From the NCBI RefSeq assembly GCF_963576615.1, contig NC_088714.1, positions 5,084,001 through 5,148,000 on the forward strand: a DNA stretch of 64,000 nucleotides, read 5' to 3'. Positions 1 through 64,000 of this stretch are shown piece by piece; within the stretch, counting starts at the first letter, position 1, and each line of letters opens with the position of its first letter. The notes beneath the pieces are model-generated. The model saw nothing but the letters and a program-made list of their open reading frames with translations. It was not told the DNA's origin and made no database searches. The position numbers and the translations under genes are program-made. This DNA is from Watersipora subatra. Taxonomy: Eukaryota > Bryozoa > Gymnolaemata > Cheilostomatida > Watersiporidae.

Positions 1-261
1 TCTCGCTCACCCTTATCAACTCCGCATTCTACCGTACGATGTATATGGAAACTTGAAGCAAGTCCTATAGCCTCTTATGGATGGCTAAAAGATACTTTGA
101 TTTCTCTGTGCATTTCATCAACAATGAAATGTGCATAGATTTTTTTCTTAATGTTAACTGTTTACCCAACTGACTGCAACTCGGAAGGTCTAACTAAACC
201 TAGTAATTAATCTCCTTGTATGATTTTAGGTGCTCAATGCATACCGAAATAGCTTGATCCT
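1..261 (+). other. 5' flank / probable 5' UTR of the fucosyltransferase gene
   Basis: No coding exon is seen here. A possible splice acceptor (TTTTAG) ends at 229, so the ATG at 262 may lie in the second transcribed exon with about 32 nt of leader. The rest looks like intron or promoter sequence. This is inference from the acceptor-like motif only. Confidence 0.35.
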
Positions 262-3200
262 ATGGCTGTTATACTCCTTAGGAGACGGTCCACAGTGTAT
301 GGCCTGATTGTAGCTGCAATCATCACTGCTATAATCATCACTGTCTACTTGACTTCTTATCATGTCTATTTACCAACCGCTAAAATAAGGATAGTAGATC
401 CGGTATCAGCTGTTCAGGTCCTTGAAAACAACCCAATAAGTGGTAGAACAGTCCTCAACGCCAGCTCGGGGAGCCATGAAGGTGATAATATGCTTACAAA
501 CGCAGAGATGTACTCAAATATAAAGAGGAAAAAATATGTGTGAGTTAACACACTGTATTATTGTTCTTGACATCTTTATGTTTTTTAATTTGCGGTATGA
601 TATAATTTGACATATGAAATTTTTTTAAATGTTAGGGGATGTGGGAAAAATACTGCCATTTCATAGCATTTATTGCATTATAAAATTGAGCAACTGCATT
701 TATTTAAAACTCTATTAACGAAATATTGATCTTTTGAGACATGTCACCTAGATATTCTGTATCTACTTTGCAATAAGTATCAAATGTATAATGTGCCAAA
801 CCATATAGGCTTTACCAAAAGATACCAGTGAGCAAAGAGAGGTTTGCACATTTTAGGGTATATATTACTCGCTATATTTATGATAAAAACTGGTGGTCTT
901 GATTGAAAGTTGAGTCGAAACAAGTTCCTACTTTGTATCATCCGAGTTCTATGCAAATAAAACAATGACTCTCATCCATTGTCAACCTATATATGATTGC
1001 TACAAGTGTCTTATGCACTTGTAAAACAAATTAGTGGCGAAAATAATAGAGGTGTTGCTAGGTTTGTTATGTAGGCCTAAATGCATGAAACAGACTACTT
1101 TGCTAAATTGAGAAGACAACTCTTATAATAGACATTTATCCGCAAGTTTTGAGTGAAAAACTTTTTTGTAAGGCGTATGTAGTTACTACCAGGTCATCCC
1201 TGTTATGTGCTCACTACCTAGACAATACAATTAGCAGTAGGCAAGTGGCATGACCTACTAGTAGCTGTCGTGTGCTATTCTTATCGTGCCTACCTACTTC
1301 ACCCCTCACTAAATTGTTTACAATTTGTAGATGAAGCTAAATATGTAAGTACAGATCCAAATTGAATAAATTGAGTGAAATATTTTCGAATGCAGAACTT
1401 ATGTTTCCCCTATAGTTTTACTATATTTACATGTATTATAGTAACCTGGTACACGGAAAGTTAGGTGTAATAATTAATTAATCACACTAATTTTCCTTAG
1501 TCTGGCTGGCACGCATTTGGCGCAGATGGTAGAGTGTCGGTCTAGCAAGCTGAATGTTTCTAGTTTAAATCCTGTTCAAAGCAATCTTTTTTCCTTACAT
1601 TGAAACGAAACTACAGACAGATGAACGCGGCTGTTATTATAGTAAAGATTAATGTTTTTACGTAACTATGAAAAGAATATCCTTTAAAGTGTTGCTTTTT
1701 CTGTAAAAAAGAGAATCCAAAGAAACATGAGGTCGATGAATGGTTCCTTGAGCAACTTTTACTGAGGAGTTTATTGTCTCTCAAATTTGGAAAACTGCTA
1801 AGGAACATAAAATCTTGAATGCATATTGGAAAATAGAAGTTGTTTGCATTTCTATAATTTTTGGTTGGTAAATACTATTAGAATCATATTGTTTTCAAGA
1901 GCTTGTAGGTAACTGCAAGGTTTGGTGGCTTGTCATGTGCATGAGCTGTGTAAATGCATGCCTAGGGAGTGAGATCGTTTTATTAAAACAAGTAGGAGGG
2001 AAGGTATATTTTACACAAGTCACTGGCAGGAGATTCTTTTGTTAAAGATGGTTCTATTACATGTTTACGTTTCAAAGAAGAATGTAACCAACGCGTTGTT
2101 AGGCCTCTGGATGGCCGAGTGAAATTCTGGCTTGCTATAAGTACTGTTTGTGGACCAATTAACTAGAGTGTGATAAAAGTGCAGCGTCAGTACTTTTAAT
2201 AATAAGCCAACTAGACGGCGATATCAGTTTGGAATTACATAACGGAAGGAATTGTCTTCCCATATAGCAGGTGGCAGGTTGGTAGCAATCATAGATCAAC
2301 CGCTGTTGAAGTTTAACTACGCATTGAAAATAATATATTTCCTGTCGTTTTGCCTACTTTCTGTATTATTTGGTTTGGATAAGGTTGTTGATACCAGCAG
2401 AGTATTCTACTAGAATACTTCTAGCTTTCATCGGTTACATGGTTTCTCGCAGTATGAAGCTTGATGGCTTAATTGTTTTTGTCTGCACTACATGGCATTT
2501 CTTATATTCCTAAATTACTTAAATTCAAGTATTTAATATTTTTTATTGACTGAAGAACGAGAGCCTTTGTGAGAACACAACTCCCAATTACTAGTAAATA
2601 GCTTACGCTGCCAACTATGTAGTCACATCTCTAAAGCTCTAATTCTTCTCTTAGCTTATTGGTAATGAGGAATTTTAAAGCTGATCAGTTATGTTTGTTT
2701 GAGTACTAACTACATTTGTTTATATATCCGCTAGCACTTGCATCATCCTCAGATAATAATACGCGTGATGTAGGCTATTTGGTTTTCCCGCATTCATATT
2801 GTAGTAGAAATATAGCAACCACAGTATACCTTTTATTTCTAAAAAGATTAAAGTGCTTTTACAATTTATCAAGAGTCACAAACATTTTTTTTAACTTTAA
2901 AAATGCAATTACTATCTAATTTAAATTGAAATGAAGAATGAGGAGCTAAATTTAAAGTTAACATCAATAATTAGCTGTGGCTATACAGTATTTAAAAAAT
3001 TATCCAGTGCTGTTTAATTACCAAAGTAATATAAGTTAGCAATAATTTTATTTGTAGCATCACAAGTTGTTTGAACGCTCAAGCTCCTGCTTGCATTAAA
3101 CACTAAAATGATTCATCTTGTATCAATGCGGCAAAGTAAACATGTACACAACTGCCTTACTTGATTTGTCTTCTCTTTGCTAGAAGACAATCTCTCCGTA

Positions 3201-4456
3201 CCTCTATTCCAGCAAAGGCAGCACGGAAGAAGGAAGTGAAAGGTTACACGGAAGTGAAGTATGAAAATGATTTATTCCATGGGCGTTGTTATAACTTTCC
3301 TAAAACTAAGAGAGTTACCCATCCATTATCAGCGTCTGAAATAGCTCAGTCACTCGGACGACATTTTGACATCTCAAAAAGAACTCTACAGGATATAACC
3401 GAGGCTGTACAAATGAATTTAGTTAGCATCAATAAGAGTGACATAGATAACATAAAGGTGGTGTTAGGCTATCACGGTTACGAACACACTCCACACTATA
3501 CATGGTATAACTTCTCTCACTGTGAATATACAAACTGCATTCCACTAAACCCTCATCGTTCAATCGAGCATCCGATGGCACCAGACAACGTGGCGAAAGC
3601 TGCTAGTATCATTCTCTTCAATCTTGTAGAGATGTATCACGGAGATACCTTGCTCAAAATTCCCCGTCGTACTGATCAGTATTTTGGAGTTACTTCGTTG
3701 GAGTCAACAGGGTACTCGTTCAACTTGATGCCTCCTACTCTCAATGGGCTAATGAACTTTACTGCCACCTACAGCCGTAGGTCTACTGTTCCTGAATGGC
3801 ACATATTTAAGGCGTGTATGGATAAGAGAACTACAAAGCTTCCAACTAGAAATTACTCAGAAGGCAAATCCAAAGGTGCAATCGCATATGTTAGCAATTG
3901 TATGTCTATGCAATATAATAGGCTTTCATTAATGAAAATGCTGAAGTCATACATTCCTGTTGACATATATGGTGGATGCGGGAAGCCCGATCCATGCAGG
4001 GGTCATTCAGATCCTGGGCAATGCTCCCGAGATCTTCATAAGCAATACCATTTTTATCTTAGTTTTGAAAATTCCCTCTGCGAAGACTACATTTCTGAGA
4101 AGTTCTGGGATAGATTATCGGAGGCTACATACATGCTTCCTGTTGCTATGGGAGGCCTGACTGTGCACGAGTACAGCGAGCAAGCTCCCAACCAGTCGTT
4201 TCTGCACGTTCGTAATTTTACTAGTATCGAGAGTCTTGGGAAATATCTTCACATTTTGATGAAAAATCCTGAGTCATATAATGCATACCACAGATGGCGG
4301 GAAGAGTGGGATGTGTATAAGCGGCCCATATACACACGATTTCCCTCGTGCGACTTGTGCAGGATAGCCAATGAGCAGCCATATATGCCCTCAGATCCTA
4401 ACCTCTCCACCAAATACAACGATCCATCTCTCTGCAAGAATTATGAGCCTTTGTGA
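262..4456 (+). CDS. Alpha-1,3-fucosyltransferase (GT10 family), two coding exons
   Basis: Golgi type II membrane glycosyltransferase predicted to move fucose from GDP-fucose onto N-acetylglucosamine-containing glycans. Coding exons are 262-539 and 3184-4456. The donor GTGAGT at 540 and the acceptor ending in CTTTGCTAG at 3183 join in frame and give 516 residues. Residues about 13-35 form one hydrophobic anchor after a short arginine-rich cytoplasmic tail, then comes a stem. The catalytic domain is in exon 2 and carries the GT10 signature (HFYLSFENSLCEDYISEKFW, then LPVAMGG), the upstream VDIYGGCG with paired cysteines, and a C-terminal CDLC motif. Length is slightly above the usual 350-450 residues because of a longer stem. 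The choice of ATG is supported by the anchor directly after it. The fucose linkage (1,3 or 1,6) is a family-level inference. Confidence 0.9.
540..3183 (+). other. Intron 1 of the fucosyltransferase gene
   Basis: About 2.6 kb of AT-rich intron. The only structured element I see is a tRNA-like SINE head near 1517-1578, listed separately. No conserved coding segment is recognisable on either strand. Confidence 0.8.
1510..1585 (+). mobile_element. tRNA-like SINE head in intron
   Basis: GGCGCAGATGGTAGAGTGTC resembles a pol III box A, and AGTTTAAATCC about 40 bp downstream resembles a box B (GGTTCRANNCC type). No clean cloverleaf can be drawn, so this is better read as an old tRNA-derived SINE than as a functional tRNA. 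Confidence 0.45.
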
Positions 4457-5667
4457 CTGTTAAATTTATTTTACGGTTTCTCGAAAATCTTATATCATGC
4501 ATTAGCTGCTCATTTTGCTGAGTTCCTGTGTTGTCATACCTTAAATGATATTTTTAACTTTGCTCTATTTGCATCTCAAGGTCGCATTATATAGTAAACC
4601 ATTCTCTGTATCTCCTTGCTCACTTTTATTCAAGATATTAGTTTGTCGCATTAGCCATGCAAACAACTATGTATAATTATTTTAGTTTAACAGTTTCAAT
4701 TTGTGTATGGTCGATTTACCAGTTAATTTATGGTCAGCTGACCAATTTATATAGGTCAACTTCAATTGTTCTCCAATATATTTTTCATTGATCGCCCTGT
4801 TTTGTGTTTTGTCTTGCAGCGAGTTGAAAACTAAATGGCTAGCCAGCCTGTCTAATGACTGCAAAATCCTGGTTCCAAAACAATATAAGGTACATGCATC
4901 TTCTAATTGTAGGTTTAAAATTCTGTGCAACTGTCAATGTATGTCAGAGATACTAAATTATTTCAGCAAATGGTAACATGTACAGCGAGGCATTCGGTGA
5001 CACTAAACCTCCTAAGGGTTGTGAAGCAAATTTAGATTTCAAAACTCAGTCAGATTGAGAGCCAACAGCTTGAAAATTGGTTGCGGTGCGAGAATGAGAG
5101 CCTAATCGTTCGCAATATGTATTTGCAATTTTCATTTGTTGAAACTGTTCAATTGACTTCACAAGCTGTCTATTGGACATACAACACTATTTTACCTATT
5201 TGAAGTGCATGCATCAAATTAAAAATAAATGGTTTCCTTTTCCTGCCCAGCGCCGTTTCATGTTGTCAGTGATGCGTGAGGTGCTATGATATTAAAGGGC
5301 TAATCCATGCATCTTATTGTTCCCACAAGCGCATTGGCTATGGATTATAAAGGTAATGAAGTGTGGCAGATGTATCAGCACTTATCACAGTCTGAGTGTA
5401 TGTACAGTGTCATGCTAGGTAAGTAACTATACTTTCTGACTTACATCACCGCTGAATCACTAGTTCCGTTCCAGCGAACAAAAAAGGTTTTTTAAGTCTG
5501 TGCGCTAAATACTCCTTTGGTTAATGAATTGTGTAGCATTTCCGTGATTAGCTGATACGGTTGCATGACTATGTCACTCGGTGATCAGCTAACTGAACAA
5601 ATAGATGTCACTGATCCTCAAATTTTTGTGCAGAAGAAATTAGTCGCGAGTCGAGGAAACATTGATC
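4457..5667. other. Intergenic spacer between fucosyltransferase and protease genes
   Basis: About 1.2 kb with no credible coding exon. The first AATAAA after the fucosyltransferase stop on the plus strand is at 5224-5229, roughly 770 nt downstream, so the 3' UTR may be long or use a variant signal. The last few hundred bases should hold the protease promoter, but no clear core element is recognised. Confidence 0.5.
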
Positions 5668-6852
5668 ATGATACTAAAATATAGTTTGCTTTGTTTGTCA
5701 TATCTACTGCTTTATGTACAATCTCAACAAGTTGTGGTGAACAGCGGAACACAGCTGACACCAGAGGAAATTGCAGAGGTAGGTCATAGTTTATTACAAA
5801 GTTTAAGTTTCGAGAATAATACTAATATATAGCATATTCTGTGTCTAGACTCGCTCCAAAGGTACACTAAACTGATTGCAATAAGTTGGAAACGTCAAAA
5901 AATATATCGGATAATATTGAGGGATTTTTGCTAAACTTGATATGTAATGTCTTTTTACAAAAAAAAAGATAAAATAATAATCAGAAATTAAATTATCAAA
6001 AATATAGTTTCATATATGTCTTAGTAATAAAATTGACTTATTGTTAACAATCGGCAAATAGTTTTGATACATGTATGTGTAACCTATGTTTTGATTTTAA
6101 GTGTTTACAATGACAAAGTAAGAGTACATCATTTGTTTCTAAAATTCTTTTTTGTTCTGTTATTATGCTATTTTTATGTTGCAATCTTCAGCAGAACATC
6201 AACAATGATCATTTTAAGCTATAAGGACAGCTTTCATGTAGATGACACTCGTTCTTGACTGCATCTCATCCACTGACTGCATGTTATTACATCTTGTCTC
6301 TAGATAGAAAGATCCTATGAGGATTTTGTAAAAAAGAACAGAGTGAGAAACACAGATAGTTCAAGGTCATCCGGGAGAAAGACTCAGGCTCAGGGAAACT
6401 CCCAGCCTAGTAGGGTAAGATATTTTTCTCAAGTACAAAAAGTCAAAATACACATAGACAGGTACAAAGTGAAAGTATACACTTGAATGTTCTTTGTTTT
6501 GCTGTTGATGCTTGTTTCACTTTGAATATTACTATATTGCACTTTCAATTACTTGTTTCTATTATTCCATAATATGACATTTGATAAGATCTGTAAAGCT
6601 ACGTGTGAGTTTACATTTCAGCACTGCCGATGTCCAAGTCTGTGTTATTTTGCTGCCAGCACTGTTTTATAGAGGGTAAGAACATGTATATATAGTGAAT
6701 GCATTTTACAGGAAGATGTTCAGAATGACCGCAGTTTGTCACGAATTTCACTCATCACCCTGGGAACTGTCAATTTTAACAATATTATACCAGGAGTTGA
6801 GAGAGGGGATGTTTTTCCGAGTCCCAATGACAGAGAATATCGAACAACTACA
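5668..6852 (+). CDS. Protease exons 1-3: signal peptide and prodomain
   Basis: The ATG at 5668 opens a classic signal peptide (hydrophobic [13 protein letters not shown], cleavage likely near residues 19-20), which is why this start was chosen. Exons 5668-5778, 6304-6414 and 6712-6852 are each a multiple of three. The prodomain is basic and low in structure. In exon 3 the segment VERGDVFP matches the astacin family's conserved F-x-G-D prosegment motif, whose aspartate occupies the zinc in the latent enzyme; the first position is changed from F to V or E depending on alignment. Exon 3 ends at a GTAAGT donor that is tandemly repeated downstream (see repeat 6847-7120). Confidence 0.8.
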
Positions 6853-9800
6853 GTAAGTGTGTCTACCATTCGTAGGTATGTAGCAATGACACCTACAGTA
6901 AGTGTTCCAATCATTCGTAGACCTGTGGCAAACTCACCTACAGTAAGTACTTCCTTATTCATAAACCTGTAGCAATGTCCCAAACAGTAAGTGTGTCCAC
7001 CATTCATAGATCTGTTGAAATGTTATCTACAGTGAGTGTGTCTGCAATTCTTGAACCTGGCAACGACACTTCAGTAAGTGTGTCAACTATTCTTAGATAT
7101 GAAGCAATGACACCAAGTATCTCCCTGTAAATTGGCTGTCTCACTGAAGTAATTTCAGTTAGACATACACTTGTGTTTGCAAAAGGTAAGTTTATTATTA
7201 AAAAGTTATTAGAAGTGTGGTTAAAGGCTTTTTGACAGTCTTACCATGTATGTGTTTGTCACACATTGAATCCCTCATCATAAATAACTTGTTGGTTGAT
7301 CCAAGGATCTGAGAGCGGTAATAACTTTCTATGCATGTCTATGCATATGTCTATGCATGTCTATGCATATGTCTATGCATGTCTATGCATATGTCTATGC
7401 ATGTCTGCATTAGACATTAGATGAACATAGCCCCTCAGATCACGTGTTTTTAATTCTTATCAGAAAAGATTAGATGGAATCGAGTAATCATGCCTGCTAA
7501 GGTAGCCTGATGCATGTATATGTGATATATATTTAATCGCTTTACAATCTAGTGCATTGCAAGTTCTTATTTTAAGTAAAATAGATTTCTAATTTCTAAA
7601 GATAAAAAGCCCGTGTTACTGACCTAGAATAGCTAGGCTGATCATGTAACATTCTGGTATACCTACTACAATGTCACATTCTCTCAGATGCCGAATTTCC
7701 TCGACAAGTGCATGTAGATAAAATGTGACTATTGTTGCCCAGCCAATAGGTTAAACAGTTTAAAGGAAAAAATTTTAAATAATGCTTAGAAAAAGCATTT
7801 GGTAAAGCCATAACATAAACGTTCAGGTCAGTTTAAAATCATATTATTTCCAGAACAAGCATAGAAAGGCTAAAGTGCATTTTTACCGTTATTAAATGGT
7901 AAACATTTTACTAGACTTTAAAACAATCTCAGCAGCCCTTATGCGCGGCAAAAGAAACTTACTAGACAGCTAAACGTATAGACCAGTTCCAATTGTTCAG
8001 CTTGTCGCTGCTACAGGGATACCTAAAAACACTCAGGATATATCATCTAAGCTGCCTCTTAGATGATTGTGAAGTTCTCTGGTTGCTAAGGTGATGCAAC
8101 CCCTGCCTCTCACTCAGTGACTAATTCTGGTCTAATCAGACGATATTTATAAAAGATTTTGCGCAAGTCAATCGTGCATAGCAGTTCTTGGTACTAGACA
8201 CGCCACCAGGATATAGAGGGACTCAGTCCATTACCTCCAACTAATCAACCAGCTACTAGCCTTCTTATCCTTTGTTCTGTCTATTATATTTGATGGTGTC
8301 ATCACCTCTCCAATACTATTTCAACTGCTAATTAGATACATGTATAACCAAAGCAGGAAACAAGTCTATGCTTAGCCTCTGTTTTTAACAAAATACAGAA
8401 ATTTCTAAAGTTCAGGCTTGCTGAAGGATTTGATAATAATTATGAAATGGATTTAAAATGTAAATATCGTCATTAGTTTTTCTTAAAGCTAGTCTTCAGG
8501 ATTAATTATGTTAAAATTTCAAGAAATAAAACTGTTCAATTTAAAACTCGCTCTGAAAAATTTTGTAAGTGGCTAGGGAAAAATATTTTGTTTAAATGCA
8601 AATGCTTCATACTAGCATCACTATTACTTCATACTAGTAGTACTGTTACTACATAATAGTAGTACTGTTACTACATACTAGTAGTACTGTTACTTCATAC
8701 TAGTAGTACTGTTACTTCATACTAGTAGTACTGTTACTTCATACTAGTAGTACTGTTACTGCATACTAGTATCACTGTTACTTCATACTAGTAGTATCGT
8801 TACTTCATACTAGTAGTACTGCTACTACATACTAGTAGTACTGTTACTACATACTAGTATCACTGTTACTACATACTAGTAGCACTGTTACTACATACTA
8901 GTAGCACTGTTACTACATACTAGTAGCATTGTTGCTTATTTTTGGCAGACGAGACCTACTAGAAGAAGTCTCAGTAGCAGAAGGACAAAAAGAAAAGCTA
9001 TAAATACTCTATACAATGTTGTGGAAAAGTGGGACAACGCCAAGCTTCATTATAGAGTGGAGTCATCTTCTTTTTGTGAGTGTTTGAACATTATAAAACA
9101 ATCAAATGCAGCAAGCAGAGCGTTGAATGGGAGAATGTTCGTTTAACTATTCTAGAGCTGGGTGATAAGATCCAAGAATACTTGTGATATTTTCATTGCT
9201 TGATGTCTTTTTTGTCTCGATGACAAATTTGAGTTGATAATAAGTCTAAAGGTGCATTGACACCGGGCTGTTGACACCAGGTTGTTTCAACTCTGACAAA
9301 GTCGGCCTGGTGTAGAAGGCAAATCGGTTGTAAAAACTGCCTTGTCTCAGTCACCGACACAAAATCGGTGAAATGGTGAAAATCGGTGAAAATGTATTTC
9401 AAATCATAGACAGACTAGAAGCGGTTCCAACTCCGACTCTATCGGAGTTGAAGCAACTCTGATAAGTCAGCCCGGTGTAAACGCACCTTAAGATGCTCTA
9501 GTTGCTTGATGTTATTGCTCACATCCAATTTAGTGAGTTAGTCAAGTCAAAGTACAGATGCAATGTACTTTGACAAGATTGCAGCCTTATTCCCAAACTT
9601 ACTGTATAAGGTGCTACAGTCTCACTAGTAAAAAGAAGTGCTTGTCTAACATCTTTAGATTAGTTCTGTATAAGAAGAAACGCGAGTCAAATGTGTAACA
9701 GAGGTAGTAGAAAAATTTATACATATATTGGCAGTTTCCGCATTTTTAGCCTTATAAAACTTCTGTATTCTGCATAATGCTGTATTGCGTTATTTCCTTG

Positions 9801-12800
9801 TTTTTTGTGTTCATTGTATGCAGCTGACGCGAATGCTTTACGAACTAAAATAAGAAGTTCATTGGCTCCTATAGAACAGAATTCTTGCGTTACGTAAGTT
9901 GTTATGTTTACTCATATATACACCTCTAACATTCTACTATTCTGTAACATCAACATACTATATGCACCATCGTATGTTTCAGTTTATGAACTTTCTCTAA
10001 CTACAACCTTCAAATTCACAATCCCGGCTCCTCCGCAATATTACATTTAAAGCACTAGTACCATCCTCTAAGCACACTAAGTACTGACCCATCCAACCTA
10101 AACACTATCCAACTTTTCAAACACATTTGTTCAACTCACACATTAATTCCTGATTTCTGTCTTCTCACTTTTGTTTTGGCATGTAATGAAAACATCTTTT
10201 TGTTGATTATTACTAACACCAATAAGAAGTACAACATACATTATATTCGTATACTTTATCTAGACCCTGTTACCTTCTAGATGTACGGCTCAACATTAGC
10301 ATGTCTCTAGGTAATGCTAAAATACCTCTGTTAATCTTTTAGAATGACCTTTTTTGCGCAATGGCTTTCAGTAGCATGCGCCTGTATGCCTGCGGACTTG
10401 TATACATATGAGTGACGATGTGCTTGCATGCGTGCTTCAGCGTTTAGTACATAATTGTAGGCATGCAGCGTGTAAAGTGTGTGGCTTATCGTGTTTAAAG
10501 TGTGATGCATAATGCTGGTGTAGTCTCTCTGTGTGTGAGCTCTCTGCTTTCACAAATTTTGTTACTATTGTTTATATATTATGTAATTCAGTAGTAATAA
10601 AATAGAAGCAATGATATAATTACAGTAAACCAAAATTTTAGCTCCAATATGTTTTATGTTACTAAAAATGTTGTGTCGACATTTGCAAAACTTTCTCAAG
10701 TGAAATCTGTTTTGACAATGTATACGTTTTACTCATGTACACACCGTCACAGTCTATTAGCATTCACTATCTGACAGTTAGTCATTTACATCATATGTCT
10801 CCACTTGTGTATATGGTTTTACCTGCCAAGATACAATGTCATAAATACCAGTTGCCAAGAGTCTTTCTCTAAATGCTATGCATGTATGTACGTATGTACA
10901 TATCTACGCATCTGCGTATGTGCATATTTACATATCTGCGTATGTGCGTATGGGCGTATGTGCGTATGTACGGATGTATGTATATGCGTATATATGTATG
11001 TTTGTACATATGTGTGTATGTACATATGTATGTACGTATAACATACTATATCTACCAACATATGATGTGATATGATTGGTAGAAGTGAGGTGAACTGGAA
11101 TGCATGATTGGTAGCGCAGAAGTTTTAGTTTAGATTTCTGTACGAGGAATATTCTTTTCTGCTGTCGGGATGGTGAGACAGGAAAATATATATCAGCACC
11201 ATTGATCAGTTGACAATGCATAAATTGAAAATAAAACGACAGCGCAGTCTTTCCGTATATATAATATATGCATTGCTTCAAAAGAACCATATTTGATGAA
11301 AGTTTACTGCAAACATGATCAATATGTTTGGACCATGTAAGGTCCTCACCTATGAGGAAGCTGAGTACAGTAGTTATAAACTTATAAAGTTATAAACTTA
11401 TAAAGCTTCTCTAAATAGTTTTTAGTGTATCTCTACATTTATTTTTCATGCAATTTTACTGATGTAATTTTTTAGCATTTGTGTTTATCAGGGTGAGCAG
11501 TAATGAGAGTAAACTAAGCTTGCAGCAACCTGTTAGTTTCTGTCAATCAGGTTACCAGGAAGACTTCCAGTTGCATCAGTTTAGGAGATTACTATCCGAA
11601 TGCCCTGCGTTCCAAGGATAATAAATAAGTTTTTGCACCAAAGATTTATTTTCAATCAATATAAACAACATTTACCATTCAAACTTTTAAATAAAAGTAT
11701 TTTGTTCATTTCTGTGTTCTGTGTATACTGTACCCGCTACAACGCCTATTCCAACTCTATACTGGTTGCAATAATTTGCCAGCCCTGTGAGTTTAAGAAT
11801 TTTCCTTCACGTGTAGGCACGCATTTTTTTTAGTATGGCTTCACGCTTAGCACCAGCTGCAGTGTTGAGCATGAAACCCTTAAAGATTGACATGTGTAAT
11901 AAGTATGTGTCCAATTTATTCTATAGTACAGCCAGTTAGACAGTGTAGTCTACTGGATAAATACCTGTGTGCAGATCTGGAGGCCAAGGGGTTCAAATCC
12001 AGAGGACAGTAGCGATTTTTACAGATGACAGACAGAGTATAGACAAATATGGAGATTTATATAGATGTAATTATATTTAACATGACATCATGTTGACTGC
12101 CACTGATCTCCACTTCTTATTTCTCCTGACCATCTATATTTGGAGAAGATGTTACCACTGTTTATTGCTCATTATGGTTGGCAGGTTTGAAGAAGTTCTA
12201 GAGACCCAGATTTGGCCATCTGGACAAAGTCTGGTAGAGGTAGTAGACTCTGGATCTTGTGCTTCAGTCATTGGTAGAGTTCCGAATACTGCGCAAAGGA
12301 TGTCTCTAGCTCCAGGCTGCCATGTTGTAAGTTCTGTTGTGCTCAATCTAGACAGCCATTAACAATGTTAAGCAATGATCTAAGGGACTACATAGAAGTA
12401 GGGAATTTACTTGCTGGCTAGTTTACACACAGGTCTATGGTTGTAAATTGCTTTTCTAGAATATATAGACAACAACAACCTAAAACATGTGGCGGTGCAA
12501 AACAAATTTTTAACATGGAGATTAAGATTTCGCACTCGGTCATTCATTTTTTATTATATTGGTGTTTGTTTGATCAATTATTTTCAGCTGGAATTTTGTG
12601 TTCTGTCAATTCGGTCTCAATTGAAATATATTTTTATGTCATTTTTAGCCTTAATATACTGTATTATAACAGTTATTGTTGTGTACATTCCTCTTGCTTC
12701 ATCTATAACTCTGATTATGTAAGACTGAAAGGTTTGAAAATTCAAAGCATATAAAAAAAAAGTTTCTACAACTTTTAGACTTCAAAATAAGCAGTAAAGA

Positions 12801-15800
12801 GTAACAGACTGAAGGGATACTTTAAAGGGATAAGTGCTTTGCTGTAAACATTGATGAAGAAATGTTAAAAATGGCGTAGCTATTTTTATGTATAAGAAGT
12901 CTGTTGTTACAGACTGGAACCATACAGCATGAGTTCTTACATGCTCTTGGGTTTGGGCACGAGCATGAGAGGCCCGACAGAGATGGTTTTGTTGCTATCA
13001 ACTCCAAGTATATACAAGAGGAATATATACACAACTTTTTCAAGGAGCCATACCCTACTTACTCCACTGACATCGCTTACGATCTCTCCTCTATTATGCA
13101 CTACTCACAGAACGTATGCACTCACCTTTGTTGACATGTTGTTTCCTTGCATAGACACGCGTATTGCTACCCGATCAAATGTATAATATCTAAAAGCTTA
13201 CAGAATTTTTGGCTTTATTAATGCTTTAATACTGGTTCTCTGGTACAACAGAGAACTTTAGTGCAACAATTGACTTGTAGTTTTTATGTTTTGAGTCGCA
13301 TTGCAGCAATTCAGCATTGATCTCTCAGCAAACACAATAGAGTTAAGAGACCCGTATCTGGCCATAAGCGCTCTAGACATTGGGCAGAGGATCGGCATAT
13401 CATGGTTAGATGAAGTGGCAGTCAACAAATATTACGACTGTAAAAAGGATTGTCAGATATCGTGTGCCAATGGTGGCTATGTAAGGAAGCTTACTAGTGG
13501 CGTCTGTACCTGCGTATGTCCTCCTGGTCTAGGTAAGAGCTTTCTTTGATATTCTTTTCTGCTATATTATGGTGGTAAGAGATCTTGAGGAGGAATGCAG
13601 GTGCCCAAGCTAATAGATATTTAATTTGACCTTCGTCCGTCATTGGTTTGGTTATTGAAAGAGAACTTGTACTATTTATACAAAAAATTTATTTGTACAA
13701 AAAATATTGAAACTTAAGCTCTCATATGGTGTACCTAACACGATTGCACAAGCACCCAAATAGCTATGAGATACTGTTCTAAAATGCATAGTTCTTTGTT
13801 GCTTTACAAAGGTTGTGACTGGGTACTTCCATTTTGTACAGACCTGATAAGCAAGCATGCTATCTGCAATTTTGAATATTGCCATCAATAATCTGTTCTC
13901 TTTCAAAAAGCACTTGATATATTTTATTTGTAAATGTATAGAGTAACATTTGCATATTACCTTATAAGAAATTAACTCTTGGGAATTTGTGCTTGCATAA
14001 TGACATACTTGAAATTAAAAACGATAAAAGACATTTTTTTTTAATGTACAGTGCATCCCCAGGTTATGATGTCTATTTTATATGGTTTTTTACTTTATGA
14101 AGTGGAGCAAACTTTTTTTTGCTTCAGCCATACAATATTTTTTTCGCCATCCATTTTCAACAGAAATTTCTTTCGAAATTCAAATCTGGCAGTCAGAGTG
14201 CTGAATACATCGGAATAATAAAAATGTTGATATGCTGTTCACCGAAATCCCTCCCAAAACGCATGACAGAAATATGAGGCTTGTTCTCCCTTTCTCAGTT
14301 CAGCATTCTTCGTGTTTCAAAGTTGCTTGATACTGCGTGAGTGAACCGAAAATTTGTGAAAAATAAGCAAAAGTGAAAGTTTTTTGTGCATTTTAGCATT
14401 TAATATAACATTTACTATGAACTTTACCTTATTATACGTATATAATTACATACATGACTTCAACTCATTAGTCTCAGTTCCTCAGTTTGATAACGACGTT
14501 AAAGGAAGAAGCAAGAAAATAATTATCATGGCAACGGAGTTGGAGCCGCCACGTTAACTATAAGTTAACTATAATTAATATACTATTTTGTTACTAATTT
14601 TTAATAAATACTGTGAAATAGTGTCGTTTATCATTTAGCAGCCACCTGCATAGATCTGTCAGTTACAATTCCCTTTCAATTTTTCTCAAGAGTGTCAATA
14701 GAGCCTTTGTCAGGTTTGATAAGCTGCTTATTAAACGGGCTATTAGACAGATAATACAGTTGAAAGGTTTAGCTTTTGTGTCTAAAGCTGTTCGTTCCAG
14801 AGGTGTGGCGCATGAAGTGTTTATTCCTATGGTTACTGTTTTGATGAAAACGTGGTCTTCGCATAGAAGGGCTTTGTTAGAGTTTTTGTATTAAATTTTT
14901 TGAGCCTTACTTGTTACGCACCTTCCATGTGTTGCAATTGGTCTGTGGTGTTGAATTATAAGTACAGGGTAAGACAAGCATTTGTCATGTCTGGTGATGC
15001 TGGAAAGACAAAGCACTGCCAGGGCAAATAACCATGTGTTGTTGGTCCTGGCATTGGCCAAGTTCTTTTCTCATTGGAGTTTTCTCCCAACCCCTTTTCT
15101 TTTCACCTGTTCTCTCTCACTTTATCTCTCACTTATCTTTGTCTCCCTCTCTTTCATCTTCTCTCTCCCTCTGTCTTTCTCCTACTAACCGTCTTCTTTT
15201 TCTAATTCTCTCTGATTTCCTCTCTCCTCTTTCTTTCTGATTTCCTCTCTTTTCCTGTCTCTCTCTTTTTCTCATTGCTAATACATCTAAGAAAGGAAAC
15301 CATTGCAGATACTGCCGTACGATAAATTACATCATCAACTCAACCACTTCAAATGGAACACTAACTCTAGTTGTTGGTTGAGTCGGTGTTCTCTACAAGC
15401 AAATAGAGAATTTCAAACAAATCACAAAATTACCAACAAATTCAAACCCTTCCATTATATCTCCGTTTCTCTGTCTCCTTACCCTCTTCTTTCACCTTCT
15501 TTCCGTTTATTTCTCTCCCACTCACTGTTTTTCTTTCTATTATCTCTCTCAGTTCTTATGCATCCGAGAGAAGTCATGTTTGCGGATGCTGTTGTATGAT
15601 AAATCCCATCATCAATTCAACTTTTTTAAATAGAGCTCCAACTCTATTTGCTGGCAGAGAGAGCAGTATAAAGTCATATTCCCTTCCTGTAACGGCTAGA
15701 GACTGCCAACTCCAGTCTGTAGTTCAGAAGTCACGCGCTCTAAACTAGATTTATCAAGTACACTCATCATAAAACAGTACTGTAATCTGATAGCATTGTT

Positions 15801-18800
15801 TAGCTTTTTACCATACTTAACTATGTCAAAGACTTATCAAGGTAAAGCTTTAGTGCTATTATAGAAGTCAGTATTATCTGAACCTATCGTTTTTGTAGCC
15901 GGCAGCACCTGTGAGGAAGTCGTTCGGCCATGTGGTCGTTATGTTGATTTGACTTCAGTGAGGCAGCAGGTCGTGACCTCACAAGGTAAGAATACAGTAG
16001 TTGTAGAGAGAGTTTAGATCATCTTACTATTAAAATGATTAAAAATTAGACTTTCCAAAATTATGCTTTAGGGTTATACTACATGTTATGGACAGTTACT
16101 GTCAGCGTCTAAATCCCCTTAACACTGAGTAGCTAAATGTGTTTTTATATATTTGCTGTTTAAAATACTCAAATTTTCCCAAAAAAACCACTACACCTTA
16201 TACCAGGCTCTAATGCCTTGCCAATTTACATTATATCACAGTCTTATGAAAAACAAGCTTTTGCTTTCATTAAACATAATTTACATTCACTTTATTGACT
16301 ATTTTCTGGTTTGGTTTGTGTCTCATGGTATAACTTGTTTTAAACGATATTGACCAGTGTAAATAAAGGTAATATTTATCTTATATAATATTTTATATAT
16401 ATTTTATTATATATTATATCTTTATATTTATCTATCTACTATTATAGACGGTTGGGTAAGATAATTTTACTGCTAACAAACTCCTGCTTAGTTGTATTCA
16501 TTTTTCTTATGAAATGCACAGATGCTGCTCCAACATAAATAGAGACAGTAGAAGACAACTCTACTTTTAAATGTCTCTTAACACCACAAGTTGAGAGAAG
16601 TTTGAAATGTTGATAGCTACTGTATATAACGCATTCTTTTTACAGATATTTTAAATTTATATATTATTCTTTGCTATGATCTAGAAATGTTATGGTTCTA
16701 TACTAATAGTAAACCTGATATTTCTAACAATTGTAGGCTTCAATGGGCAGACAGACAATGTTCAAAATGATGTCTGCTACTTCTTTATCAAAGGACCCGG
16801 TTACCTCGAACTGACTTTCTCTCACTTTGATGTAAAATGTGACAACAATCTGGAGATTCGCTCATTTCATATCAGTCAGCCTGCTCTAGGGTAAGATCTC
16901 CTAGTAGTAAATCTCCCGGTCAACTCCAAACTTCGGGTGCGGCTGACCAACTCGTTATAAACATGGAGACTTTTGTTATGTTGGCTGTTTTTTTAGACTA
17001 AATCCTCCAGTCAGAAGATTGAATATAATTGGCATGTAGCCCCTTTATGAATACCACACACTCTATTAGACTAGAAATCCCTAGATGCTCATACAGTAGA
17101 ACAGCACTATACTAAACTGGATACATGATCGGCCATGATAGCTGATTGGTCAAATATAATTATATTTTATAATTTGCATTTTGTATTATCAAAATAATGC
17201 CCTATATCATTGGCTGTTATATCCATTGCACATAATCTTACTTTACCTACTGTTCTTTATCTTATTTTGATAAAGTTCAAAGCTCAAAGCTCAAAGTTCT
17301 TATCTATTTATTTATCTATATGTCTGCCTGTCTATCTATCTGTCTATCTATCTGTCTACCTATCTATCTATTTATCTATCTATCTGTCTATCTATCCACC
17401 CATCTATCTATCTGTCTATCTGTCTATCTATCTATCTGTCTATTTATCTGTCTATCTATCTGTCTATCCATCTATCTGTCTATCTGTCTGGCTATCTATC
17501 TTTCTATCCGTTTATCTGCCTATCTATCTGTCTATCCATCTACCTGTCTGTCTATCTATCCATCTATCTATCTGTCTATCTATCTGTCTATTTATTTGTC
17601 TATCTATCTGTCTATCTATTTATTGGCTGAATAGACCAGCATGGGCATACGGGTATAAGTCAGCTGTGAGATGCACCGCTTTTGGTAAACGTGTACTAAC
17701 TAGTCAACATAATAAAAAGTATAATCATGGTGTTGTGCTCACTTCAGGTTATGCGGCAGCACGGAACCAGCCCCCGTTCGCACCATCTTCTCTCCAAACC
17801 CTGGCATGATGATGCTCGTCTATGATACGACCCAGTCTGTTTCAGGAGAAAGAGGTTGGTCTCTTACCGCAACATCTCATACAGACGCTTGTCTTCAGGA
17901 TCCTTGCCACGGGGCACCCTGCACACCCACCCCTGGCTCAGATGTTCTATACACCTGTAGTTTCCCTGGTAAGTTTTTTAGGTGTAAAAAACACAAATCT
18001 CAATCTTAAGTGAGTTTTATTAGAAGAATAATGGTAACTCGCAAAATGTTGCTAATCAAGCGTTTCTACTCATATAATACTTAAATAAAACTGAATACAA
18101 TAAAATGCTCAGCTTTCATCAAAAACTAACAACATTCCATAAAAAACAGTGGCCTCTGAACTGAAAACTGATCAGATGGGCAATTGTTATTCCTAACCAT
18201 CAGGCCCTTTGATTTAACCATCAGGCCCTTTGGTTTAACCATCAGGCCCTTTGGTTTAACCATCAGGCCCTTTGCTTTAACCATCAGGCCCTTTGGTTTA
18301 ACCATCAGGCCTTTTGGTTTAACCATCAGGCCCTTTGGTTTAACCATCAGGCCATTTGGTTTAACCATCAGGCCCTTTGGTTTAACCATCAGGCTATCCT
18401 GCAAAGGGTACATGACTTCTCCTACCATTACATATAGCAGAACATTGACTAGTCATCAGGTCAGTTCAAGTAATATTTTTTATGATAACTATAAAGAACC
18501 ATTTCACTTAGTTTAACTTTTTATAAAATCAGTAACGCTTCAGGTCCGCAACAAGCTTAGGCGAGAGCAGTGGTTCTTTACCTGGGCTCGATTGAATCCT
18601 TAGGGTTTGGTTAATCAGCTTTAGGGGTTTGGTAGAGGTCTCTCAAAGGCAACAGCAGAAGTCACACCGATTTGCATGTCTATCTCAAAGATCAACTGTC
18701 ATTATAGACATGTCTATGACATTGTTTAGAGCAATAAGTGATGGGTTATAATCCAGTCTTTGTTGGTTTGATGATACTTGCCTCTTATTACTATATAACA

Positions 18801-21800
18801 ATGCAGTGATGAACTAAGTGCTGCTCTACAATTTGCAGATCACGCTATGCACTGTGACTTTGAGGAAGGTCTTCTGGGAGCTTGTGATAGAGTTATATTC
18901 AACAAGTATTATCAGCAGCCAGGAGACTTTCAGATGGCTTGGCAAGTTGCCTCAAATAACAACCCACACATGTTCACCAGCACAGATATCACTTCTCTGC
19001 CTCAGAGAGGCATCGCTAGTATTACTCCACACGATTTTACGGGTTTGTATTTATTGTGATAGTTTAACAGCAACATCAATAAGGTGTTTGGCACACAGTT
19101 GAAAACCAATCTAACAATCCTTCAAACTTGCTCAAAACTAAGCATTCATTTTGCACTTTAACAAAGCTTTGATGAAACTAGAGCTCGACATGCTATGATG
19201 TCATTTGATGTAGCATGCGTTTGATTAGTACACCCTCTCTGTGATTACTCAAAAAATTATTTGCTCTGATGAAAACCATTTTAGAGCTATTACTCACTGA
19301 GTTGTTCTAAAATTGTCACGCAACCGATCTTACTATATGTAAAAGTAGTCTTCACAAAGATTGTTGACAAGTTGGTTAACCTGTACATAATGGTTTGGAA
19401 TTTTTATAAGTAAGTTGCAGTGTGGGCTAGTTTGCCTGATTGTATGCATCTAACAATGATGATTTCATATACAAAAATGGCATATTTTTTATTCTCATAT
19501 TAATGGTGTAGGTCTATGAAAGAATAAAGTGCCTTTTATGTTTGTGATTAGTAGTTTTAAATGTACCAACTTTTATGCAATCAAAAAATCTTGTACACGC
19601 AATTAATGAGACAACTAAAATGTCGACCAATACTGAACTCAAACCCATCACTTCAGCTTATTAGACTGAGGCTCTAACCTACAGAACTAATCAGCCATTT
19701 TTCGAAGGCTCAGAATAATAGTGCCAATCAGAAAATAAAGATTGCTTTTTACAGAAAAAGTAAACAGACCGATGGACAATAATACTATACGTAGATGGTG
19801 CATGAGTCACCTAATCACAATTCGAATTATGTGTACAATAATAGTGCACAAGTAATGCTATCAGATATATGTGTAATATATACATACAAATTGACTGCTG
19901 TATAGTTGGTAACAACACTAAACCATTTTAAGGAGCATGCTGTCTCCACCAACTCATATCACAAAACAAAATTAATATATTATATTGCTGACTTAGTAGT
20001 TCAAACAATTCGATCATTAACAGACACCCATCGCTTTTTTCGCAGCATCAAAGCACTCATTTTGGTGATTGTAGGTAAGCAGTGGTGCTTTAGTTTCAAG
20101 TATAGAATGAATGGAGATGACATCGGAACTATTAACCTCTATCTTGTCAACAATAAGCAGTTGACTCCAGCGAGCAAAGTCTTTACTGTAACAAATGATC
20201 AAATGAGTTTTTATGCCACCAAAAACATCGACATCGATGGTCGCTCGTTAGCAGATTCAGACATGGTAGAGGTAAGCAAGACGACTAAAGGTATTCCCAG
20301 GTTTTTGTTAGTACAAGACAATTACAACCCGCGTTATGGTTGAACAGAGCCATGAAAAAAGCTTTTTCATCCAGTACTCATAATTTTACCTTACTGTTCT
20401 TTATTTTTAGTCTCATGATATAATTTGCTTTGAACAGCATTGACCATGTGTAAATACAGTTCATATTTACCTACATGTATTTATAGCTAGCTATTTATCC
20501 ACCTATCTATCCATCTACCTACCTATGCAGTGCTTTAACAGAAGTCAGTGTTACAGACTGAACTCTAAGTAAATGCTTTAACATATAAAAGACTAGCTCT
20601 CTGTCGGCTGACGTAACTATCAGTGAGTATAGCACATCTTAACATCAGTCTAAGGTTAAGGATAATTGACAGCGCGTTATGGAAATAATCAATAGCAAAT
20701 AGAATTACAAAACGTGTTTTAGAATATCATTGTATCAGTTTTAGTAAATGTTATATTTTAGCCACATTGTTGAGTCATATAAAACTACTAAAAACATTTA
20801 CGTTATTTAAATGCATTGAAGAGTTTATACAATGTATGTACAGTGTTGAAATTACGGTTTAACTTTATACCAGTAATAATAATAAGTTATCTTTTTGTTT
20901 CTTCAAGCTTCCTTCTGACATCATCAGGATGTTTATTTTACAGTTAGTTTTTGAAACACTCTATACAGATGAAGGTGCTGGAATAGATACAGTGGATATC
21001 GATAACCTTCACCTTATTCCTCAGCCCTGTCCCCCAGTAGGAGGTTTGTCGAATTCCCTTTAGAAATACTTAAGCCTCTTCCACCAAAAACAGCTAGCAA
21101 CTTGTCTAGTGAAAGTTAGTAGTGGTCAAACCAGCAACTGATAATACATGTCAGTTATTATAGTAGTTAAGAATCACTGATATTAATTGTAGTGACTTAT
21201 AGTTGCTAGTAATTGTATTAGTACATGATAGTCTCTGATAGTAATTTTATTCATTGATAGTTACTAATCAATAATGCTAGTCACTAATCACTGGTAATAG
21301 TCAGTAATCTCTAATAGAAATCACTAATCACTAGTACTAGTCACTAATCAATAGTACTAGTCACTAATCAATAGTACTAGTCGCTAATCAATAGTACTAG
21401 TCACTAATCAATAGTACTAGTCACTAATCAATAGTACTAGTTACTATTACTACTAATCAATAGTAATAGTAATCAGTAGCCATCAGTAGTATTATAATAG
21501 TGGCTAACGGTCAGGATAGTAACCAGTAGTAACTAGTAATTGTACTAGTAATCAATAGTTATTAGTATTCATTACTATTAAATCACATTTTCTCTTTTCA
21601 GTTGTTAGTTAACATGATTACTAATATTTGTGATATTATTAAAGAAGCAATCATAACATAGTTTTCATTACTAGAATAAAGTTGTTTCTTTGTCAATTTT
21701 GATGAAAAATATCTCACCATGGATTTAGAGGTTGCTGGTTCTTGAACTCTCCTTGAGAAATGATCACTGGTCAGAAGAGCCTATTCACATGTACAGGTAG

Positions 21801-24800
21801 TTTCCTGTCAGACTCTGTAATTAGATAAGCAAATTGAAGAGAATGCTAGAGTGGTTGTTCTGGTGCAGGTTCTATGTAGAATATTAGATACTATTGTTTA
21901 CTCCTAAGATTTAGGTAAACCTGTGTTTCCACAGATGCGTGTGCTTCCTTCTCTTGTGGAGACAGAGACTGCGTGTCTATGAATGGCGCGGCTGTCTGTT
22001 CTTACCCTGACACAGATATTCACTGTGGATTTGAGGCAGCAGAGAATGGATGCAAGGCTGATATAGAGTATTTCGGTAACTTGAACAGGAATGATAATGC
22101 TGACTGGACATCGTATAGCGGAGCCACTTTGACACCTGGCACAGGTAGTTGGACATTTTTAAACGCTGATTCATTCTACACGATTGCACTATGACGAATC
22201 TTTTGTCATGATGTAACGCTGTTCTGTTGGCGATAGTCTATTTAGTGTATGAAATAGGTAAGTACCAACTTTATGTCAATAGTTTAACAATCCTACACAT
22301 AAATATGGTCATCTAGATACAGTATTATATACAGTCTTAAATTTATGCTTAATATTTTAGGATTAGTACATTGATGAGACAGTTAATACCTTTTAGACAA
22401 TATGCTTTGCACTTTTAAAAACACAGCATTTGGGAAATGAAAACAGTTTTCAAAATTCTATACACATATTCAAGTAGTTCCACCGCAAAGCATATTAAAT
22501 GTGCTAGACCTTGCATTGAGTATATTGATTTAAACTAATTTTTAAAGGATGGTAAGCTTAATTTTTTTAAAACCCATATTTTGACATGCCACTAATATAT
22601 AACAAGAATACCTGCCTCCAGGTGCGCATGAACAGTTAGTTACCGTACATTTCAGGACCTGATGAAGCTGCTGTAGGAAATGGTTACATATACACTGAGT
22701 CAAACTTCCCTCCCAGCCCTGGAGTGCCTGCCGTTAGAACTGCATATCTTAGACTATCTCCTAGGCGATCTGGAAACAGATGTCTCTCTTTTCAGTATCA
22801 CATGTTTGGCCCTGCGTAGGTATTCCGTCAACTGTTGAGAATGCTGAAATACCGTTTACTCTATCACTCTACTCACCAGTCATAATCGTGAAATTTAATT
22901 TTTACAGGGTGGTTAGACTGGAAGTTCGTGTGGCAATCTATGACAGCTTTGTGCCAGGTGTTGTGAGACTCTGGGAGCGGAACGGCCAACAAGGCAATGA
23001 ATGGAAGTCTGCTCAAGTAGATGTGAACATTAATGATAGATTGCCCAATGTAAAATTACAAGTAAGTTGCCTTTGGATGATGAAGTCTGCTATCGATATC
23101 AAAACTTAGTGAAAGCAAGCGGTGATGCTCAAGTCGCTTCTCTGATATGAAATTAACACGTGGTTTGCTTTTCAACTTCATTCATTCATCAATCATATCA
23201 TATCTATATATAACTTGTCTTTGATTTTAGAAGTTTCCAGAATGTTCTAGATTAAAAAAACTTTTATCATGAAAAAGAAAAATACTACCTAGTATGCATT
23301 TTACCTACTTTTAGGTATTTAACCAAATATAAGTAGGTATTTTACCTGTCTGAGGCATTTTACCTATTTCAAAGGTATTTAGGTAAAATGTGCTATACTC
23401 ACTGATTTTTTCACCATTAAAATGGTAGTTTGCCTATAAAATAGTTATTTTACCAAAAAATAGGCGTTTCACTTATGAAATTAATTTAGAAGAATTTTCA
23501 GTTGGCTATTGCCAGAAATTGCTATACTAATGTACAAATGAACCCATGCTTACCACTGGTTGCCTGTTTGTAAGACCGAACTTGATGAGGCACGATGAAG
23601 TTGGTACATGTATTAGGGAGTCTGCGTCTCAAATTCTCATTGCTATAAATATCATTGGTTTCTACTGTCAAACGCAATTATCTTTTAGGTGGAGATAATT
23701 GCCAAGGGTGGCAGTAAGTTTTCGGATATCGCACTTGACGACATTCATCTGACAAAAGGAGCCTGCAATAGAGACCCAGGTAGGCACTTTGATTATGTTT
23801 GATTATGGTTTAGTTGTATTACTTGAATCTGAACGATTTTGATTTGAATGAAGAAGAAACATTAAATCACTCGCAATTTGGTAAAGTTCAGAAAGGAAAC
23901 TTTGCCTCTTCAGATTCTTATGCGCAATCTCACAGCTCATAGCACCATCTAGTGCCATATCTACCTAATAGATCTCTAAATTGTAAAATTGTGCCTCTAG
24001 ACTATGGTAGAACTCTGGGTAGCTTAAGTTCTTACAGTGCTATGATATCACATCTATGAACAATCTAACAATATTACATGCATGATATTGCATGATACAC
24101 GCATGATATTGCCCATAGATATGCAATATCATGCATTCAATACATCATTTTGGATGTGAAGAAGACTCAGATAGATAGGACTCAATTTACATGTTTAGCC
24201 TTTTGTTTTGCTGCAGTGAATGGAGTCTGGGGAAATTGGGAAGCTTTCAGTGACTGCTCTGTTACCTGTGGAGAAGGAACAATGACCAGAAGTCGCACTT
24301 GCACACCACCAAGAAATGGAGGTGCTGACTGCACTGGGGATGCTACAGAGGTCACAGCTTGTCAAATTAGTGAGTGCAGTGTTGATGGGCGGCTAACTGA
24401 TTGGACAACTTGGGGTAGCTGCTCAGCTACATGTGAAGGCATGCAAACAAGAACTCGTGAGTGTATTCCGCCACAAGGTGCTGGACAGCCTTGCCCTGCT
24501 GGAGAGCTAGCGCAGGAACAGCAGTGCGGTGTTGGGATTTGTTCTATTGATGGCATCTGGGAAGACTGGAGTTCGTGGAGTACATGCTCCAAGACTTGTG
24601 GAAGGGGAGAGCGAGTAAGAAGCAGAACTTGCATTCCACCACAGCATAACGGTTTACCTTGCTCAGGAGGAAGTCGTGAGGTTACAAGTTGTAACACAAA
24701 TCTTTGTCCAACTGATGGTGTTCTTGGTGAATGGGGAGAGTGGAACGACTGCTCCCAAACCTGCGGCACTGGACAAAGAATAAGGTCTCGCCCTTGTATT

Positions 24801-27800
24801 ACTGAGGCACAAAATGGGGGTACCACATGTGCAGAACAAGGACTGACATCCTCTGAAGAATGCAATACTAACGCTTGTCCAGTAGATGCAGTTCTCAGTA
24901 ACTGGAGTGACTGGAGTTTGTGTACTGGTCTGTGTGGGGCAACAACTCAAACCCGTGAGAGAACTTGTGAACAGGAAGCTCAACATGGAGGAAAACCGTG
25001 TGAAGAATTTACTCTTGTTGAAAGCCAAGCTTGTGAGACAGTAGATTGCACAGTTGATGGCCGGCTGTCTGATTGGACCGATTGGTCAGATTGCTCTGTC
25101 ACTTGCGGAGATGGCCAGCAGGAACGAACGAGAACTTGTGTGCCACCACAAAACGGTGGTGAGCCATGTCCTTCAGAGCCTCTATCAGAAAGTCAACCTT
25201 GCACTGTAACAGGATCCTGCGTTGAAGATATATTTTCTTCATGGACTGATTGGAGTGACTGCTCTGTGACTTGCGGTAGGGGAGAACGAACCCGATCTAG
25301 GACCTGCACTCCTGTCACTTCCTCAGCAGAGTGTGATGGGACTGTTTTGTTACAAACCATCTCGTGCACAGGTGGTAGCGCTTGTCCAGTTGATGGAGTC
25401 TGGGAAGACTGGAGCAGTTGGTCTTGTTCAGTCACATGTGGATCAGGCACCAAGTCAAGACAAAGAGAATGTATAGGGCCAATTAATGGAGGAATGGACT
25501 GCTCTGGACTTTCTCAAGAAACTGCAGACTGTCAGGCGGAGACCGAAAACTGCCCAATTGATGCCATAGAGGGAAATTGGCAAAGTTGGAGTGGATGCTC
25601 TGCATCATGCGGAGCAGGTTCCCGCACAAGAATACGATCCTGTACACCTCCACAGTTTGGAGGAAGATCGTGTGGTGAGCTAGAAGAATCAGCTCCATGT
25701 TTCATGACATGTGAAATTGATGGAATTCCATTACAATGGTCCCATTGGAGTTCCTGCTCAGTTACGTGCGGCAGAGGAGTACACTCAAGGTCCCGCACAT
25801 GCACAGCACCACAGTTTGGTGGCTCACCATGTAACGTTCCATTAACAGAAGTAAAAAGCTGCTTTGGAGTTCTTGCGTCTTGCGAGCGAACATATAATGA
25901 ATGGGAAAACTGGGGAGACTGCAGTCAAAGTTGTGGATTGGGTGGGAAAAGTGTACGAAAAAGAACTTGTACCGGTAGAGCTTTGTGTGATGGAGTAGAT
26001 ATAACCGAGGAAAGAAGTTGCAATGAAGACGTAACTTGTCCGGTGGATGGATTTTACAATCCTTGGGAAGATTGGAGCAGTTGTTCAGTTACTTGTGGAA
26101 CTGGGTCTTCTCGACGTACAAGAGTCTGTACTCCCCCGATAGCTGGAGGCAATCCCTGTGTTGGCCCAACATTCCAAGAAAAAGATTGTGTTGTGGACTG
26201 TCCTGGTAAGACGGAATAGTTGTGCTATACATAAAATGCATTTTTACAAGTTTTTCACAACAGTAATAGGGCAGTTCATGAGTTGTTCACCAAAAATTCA
26301 CATTGCATGATCATTAGAAAGTCCAGGCAACTGTTTATAGAATATAGAAGAACTCCAGCCAAATACATGATCACAAGTTCTCTTCTTTTTTTCCTGATGA
26401 TTAAAACATACAAGATGATAAATTCTGTATATTGGAACTTATCGTGTTATTTTACCATAATTATCCTACTTAAGAGCTCGCTTGATCAAATTTATGTTCC
26501 AATAATTAGTGAACAGGTCATGAACTTCTCTAGTGTGTATCTTTTTATGATGTTTTGCTGTTACTATTTTTCACCATTAGTTGTTGATAGGTGATTAAAA
26601 TGGTTTGTATATTAACGCAATGACCTATCTCTATGACTACCATCTCCATCGTCGCAGATAAACTGAACTGGCCTTACTAGTCAAACAACTAACATTTTGA
26701 CTAGCACAGTAGAATATAATGATTGCAGTTGATGGAACTTGGGGAGAGTGGGGTGACTGGAGTCAGTGCTCTGTGTCATGCTACACAGGAACTTCTACAC
26801 GTTCGAGAATTTGCATTCAGCCAACTAATGGAGGTGCTAATTGCGCCGGATTTTCTTCAGAGGTTACTTCCTGTGTCAACCCTCCCTGTGAAACTAATGG
26901 TAAGAACTATATTACATGCAGCTTTTAAATCAAAAATATGCCAAACAAAGTTGAGTGGTGAAAATAGCTGAAACTTTATAGAAAGCATATACATACATCT
27001 ATATAAAAGAGTAAAGAGACAATCAAATGATAAACACTAAAGCCAGTCAAAAACCCACAGTTCTCAGTTTAACTGCTTTATGACATGCATCCTGCTGTAA
27101 AGTTGTGGCAAGGGTGAGTGATGACTTTTCATAGAATCATCCTAGATGTCTGTGTTTTTTACCAATGATTACCAATCTATCAGAATAGTAAGCTTTCGTA
27201 CCATAGGGGGATGTAGAACTGCAGATAATCCGTAAGAGATCAAAGTACAGCTCAGGAACCTACCTTTGCCAAGTGTATTGATAAGATGATAAACAGGGGA
27301 AATAGTAATAGGTGTATTGTGATCACTTGGCAACTATATCTTCTCATCCATTTTTTTTTAAAGTTTGCCAACTAACAAACATTTTTATTACATACAATCG
27401 CTTTTCACTTTTACTGTTTGTTGCTTGCAGAATTTGCTCTATAAAGCTTGCTGCGAGGCATCCATGTGATGTATCGTATATCAAATGCTATGCGGTGGTG
27501 CAACTCTATCTGTAACTAGTATAGAGTTTGCTGCATGAAGGCCGCTAAGACCCTAGTCAAGAGGTGACAACCCTAGTCAAGGGTTATAACTAACCAAAAT
27601 GTTTAACGGTGTCACTAGTTTCTGTAGGCTTACACTCTCTGCTTTTCACAAACATGGCTTATTAGAAAAACATCTCTGTTTTTTATGAGCATATCATCAT
27701 TTAAAAGTGTGTTTACCCCAGGACGATTTGTTGGAGTTGTGTTTCCGCTGAAAAAATTGTTTCTATTCGGTTTACAATTTGGAATACGTTTTTGCAAAGA

Positions 27801-30800
27801 CTTTACACCAACTGGCTCCAACTCAGTAGTTAGCTAGTCAGTATGCTTTTTTAACTGATCCTTTGGGTGAACAGAATATATCTTCGCTGTGCTTTTATTT
27901 TCAGCCCTAATGTGAGATATGATTTGTCAATTCTATGTTGCACTCCATCAATGACGGCCATAAAAATGGCTAACATAGTCTGCAGCATTTCACTGATCTT
28001 GTGTCGGTGACACGGACACAGTAGTTTTTACAACTATTTTTCGCTTTACATCAAACAGACTTTGTCAGGCTGGAAGTCGTTCTACTGTATTTACACCTTA
28101 AGTTCCATATACCGAAAATTCTTTTATGCTTGTTTTATTTTCAAAAACTTTTTACCAGATAATTGCAGCGCCAGCAGCTTTTATGAAGGTCATCAAAGCG
28201 CGCTATGTCATTATGATATTTTATACTTTGTTACTGTAGATGGATTTTCTCCATGGAGTGAATGGAGCTCTTGCAGCACCAGCACCTGCTCCTCGTCAAA
28301 CCCACGGGCAACTCAGTTCAGAACAAGACGATGTGTAATCACAAGCTGTAGCTTTGAGCCGACATTTGAAATTCGTCAGTGCGTACCAGACTGTAATGGA
28401 GGAGGCGGTACGATTGCCCAGACAACCACAAGTGCGACTACTACATCACAAGGTTATTCAGCCTACTTACATCAACGTTGCAGCTCTTCATATTTTAACG
28501 TTTTTTACTCTACAAGCATCCAGAGGTACTGTTGCCCTATAATGGTTGTAAGAATGACAACCACTTGTTAAACTTTAGGTCGTATAGACGGAGGCTGGGG
28601 TGAGTGGACGGAGTGGACAGACTGCCCAGCAACTTGTCAAGGGTTAAAAACAAGAAACAGAATATGCAACTCACCAGCCCCAAGTTTTGGAGGAGCGCAA
28701 TGTGCAGGCAGCTCCTCCGCTTCTCTTGATTGCTCTAATGACCCACAATGCAATGGTATGCATTACTATCCTCATTTGGTACTTGCTAGAATGTTTTCTA
28801 GTAAAATATAGTAGTATCTGAGAATTAAACAGAAGATACTCAGAGTTGAGTTTATTTTACTTCTTGGCACAATTTTGAGCTGCACGTCTTTTATTAACTC
28901 ATTTGCTTAAAAATGGTAGTTTTTGCCCTAAAGTTTGAATCTAAAAAATTTTTAAATTAGCAGAAAATTTTGCACAATAATCATTGCATCTTAAATATAA
29001 AAGCTATGTTTAATATTTTTTGTTTATTAAAACCGTTTAACAGTTAAACGGTTAATCAGTTTAACCGGAAAACAATCCCCCATTTCTCTAGATTAGAAAT
29101 ATAGTTATCAAAAAGATCTAAAGTTAATGTTGAAGAATTTCACAAGCATGAGCTGCAGATGGTCGCTGTTTACAACTTTTCCTTTCAACCTTACTAAACC
29201 AAAAATTAAAATTTGGAAACGACAATATTATGCAGGGAATTCTAAATAAAAAGGAAACTGTTTTGTTATGACAAAATGATAACCTAATATCCTAACTTAA
29301 TCCAACTCCAAATTTTGGTTGAACCTGTTACCTCTCTGCCTCATGATGTATGTTTTTGTGAAGTTACTAAGACGAGCCGCTTTAAAGGCTTCCAGTAGAA
29401 AAAAAGTTAAAAACATGCATTTATACATCTGCACCACAGAGAACATGAAAATTAAAGGGTGTATAGCTATTCCTAGCTATTTCTGTTCCATCAAGCTGTG
29501 ATAGAGAACTCTAGCCTGTGCAGGATACAAATGTATTGAGCTTCCAACTGCAAACAGAAAAAAAACACATTTCGCGATGTCTCTGCCAAATGTATTGTAG
29601 TCCATATTGTTTTTTGTGTTACAGCATTGGTGTCACGACCTTTGGTGTGTGAAGGCTTTGAGCATAGCAGAAATATTGATACGTATGGACAAGCAAAGGT
29701 ATTTAGAGAGGCCTTCTCCATACAGTCTGGTCCATCTTTAGGCTATCTGGCCAACTGTGAGTAACGCGTTGTCTCTCTTTGTTCATCTAGTGACCGAGTG
29801 TTTTCTCAAGAGTCTGTGAATGATAAACATAGACACAACACTGTGTTTCGTGGTTACAGTTAAAAACAACCAACTTATAAGAATAGACTGGTATATCACA
29901 TTAATAAAGGTGGTCATGTATCACAATTACTGATGAATTTCAAGTCACTAGCATGACTTGTAATTCATCAGTAATGTAATTCATGACTTGTAGCCTAATA
30001 GTTGTCACTTGTAAAAAGAATTTCAAATATAAGTTCAATTATGATATTAAATTTTTTCTTATTTAGCCCAGAGATTTGGTCAGACAGGGCCTAGTTGGGC
30101 AGTTGAGGGTCGCAACTATCTCCTCTTATCGACTAATAGACGATCTCGAAAAGATTTCGTCTTTGACACAGAATTCAACTTCACAGGTGAGCCGGGCCAT
30201 TGGTATGTTTACAGAAGCTCAAAAATATCTATTAAGCAAATTGATTAGCTTAAGAACCAAATCTGTTTGACTAAATGCAAATGGTTTTTACTAATTACAA
30301 TATATAATTTGATATTCCCTATTGTCAGATAACTGTGTTCCAAAAAACTTAAACAATGATTGTATTGTGTTAACAGATGGCGGTTGCATGCGGTTCAAGT
30401 ACAACACTCATGGATCTGCTTGGCGTGACGCAAGTTTGCAGATGGGTCTGTACAATGCAGCAAATGGCAGACATTCTCAAGCTATGTGGGAGGAGACAAC
30501 TTCAAATCAGCAACATTGGCAAACAGCCAGGTTTTCTATACCACCACAGCAGTTTTTGTTTAGCATGGCAAAAGCTGTACTTACTATCCAAGGGGGAGGA
30601 CAATTCAGTGACTTCGGATTTGATGACTTTCAGATTGGGTCAAAGACTTGCGAACATCACAGCAATAATATTTGTTCTGCGCAAGGTATGTTGAACAAAT
30701 GAGTTGCTAGTAGGAAAATTTTGCTTTTATGACTATTTTGCCTTCTGTATCATTCAGCATGATCAGCCCTGGTTTTGTTTGAATATTTGTTAAAGTGTTT

Positions 30801-33786
30801 ACTCCCTTCAAAGAGCTTAGAATTAAATATTCTATAGAAATATGATAGTTGGTGGAATACTAGTTTAGAACCAGAAAGGACTGTAAATAAATACAATGAC
30901 CACTAACTTCCCAGTGTTTAAGCTCTTAGTTTTTAGGATTCATACAACTCCAGTGCTTGCAGAGCCACTAACTAATAGAACATTGCTAACGATGAAACAG
31001 TTTTGAGAAGTCCTTCAAACTTCAACTTGATCTGATGAGGTTTTTACTTCTCAATGCTAATCTAGAGATGGGTGTTAAATTACAGACTTGCCAACAAGAA
31101 GGTCTTGCGGCTTTGAGGATGGAGATGACTGCAGTTGGGTGGACAGGGATGTACAAGGTACAAACAATTTGTGGAAGGTCTGGAGAGGTGCCCAGCCCAA
31201 TACTAACAGTGGCCCCACATCAGCAGCAAGTGGTTAGTTCTTACTATTTCACATTCTTAAATGCAGAACATGTGTGTCTGAAGAGTTGAGTTTATAGAGT
31301 GATGGTGCAGAGGAGGCCTGAAAATTTCCTTCATGTCACACCACACCAATTGCACCGGGGTAGTTCAGTGTAGACATATATGTATTTAACATATAAGCAT
31401 ATACAACAAAGCACAGATAGTGGGAAGGCCAAAGATGCTGTCTGTTTCGCGCTTTATGTCCCTCCTGTACAGTGCTTTTCGTAAGGTAGGCTCCGCCCCA
31501 CTGTATCTGATCTTTTGTTGGTATCCTGGCCGAGTCGAGTCTAGCGAAGCCGAGTCAACAGGCTAGTTTGGACACAAGGCCGTCTGGCTCTCGCCACAAT
31601 AAGCCACTCTCAAAGAGGAGTAACGTTTCTCACATAATCTTGTGTTTCATCCCACATGTTTCACTATTTTCTATGTTACTCATAAATAAATAATAATATA
31701 TATACTAATATACTATAATATGTTACTCATAATAAATGTCCAAATATGGAATCACTCATTGACAACAATATCTCATCCATGATAAGTTAAACTAACAAAT
31801 GACTTCATTTCTCACATGCTTTACCTTCATTGCACTCAGCTCAAGAAAATCAAGTTTTGCAACCAAAATCATGTTATGAACATTTCAATGTCTGCTCAAA
31901 CTTTACTCCAGAAGGTATATTTATGCCCTTTTGAAGAAAACCAGCTTGTGATCAGTACACCATACAAACTCTTCTCTTGTGCATCTTGAGTCTTTTCTGT
32001 CTCTCAGTTTTCCTTCCAATAAACAGATTGAATCATGAGTAATAGAGATAAACCTTTGCCAAATAATCTCACATTTGATTGGTTTTAGGATCCAACTATA
32101 TCTTCGCTGCTGGAGCCCCAAAAACACTGATACTAAAGTCATTGACAGGTGGGTTCTATCACAGTTTGCTCTTAAGAATATACAGTTTGTATAATATACC
32201 ATATAATGTGTATAATACATATGTGTATAATAATTATATATAATGTGTATACATATGTATAATGTGTATACATATATATATGTGTATACATATATATATA
32301 TATACATATGTGTATACATAACTGGAATGTTGGAATAGGTTAAATGGCTAATGCGTTTACACACACACACACGCACACACACGCACACACACGCACACAC
32401 ACGCACGCACACACCCACACATATATATATATAAGTGTATCATATATGTAATGTGTATATATATATATATATAAGTGTATCATATGTGTAATGTGTATAT
32501 ATCTATATAAAATATATAAGTGTATCATATATGTAATGTGTATATATATAATGTGTTTACGTCAAACAGTATATCAACTCACCTAAGTTCGTAGTCCTAT
32601 AACAGCATGCCATTAGAGAACTGGCATTACCAGCACCACATATTATCTACCATTGTGTTACAATCATAAAGGAAACCAGAAATAAGTCGACCAAATAGTG
32701 AGAATGTTAAATATATGGGCCCTGTTAGCTTGTCATAGCCAGTATTGTTAGTACAAATGGTAATTTAGTATCTTCAACTTTTTATGTAATTTATCTAACT
32801 TGCATAGCAGTTTGAAAGATCTCTATATCGAACTTCCGTTCCACTTAATAAAATCAAGCAGAGCCTTTCTAGCGAGTCCTTCTTCTCAATGTTTGTATTT
32901 CATTTAACAGTGGGTAGAGGATGCTTAGAGTTCTCACTCTTCATGGTGAGGAGCCGGAGATCTGGGCAACTTCTAGTAAAAACTGCACTCAACAACAGAG
33001 TGGCCTTCAGTCAGTTCAGAAACAAACAGGCAATATGGAGGACTCATCGGGTGACCATTGATATACCACCTTCAGCTGGTGGACCTCAGGTATGTTGCTT
33101 GTAATGGCTTCCATACGCTACCGTCCTTTGACTTTCTCTAAAATAACATCTATGTAAAGGAATACTTTGTACGTGTGGGTTGCTTGCTGGCACTAAGCAT
33201 AGCTTGCTGCCAGCAAGCAAGTTATTCCTTCATATTGTTGCCTTATTATTCCTTATATAGATGTTTAGGTTTACATATATTTATACCCACCTTTAGCTGG
33301 CTGAAATCTGCTCACTGCATTCATATTGCCTGCTTGTGTGTATATAACGGCAATCTTAATAGAGTTGTAAAATCTATTAAATTCCAAAGTAAATGCTACT
33401 TTAGGTAGAAATTTCCTTGAATACACCTTTCATACAGACTCAATGTTTTTTAAATAAACGGCCAAAATATATATCTGAAGAATTGAATGCTTGAAGAAGA
33501 CAACTCCTTTGCATTAAATATAGTTTAATTGGATAAAAACAAAGCGATCTCATTTGCTTGTTTCTAACCAATCGCAGGCTCTCGCATGCCCAGTAATGAA
33601 ACTCAATGTATAAACCTTTGAATATATTTGTGCTATTAAGCCATGTATTGGGATAGTTACTGAATATACTCATCCATGACAAATATAATTTTATAGATAA
33701 CGATAGAATATGCAGCTCGAGGAAGCAGAGTGGAAGGTTCGGCCGCGATAGATAGACTAACATATACATCTGGAGTCAGCTGTTAG
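5668..33786 (+). CDS. Secreted astacin metalloprotease with EGF-like, CUB, four MAM and fifteen TSP1 domains (29 coding exons)
   Basis: Exons read: 5668-5778, 6304-6414, 6712-6852, 8949-9075, 9824-9893, 12185-12326, 12913-13113, 13307-13532, 15899-15985, 16737-16890, 17748-17968, 18839-19042, 20075-20271, 20944-21043, 21935-22144, 22656-22815, 22908-23061, 23689-23779, 24217-26205, 26729-26899, 28240-28452, 28579-28755, 29625-29756, 30067-30186, 30329-30685, 31086-31232, 32089-32148, 32911-33089, 33697-33786. All junctions keep frame; total 6,342 nt, about 2,113 residues. Domain order: signal peptide, prodomain, RRTKR cleavage site, astacin catalytic domain, EGF-like, CUB, EGF-like, MAM, EGF-like, MAM, 15 TSP1, MAM, MAM, ending on a terminal MAM cysteine. 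Astacins are zinc endopeptidases acting outside the cell; MAM, CUB and TSP1 modules suggest binding to matrix or cell surfaces. No transmembrane segment or GPI signal follows. Individual splice sites are inferred. Confidence 0.88.
6847..7120 (+). repeat. Tandem repeat of about 45 bp carrying six copies of the exon-3 splice donor
   Basis: Six imperfect units each start with CAGTAAGT or CAGTGAGT. Potential donors fall at 6853, 6898, 6943, 6987, 7032 and 7074. The first three are exactly 45 bp apart, and the reading frame stays open to a TAG at 6970-6972. Use of donor 2 or 3 would therefore add one or two 15-residue blocks (starting TVSVSTIRR and TVSVPIIRR) to the prodomain. Units 4-6 lie beyond the stop and are intronic. 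Confidence 0.8.
7328..7408 (+). repeat. 22-bp tandem repeat (CTATGCATGT / CTATGCATAT)
   Basis: About four copies of a 22-bp unit built from TCTATGCAT half-units, in intron 3 of the protease gene. No coding potential. Confidence 0.85.
8620..8938 (+). repeat. 22-bp minisatellite (CATACTAGTAGTACTGTTAC)
   Basis: About 13 imperfect copies of a 22-23 bp unit containing the palindrome ACTAGT. It ends immediately before the acceptor of protease exon 4 (exon starts at 8949), so the array forms the 3' end of the intron and may replace the normal branch-point and polypyrimidine region. Confidence 0.85.
8949..13113 (+). CDS. Protease exons 4-7: furin site and astacin catalytic domain
   Basis: Exons 8949-9075, 9824-9893, 12185-12326 and 12913-13113. 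Exon 4 contains RRTKR followed by [12 protein letters not shown], fitting furin-type release of the mature N-terminus (residue about 137-138). Exon 5 holds the first domain cysteine (NSCV) and exon 6 the [10 protein letters not shown] and GC segments. Exon 7 holds the full zinc signature [19 protein letters not shown] (ligands H240, H244, H250; catalytic E241) and the Met-turn SIMHY with the tyrosine switch Y298. All expected catalytic residues are present, so the enzyme should be active. The domain closes in exon 8 with [12 protein letters not shown] and KYYDC. Confidence 0.93.
9247..9491. mobile_element. 239-bp MITE with inverted repeats and TAA target duplication
   Basis: The element runs 9250-9488 in intron 4. 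Its left end AGGTGCATTGACACCGGGCT is mirrored by the right end, read in reverse complement as AGGTGCGTTTACACCGGGCT. TAA flanks both sides (9247-9249 and 9489-9491). A 3-bp TWA-type duplication and this terminus type suggest a PIF/Harbinger-like non-autonomous element; family placement is inference. No ORF inside. Confidence 0.8.
10870..11046 (+). repeat. GTAT/GTAC tetranucleotide-rich tract
   Basis: Degenerate (GTATGTAC/GTGC) tract in intron 5 of the protease gene. It is open in several frames on both strands only because it lacks stop codons; not coding. Confidence 0.85.
11932..12015 (+). mobile_element. tRNA-derived SINE fragment
   Basis: TAGTCTACTGGATAAATACC resembles a box A region, and GGGGTTCAAATCCAGAGG contains a perfect-looking box B. 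They are about 40 bp apart, as in a tRNA-derived SINE head. It lies in intron 5, about 170 bp before protease exon 6. Confidence 0.55.
13307..17968 (+). CDS. Protease exons 8-11: EGF-like, CUB, start of second EGF-like module
   Basis: Exons 13307-13532, 15899-15985, 16737-16890 and 17748-17968. Exon 8 finishes the astacin domain and opens a cysteine-rich EGF-like module ([10 protein letters not shown], then CTCVCPPGL joined to AGSTCEE in exon 9). Exons 9-11 encode a CUB domain: [29 protein letters not shown], then ERGWSLTA near the end. The astacin-EGF-CUB order is the same core seen in BMP1/tolloid relatives. Exon 11 ends with a further six-cysteine-type segment ([11 protein letters not shown]). 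Exon 11 ends and exon 12 begins in phase 1. Confidence 0.85.
13533..15898 (+). other. Protease intron 8, with old repeat sequence
   Basis: At 14050-14130 the text reads like the edge of an old DNA transposon (CCCAGGTTATGATGTC followed by T-rich sequence and TTTATGAAGT). I could not find its opposite end. At 15050-15660 a unit of roughly 270-290 bp is duplicated in tandem: pyrimidine-rich tract plus a segment with GATAAATTACATCATCAACT, and later GATAAATCCCATCATCAATT. No coding exon seen. Confidence 0.5.
15050..15660 (+). repeat. Tandem duplication with CT-rich (TCTCTCTC) tracts
   Basis: Two copies of a unit with a pyrimidine-rich stretch (about 15060-15280 and 15460-15560), each followed by a related segment (about 15305-15410 and 15565-15660). 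The long open frames here reflect low complexity, not a gene. Confidence 0.6.
17290..17628 (+). repeat. TCTA/TCTG tetranucleotide microsatellite
   Basis: About 330 bp of (TCTATCTG)n-type GATA-class microsatellite in intron 10, about 120 bp before protease exon 11. It is open in three frames, which explains apparent ORFs rich in Tyr-Leu-Ser. Confidence 0.95.
18195..18395 (+). repeat. 21-bp minisatellite (AACCATCAGGCCCTTTGGTTT)
   Basis: About nine or ten copies of a 21-bp unit with core ACCATCAGGCCCTTTGGTTT, in intron 11. The 21-bp period keeps frames open on both strands (TIRPFGL and LMVKPKG repeats), so the ORFs are artefacts of the array. Confidence 0.9.
18568..18660 (+). mobile_element. 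hAT-type transposon terminus (partial)
   Basis: Starts CAGTGGTTCTTTACCTGGGC and continues with GATTGAATCC and TTAGGGGTTTGG. This matches the widespread CAGTGGTTCTTAACC class of hAT non-autonomous ends known in many animals. The opposite terminus was not found nearby, so the copy is truncated or rearranged. It lies in intron 11. Confidence 0.6.
18839..21043 (+). CDS. Protease exons 12-14: first MAM domain
   Basis: Exons 18839-19042, 20075-20271 and 20944-21043. MAM hallmarks are seen in order: [38 protein letters not shown], then [20 protein letters not shown] and a closing cysteine. MAM domains mediate adhesion or oligomerisation (as in meprins). Exon 13 begins after TTGGTGATTGTAG and completes the GKQWC segment in frame. 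The final codons lead into a short EGF-like linker. Confidence 0.87.
19620..19705 (-). mobile_element. tRNA-like SINE fragment, minus strand
   Basis: Reading the reverse strand, GGTTAGAGCCTCAGTC precedes a box B-like GGGTTTGAGTTC at normal tRNA spacing. It lies in intron 12 of the protease gene. No clean cloverleaf. Confidence 0.45.
21230..21460 (+). repeat. 20-bp minisatellite (TCACTAATCAATAGTACTAG)
   Basis: Roughly six good copies plus degenerate flanking copies extending to about 21560. Located in intron 14. Contains ACTAGT palindromes, like the unrelated arrays at 8620 and 40555. Confidence 0.85.
21935..23779 (+). CDS. Protease exons 15-18: EGF-like linker and second MAM domain
   Basis: Exons 21935-22144, 22656-22815, 22908-23061 and 23689-23779. 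Exon 15 opens with an EGF-like stretch ([20 protein letters not shown]) and runs directly into [39 protein letters not shown] and [14 protein letters not shown], then a final cysteine. The IALDDI motif near the end is a strong MAM hallmark. Exon 16 uses a GTAGGT donor at 22816, leaving two bases that complete an alanine codon in exon 17. Confidence 0.87.
24101..24134. repeat. 12-bp perfect inverted repeat upstream of the TSP1 exon
   Basis: GCATGATATTGC (24101-24112) and GCAATATCATGC (24123-24134) flank a 10-nt spacer, about 80 bp before the exon 19 acceptor. In the pre-mRNA this could form a short hairpin in the branch-point zone. No known function. Confidence 0.7.
24217..26205 (+). CDS. Protease exon 19: twelve TSP1 repeats in one 1,989-nt exon
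   Basis: A single open exon bounded by GCTGCAG before 24217 and GTAAGA at 26206, with phase 1 at both ends. It encodes about 663 residues made of twelve thrombospondin type 1 repeats, each with the W-x2-W-x2-CSVTC core (for example [14 protein letters not shown]), a basic strand (RTRTC) and six cysteines. Linkers of the form C-x-VDG join them. Repeat 2 lacks the usual glycine after CSATC, repeat 5 has LCGATTQ, and repeat 8 is one residue short ([10 protein letters not shown]). Two of the adjacent tryptophans are typical C-mannosylation sites, and CSVTCG is a typical O-fucosylation site in this fold. Confidence 0.93.
26729..28755 (+). CDS. Protease exons 20-22: TSP1 repeats 13-15
   Basis: Exons 26729-26899, 28240-28452 and 28579-28755, each starting and ending in phase 1 and each holding one TSP1 repeat. 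Repeat 13: [13 protein letters not shown]. Repeat 14: [14 protein letters not shown], followed by a Thr/Ser-rich tail ([10 protein letters not shown]) likely to be O-glycosylated. Repeat 15: [13 protein letters not shown]. Exon 21 uses a weak donor (AAG then GTTATT); if that site is not used, its end would shift. Confidence 0.82.
29625..30685 (+). CDS. Protease exons 23-25: third MAM domain (divergent)
   Basis: Exons 29625-29756, 30067-30186 and 30329-30685, all phase 1. Begins VCEGFEHS (MAM C-x-FE start) and continues with [21 protein letters not shown], and [16 protein letters not shown], which is the MAM C-terminal pattern. It is longer and more divergent than MAM1 and MAM2, with an extra cysteine pair around [11 protein letters not shown]. 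Confidence 0.78.
31086..33786 (+). CDS. Protease exons 26-29: fourth MAM domain and stop
   Basis: Exons 31086-31232, 32089-32148, 32911-33089 and 33697-33786. Starts [17 protein letters not shown], the canonical MAM opening, then [33 protein letters not shown] and the last exon [20 protein letters not shown]. The protein ends VSC followed by TAG at 33784-33786, so the final MAM cysteine is also the C-terminus. The last exon was found by eye because it continues the MAM beta-strand pattern in the correct phase after a TTTATAG acceptor. Confidence 0.8.
32170..32560 (+). repeat. TA/TG and CA dinucleotide microsatellites
   Basis: (TATATG)n at about 32190-32320, (CACG/CACA)n at 32356-32417, then TATA/TGTA tracts to 32555, all in intron 27 of the protease gene. 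ORFs here are compositional. Confidence 0.9.
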
Positions 33787-33955
33787 CATCGAGCATATAG
33801 AATCTCTAAGAATCTCTAAAAGACAGCCATATGAATAGGCTTCACTGCTCCAAAACAGAATGACTAGCAGAGACAAAACTGGCTATTTTAACAGTTCCAA
33901 TTAAAATCAATGTAATTATACCTTTCCAACCTATATTTTTACTGTATTGTAGTTT

Positions 33956-33961
33956 AATAAA
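33956..33961 (+). terminator. Candidate poly(A) signal of the protease gene
   Basis: AATAAA lies 170 nt after the TAG stop at 33786 and before the inverted-repeat element that starts near 34134. It is the first canonical signal on the plus strand in this interval. Confidence 0.5.
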
Positions 33962-34133
33962 ACTTTTAAAGTTCAAAGTCTGAGACTGATAGACAGGAAG
34001 TGCTCTGTACTTACTCCTCCAAAGAATCCATACTGAAGCAGCACAGTAAGTAATAGAGTAAGTGTTACAAACTACAGTTGTTCTGATGAAACACTCCCAA
34101 GAATAAACTAGGGTCACTCACATGAAATATTAA

Positions 34134-34717
34134 AATATTTTATCAGAAAACTTAGATACTTTGCTATCATTTGGGATTTTGTTTGTTATTTGAGGTGATC
34201 TGACTGCCAGGATGTTTCAAGATTAAAATCTGTAAAATTTGATCGCTGAAAAAAATACACACCTGAACCTTTCAAAAAAGTGACGACAGTAGTCATGCAT
34301 GTTGTTTATAAGTGACAAATATATATTCTCATCAGGTACTTCTATGTTTGCACAGCATTTAGTGAGGAAAGTCGGACAATTTCTAACCAACCTATCTTTA
34401 AATTGGTTGAAACATCTATATAAACATGTCTTTGAGGCTATATTTAAAGTTTTATTTTAACAACCATTAACAAATACAAATAAAATATATGTCAACAGAA
34501 ATGCGTAAGACTGCATTTTAACTTAACCGATGTCATAATAGGAGAAACAAACAAAAAACCTGAATACTGACTTGAGTTTTAGAGCAGTTTTCTGAGCATT
34601 TAACCGTGATAAATTTTTGTCGATTTTAAACTCGAAACATCCTGGCAGTCAGATAACCTCAAACAACAAAACCTCAAATGATTGCAAAGTATAGAGATTT
34701 TCTGATAAATTATTTTT
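34134..34717. mobile_element. Inverted-repeat MITE of about 580 bp between convergent genes
   Basis: Left and right arms of roughly 90-120 bp are imperfect reverse complements. Both arms contain GACTGCCAGGATGTTTC (34202-34218 plus strand; 34634-34650 minus strand), and both ends read TTTATCAGAAAA. No ORF between the arms. It sits downstream of the protease poly(A) signal and downstream of the RING gene's stop, so both genes may read towards it. Confidence 0.8.
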
Positions 34718-34789
34718 AAACTTGATGAGAGTAACTCTTCAATTACCATGAATACCATAAGCATTAACTTAATTGTTCATCTCTCCATT

Positions 34790-34795
34790 TTTATT
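34790..34795 (-). terminator. Candidate poly(A) signal of the CGRRF1-like gene
   Basis: AATAAA on the minus strand about 155 nt past the expected TAA stop at 34953-34951. Position fits a short 3' UTR. Confidence 0.45.
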
Positions 34796-35384
34796 ATCAC
34801 ATAGGGTTGTCATAATTATAAAACAGAACATGAAGTAAAAATGCAATTTATGACGACCTACAATGATCATGCAAAACACCATTTGATGGTAGACAAACCA
34901 CCAAGTACAGTTCATCAAGATCTGAAACCCAAACAGTGCACTTAAGTTTCTTAGAGTTCCGAATGCTGGGCAGCTTGAGTATTTGCATAAGAACAAATGT
35001 GTGCACGACATACAGGACAGTACTGGAGCCTTTGCACACAAGAATCACAAATGCACTTGTGACGACACGGGAGTACGAAACAGGAAGCAGTGTTGGTCAG
35101 ACAGACTGAACATTCCTCTTCTACCTCGGAGCTACTTGTGAACAGATTCTGTAAAACAAAGGTTTGAGATAACTATGGATAAGAATTCCACATAGACATA
35201 GACAGTTTGTCTGCGTCTCTATAGCAGTGAACAATTTAGTATAAAGCACGAGCAAGTTGAACTTTTTCCAATACACGGCTCCAAAGTTTTGTTCAATAGA
35301 AGAATCTTTAATATAACAATTGCCAATTGCTGTGTTCTTCCGTCCAACTGAAGCCACGTTTAGAGGATAAAAAAAAAGCATCGC

Positions 35385-35460
35385 ATGAGAATTGAACTTG
35401 AAAATTTGGCTTAACAGCCATGCACACTATCAACTGCACCACTCGACTGCCTTGCTGTGG
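35385..35460 (-). mobile_element. tRNA-derived SINE, minus strand
   Basis: On the reverse strand GTGGTGCAGTTGATAGTGTG (box A-like) is followed by CAAGTTCAATTCTC (box B-like) and a run of T. It lies in the last intron of the CGRRF1-like gene, next to a second SINE at 35537-36005. Confidence 0.6.
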
Positions 35461-35536
35461 AGTGGAATAATTGTGCACATAGTTGTTACATATGATGATT
35501 TCTTACAGCACACAATACTGCCACCGTACTAGTCCT

Positions 35537-36005
35537 TACTATAATAAGAGCCGTGTCCGTTCGTCTGTCTAAAGCCATAAATGAAAGTTGAAAGGAAAAA
35601 TATTGCAACATGCAGGATTCAAACTCCCGACATTTGGTTTAGTAGCCCAGCGGCTAGTAGCCCAGCGGCTAGTAACCAAGCGGCTAGTAGCCCAGCGACT
35701 AGTAGCCCCACGGCTAATAGCCCAGCGACTAGTAGCCCCACGGCTAGTAGCCAAGCAGCTAGTAGCCCAGCGACTAGTAGCCCCACGGCTAGTAGCCCAG
35801 CGGCTAGTGGCCCAGCGGCTAGTAGCCCAGCGACTAGTAGCCCAGCGGCTGGTAGCCCAGCGGCTGGTAGCCCAGCGGCTAGTAGCCCAGCTGCTAGTAG
35901 CCCAGCGGCTAATAGCCCAGCGGCTAGTAGCCCAGCGGCTAGTAGCTCAGGGGTTAGTAGCTCAGGGGTTAGTAGCCCAGCCGGTTACCAACTGCACTAA
36001 TCATT
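35537..36005 (-). mobile_element. tRNA-derived SINE split by a 15-bp minisatellite
   Basis: On the minus strand the element starts with box A TTAGTGCAGTTGGTAACCGG (36000-35981), then runs through a minisatellite. It resumes with box B GGAGTTTGAATCC (35627-35615) and a tail complementary to the common SINE end ATAATAAGAGCCGTGTCCGT (35543-35562). Removing all but one repeat unit restores normal box A to box B spacing of a tRNA. The array therefore grew inside the anticodon-arm region. Confidence 0.75.
35640..35985 (+). repeat. 15-bp minisatellite (AGTAGCCCAGCGGCT)
   Basis: About 22-23 copies of a 15-bp unit, with variants GCGACT, CCACGGCT, and AGTAGCTCAGGGGTT at the right edge. Because 15 is a multiple of 3, both strands stay open; the Ala-Ser-Pro and Leu-Val-Ala ORFs are not genes. 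Located inside a SINE (35537-36005). Confidence 0.95.
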
Positions 36006-36617
36006 CACCTTCATGAAATAGTTATGCACATACTTATTCCTTGTGCTTTATTGACACACCTAACGATCTCTCACAACCCACTAAACTGCAAGGGTACTAG
36101 TAAACATAATATTTCTCATGACCTCAGAACCCCGATTCACTCAAACAAGAACAAGAGACTAAATTGTCATGTGTTAAGGTCAGTGTAATACAGCTTACTC
36201 CTTTCTTACTTCAGATTACCCTACTTTTTACTGCATTGAATGTTTCTGGAAAGAATAACAACATAAGATACAAGCCCAGCGATGCTAGTCTGAACTATAG
36301 GTAATCTGAACCAGCAGTTTGCTGATTGGACACAGGTAAACCTACGCCTGTGAGAGAGCAGCGGTTAGAAAACAATAGTAGAGGGTTACTAGTTACTAGC
36401 AGTAAGCCTGGCAACGCCATAGATTTTAAAATTTTAATCAGAAAGCCTGCAGGTGGGTCTTCAAGAGGCTGGTTTTCGGGAACTAGACGGAATTTTGAAA
36501 CCAAATATTTGTAGCGACCTGGCGGAAGGCATGGAGCAAGTGTGTGTGATGTTTGGATGAGATCGACCAAAAAAATGTGGGAACACATAGCATTTACGCG
36601 GACTGTATGTTTTTTTA

Positions 36618-37015
36618 CACACACACCCATACATACATGTATACACACACACACACACCCACCCACATACACACACACCCACCTACATACACACACCCAC
36701 ATACACACACACACCCACATACGCACACACACACACACACACCCACATACGCACACACCCACCCACATACACACACACCCACCCACATATACATACACCC
36801 ACATACACACCCACCCACATACACATCCACCCACATACACACCCACCCACATACACACTTACACACCCACCCACATACACACTTACACACCCACCCACAT
36901 ACACACACCCACATACACACCCACCCACATACACACCCACTCACATACACACTTACACACCCACATACCCACCCACACACCCACCCACAAACACACCCAA
37001 CCACCCACACAAACA
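36618..37015 (+). repeat. ACACCCACATAC microsatellite
   Basis: About 400 bp of interrupted (ACAC)(CCAC)(ATAC) repeats in the last intron of the CGRRF1-like gene. ORFs in both strands (His-Thr-Pro or Cys-Val-Gly rich) are artefacts. Confidence 0.95.
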
Positions 37016-37373
37016 TCCATGCAATGACAATGTGGGATTTATTTATACTGATTGCCATTATAGATGTGCTAATTATAAAGGGTACCAGAGACTCATTCAA
37101 GATGTAAACAAAACAGTAAATATTTTTCATAGATTACCGTGAACAACAATCATGCAAAACTTGAAAAATGTAGCAAGCTTTGAAGTTTGTTAAAAAACTC
37201 ATAAAATTGGAAGTGCATTGATTCAGCCTCATCCCAAGACCAACAGCAGTCGTGGCAGTGACAGTACTAATAGATCAATAAATCAAGGATTGTTGAAAGA
37301 GAGCAATACATAAGCCAGTAGAGCCTGAAGGACTTGCTAATGGTCTGTACCAACTTCCTTGTTGAGATCACTC

Positions 37374-37616
37374 ACCATGTTTCCATGCCAACAGTCACTA
37401 TGTTTCCATGCCAACAGTCACTATGTTTTCATGCCAACAGTCACTATGTTTCCATGCCAACAGTCACTATGTTTCCATGCCAACAGTCACTATGTTTCCA
37501 TGCCAACTGTCACTATGTTTCCCTGCCAACAGTCACTATGTTTCCATGCCAACAGTCACTATGTTTCCATGCCAACAGTCACTATGTTTCCATGCCAACA
37601 GTCGCTATGTTTCTAT
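37374..37616 (+). repeat. 23-bp minisatellite (TATGTTTCCATGCCAACAGTCAC)
   Basis: Ten to eleven copies of a 23-bp unit with core TTTCCATGCCAACAGTCACT. Since 23 is not a multiple of 3, all three plus frames pass through the same array. Located in the last intron of the CGRRF1-like gene. A short (ACT)n run follows at 37731-37762. Confidence 0.95.
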
Positions 37617-39189
37617 GAAGCGGTTGATCTTCAAGTTTGTATCATCCGCAAGATAGAAATAGCAAAAACAGGCAAAACGCGAGTCAACTGGGTTTGTTAC
37701 GAATGTTCTAAACTAATTGTTGTTGCTCAAACTACTACTACTACTAGTACTACTACTACTACAATATGCCTGCCACAGTCTTTTAACGTTTTCATTACCT
37801 TACATTGACTGTTAATACTCGCAGCTCGCTGAAAGTTTTCAAAACAAACTATAAAACTTTTTCTGCAAAGGATTACGTCGAAGAAAGTCAGAGCTGAGTT
37901 GTTATATGCTTCCTTTCTTTTGTCTGAAGAACAGTTATATAGTTTGGACTATTAAGAATAGTCCACTATATTTCTATGCGAATTAACTTCAATTTGTGGA
38001 AAACTTGCTTACCTAAACATTACACAGTCCACCTACAATATATCCTATAACAAAAGAAAATGACATTCTGTTTCGACCTAGTGAACACGTAAATCACACG
38101 TAAATTAATAGAATTTAAGTTTGAAGTAGTGTCACCTACATGATTTAAAGTGATTTTTACAGACTGCTTCTTGAAGGTCAATGACCCACAACCACCATCC
38201 TCAGCAGAGTAAACCAGCATCACAACCTGGTTGACTCTGCTACGTTTAAATAAAATATTTATAAGTCAAATTGATAGTTGAAAATTGCAAAAACCCTCTT
38301 CCATGATGGCGCTATGATTCTGCTAAACTCTATGGACAAACAAACTTTTACTAGCAAACAAAAAATTTATGTTTGTCATGGAAAAAGATATGGTAAACCT
38401 TCAGGTATATAAATGATATAAACACAAACCGTGAGGCGGTGAAAGATTCCAGAAGGATCTCTGTAGAACTGGGCTATTATATAGCTTGTGGGCACCGCAT
38501 TATCAGCAATGTGCACAAGACAGAGCAAAGTTTTCTACAAGAAAATCACCCAAATGGCTCGTACCATCTAAAATACCCAACTAAACGAGTTACATACTGA
38601 TTCAATGACAACTTTCATCGAGTTGCTAAAGAAGAATCTAGAATACTGCCGAGAGTGACAGTGCACAAGGTGATTGAACTCTTATAAGAGATACCTGGGC
38701 ATCTGTGGCAGCTAAAACTAATGGATAAGTGGCTCTTGGTTCACTTCTATCAACGCTGCTTTCCCGAGGTGACAGCTGTATAGTGTGGGTTTCAGGGCTG
38801 CAAACAGTGAGAGTAAACATTTCCAGTTAACCTACTTGATGCGTCGTCTTCTTCTCCTCCGACATAAAAATTGCATATTATACAGAAACCTAAGTAAATT
38901 ACCACAAACACCATACAAACAAATCAGTTGCTATGACTGTAGAAGCCTGCAATGTGATAAGCTTTAAAACTGCAAAAAAAGAACAGTGTAAACTACTAAT
39001 ATAAAGTACAAATGACATCGTAATCATTTATCTTAAACACTTGGATCCTCTTTAACTTCCATCATAGCAATTCAACAGCGTTTTGATAAGCTTGTAGAGT
39101 ATATACGGCAGAAAAACTCTATCTTCTCATCAAAGGGGAAAGTGATGAATGTATAATCATTACAAACTGGTGTATAGCACAAGCCTGTG

Positions 39190-39390
39190 TATAAGATGAT
39201 ATACAATCATCTGTATAACATGACATACAAACACCTACATATCATGACATATAAACACCTGTATAACATGACATACAAACACCTATATATCATGACCATG
39301 CTAACACCTGTATAACATGACATACAAACACCTGTATAACATGACATACTAACAACACGCGTATAACATGACATACATACACTTGAATAA
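39190..39390 (+). repeat. 24-bp minisatellite (TGTATAACATGACATACAAA)
   Basis: About eight copies of a 24-bp unit (core AACATGACATACAAACACC), in the intron between CGRRF1-like exons 3 and 4. Confidence 0.85.
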
Positions 39391-40544
39391 TATACAACGA
39401 AATGCACACAAAACCTGAATAATTATGTTTGAAGACACAACACAAAAGGCCAGTAAGACAGATCTAGGTTCGTGATGATCAATTCAACTTCCAGGTAAAG
39501 CCGTAGTTAACTAACGCTTTAAAGAACTGATGTTTGACAGAAAAGTTGCTCCAATACTTTAGTTCCACAGGGTGTGCATGCATAATAATGTTTCCATTGC
39601 CATGTTTCATACATTTTTGTTACTTATCAATGTCTGTGCTGTTTGTGTATGATCAAAAAAATTCTGCATCAGCTTTGCGTGTTTTAGCTGTTTTTCGTAT
39701 CAATTGAGTCAAAACCCTATCACAATGGAAGGTTTGTAATTTCTGGTAATTTTTTAAGCGCAAAAATCACCAACAGAGCTGGGATAATTAGCCAATGGGA
39801 GAGCCAAAGCAAAAGTATTATAAAAAAGCAACGCAATACAGATCTAAGTCCTGATACAGTCGGAAGTGTGGAACTCGCCAGCCATGTATTGATGCTAAAC
39901 ATCAGAATCTGCGTAGCCACTGGCTACAATACAATCAGTATGTCATGAAATTATAATCATATCTTGTACAATACCTGTCATATTCTGTCACATTATTTGC
40001 CTGACTATCGCAGTCTTCGAGCAGCCGTAAGTAATCTTCATTACTGCAAGACTGTAGCATGTCTGTCAGAACCGTGGATATCGCTATGTCTTTGTATGTA
40101 TGAACACGCCAATGGGTGGTGAGAGAGATAATAGAAAGCTGTTTGCGGTCATCGCTAAACAATGTAAAGGAAATATACTGTAAAACCTATATTTAAACGC
40201 AATGGTGTTCTATTTCTGGCACTTCTTTTGAAGTGGCAGTCAAATAGAGGTATTACGGTAATTGTGAATTTGACTAACTAAAAGGATAAAAAACAGAAAG
40301 GGAGGGAGAAAACTGGCAAAGATCGACAATTGCTAGAGAATTACCTGACTATATAAAAAGAAAAGACAAATGAGGTGACAGAAAAATACCGAATGACCAT
40401 TATCAATACAGTGCATCATCAATACAATGCAATATCAATACAATGCAATATCAATCAATACAATGCATTATCGAACGCGGGAAGTTAATGCAAAGTACCT
40501 CTTTAAATACATGCATCTAAGCTAGCGAACTTTATAACACATAA

Positions 40545-42160
40545 TTATACCAGTAGTCATCTATATGTATGTACACTAGTAGACATCTATATAGATGTAT
40601 ACTAGTAGTCATCTATATGGATGTATATTAGCAATCATCTATAGCTGGATGTATACTAGTAGTAATCTATATGGATGTATACTAGTAGTCATCTATATGT
40701 ATGTATACTAGTAGTCATCTATATGTATGTATACTAGTAGTAATCTATATGTATGTATACTAGTAGACATCTATATAGATGTATACTAGTAGTCATCTAT
40801 ATGGATGTATATTAGCAATCATCTATAGCTGGATGTATACTAGTAGTAATCTATATGGATGTATACTAGTAGTCATCTATATGCATGTATACTAGTAGTC
40901 ATCTATATGGATGTATACTAGTAGTCATCTATATGTATGTATACTAGTAGCCATCTATATGTATATATACTAGTAGTCATCTATATAGATGTATACTAGT
41001 AGTCATCTATATGGATGTATACTAGGGGTCATCTATATGTATGTATACTAGTAGTCATCTATATGTATGTATACTAGTAGTCATCTATATGCATGTATAC
41101 TAGTAGTCATCTATATAGATGTATACTAGTAGTCATCTATATGGATGTATATTAGCAATCATCTATAGCTGGATGTATACTAGTAGTCATCTATATGTAT
41201 GTATACTAGTAGTCATCTATATGCATGTATACTAGTAGTCATCTATATAGTTGTATACTAGTAGTCATCTATATGGATGTATATTAGCAATCATCTATAG
41301 CTGGATGTATACTAGTAGTAATCTATATGGATGTATACTAGTAGTCATCTATATGTATGTATACTAGTAGTCATCTATATGGATGTATACTAGTAGTCAT
41401 CTATATGTATGTATACTAGTAGACATCTATATGTATGTATACTAGTAGTCATCTATATGTATGTATACTAGTAGACATCTATAAAGAAGTATACTAGTAG
41501 TCATCTATATGGATGTATATTAGCAATCATATATAGCTGGATGTATACTAGTAGTAATCTATATGTATGTATACTAGTAGTCATCTATATAGATGTATAC
41601 TAGTAGACATCTATATGTATGTATACTAGTAGTCATCTATATGGATGTATACTAGTAGTCATCTATATGTATGTATACTAGTAGACATCTATATGTATGT
41701 ATACTAGTAGTGATCTATATGTATGTATACTAGTAGTCATCTATATGGATGTATAGTAGTAGTCTTCTATATGTATGTATACTAGTAGACATCTATATGT
41801 ATGTATACTAGTAGTTATCTATATGTATGTATACTAGTAGTCATCTATATGGATGTATACTAGTAGTCATCTATATGTATGTATACTAGTAGTCATCTAT
41901 ATGTATGTATACTAGTAGTCATCTATATGTATGTATACTAGTAGTCATCTATATGCATGTATACTAGTAGTCATCTATATGCATGTATACTAGTAGTCAT
42001 CTATATGTATGTATACTAGTAGTCATCTATATGTATGTATATTAGTAGTCATCTATATGTATGTATATTAGTAGTCATCTATATGTATGTATACTAGTAG
42101 TCATCTATATGTATGTATACTAGTAGTCATCTATATAGATGTATGCTAGTCGTCATCTAT
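40545..42160 (+). repeat. 26-bp satellite array, about 60 copies (ATACTAGTAGTCATCTATAT)
   Basis: About 1.6 kb of 26-bp units in intron 2 of the CGRRF1-like gene, ending only about 50 bp from the exon 2 splice donor at 42211. Units vary mainly at one spot (GTATG, GATG, CATG). A distinctive variant (TTAGCAATCATCTATAGCTG) recurs near 40628, 40810, 41150, 41282 and 41519, always after GGATGTATA. This suggests block duplication of multi-unit segments (a higher-order repeat). Confidence 0.95.
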
Positions 42161-43429
42161 ATGCAAAGAAAAGCAAATAATATATGCAGAAAATGAGAAG
42201 AGATTTATACCTAATTTTAATGCTAAAAGGAATCTCTAATTTATTGACAGGAATGCTGTAGGGCCCAGGTTGGTTCAAATTGTTGCCATCAGCAAACCAC
42301 TCCATCATCGTGTCACCCCATCTAAACAAATTATTATGTATAATAACACTACAACAAAACATTCCATAACATGTCACTCTATCTAAACATAGCATTACAA
42401 CTATATAGTATATGTATGTTCACTTAGAGAGACATACTATATAATTACAGTATATAGTTTTAGTATTATTCTCATGTATATTCAGTCTACAATAACACAA
42501 TAAAAAGTTAAGAGCATACTAACTGACAAGTTAATATACTAGGTTGTACAGCAATATTATTCAACTAACAATCTGCTAGCAAGCTCATGTTATAAAGACT
42601 GTTTGTTACCTTTGTGACAGTAAATGTCTGACAACAACTGAAGGTCATTTGCAATATACAACTTGAACATATGATCTTAGTTTGTTACCATCAGGTCACC
42701 CAAACCTTAACAGATTCAAATATTATCGACTTTGAGCTTTATTTAAATAATATTTAAAACATATTTAAATAATATGAACTTCAAACTTCAGAGTATTAAT
42801 ACAAAAATCTAATTAATTTAAGTTCTTACCTTCTCCATAAGAGAACAACCATTAAAGAACTAATGAGCATCAGTGATATATAGATACCATCATCTAATTC
42901 AAGGAACATAGTGTGATGCAAAGATCTTGTCAGTGACTAATAACTCGCCAGCAGCTGTTAAAAACTAAAACAAAATGGAATCTAAATTTGAAAATATATT
43001 ACATCATAAATATGCCAGCAGCTTTAGAGCTCACTGATAATTCCTGTTCATAATATGGCTGGCCTTAAATGGGAAAGACACTCTAAATAGTGATAATGCA
43101 TTGAGGTAGCACAAATCAGGCACAACTGCGGATACTACAAACATGATTTGCTAATGAAACATGCACTTTACTACTTCGCGCTGTGCACAGTTCAGCGCAT
43201 TATGCTTGAACAATGTAAACAGGTGCTTGAACAGTGTAAACAGGTACTTGAACAGGGTGAACAGGTGCTTGAACAATGCGAACTAATTTTGCATGTGGTT
43301 AAACTTAGAACTTATATTATTGAAGTCCATCATACCACTCTTGTCATATTTATACTTTATAACTTTTCTTACAAGTTCTATCAGTGGAACACCCAAGAAA
43401 CAACCATCTTAACATGAAAATACAAACAC

Positions 43430-43735
43430 TAATAGGTATACGCATGCAACTGTTTCATAAATACATATACAAACATAGCTGTCCTACAAGTACATATACA
43501 GGAAACTGCTCTGCATATACGTATACACATGCAACTGTTCTACAAATACATATACGTATACACATAATTGTTTTACAAATACATATATACACATAACTGT
43601 TCTACAAATACATATATACACATAATTGTTCTGCAAATATATATATGTATATATATACACGTCACTGTTCTGCAATTCCATACATATAGACACGTTACTG
43701 TCTTATGAGTACACCTATCTATATATATATTTCTC
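43430..43735 (+). repeat. Degenerate 30-35 bp repeats with ACATATATACACATAACTGT
   Basis: About seven imperfect units of a 29-36 bp sequence containing CTGTTCTACAAATACATATA. Length varies between units because TA runs expand and contract. Confidence 0.75.
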
Positions 43736-43882
43736 AAAGTTCGTCGTATGTAGGTTTGTAGGAATGATTGTCCGGCTATAGATCTTAAAATCTTGGAATA
43801 AATATTCCGTACCGAAGAAGATTCAATCTCGGACCCTGCCATTAGTCAGTCACACGCCTTACCCACTAGACTACAGAAATCG
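43715..43882 (-). mobile_element. tRNA-derived SINE, minus strand
   Basis: On the reverse strand GTAGTCTAGTGGGTAAGGCG (box A-like) precedes GGTCCGAGATTGAATC (box B-like) and a roughly 90-bp body ending in a TATATA tail near 43720. Confidence 0.65.
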
Positions 43883-44234
43883 AAATGCTAGCTTGCCAAT
43901 GTAAGTCATTATATAAGAGCAAATACCTAACTGCTTTGCGTATGATGCGAGTCATAGCATAACGTCACGAGAAGCTGTTCGCTCACATTATTAAACTGGC
44001 TAATAGCTAAAACTCTCACTACTTCTCATTGTATATAAGACAAAAAACTTTTCTCATGATATGTAGTTTGATAGTTAGAATGGCAAAGGTTGTTATATGG
44101 TAAATACAAATCCATTTTCTGTCCAAAGACTTTTCTATTACCCGAGCAACGCCGGGTGGCACGGCTAGTATATATATAAATGTGAACTCACAGGGCTCGC
44201 GTGTCCAGTTGTAGCAATAAAGTTAAAGAAACGC

Positions 44235-44325
44235 AAAAAAACCAGTTCATACTGGAGTTCGACTCAGAATCTCCCTGTCCACAGACGGGCATGCTATCCC
44301 CTACATCACAAGGCCTATTTGTCAT
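44235..44325 (-). mobile_element. tRNA-derived SINE head, minus strand
   Basis: Reverse strand reads GTGATGTAGGGGATAGCATG (box A-like), then GAGTCGAACTCC (box B-like). An intact tRNA gene is unlikely because the acceptor stem does not pair. Confidence 0.55.
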
Positions 44326-45249
44326 ACTATGAAATAATTGTGCACATACTCATTACACCTATTAAAATACGCACACTGTATTTTACCTGCAGCACAACTT
44401 GTCACTTATACTTGGACATGATAATGAGTTTGATTCATGATGCCAAGTTAAAGCATGGTGAACATAAGCTTCTAACTGACAGGTTAATTTGATAGCTAGC
44501 AGTGAGCAAGAACAATGCATGAAACCTTGACCTCTTAAACAGGCTATATAGTCTTGTATCCCGGAATAAAAAAATTATTTTTAAGAAAACAGAGGATTTT
44601 TAAAAATCAGGTCGCTTTTTGGGTCAGCTAACCATGGTGAAAAGTAAATATCAATCTAGTTCGAATATTTCAGGAGTATTGGGAAGAATAGTTGATTAGG
44701 TTGCTCTGTATCTTGCGATTAATCCTATGGTGTAAGTAGTCTAAACGTTAAAACGCAAAAATTAAATGCTGAAATTAAAATGTCTAACAACTATTGTCAA
44801 GTTTAAAACAAGTAGTTTGCAATTACCTATTTTATTATCACTAATTTACTGTGATATACCATAAATTAGAAATCCCAAACAGCAGACCCTTCAAATTTTC
44901 AATTGTGATAACACTGAAGTTCAGGACAATGTAGTAGGTAATTTAATCACTAGTAAAATGTTGCTGAAAACTGTAAACTATCAATAGTCACTTGATAGCA
45001 TTATTTTGTTATGTATATCACCATGAATGAGCTTGTAACATCATAGTAATCCCTGTATACACTGTATCCAGCCAGCCACCTATGTTCTCAGGTAACTCAA
45101 AAACATTCCCCAAAAATACTATTTCATCATTCTGTCTAAGTCAATGCAGAAATTGTGAGTCATGGTGCTGAATAGATAAACTGACTACATTGTTCTGCAG
45201 TTTCAAACCAAACTTATACCACACCAAAAAGGGGTGAAATATCACATTC

Positions 45250-46308
45250 AGTTGATGCTCTAAATATGAGCTGAATAAGTAGTCAATAATCTACATATGA
45301 GGTGAATAAGTTCAGTCAATACTCTACATATGAGGTGAATAAGTTCAGTTAATACTCTACATATGAGGTGAATAAGTACAGTTAATACTCTACATATAAG
45401 GTGAATAAGTTCAGTTAATACTCTACATATGAGGTGAATAAGTTCAGTCAATACTCTACATATGAGGTGAATAAGTACAGTTAATACTCTACATATGAGG
45501 TGAATAAATTCAGTCAATACTCTACATATGAGGTGAATAAGTACAGTTAATACTCTACATATGAGGTGAATAAGTACAGTTAATACTCTACAAATGAGGT
45601 GAATAAGTTCAGTTAATACTCTACATATGAGGTGAATAAGTTCAGTTAATACTCTACATATGAGGTGAATAAGTTCAGTTAATACTCTACATATGAGGTA
45701 AATAAGTACAGTTAATACTCTACATATGAGGTGAATAAGTTCAGTTAATACTCTACATATGAGGTGAATAAGTTCAGTCAATACTCTACATATGAGGTGA
45801 ATAAGTTCAGTTAATACTCTACATATGAGGTGAATAAGTACAGTTAATACTCTACATATGAGGTGAATAAGTTCAGTCAATACTCTACATATGAGGTGAA
45901 TAAGTACAGTTAATACTCTACATATGAGGTGAATAAGTACAGTTAATACTCTACATATGAGGTGAATAAGTACAGTTAATACTCTACAAATGAGGTGAAT
46001 AAGTTCAGTTAATACTCTACATATGAGGTGAATAAGTTCAGTTAATACTCTACATATGAGGTGAATAAGTTCAGTCAATACTCTACATATGAGGTGAATA
46101 AGTTCAGTCAATACTCTACATATGAGGTGAATAAGTTCAGTTAATACTCTACATATGAGGTGAATAAGTACAGTTAATACTCTACATATGAGGTGAATAA
46201 GTTCAGTCAATACTCTACATATGAGGTGAATAAGTTCAGTTAATACTCTACGTATAAGGTGAATAAGTTCAGTTAATACTCTACGTATGAGGTAAATAAG
46301 TTCACAGG
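45250..46308 (-). repeat. 33-bp satellite array, about 32 copies
   Basis: Units share the core CTACATATGAGGTGAATAAG plus TTCAGTTAATACT, with a TTCAGT/TACAGT switch and a GTTAAT/GTCAAT switch that alternate between units. The period is a multiple of 3, so the minus strand holds an uninterrupted 316-residue frame of an 11-residue repeat (LIHLICRVLTE). No initiator context, splice link or composition supports it as a gene. Confidence 0.95.
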
Positions 46309-47809
46309 TTTGCTTGTATGCTAAAATTTTTGCATGCTAAAGCAAATGTACAAGTTTTTTAATGTATTGAGTAAGCAAAATATTTTCTAAATTCTGATGA
46401 ATGGCACTAATCTTTTTACTACTTGAAGCAATATATAAACATTATATACTTTAAGACAAACATTGGATTTTTGGCTACTTTATGTTATATGCGATCTTTG
46501 CAATGAATTCCTGCTATTCTCAATTATGGTGATCAACGAAGAAATCAATGTCGATGATATGATATTTTACACACTCATTAAATATATAAACTGAACTTAG
46601 GGGGTAAAAGGAGACAAACACTAAAAGCGGTATTGAATGTAGTCAACAAACTGCTCAACTACAACAAAACATTCTCATCTGTAACATGCCAAGTTGCTAT
46701 CAATTTGAAAAGTGTTACATGTTTTCAAAACTGTGGCAAATGGATTAGGATTACTGTTTCAGAGAATAATTTTTGGGGCAAGCAGATTGTTAACTCGAAT
46801 TATTAAAGGAAGATTCTAATGCTATTGATGGGAAGCAGTAACTAGTGATCTCAAGTGCCTGGTGCAAAAACAGGGTGCAACCCGATTCCTAGAATAACCG
46901 CTAGTGGTTACAAGATTAACATCTAAACTTCAAATTGGTCATTCTGTGAAATCAAAGAGAGCAACCATAACTACAGCTAAATGACTATAGCTAAATGACT
47001 ACGGATAAATGACTACAGCCGTGGCTCCTTTAAATAGCAATTCGCGGAAAACTAAACTTTTTTTACTACTACATGTATGTGCTATTATAAAATAAAAATT
47101 GTGCTATTAAAGTACTAGCTTGACATTATTGACAGTAAATGTAAGGTCATCTTTAGACTTTAATATGTCAATTCAATGTCAAAAACTGGCCTTTGTAATG
47201 AAAAGCAAACATCTTATGTTTAAAGAGTTGAAAAATAATCTAATTTTGGTTGCCAGGCTACTAGAGGGCGACTTGCCGTGTAATTGTAAATTTACCATTT
47301 TCTACTTTCTATGGTAAACTGCTGGATTGGCTTTAGCAATGCTTGTAAGTGGAGATCTTGGGCAAGAATGTCAATTGGCACTTGCAGTGGGCTTCAGTGA
47401 GAAAAGCTGGATGAGTAAGCAACATAAGGATCTCAGTGGTAGCCAGAGAATAAAAAGTTGTCTGACTGCAATAGCAAGGCTTAAAAAGCAACGCCTTCAC
47501 CAAGATGAAGGCTGGTTTAGTGCCAGAAGTGGCTAGAGCAAGAAAGACTGTGATTGCTTCTATGCTCAGAGACACAGAGCATGCTGATTGGAAAAAGGTC
47601 TCCAATTGTAACTCCCAACTACATATCATGAGGCAATGAAACCTGGATGTCGGAATGCACAGTACCAAACATTGTTTCTAAACTTTTCACTATGTTTGCT
47701 GCGACATTACAAATTTAGGCTAATAACATCTTTTATTCAGTTTTCTTCACGCTAATCTTTCCTGTCATCTTTGATTACTACCGCTACTCCATCCTTCCTA
47801 ACGTAATAA
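46309..47809. other. Intergenic DNA without recognised genes
   Basis: AT-rich sequence. Short ORFs around 47120-47536 have no recognisable domain and no splice partners. A small ACTACAGC/TAAATGACTA repeat is seen at 46975-47015. Confidence 0.5.
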
Positions 47810-48298
47810 CATGCAATGTTTCTTAAAATAACATCAACAATGGTTCAAAACCGGGCAACACGATTCATAGCCAATCTTAAAGGTAGAGATAGTGTCAGCA
47901 ACACCCGTGAAAAGCTAGGTTTACAATCGCTTGAATCCAGAAGAAAAAACCATAGAGTAACTTTACTGATGAAGATCCTATCACATGAAAGTAAGCATAA
48001 TGTTCTAGCTTCTGCTTATGATGAGCTTACTACTGACAGAAAGGATACTTCTGTAATCACACGTGCTGCTGCCCATAGTGAACCAACATCAATATATGCC
48101 ATGACTCGCCTCTTTCATGACAGTTTCTTACCCAAAACTGTTGGACTTAAGACTAAAATCTCAGACTGAAACATAATTCAGCTTAATGCTGGAATCTAGG
48201 TGAACCAAAAGCTTAACCAAAGTGTTACTTCTGAGGCACTTTCTCAAAGCCTCTAAAGCTAATTACAAGTGTACTATTACTATCAAGTAAGTAAGTAA
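47810..48298 (+). mobile_element. 5'-truncated non-LTR retrotransposon 3' end (reverse transcriptase tail)
   Basis: The open frame 47816-48169 encodes the C-terminal tail found in jockey/CR1-type reverse transcriptase polyproteins: MVQNRATRFI, GLQSLESRRKNHRV, then HDSFLPKTVGLKTK before the stop. These are the well-known 'VQNRAARFI ... LGLxSLExRR' and 'SFLPKTV' segments. The catalytic part is absent, as in most truncated LINE copies. An (AAGT)n tail at 48284-48298 ends the element. Confidence 0.8.
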
Positions 48299-48303
48299 CG
48301 CAA

Positions 48304-48347
48304 CATGCCGCTACTGACAGTTGTATGTAACTGTCAGTAGCGGCATG
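48304..48347. repeat. Perfect 19-bp inverted repeat with 6-nt loop
   Basis: CATGCCGCTACTGACAGTT (48304-48322) and its exact reverse complement (48329-48347) flank GTATGT. It lies directly after the LINE tail and upstream of the MULE insertion. Arms are much shorter than typical microRNA precursors. Confidence 0.9.
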
Positions 48348-48913
48348 ATCAAGGTAAGTAGTCTTTTTAGTATGCACGGTTAAAAAGTATTACCTCGTAG
48401 GATTCTTCACGCTAAACCACCTAGGGATGTAAGGGGCGTGCCTCAATTAGACCCAAATGGATTTTTTCTTTGTAAAACAATGTTCCAGTAATTGGTTTCA
48501 TAATTAGAATCTATGAATTAATGTTACATAGAGGTCTGCAATTTAAGGTCTCGTATTGTCTTTGGTAAAAAGCTATTGTGGAAGAGTGACCTGAATTAAC
48601 GTAACGACGTGAATTAAACAAACAAGCTGAATAGTGTGTGTACAGTCAAACCCAGCGTGTGTTATACCATGTAGTCAGACCCAAAGTGTCTTACACGATA
48701 TTTGTTTAATTGTATTTTGAGTTTCGTCAGTACTTTTCTAAAACTTAGCAAAAGTCCAAGTTTTGTCGAACCATGCTGTTTCCTTTTCCGGTTAAATGTC
48801 ATTGACTGTAGCCCGATCAGCGTTAAACCACCAACAAAAAGAAAGAGTCTTGTGGCCGCGAATCATAAGGAAGCATAGGTGCTAGAGCTACGGTTAAGCG
48901 ATCTGTTGAGGTC
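48348..48913 (+). promoter_or_regulatory. Probable ancestral upstream region of the TTC7-like gene, displaced by the MULE
   Basis: The 9-bp target duplication shows this DNA was contiguous with the TTC7-like start codon before insertion. It should therefore hold the original promoter. It is less AT-rich close to the insertion (GTGGCCGCGAATC, GAGCTACGGTTAAGCG). No specific core promoter motif is recognised. Inference. Confidence 0.45.
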
Positions 48914-48922
48914 GATCGACTT
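48914..48922 (+). repeat. Left target site duplication GATCGACTT
   Basis: Exact 9-bp copy of 61924-61932. Nine bp is the duplication length typical of Mutator-like elements. Confidence 0.9.
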
Positions 48923-50955
48923 GGGGACAGCCCTATGTTCCGCAGGCCCTATGTTCCGCAAGGCCCTATGTTCCGGAAATCGCTACGGCTCAATCAGTAA
49001 ATTTATTGCTGTCTAGACGTTGCGGACGTAAAAGTGACTGATGATTCGTCTCAGCACATTAGCTCTGCCGATGTTTCTCACGCAAGAATACAATAAACAA
49101 GTTTATGTAGGAATGCGTACTGTATAAGTTGTCCAAGCGATTGTATTATAATTAAATTAAAAAAAAACTAAAGCCTGTTTTCTGATTATTTGATTTTGTA
49201 AATATAATCAAAAAACGTATGTTACTCGCTGATTGTTAATGAAATCATCAAAGCATATCTTCCTCACTGAATAATAACATCTATAAAATCATGGAGGCCT
49301 ATGCTCCTCATTCAATATTGCGCAGTATACTCGCAAGGGCTGATGTTCATCACATAATATTTTGCAATGCACTCAGTAAGGTATATGTTTCTCACTCAAA
49401 AATATTACAAATATAATTCTATATTTGTAATTATTTTATTTAATATAATGTGATTAAATTAACAATTACAATATATTCTGTATTGTCTTGTATATAAACT
49501 CTGCATATAAGTCTTGCCGTGAAGCAATTTCTGTTTGCTGCCAGTATGATTTTATTTTGCTACTTGTAATTACCATCTCTACATAACCGTTTCGTTATTT
49601 ACATCTGACAATCTCACCTACAGATGGGGAGTTTCCTTCTCATGAAATATAATTGAAGATATTTATTTTTGCCTGCAAATAGAAGCGCAAATAATATTAT
49701 ATTTGATATTAATATTATTTCAATGAAGATTAACTAACTACAAATATAATCATGAGGACCTATATTTCTCACTCGATAATAATATAAATATAATGATTGA
49801 AGCCTAAGTTTCTCACACAGTAATAGTATAAAAATCATCATGAGGACCATGTTTCTCACTCAATTATTTTATAAAAATAACCATGATGGCCTATATTTCC
49901 ATTTCATATTGCGCAATATAGTCAAAGGGCCTCACTCGATATTGTACAATACACTCGCTTCGGCCTATGTTCCTCGCTTCGTATTGCGCAATATAATCAA
50001 GGGGCCTATGTTCCTCACTTCATAATGAGCATATTATACTCCCTTGGGTCTATGTTCCTCACTCGAGATTGCGCAATATAATTAAAGGGCCTATGTTCCT
50101 CACTTCATAATGAGCATATTTACTTGCATGGGTCTATGTTCTTCACTTGAGATTGCGCAATATACTCAAAGGGCCTATGTTTCTCACATCATAATGAGCA
50201 TATTTTACTTGCTTGGGTCTGTTCCTCATTTGAGATTGCGCAATATACACAAAGGGCCTATATTCCTCACATCATAATGAGCATACTTTACTTGCTTGGG
50301 CCTATGCTCCTCACTTGAGATTGCGCAATATACACAAAGGGCCTATATTCCTCACATCATAACGAGCATATTTTACTTGCTTGGGACTATGTTCCTCACT
50401 TGAGATTGCTCAATATATTCAAAGGGCCTATATTCCTCACATCATAATGAGCATATTTTACTTGCTTGGGTCTATGTTCCTCACTTGAGATTGCGCAATG
50501 TACACAAAGGGCCTATATTCCTCACATCATAACGAGCATATTTTACTTGCTTGGGTCTATGTTCCTCACTTGAGATTGCGCAATATACACAAAGGGCCTA
50601 TATTCCTCACATCATAACGAGCATATTTTACTTGCTTGGGTCTATGTTCCTCACTCAATATTGCGCAATATACACAAAGGGCCTATATTCCTCACATCAT
50701 AATGGGCATACTTTACTTGCTTGGGCCTATGTTCCACACTTGAGATTGCGCAATGTATTCAAAGGGCCTATGTTCCTCACATCATAATGAGCATATTTTA
50801 CTTGCTTGGGTCTATGTTCCTCACTCAATATTGCGCAATATACACAAAGGGCCTATATTCCTCACATCATAACGAGCATATTTTACTTGCTTGGGTCTAT
50901 GTTCCTCACTTGAGATTGCACAATATACTCAAAGGGCTTATGTTCCTTACTTAAT
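48923..50955 (+). repeat. Left terminal inverted repeat of the MULE, built from tandem sub-repeats
   Basis: Outer part: three copies of GCCCTATGTTCCGCA. Middle (49290-49900): irregular units of AT-rich sequence plus CCTATGTTTCTCACTC. Inner part (49900-50955): about 12 copies of an 85-bp unit made of two halves, GGGTCTATGTTCCTCACTTG with TTGCGCAATATAC, then GGGCCTATATTCCTCACATC with ATAATGAGCATATTTTACTT. The ORFs here are repeat artefacts. Confidence 0.9.
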
Positions 50956-51457
50956 AGGTATTTCAAAAAAGCAGCAACAGAACCAAGTACATGTAGTTAT
51001 ATCTAGCAACTAAATGATGACATTGTCTAGTAATTTATTTAGTGGAAACTGGTAAAATATCCTCATGTGACATTAGTGCCATAAATTGCAACAAGTGCTT
51101 GTTAAAAAAGTTTTTACATCTCCTCTTTCTACTTTACATGTTCTACTCTTCACATGCCTAATTTAAATAAAAGAAATGAGCTAATCGATGTAATAATATA
51201 TTATGTAACTATAATAATAAAATGTGTTTTAAACATCTACCATAAACAACCAGCCAAGTAACTAACGGAATATTTGGATATTATATAGCCGATATATTTA
51301 GGATTTTATCTTGTTCTAGCAATTTCATCTGAGAGCCCCAACAGGTATGAACTATTTTTTAATAAATAATTTTACATACAAAAAGTGTTCTCTGACAATC
51401 AGCTGAATCGATAAATACAATATACAATAGATTTTTATGAAGTGACTGCGGGTAATT
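50956..51457. other. MULE interior, no recognised feature
   Basis: AT-rich sequence between the left array and the 3' end of the transposase gene. It would contain the transposase 3' UTR on the minus strand. Confidence 0.5.
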
Positions 51458-53685
51458 TTAAATTATTTCATTCACAGCATATTTTATCGCTCGCCAATAG
51501 CTAGTTATTGTTCGCTTTCCCTGCTCCAGCTGTCTCTTGAGTTTTTGGATTCGTTCTTCTAACTTCTGCCACTTTTTGCGCCTGCGAACTATCAGTTTCC
51601 CTGAAATGAAAATTATTGCATATAAATAAAAATGCATTTGAAAAGCGTTTAGGGTATATATATATATATATGGTTTGCCAAAGAAGGTAGATTATAATGA
51701 TCGTTCCTATATTTTTTCGTAAAAAGACAAACCTTTTTCAGCAGCTGCGGCTCGTTGTTTATACAACACTTCTTCATCTTTTAGACATGAAATGAGAAGC
51801 CATATCGAAGGGTGCTTCCTTCCAACGACGTCATTGAAATGGCTGTTCCAGGCTAGGCATAAAAGACAAACACTGCAGAATAAACTCATAGTATGATTAA
51901 GCTATACGAATGATCTTTTTTAATCCAAAATTTCGGATAAAAATTGCATACAGCTTTTATTTTTTTTGTGGAAGCTTATTTCTGATTTACAGCAGATTGC
52001 TGTATGCTCACGAGCCTTTTAGGATCTTAACCTAAATACTGGGGACTGCACATTCGCACTGTCATCTACGTAATGTTTGATATGCACATATGCAGTAAAA
52101 TACTTAAAGTTTGTAGTGAAGGCAGCGGCTTTTCGAACGCTTCTCTTTTTTATTTAATTACTTTGAGGAAGACAAAATTATAAATTGAGTGTCAATAAAC
52201 TTTGCTGGTTTTCAATATGTTAAAACAGCAGAATAATATGAATCAGAATCAAAGGATATTGGCACATGATGTATCATTATAGAATATAGTCTTAAGAATA
52301 AAAATCTGCCTGCATACTGCTGGCGAGAATTGTTTTGCTGACAGATATTTTTGTTAACAAGATTCAACATATTCCACAAATGTAAACAATATGCAATAAC
52401 TGGGGAAGCCGAATTTCCAAGCATCACTAATATTGTGTAAAGGACGATGTCTGAGTTTTTTGATATTGTAATTTGTTTCAGCTTTTTATATTCACCTTCC
52501 ACATAGTTGTTAGTCCGTGTGCTTATGTCTCGAAAATATACATTCCATACACTGATTGGAATGACTCCGTGTATAAAGGTATCATGGAAATAGGCTAGTA
52601 ACATCTCCATGGCTGGGAAATGTTTCGCCGCCTCCCTTACAGCTACTGAGCTCTTTAAGCTACTACAATAAGAAATGAGAAAACATTAATTAAGGATTCA
52701 GATGTCATCGAGGAAGCATGGTGGAAATCATACTATGAGATGTTTGGCTGGATTTATAGGTGGCGAACTCAAACGTTTGCTGCATTTGCTCTCTTGCAAA
52801 ATATGTACTTTGTAAAACTGTTTCATGGCAATTGGTAGCTCATATTTTTTGGTTGCTTTGAATTTACACTGAAGTTATATTATGCTTATAAGTTATATTA
52901 TTTTTGAAGAAGCCAGATGAAAGGTTTCATCCAATATATTCGTTAGTAATAAAGTGATGGTTAATCCTATCAATGCCATATTTCAGAAAACAGGCCTATT
53001 TGCTTTTAAACCAATTTTTAATGCACACATCTGCTGATCAGCATTTGTTCATGTTGAAAATGGTACTAGCATTTGTTCATGTTGAAAATGGTACTATAAC
53101 CCTTTCTCTGTGACCTTACATCATTATTGTCTCCTACTTGTATGTTTAGATAATTTATATCTTAATAAGCCAGTTCATTGCATAATTAGTCATGGCACCT
53201 GTAACAGTTGTTGCCTGGACTTTGTCTAATAAAGGTGTTTAACTTGAGAAGACTATCCAAGGATATATACATTTCACAACCCAGTTTCAACTGTTCAAAT
53301 GATTATCATGTTAAGGCAGACCACGTTTTTACTATAGGAATTTCAAATGAAATAAATAAACATATATAACAATAAAAATCTTCATTAAACAGTCATGCTA
53401 ATTTAATACAACTCACTCAAATGCCCCGATCACGTGATGTGGTGGAAGGAAACCTATACTTGATAGCTTTTGTACAATATCTTGTACATTACAATCTTTC
53501 TGGTATGCGGATTTCAGACCAAGCGCTGTCACCTTCCGAGAAACACTCTGGGTGAAGTGGAAATAGCACCCACATATTGCTACATTGGGCCATGCTGATT
53601 TTACCGCTTCGTGGAGACTAATCTCGAAATCACAAACAACCTCCAGAGCATTCATTTCTTCAGTGCCCTTGACAACCTTGAGCAT
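51458..53685 (-). pseudogene. MULE transposase, C-terminal part, four exons on the minus strand
   Basis: Exons 53685-53417, 52662-52496, 51852-51733 and 51600-51458 join in frame and end at TAA. Exon 1 encodes VVCDFEISLHEAVKSAWP and CGCYFHFTQSVSRKV, the second catalytic Asp and the C/H region of the MULE domain. Exon 2 encodes YFHDTFIHGVIP, VWNVYF and STRTNNYVE with the catalytic Glu. Exon 3 encodes AWNSHFNDVVGRKHPSIW and exon 4 a basic coiled coil (WQKLEERIQKLKRQLEQ). The order matches MULE transposases of animals. The N-terminal zinc-binding part and first catalytic Asp were not found intact upstream, so this copy is likely defective. A degenerate piece near 56640-56800 may be what remains of the missing part. 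Confidence 0.85.
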
Positions 53686-56040
53686 CTACAAATTTATAAA
53701 GTCATTCAAATTCAGGCAGCAATTTGGAAAAATTACAAAAAACTTTTAACATGGTATAATTATTAATAATTAGCGACCATACATTGTAGGGCACATTTAG
53801 CTTAGATTTTATGATAGGCAATAATGTGTAATAAGTATAAGATGGTTAGCAATTATTCACCACTGCTGAAGCTTTTGCTAGGAGTTATTCATCAGAGCCG
53901 CTTGAGCGCGATAAGTGTAAGAAGCTTTCTAAAGGATTGAACCCTCTGTGCTTATCCATTGACTAATAAGCCGATGCGGTCTAAAAATAATTGGCCAACG
54001 GGCTTTCATTTCCATTAGGAGTACATGTACATAATTTAGTGATATGTAATACAGTGTCTCTAGTAATATTTACTAGAAAATAATAATATTATTACTAAAG
54101 ACACTTTTTAAATCAAACACTCGGGCTGTTATCATCAGCATAAGCTAATCTGAAGCAACAAGTTATTGTTTTTAATAAGATTCAATTTCAATATAATAAA
54201 TAAAACCACCAAATTATTTGCGTTTTTTAATTGTTTAATGTGTTTTAATCAGGATAGTCATTTAATTTTCACGTGACTGTATAGAACTGTGGTTCCGGTG
54301 ACGGTTAGTGGGACATAGTAGTTAGACTATATTGTACTAGGCGGATAGTCCAGTACACGTAATGAAGAGTCAAACATCGATCAATCAGGCTTACGGTCTT
54401 CAGCAGCCTCATGAAAATTTTAAAAGATCTCGTTGATTCAGTACATAATGCAGCATTTTATAACCATGCAGGCAGTAATACCTCAAATATATTTAAGAAA
54501 TCAATGATGAGCTCTGTAGATTAAAACATATAGGGCGTGTGCCTACAACGTAAATAATCGCTTCCAGGAACCTTTACATAATAGAGATTTTACGTTATAA
54601 GAATAATAAACTACATGTATATTGCCTAATCCATTCCAATATCTTCCCAAACTCACCCCTTAGTCATACAAAAAACAACATTTTAATTTGTCAGCAGTAT
54701 TATTGATTTGCAGCGACAATGCTCATTTACAACGATTTGCTTATTTTTTCTAAACAGCAAAGCCTATTCAACAAAGTGAAACTAATAGCAAATGTTTCAG
54801 ACATCTAAAAGTAAGCAAAGCAAAAACATATATTTTTATTATAAAACTAGCGGTACTACCTGTTCGTAGTCTATCTGTATGCAGGGGTCAAAGTTAGTAT
54901 AAAATATACCTTTCGGTGGTACTAAAACTCGTGACATTCAGATTGGTAGATTGACACTGTAACACCTGCACCAATTGATCACCCTCAAGTATTTCTGAAT
55001 AATTGCGCAGCTACCTTATCCTCAGTTTTGTCGACACATCTGACGATTTATCTTGACAATTTAGAATGTCACAGAAGCTATACATATTTAATAGTAATGC
55101 ATTCGGTTTGTTCTTTTGCAAGTGTGGTGAGATGTGCTGCCATTCGAAGATAATTTGAGAACTCACCCGACTTGACTCTCTACGTTATATTTTTTTATGG
55201 TGTGCGAAGCAAAAACTTCACATAAATTCCAAATAGCGTAAAGATTTAAGTTATAGAAGTGTTTACTATACTGAATGATTTTTATTTATTAAAACTCGAT
55301 ATCATCAGATTCACCATGAAGCTCATTTTGTATGTATATGTACATGACTATAGATATGCACTGTTTGTTTTTTTACTACCTCCTGAGCAGCCCACACCCA
55401 ATTGAGAACAGGCAATGCTTAACTTTTGTTTTAGCATGTGATCCATTCACAAACAATATCATAAGTGAGTCAACCAAAACCTCGTTTAAAACATGCCGAT
55501 GAACTCTATTTATCATATCGAATAAAAAACTTTTGAAAGCTATATTTTTTTTCGGATAGCAACAATCGATACAGTTATAGTGCTTCTAAAATATTCTGGA
55601 ATAGCGGGGTGAACTTATACATGAGTAATACTTACAATAATACAATTTTTGCCTTAAAAATGCCTATCCACTTGTAAAGAATTGCCATTTATACTAATGT
55701 AAGCGTTCATTTCATATATTTTTGTAAGATTCTATTAACCAAATACTCTATGTAGAGCTAATCTTCCAGGCATAGAACTGCATTGATTACTATAGCATTA
55801 AACAACTTCTACTGTAGTTTGCTTATTAATCAGTAAAATACTTTCCACTCTTGATTTGATCGTTAGTCCTATCACCACCATTTTTCGATAACCAGGTGTA
55901 TTAACTTTTAAATAACTTTTTAATGCGCACAATTGCTCATCAGCTTTTGTTCAAATGTTTATCATGTCAAATAATATTCAAATGAAATTAATAAAATTGT
56001 ATAACAACAAAAATCTACCTTACAATAATCATATTAATTT
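53686..56040. other. MULE interior without recognised coding exon
   Basis: About 2.3 kb of AT-rich sequence between the good transposase exon and its degenerate duplicate. A 28-bp direct duplication (GCATTTGTTCATGTTGAAAA) lies just outside at 53042-53097. Nothing coding is seen here. Confidence 0.5.
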
Positions 56041-56345
56041 AATACAACTTACTCAATGCCCCGATCACGTGATGTGGCGAAAACGATCCTATACTTGAGA
56101 GTGTTTGTACGATCTCTAGTACATTACAATCTTTATTGTATGCCAATTTCAAACCAAAAGCTGCAACCTTTCAAGAAATACTTTGGGGGTGTGGAAATAG
56201 CACCCACATACTTCTACATTGGGTCCTGCTGCTTTTATTGCTTCGTGCAGACTGATCTCAAAGTCGCAAACAACCTCAAAGGCACTGAATTCTTCAGTAA
56301 AGTTGACTACCTTGAGCATCTACAAATGTATACAGTAAAGCCTTA
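55850..56345 (-). pseudogene. Degenerate duplicate of the MULE transposase CDFE exon
   Basis: Minus-strand text from about 56322 to 56041 matches the exon at 53685-53417 closely (start MLKVV, then FEVVCDFEISLHEA, CGCYFH), but is frameshifted after CYFH. Downstream intron sequence is also shared (compare 55860-55960 with 52970-53060). So a block of roughly 0.5-0.8 kb was duplicated inside the element and one copy decayed. Confidence 0.8.
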
Positions 56346-56576
56346 ATGCTTTATTATTTTTACTTGCCTTTTTATTTTAATTTGCAAAAAGAGAATGTTT
56401 TGAAAAACTCGACCTCATGTAATGTCATTACTTACTTTGTGTGTTGAGACAAACACTTACTAAAAATTTCATGGTATGTTAAAGATATTGTACATAGCGG
56501 TGATGATAAACCTTATCAAAGTAAAAACATTATTTTAAGAACTTAAACTTCTGACTTAAATTATTAAGTCAGACAA

Positions 56577-56800
56577 TCAAACGGAGCAAATGTTTACGAC
56601 AACATGTATATAAATGTGGCTGCAATAAGACACTTTTCTGACATACCCTCCAATAGCCTTAATTTTTATGAACACAAATAATAATGTCACAACATAACTT
56701 ATGCTCAACTGCTGCTGGGCACAAGGAAAACTAAAAAAGTGAATAACAATTCTCAGGTTTGATAAGCTGGCAGTTGTCAGTCCTGAATTAGTGCCCATAT
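56577..56800 (-). pseudogene. Possible relic of the MULE transposase N-terminal half
   Basis: A minus-strand frame contains FPCAQQQLSIS followed by YVVTLLFVFIKIKAIGGY. The pattern resembles the MULE segment after the first catalytic Asp (Q-L-x-x-H ... P-x-x-x-x-L/F-x-x-x-K ... Y). The Asp itself is not present. Weak, pattern-level resemblance only. Confidence 0.3.
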
Positions 56801-58426
56801 TCCCCCATAAGCCTGTTTTATTCTGCTGGCTACGTGTTCAGTGGGATGATCAGTATAGGTGCTTTTATAAAAACACCATAGGCATAAGAAAACGGCTATC
56901 TACAGCCATCTCCTTTCTCGGCGGTCCCTGATGATCAGACTCAGAGTTACAGAGCCTGAGTGAGTATGAGTTGGCTGAAACATACGACATATTTATTGTT
57001 GCTGCGAGCATAACCTTCTGATGTGAAATATGATCTTTCAGCTTTATGAACACCACCCAGGGAGCCTGCATAAGCAAAGTTGAATTAGAGTAGAATGACA
57101 AACAGGACTCCCTGAATAACTTACATTTATAATAGGCCTAACATCACATAAGCATAGGCCCCAAACATACTTGCTGGTAGTTGTAAGATAAACTGCACCT
57201 CTTTGGTCAGTTGCAAATTTTTCCAAAGCTGCTTAAAATGCGCTGTTGCTGGCTTGGTAGCAAGTAAACACAAATACATTATACATCGCTAAATTCAAAA
57301 TCTCATCATTACTTGGAATACCTCATCACGCTATGGTTAGAATGCAATAAGATTGAATTTCCTGAACGTTCCCAAACCCAAGTTCCCAAAAGTTATTGAT
57401 TAACTTGAGCATCATAAGGTTTCACCACAGGTTTTTGTATTCTAAAAGGAAAGAGTGTAAATGTATTACTCCAAAATTTGAGTCTTGAGGTCATTTATAA
57501 AGGCATGTTTTGTATAATGCCAGAAAAAAAGTTTTTTTTGTATACAGTATACATAACTGAATTGTCAGTTTCAGCATGGCTCACCCCAGTGAGCAACAGC
57601 GAGTTGTTTTACGCGAGAACAAGCAAGAAAAATCCGACTGGGCAGAGCCAAACATAGGGTCACACACATAGGCAATTTTTTTTTACTTTTTTGTGATCAT
57701 AATTTTCTGTCAATTAGTGAGTAAACATGTTCAGACATACAGAAACAAGAAAGTTTTTATAATGAAATAATCTCTCATGATGATATGGGGTATGCAAGTA
57801 GATTTTTCTGGTATGGTGTGTGACGGGCGGCACAATAGGTCATCTTTCTTAAAATTTTGCTATTCATTCTGAAATAAATTTTGCTTTTCTTTTATAATCA
57901 ATACAAAAGTAGATTTTTAGCTTAGGTGTTTTTTCCTAACAAATGCAACTTTTTTTTACCATTCGCGTGAGCAAAGAATAGCTTGTTCCACGTGTCACAA
58001 TTTTAGTGCATTTAGTCGCAGCCTGTTCTTCCTAAGTTATCTGAGGTAAAAATCTTTTATCTATAAAACGAGATTTGGCGAGAATTGGCGAGTTTGACCA
58101 GCCAAACTTGCTAATTAGCTGAAAATATAGCTAGTTTCGGTTTTATGGGCACATGGAAGTATTTGTGACACGCCGAACAATTTTAATAATATGACGATGT
58201 CTGCCTTTGTTTGAGATTTCATTTTGATACCTTGCATGGGAAAACATCGCTGGATATTCCAAGGCAAAAAAGCCAGTTTCTTTGAGAGAAATAAAAAATT
58301 AGAATTAATTTACGATGTTTCGAACTCAAAACATGGAGTTGGTCAATATTACCCTACTGATACAAACACTTGGCGTGATGCCCGTCAAATTGTGAGGTAA
58401 TCTTTGAACTGAATGTGTGTTTTTAA

Positions 58427-59129
58427 TGTATGATTACAAAAATCACATCGCATGGCGAAGGTGTAATAGATGGTATTGAGGAAAAGCATCAAACAACAGG
58501 TGCTAATGGCAGTGTACCGGAAAAAGTATGCCGTAAACTCAGCAGTCATTTGCGAAAGCTGCAACAACAATAACTTCCAAATCAGCGAAACCAATAAAGA
58601 TATTCTCTATCTCAAAAGATAAGATTACTGAAACTGCGCAAATGTGCAAAGAACCCTGGTCCATGGTGCCTTTAATTCATGGCATTTGATCGTGCCATCA
58701 CATTGCAATTAAAAAATAGTTATGTTGCTCTGATTGATTGATCCCACCTGGCAGCCAATTCCACACACACAAAGCAGCGAACATAATCAAGAAGTTACCA
58801 CAAGAGATACTTCACAAACATTAATGGAGTTTTCACCACAAATGCTGGTCGCATTGGCCTATGACTCTGAAGTCAACACGGGAGAAATTCTCATTGCAAA
58901 GGCCAATGAAAGTAGCTGAACTATAAAGTACATGCACAGTGCACGCAAGAAGTTCATGCAGCCAAACCCCAACGACAAAAGAACCACCCAGATGAACTTT
59001 CCTCTTAAAGTATCTCCAGTTATTGCACCAGGGGTAACTATCAGGTCACTGTGGTACTTTTTACTAAAAAATGAGAAAATGATAACGCCAGAATATGACG
59101 ATTTTAAGAAAAAATTGTTTACTGCATAA
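58427..59129 (+). pseudogene. Damaged second gene inside the MULE (TE-associated protein, C-terminal region)
   Basis: Pieces in order: TSHGEGVIDGI (about 58445-58477), then after a frameshift QQVLMAVYRKKYAVNSAVIC to about 58621, then 58734-59129, which reads VALAYDSEVNTGEILIA, a TGA at 58917-58919, and IKYMHSARKKFMQP. The first piece resembles the ATSHGKGAVDGIGG block, and the last resembles the YDxxxxxGEVL ... VKFMHPxxxxFxWP block. Both occur together at the C-terminus of large uncharacterised proteins common in invertebrate transposable elements. Function unknown. At least one frameshift and one nonsense codon show decay, though the TGA stands where tryptophan would fit. Confidence 0.55.
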
Positions 59130-59935
59130 AAGTCTCACAATCTTTGAATCGTATGTGTCTTATAATTCACGGTTAAATAAAATAAGTATAATATATACTA
59201 ATTTTAAATTATTAGTTGGTTGACCACATGTATATGGGTAGATGTTGTGACTCCAAATCATGACAATTTGTTGTCTAAATACTACAAAACGTAGAGAAAT
59301 TCTGGATTTTTCGTAGTGTTATTTTTGTCCCACGCGTCACGGTACCGCGCGTCACAGTTCCGCGCGTCACAGGTGGTAGTCTTCTTTCAAACCTCACAGA
59401 ATCATTAAACTTGGTCCTAAAAAACAAAACAGTACATATTTTAAGTAGAAGGGTAGTAGAGATATGAGCTTGCTGAACAATAATGTCATGTGTCAAAAAC
59501 TTCAGAAGATTTTTGCAATTGATCACAAATCAGTTTTTGATGTCAAATTATGGTTATCACACCAGGTTTGATATTTAGTAATTTTTCAATCCATTACATG
59601 ACAAGGATGAAACCTCATTCAGTGATAGTTGGTGCCAAGTGCTGCCTAAAGCAGCATAAATGATAGCAAAAGTTCACATCTAGGCTGTAAAGTATGCGAG
59701 GGAGCATTCCAATGTGCTGCGCCTCACAATCATGCCAAAAATGGCTGTGTCTGACTTTATGAGATCTTAAGAGCTTTATATGATCTAGCAAGACTAGCAT
59801 GCAATATCAAGGAAAAACCTCGGCCATATGACTATTCATGATATAACAGAATGAAGAACACAGATCCTACTGATTGTATTTATATCAGGATTGAGTGACT
59901 AACATAGCCTCTTTAAGCATGTTCCGCATTACCAA
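59130..59935. other. MULE interior, with a short GCGCGTCAC triplication
   Basis: Mostly AT-rich and non-coding. At 59330-59372 three tandem 15-bp units of CGCGTCACRGTWCCG type stand out as GC-rich. Similar GTGAC/GTCAC words occur at 57817-57830, 57988-57997 and 58165-58175. Confidence 0.6.
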
Positions 59936-61923
59936 TTGAGGATTATAAGCCCAAGCAATCGAGTGAGAAACCTAGGCCCAAGGGAGTATATTGCCCAATA
60001 TGAAGTGAGGAATATAGGCCCTTTGAGTATATTGCGCAATCTTGAGTGAGGAACATAGACCCAAGTGAGTATAACATGCTCATTATGAAGTGAGGAGTAT
60101 AGGCCCTTTAATTATATTGCCCAATTTCGAGTGAGGAACATAGACCCAAGGGATTATAATATGCTCATTATGAAGTGAGGAGTATAGGCCCTTTGAGTAT
60201 ATTGCGCAATCTTGAGTGAGGAGCATAGAGCCAAGCAAGTGTAGTATGCTCGTTATGGAGTTAGGAATTTAGGCCCTAGTGAATACCTATATCGTAATAT
60301 CTCGAGTGAGGAACATAGGCTCAAGCGAGTACGTTGTACAATATCGAGTGAGGAACATAAGCCCTCATGATTATAATTATATTATAATTGAGTGAGGGAC
60401 ATAGGCCCTCATTATTATATTCATAATAAAATAGAGTGAGAAACAGAGACCTTCATGATTATATTTATATTATAATAGAATGAGGGACATATTATATATA
60501 TAATATAAATAACTATATATAGTTATGAGTGAGTAACTATATACGTAACTAGTAATAATATAACTAATTTAGGTAATAAAATATCAAAAATATAATATTG
60601 TTATAGTTATAATAAAATAGAGTGAGGAACATAGTCTTTCATTATTGTATTTATATTATAATTGAGCGAGGAACATAGGCCTTCATTATTATATTTATAA
60701 CATGATGGAGTGAGGAACAGAGACCCTCATGATTACATTTATAATATAATAAAATGAAGAACATATTATTTTATAATATACATAACTATATACAGCTGAT
60801 AATATAAATAATTTAACTAATAAAATATATATAATACAACATTGTTACATTTATAATAAAATAGAGTGACGAACAAAAACTCTCATGATTATGTTTATAT
60901 TATAATAAAATGAGAAACATATTATGTTTATAATATACGTAACTATACATAGCTAATAATATAAATAATTTAACTAATAAAATATTTATAATATAACATA
61001 ATTATATTTATAATAAAGTATAGTGAGGAACATAGGCCTTTCACGGTTTTTATTTTTATGCTAATAAAATGAAGGACACAGGCCATCAGAGTTATCTTTA
61101 TAACAGAGTGTAGACCATAGGCCATCACGATTATATTTATAATATATTAGGGTGATGAACATAGGCCCTCATGATTATATTTATAATATAATAGAGTTAA
61201 GAATATAGGCCCTTATTACTATATTTATAATATAATCGAATGAGGAACTTTGGCCCTAATGATTTTATTTATAATATAGTTGAGTGAGGAGTATAAACCT
61301 CATGATTATATTTATACAGTATTATAATTGAGTGAGGAACATAGCCTCATGATTTTGTTTATTTACTATATCATTTAGTGTAGAGCATCGGTTTTCTTGG
61401 CATACAATATCATATGGTGGAACATTACGCCTAGAAGAAAAATTGTATAATATTACAGAGTACGTAACATAGGCTTACATGATTATGTTAATATTGTTAT
61501 GGAGTGAGATATATAGAGTTTATGGCTTTTATAATTAGAAATGTAGGCTTACAAGAACGCTTGTCTATAATTAAATAAAAAAATGAAGTAGCCTTTGAAT
61601 TTATCTATATTACTTTAAAATAAAAATGACTGAAAAAGATGGGTTTTTTTGCGTATTCTAATTTGATAATTCGTGTATTATCACTACTAATTTTTAGTGA
61701 ACGTTCATTCGTCAGATCTTTTTATTTTCTCTCAAGTTCAGCAGAGCGGTTTGTATTTTCCCAACGGCGTGATTTCACAACGACGGTTTTAATTTAAACA
61801 GCAATAATTGCATTTGCTTTAAAAGTTGTCTGTCCTTTTCAGAAATTTTATCCGATTATGCGGAAAAGTGCGGAACATAGGGCCTTGCGGAACATAGGGC
61901 GTGCGGAACATAGACCTGTCACC
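59935..61923 (-). repeat. Right terminal inverted repeat of the MULE, built from tandem sub-repeats
   Basis: Reverse-complement counterpart of 48923-50955. The inner part (59940-60300) has about four 85-bp units (GAGTGAGGAACATAGACCCA, TATTGCGCAATCTTGAGTGA). The outer part (60340-61560) has roughly 40-bp units of GAGTGAGGAACATAGGCCCT with ATGATTATATTTATAATATA. The extreme end has CGGAACATAGGGCCTTGCGG repeated. The two arms differ strongly in copy number. Confidence 0.88.
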
Positions 61924-61932
61924 GATCGACTT
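61924..61932 (+). repeat. Right target site duplication GATCGACTT
   Basis: Exact copy of 48914-48922, directly outside the right MULE terminus and 11 bp before the ATG of the TTC7-like exon. Confidence 0.9.
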
Positions 61933-61943
61933 CAACGCTAAAA

Positions 61944-62067
61944 ATGACGACGAAAGGCAAAAGTAACAAGCTTGAAGCTGACATAGAACGCTACAGAGGC
62001 CTTCAGAATTGGGAAAAGGCAATAGAATTAACTAAAACACAATGGAACAAATCGAATGTTGGCTTAG
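61944..62067 (+). CDS. TTC7-like (tetratricopeptide repeat protein 7) first coding exon, partial gene
   Basis: The ATG at 61944 opens 41 codons ending at a GGTTAGT donor (exon end 62067, phase 1). The peptide MTTKGKSNKLEADIERYR, then LQNWEKAIELTKTQW, matches the N-terminus of TTC7A/TTC7B, which start M-A-x-K, then LExEIERCR and W-x-x-x-x-EL. TTC7 scaffolds the plasma-membrane PI4KA complex with EFR3 and FAM126. Only this exon is recognised; the rest must lie to the right of the window. The 5' UTR is interrupted by the MULE, so the leader is about 20 nt from the transposon end. Confidence 0.75.
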
Positions 62068-62759
62068 GTTAGTATTTTTTCTTGCAAAGCGAGTATGACT
62101 ATTTTTGCAATCCTGGCAAATTTTGATTGTGCTAACTGATGTAATTTTCTGTGCAAGTAGTGGCAATTTGCTTTTTATAGTGTGCTGTGCACACTCAAAT
62201 ATTATGTTGACCACAATGCATCCTTGTGCTAGCACCCTTTATTGTTTCCACCCTAAACTCTCACTACAGTCAAAAGTCTTAGCAGACCTAAACTGCAGTT
62301 GCTTGCTGTACGTTTTTGTAAAAAGTTTTAATAAAGTTGATATCCGCAAGTACCACTTATTAAATCTTCTAGTTATTCACTTATAGTATGTTTCCTTAGT
62401 ATGCTAAAAAGGTGCAAAAAGTTATGATCAAACTGGAATAAACTAGGCTCTGTGTTTAGCTGTTTTACATCTGGTTTAGTTTTCTGAATTTGTTATTGAT
62501 CAGTTGTCATGACATGTTTCAGTGGACCTGAGTGGTAAGTTTTGGGCTGTTGTCATTTGTTCATTCTCCTTAGTTTGCATGCATGCTGTCTACTACCTTT
62601 AATGCTGATTTTAGATTGTTAAACGCTCAATTGTTAAGTGTCAAATTTGGTATTTGTTCTCTTTGGCGAACTTATGTTTTAAAGATCTTCCCAATTTAGT
62701 TTAGTAGTAGAACTGGTGGCTGACAGCTCTCTCTCTCTCTCCCTTTCTCTTTTGTCATG

Positions 62760-62940
62760 TTAACCAGTGGCAGGCTGCACTCTATTGTCGTGTGAACCAA
62801 TGACTGGCAGCACTCCGTTGTTTTGTTACCCTGTGGCTGACAGCACTCTATTGTTTTGTGAACCAATAGCTGGCAGCACTGTGTTGTCTTGTGAACCTTT
62901 GGCTGGCAGCATTTTCTTGTCTCATGAACTAAATACTTAT
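62760..62940 (+). repeat. About 42-bp tandem repeat (GGCTGGCAGCACT, TTGTCTTGTGAACC)
   Basis: Four imperfect units of GTGAACCAATGACTGGCAGC and CTCTATTGTTTTGT type sequence. Confidence 0.75.
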
Positions 62941-63029
62941 CTTCTTTACCAACTTTGAAAACATATTGTATATTATGGTTGTCAAACTAGATGGCTGTTC
63001 TGTTTTATGGCCCAGTTTATTCAACATCA

Positions 63030-63468
63030 CCTTACGTCTTATCTTACGTCTTACCTTACGTCTTACCTTACGTCTTACTTTACGTCTTACCTTACGCCTT
63101 ACCTTACGCCTTACCTTACGCCTTACCTTACGCCTTACCTTACGCCTTACCTTACGCCTTACCTTACGCCTTACCTTACGCCTTACCTTACGCCTTACCT
63201 TACGCCTTACCTTACGCCTTACCTTACGCCTTACCTTACGCCTTACCTTACGCCTTACCTTACGCCTTACCTTACGCCTCACCTTACGCCTCACTTTACG
63301 CCTTACCTTACGTCTTACCTTACGTCTTACCTTACGCCTTACCTTACGCCTTACCTTACGCCTTACCTTACGCCTTACCTTACGCCTTACCTTACGCCTT
63401 ACCTTACGCCTTACCTTACGCCTTACCTTACGTCTTACCTTACGCCGTATCTTACGTCTTACCTCATT
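63030..63468 (+). repeat. 12-bp satellite (CCTTACCTTACG), about 36 copies
   Basis: Very homogeneous 12-bp units, with CTTACGTC variants at both edges and one cluster in the middle (63287-63330). All three plus frames and one minus frame stay open (LTLR, LPYA, TPYL, RRKV repeats). This is a property of the unit, not evidence for coding. Confidence 0.97.
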
Positions 63469-64000
63469 GATAAAGAAACTGTTTAGTCATAGTGTCTGCT
63501 ACATATAGTTGATTGGCAAGTCAAGTTTTCAATAGCCTTGAAATGTAGCAAAGAAACCATTGGAATGTAACACCTATTGCGGTAGAGAAACTTTGCTGAC
63601 AAGTGGGTATAGTGGCTGGTTTTCTGCGCTTACAATGCTGGCTGGTTGGCATGGCAAGGTTATACACCTGAGATATCAATTGGGAAGCATTGTTCTCCTT
63701 AATCTCATAAAGGACAAAGTATTATTAATAAATCTCAGCTTTTCTTGATGTCAAAGTCTAAATGCTTGTAATTACATTTAAGCTGTACTTCATGGGTTTT
63801 CCCTTGCATTTGCTCGTGCCCTGTTCCTTGCTTGACTTCTCTTTGCTTTTGGACATTCATTTACAAAATTATCGTCTGGTTTGGTGCTATTCAGCGAACA
63901 CTCCGCATAGCTTTCACAGATATACTTGTTCCATTATGGCAAAAACAATCTCCTTTCCACTTGGAACATAACTGAAAGAAATGCCCCTTTGAATCTGCTC

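Follow-up and report, generated by a model that had tools for sequence, protein, structure and literature searches.

The 64-kb window (the whole stretch of DNA that was analysed) very probably contains a foldback-type Mutator-like element (MULE) of 13,001 bp that moves by cut-and-paste and was inserted shortly before an ATG that probably serves as start codon of a TTC7-like gene. The two arms of the element are arrays of one short core in mirrored orientation, and in the mechanism that we propose these arrays would most likely provide many binding sites for the transposase. Transposase bound at the arms would pair the ends and then excise the element, and would cut the target with a 9-bp stagger at insertion. 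We infer binding of the arrays and cut-and-paste movement by analogy with the elements Muta1 and Tm1.

Boundaries and repeat-built arms

The element occupies positions 48923-61923 and is flanked exactly by two copies of the 9-mer GATCGACTT, assigned as the left (48914-48922) and right (61924-61932) target-site duplications. No further occurrence of this 9-mer is present on either strand of the 64 kb. A scan covered 11,357 pairs of identical 9-mers at spacings of 300-30,000 bp, after removal of low-complexity 9-mers and of any 9-mer present over 12 times, and ranked the GATCGACTT pair first by the inverted match of its 24 inner bases. The number of inverted-complementary bases is 20/24, against 15/24 for the runner-up pair; three shuffles of the window in 4-base blocks gave maxima of 16, 15 and 15. 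This ranking bears out the 9-bp duplication and inverted termini that an earlier sequence-only reading had placed here. Because a C precedes each copy (48913 and 61923), the match extends to 10 bp; only a duplication of 9 bp, however, leaves the two termini in register. No second copy of the element was seen, and the boundaries come from this one insertion.

MULE target-site duplications measure 8-11 bp and typically 9 (table in PMC6446971), and the one found here is exactly 9 bp. Terminal inverted repeats occur in many MULE groups, not in every one, and are present here as matching tips and arms of about 2 kb. The left tip (48923-48975, plus strand) is made of three 17-bp-type units and the right tip lies at 61871-61923 on the minus strand. 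Compared over 53 bp, the tips, starting with GGGGACAGCCCTATGTTCCGC and GGTGACAGGTCTATGTTCCGC, are identical at 49 positions (49/53). Exact tip patterns gave 0 matches in viral_contigs and genome_contigs, two collections that do not include eukaryote genomes as such.

Each arm is about 2.03 kb long. With up to 3 mismatches allowed, a CTATGTTCCTCAC-like core is found at 36 forward sites in 48923-51000, all counted to the left arm (48923-50956, plus strand), and at 33 reverse sites in 59851-61923, of which 32 lie within the right arm (59895-61923, minus strand) and one just beyond its bound, at approximately 59851-59863. At the same threshold, 16 sites are present on the two strands together in the initial 48.9 kb of the window. 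The 64 kb contain 26 exact copies of CTATGTTCC: 15 on the plus strand in the left arm, 10 on the minus strand in the right arm, one elsewhere and none between the arms. In each arm, the outermost three core sites are 10, 26 and 43 bases away from its tip. Both arms also have the same order of tiers going inward, from 17-bp-type units to units of about 44 bp and then to 85-bp (41+44) units, with different copy numbers: the 85-bp array counts 11.7 copies in the left arm vs 4.4 in the right.

The global alignment of the left arm with the reverse complement of the right, suggested as a check by the sequence-only reading, gave 1,394 identities in 1,694 aligned columns (82%), in a heavily gapped alignment of 2,407 columns overall. 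It scores 1149, whereas 30 shuffles of single bases reached no more than 438.5; such shuffling is a weak control where repeats are concerned. Since the tier order is common, the copy numbers differ and the arms can be aligned, we read the arms as inverted repeats in which unit numbers have changed separately on each side. The mean identity of the 85-bp units is 90% for the 55 pairs inside the left arm, 82% for the 6 pairs inside the right arm and 84% for the 44 pairs that compare one arm with the other; a more recent spread of units has probably taken place in the left arm. Mirrored ends of tandem repeat units are a trait of foldback-type MULEs like Muta1 and Tm1 and are found here, which together with the duplication supports the earlier proposal of a MULE-type insertion with long, repeat-built inverted arms. 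The window as a whole is rich in tandem repeats, with 65 rows in the tandem-repeat listing.

Transposase exons and the rest of the interior

Four minus-strand exons in the left part of the interior encode the open C-terminal half of a MULE transposase. Exon B (53417-53685) carries the second catalytic D and a CxxH motif, exon C (52496-52662) a conserved W and the catalytic E, exon D spans 51733-51852 and exon E (51458-51600) ends with the stop codon TAA. AG stands ahead of each exon and GT behind the first three, and their in-frame join gives 232 amino acids followed by TAA; the borders are canonical and splicing is predicted. The segment 52215-52495 adjoining exon C is intronic, and the exon C/D junction reads TNNYVEAWNSHFNDVVGRKHPSIW. 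The borders were set by eye to the MULE pattern, so that the fit at the exon joins is partly by construction.

The joined piece scores 346 against a MULE consensus, vs at most 48 in 200 shuffles; against consensus MULE stretches, exons B, C and D taken singly score 167, 89 and 66, with shuffles reaching at most 44 and 40. It carries the second D, the CxxH, the W and the E of MULE transposases as D19, C40xxH43, W129 and E145, with 24 residues from D19 to H43, 16 from W129 to E145 and 126 from D19 to E145. The Pfam MULE profile matches the joined piece with E=9.5e-05 and 23.2 bits, under the curated cut-off of 27.6 bits, and exon B alone (53416-53685, minus strand) with E=1e-4, also under the cut-off. 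No relative of the joined piece was found among solved structures. A 10-residue match of exon B at one locus of viral_contigs was judged a chance hit in reading frames that by eye look like an unrelated bacterial gene.

The recognisable MULE transposase announced by the sequence-only reading is thus upheld for its C-terminal half and not for the remainder. With a consensus as query, scores for the stretch with the first catalytic Asp stayed within the shuffle range (5 shuffles) over 625 six-frame segments of the element. The same holds when 178 segments from the minus strand of 53686-59900 are compared with the first Asp, the FLYWCH domain and two more N-terminal stretches (20 shuffles), and because this query was again a consensus a diverged N-terminal exon may escape the search. 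A Pfam scan of 20 chosen minus-strand segments gave neither a transposase nor a FLYWCH match. The segment 57130-57288, likened by eye to the stretch that follows the first Asp, had no Pfam match and was dropped.

The exon B region is present a second time, in diverged form, at 55857-56336 on the minus strand. Its part 55977-56336 is 81% identical to 53342-53702 and its part 55857-55953 is 77% identical to 52955-53051; Pfam MULE matches it at 56152-56319 (minus strand) with E=0.0034, under the curated cut-off. The two copies differ at 50 exon positions, distributed 16/8/26 over codon positions 1/2/3, and this distribution suggests that they diverged while coding still mattered. The intron side beside the copies is 77% identical (83/108), little below the exon. 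The second, outer copy carries a 1-nt frameshift within the exon. Since the N-terminal exons were not found in these searches and the second exon B is frameshifted, the present copy of the element is probably non-autonomous and unable to produce a full transposase, in which case it would need transposase supplied in trans. For the same reasons the label 'complete' that the element had first been given is not borne out.

Further to the right, the region 57819-59371 has five GTCACA-type motifs around plus-strand open segments and may be either captured sequence or a nested element. Within 58215-59126, three open segments on the plus strand, checked as candidate host gene fragments captured in the manner of Pack-MULEs, had no Pfam match. 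A scan of 51000-59900 for nested elements, combining inverted and direct repeats, gave best values of 10, 11, 12, 12 and 10 of 16 for duplications of 8, 7, 6, 5 and 4 bp, respectively, and one shuffle per length gave 10, 10, 12, 12 and 12. The scan exceeds the shuffle only at 7 bp (11 vs 10) and the other values are equal or below, so no clear nested element emerges in this interval. Rfam at gathering threshold has no hit in 47000-64000.

These features of the interior could be explained by a non-autonomous composite, with arms from one MULE family and exons or other interior sequence brought by elements inserted or captured later. Such an origin, which is compatible with our explanation as regards the ends, would account for the N-terminal half not being found, for the frameshifted second exon B in the same interior and for the GTCACA-motif region. 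We consider it rather unlikely: the four exons are still open with intact splice borders, no nested element stood out clearly in the nested-repeat scan, and MULE sequence within MULE-type ends fits a single origin. The elements named Rehavkus, a MULE outgroup with a PHD finger and a minisatellite ahead of the 3' end (PMC6446971), share with the present one the 9-bp duplication and minisatellites. Assignment to this type is nevertheless very improbable, as arrays are found here at both ends, the subset of segments scanned has no Pfam PHD match and the pieces of exons agree with the pattern of ordinary MULEs. That two unrelated inverted satellites met a coincidental 9-bp repeat is conceivable in a window with so many tandem repeats, yet its probability is negligible given the lead of the GATCGACTT pair over all others (20 vs 15), the equal spacing of the outer three units in both arms and the transposase sequence between them.

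A probable TTC7-like gene at the insertion site

In the host flank, outside the element, a TTC7-like gene probably begins its coding sequence with an exon at 61944-62066 (plus strand), where an ATG located 11 bases past the right GATCGACTT opens a 41-residue segment. The segment matches positions 4-34 of the Pfam profile TTC7_N with E=0.007 and 15.9 bits, for a cut-off of 27. It is identical at 14 of 31 positions to what we take to be the N-terminus of human TTC7B. Compared with solved structures, the exon retrieved no TTC7 chain and had a TRIM5 chain as sole match (E=4.5). No second TTC7 exon was found by eye in segments of 61900-62960 and 63470-64000. Because the probable ATG opens 11 bases past the right duplication, the insertion probably lies within the 5' leader or the promoter of this gene. 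An element inserted 11 bp ahead of a probable TTC7 start codon would be a natural case for studying how genes cope with insertions of this kind. Other coding sequence in the window includes TSP1-repeat and fucosyltransferase sequences, which together with the TTC7-like sequence point to an animal host.

Comparison with known MULEs and foldback elements

The size of the element was presented as unusual in the sequence-only reading, and its 13 kb indeed exceed most animal MULEs of one arthropod survey, where elements range from 1.4 to 10.0 kb, mostly 2.5-5.0 kb, and the longest ends measure 1193 bp according to the text and 1527 bp according to one Table 1 row (PMC13359780). No mention of a 13-kb animal MULE was found in titles and abstract openings, a scope outside which Repbase and most of the subscription literature fall. 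Ends built of repeats have already been described for MULEs, in Muta1 of Aedes (PMC5225508) and in Tm1 of root-knot nematodes (PMC3169594). Further sources are PMC6431247 and PMC10294476. The undescribed family suggested by the sequence-only reading is one possible interpretation. It is doubtful that the element represents an undescribed lineage of animal MULEs in which 2-kb end arrays of three tiers act as cooperative platforms for transposase binding and allow a 13-kb load. In this reading the platforms would consist of the units of 17, 44 and then 41+44 bp, about four helical turns apart, and the load exceeds the size range of the published arthropod survey.

Our best reading is that the element is a large representative of an already known kind, the animal foldback-type MULEs like Muta1 or Tm1. 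It would extend these elements to 13 kb with repeat-built ends of 2 kb, and its arms, having a common tier order and unequal unit counts, bear on the way in which foldback ends arise by expansion of simple ones.

The Drosophila foldback elements Galileo and Tetris also have long inverted ends that contain tandem repeats (PMC3169594, PMC4079207), and multiple transposase-binding sites are named in the title of a paper on Galileo. Galileo differs by its P-element transposase (PMC3169594) and Tetris is apparently non-autonomous (PMC4079207). The Phantom elements (group 20 of Dupeyron et al.) are mostly animal MULEs with duplications of 8-10 bp where given, and a minisatellite is noted in their aphid members; their listed ends, of 18-613 bp or none, differ from the 2-kb arms described here (PMC6446971). 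Of the FLYWCH and MULE domains that characterise Phantom, the MULE domain is partly present and FLYWCH was not found with the consensus query and selected Pfam scans.

Tm1, a Mutator/Foldback family of root-knot nematodes, shares with the element a 9-bp duplication, composite ends made of short tandem units whose copy number is unequal between ends, and, for its Phantom-like transposase, a gene with several exons (PMC3169594). It is unlike the present element in size and units, Tm1-A having 2,593 bp and Tm1 ends 1-9 units, most commonly of 14 bp (PMC3169594). Muta1 of Aedes aegypti, a type-2 foldback MULE, is active with FLYWCH and a full DDE, not all of which were found here, and measures 3,198 bp, its ends being 145 bp long and its 12-bp repeats nine in number (PMC5225508), vs 13 kb and 2-kb arms here, in which the 36 and 32 core sites mostly follow each other at 41-44 bp. 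It resembles the element in its duplication (8-9 bp, 9 here), its mirrored ends, where tandem repeats in subterminal position come after a terminal motif, and its intron-containing MULE transposase gene (PMC5225508). The distance from D to H is 24 residues in both, as D283-H307 in Muta1 where the two residues are essential, and the distances are 16 here vs 18 from W to E and 126 vs 136 from the second D to E (PMC5225508). Muta1 insertions are mostly in or near genes, with 110/171 sites in genic regions vs 49/171 controls (PMC5225508), a preference to which the probable insertion in front of a TTC7-like gene can be likened.

Motif-bearing region inside the element

Inside the foldback-type MULE, between its transposase exons and its right arm, a pattern search detected five motifs similar to GTTCCRCGYGTCACA at window 57819-59371, with both orientations represented, and across the whole 64 kb the pattern is confined to this region. 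The five motifs enclose plus-strand open segments that have no Pfam match. An element nested in the MULE, or sequence captured by it, could account for this region.

Neighborhood of the element

The segment at window 61944-62066, positioned 11 bp past the right copy of the target-site duplication and followed by a GTTAGT donor, is probably the exon in which the coding sequence of a TTC7-like gene begins. Two large minisatellite arrays are found outside the element, one with 62 copies of a 26-bp unit (window 40546-42163) and the other with 32 copies of a 33-bp unit (window 45247-46304). Compared by eye, neither unit bears likeness to the repeat arrays of the element's arms. The open segment at 47810-48166, without a Pfam match, looks by eye like a non-LTR reverse transcriptase near its 3' end.

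Other coding segments

An open frame at window 3143-4453 encodes a GT10 fucosyltransferase (Pfam E=1.2e-44). The open segment at 19906-20340 gives a weak, under cut-off Pfam match to the MAM domain (E=0.0018). A long open frame at 24096-26216 carries TSP1-type repeats, which matched properdin and thrombospondin in a search of solved structures.
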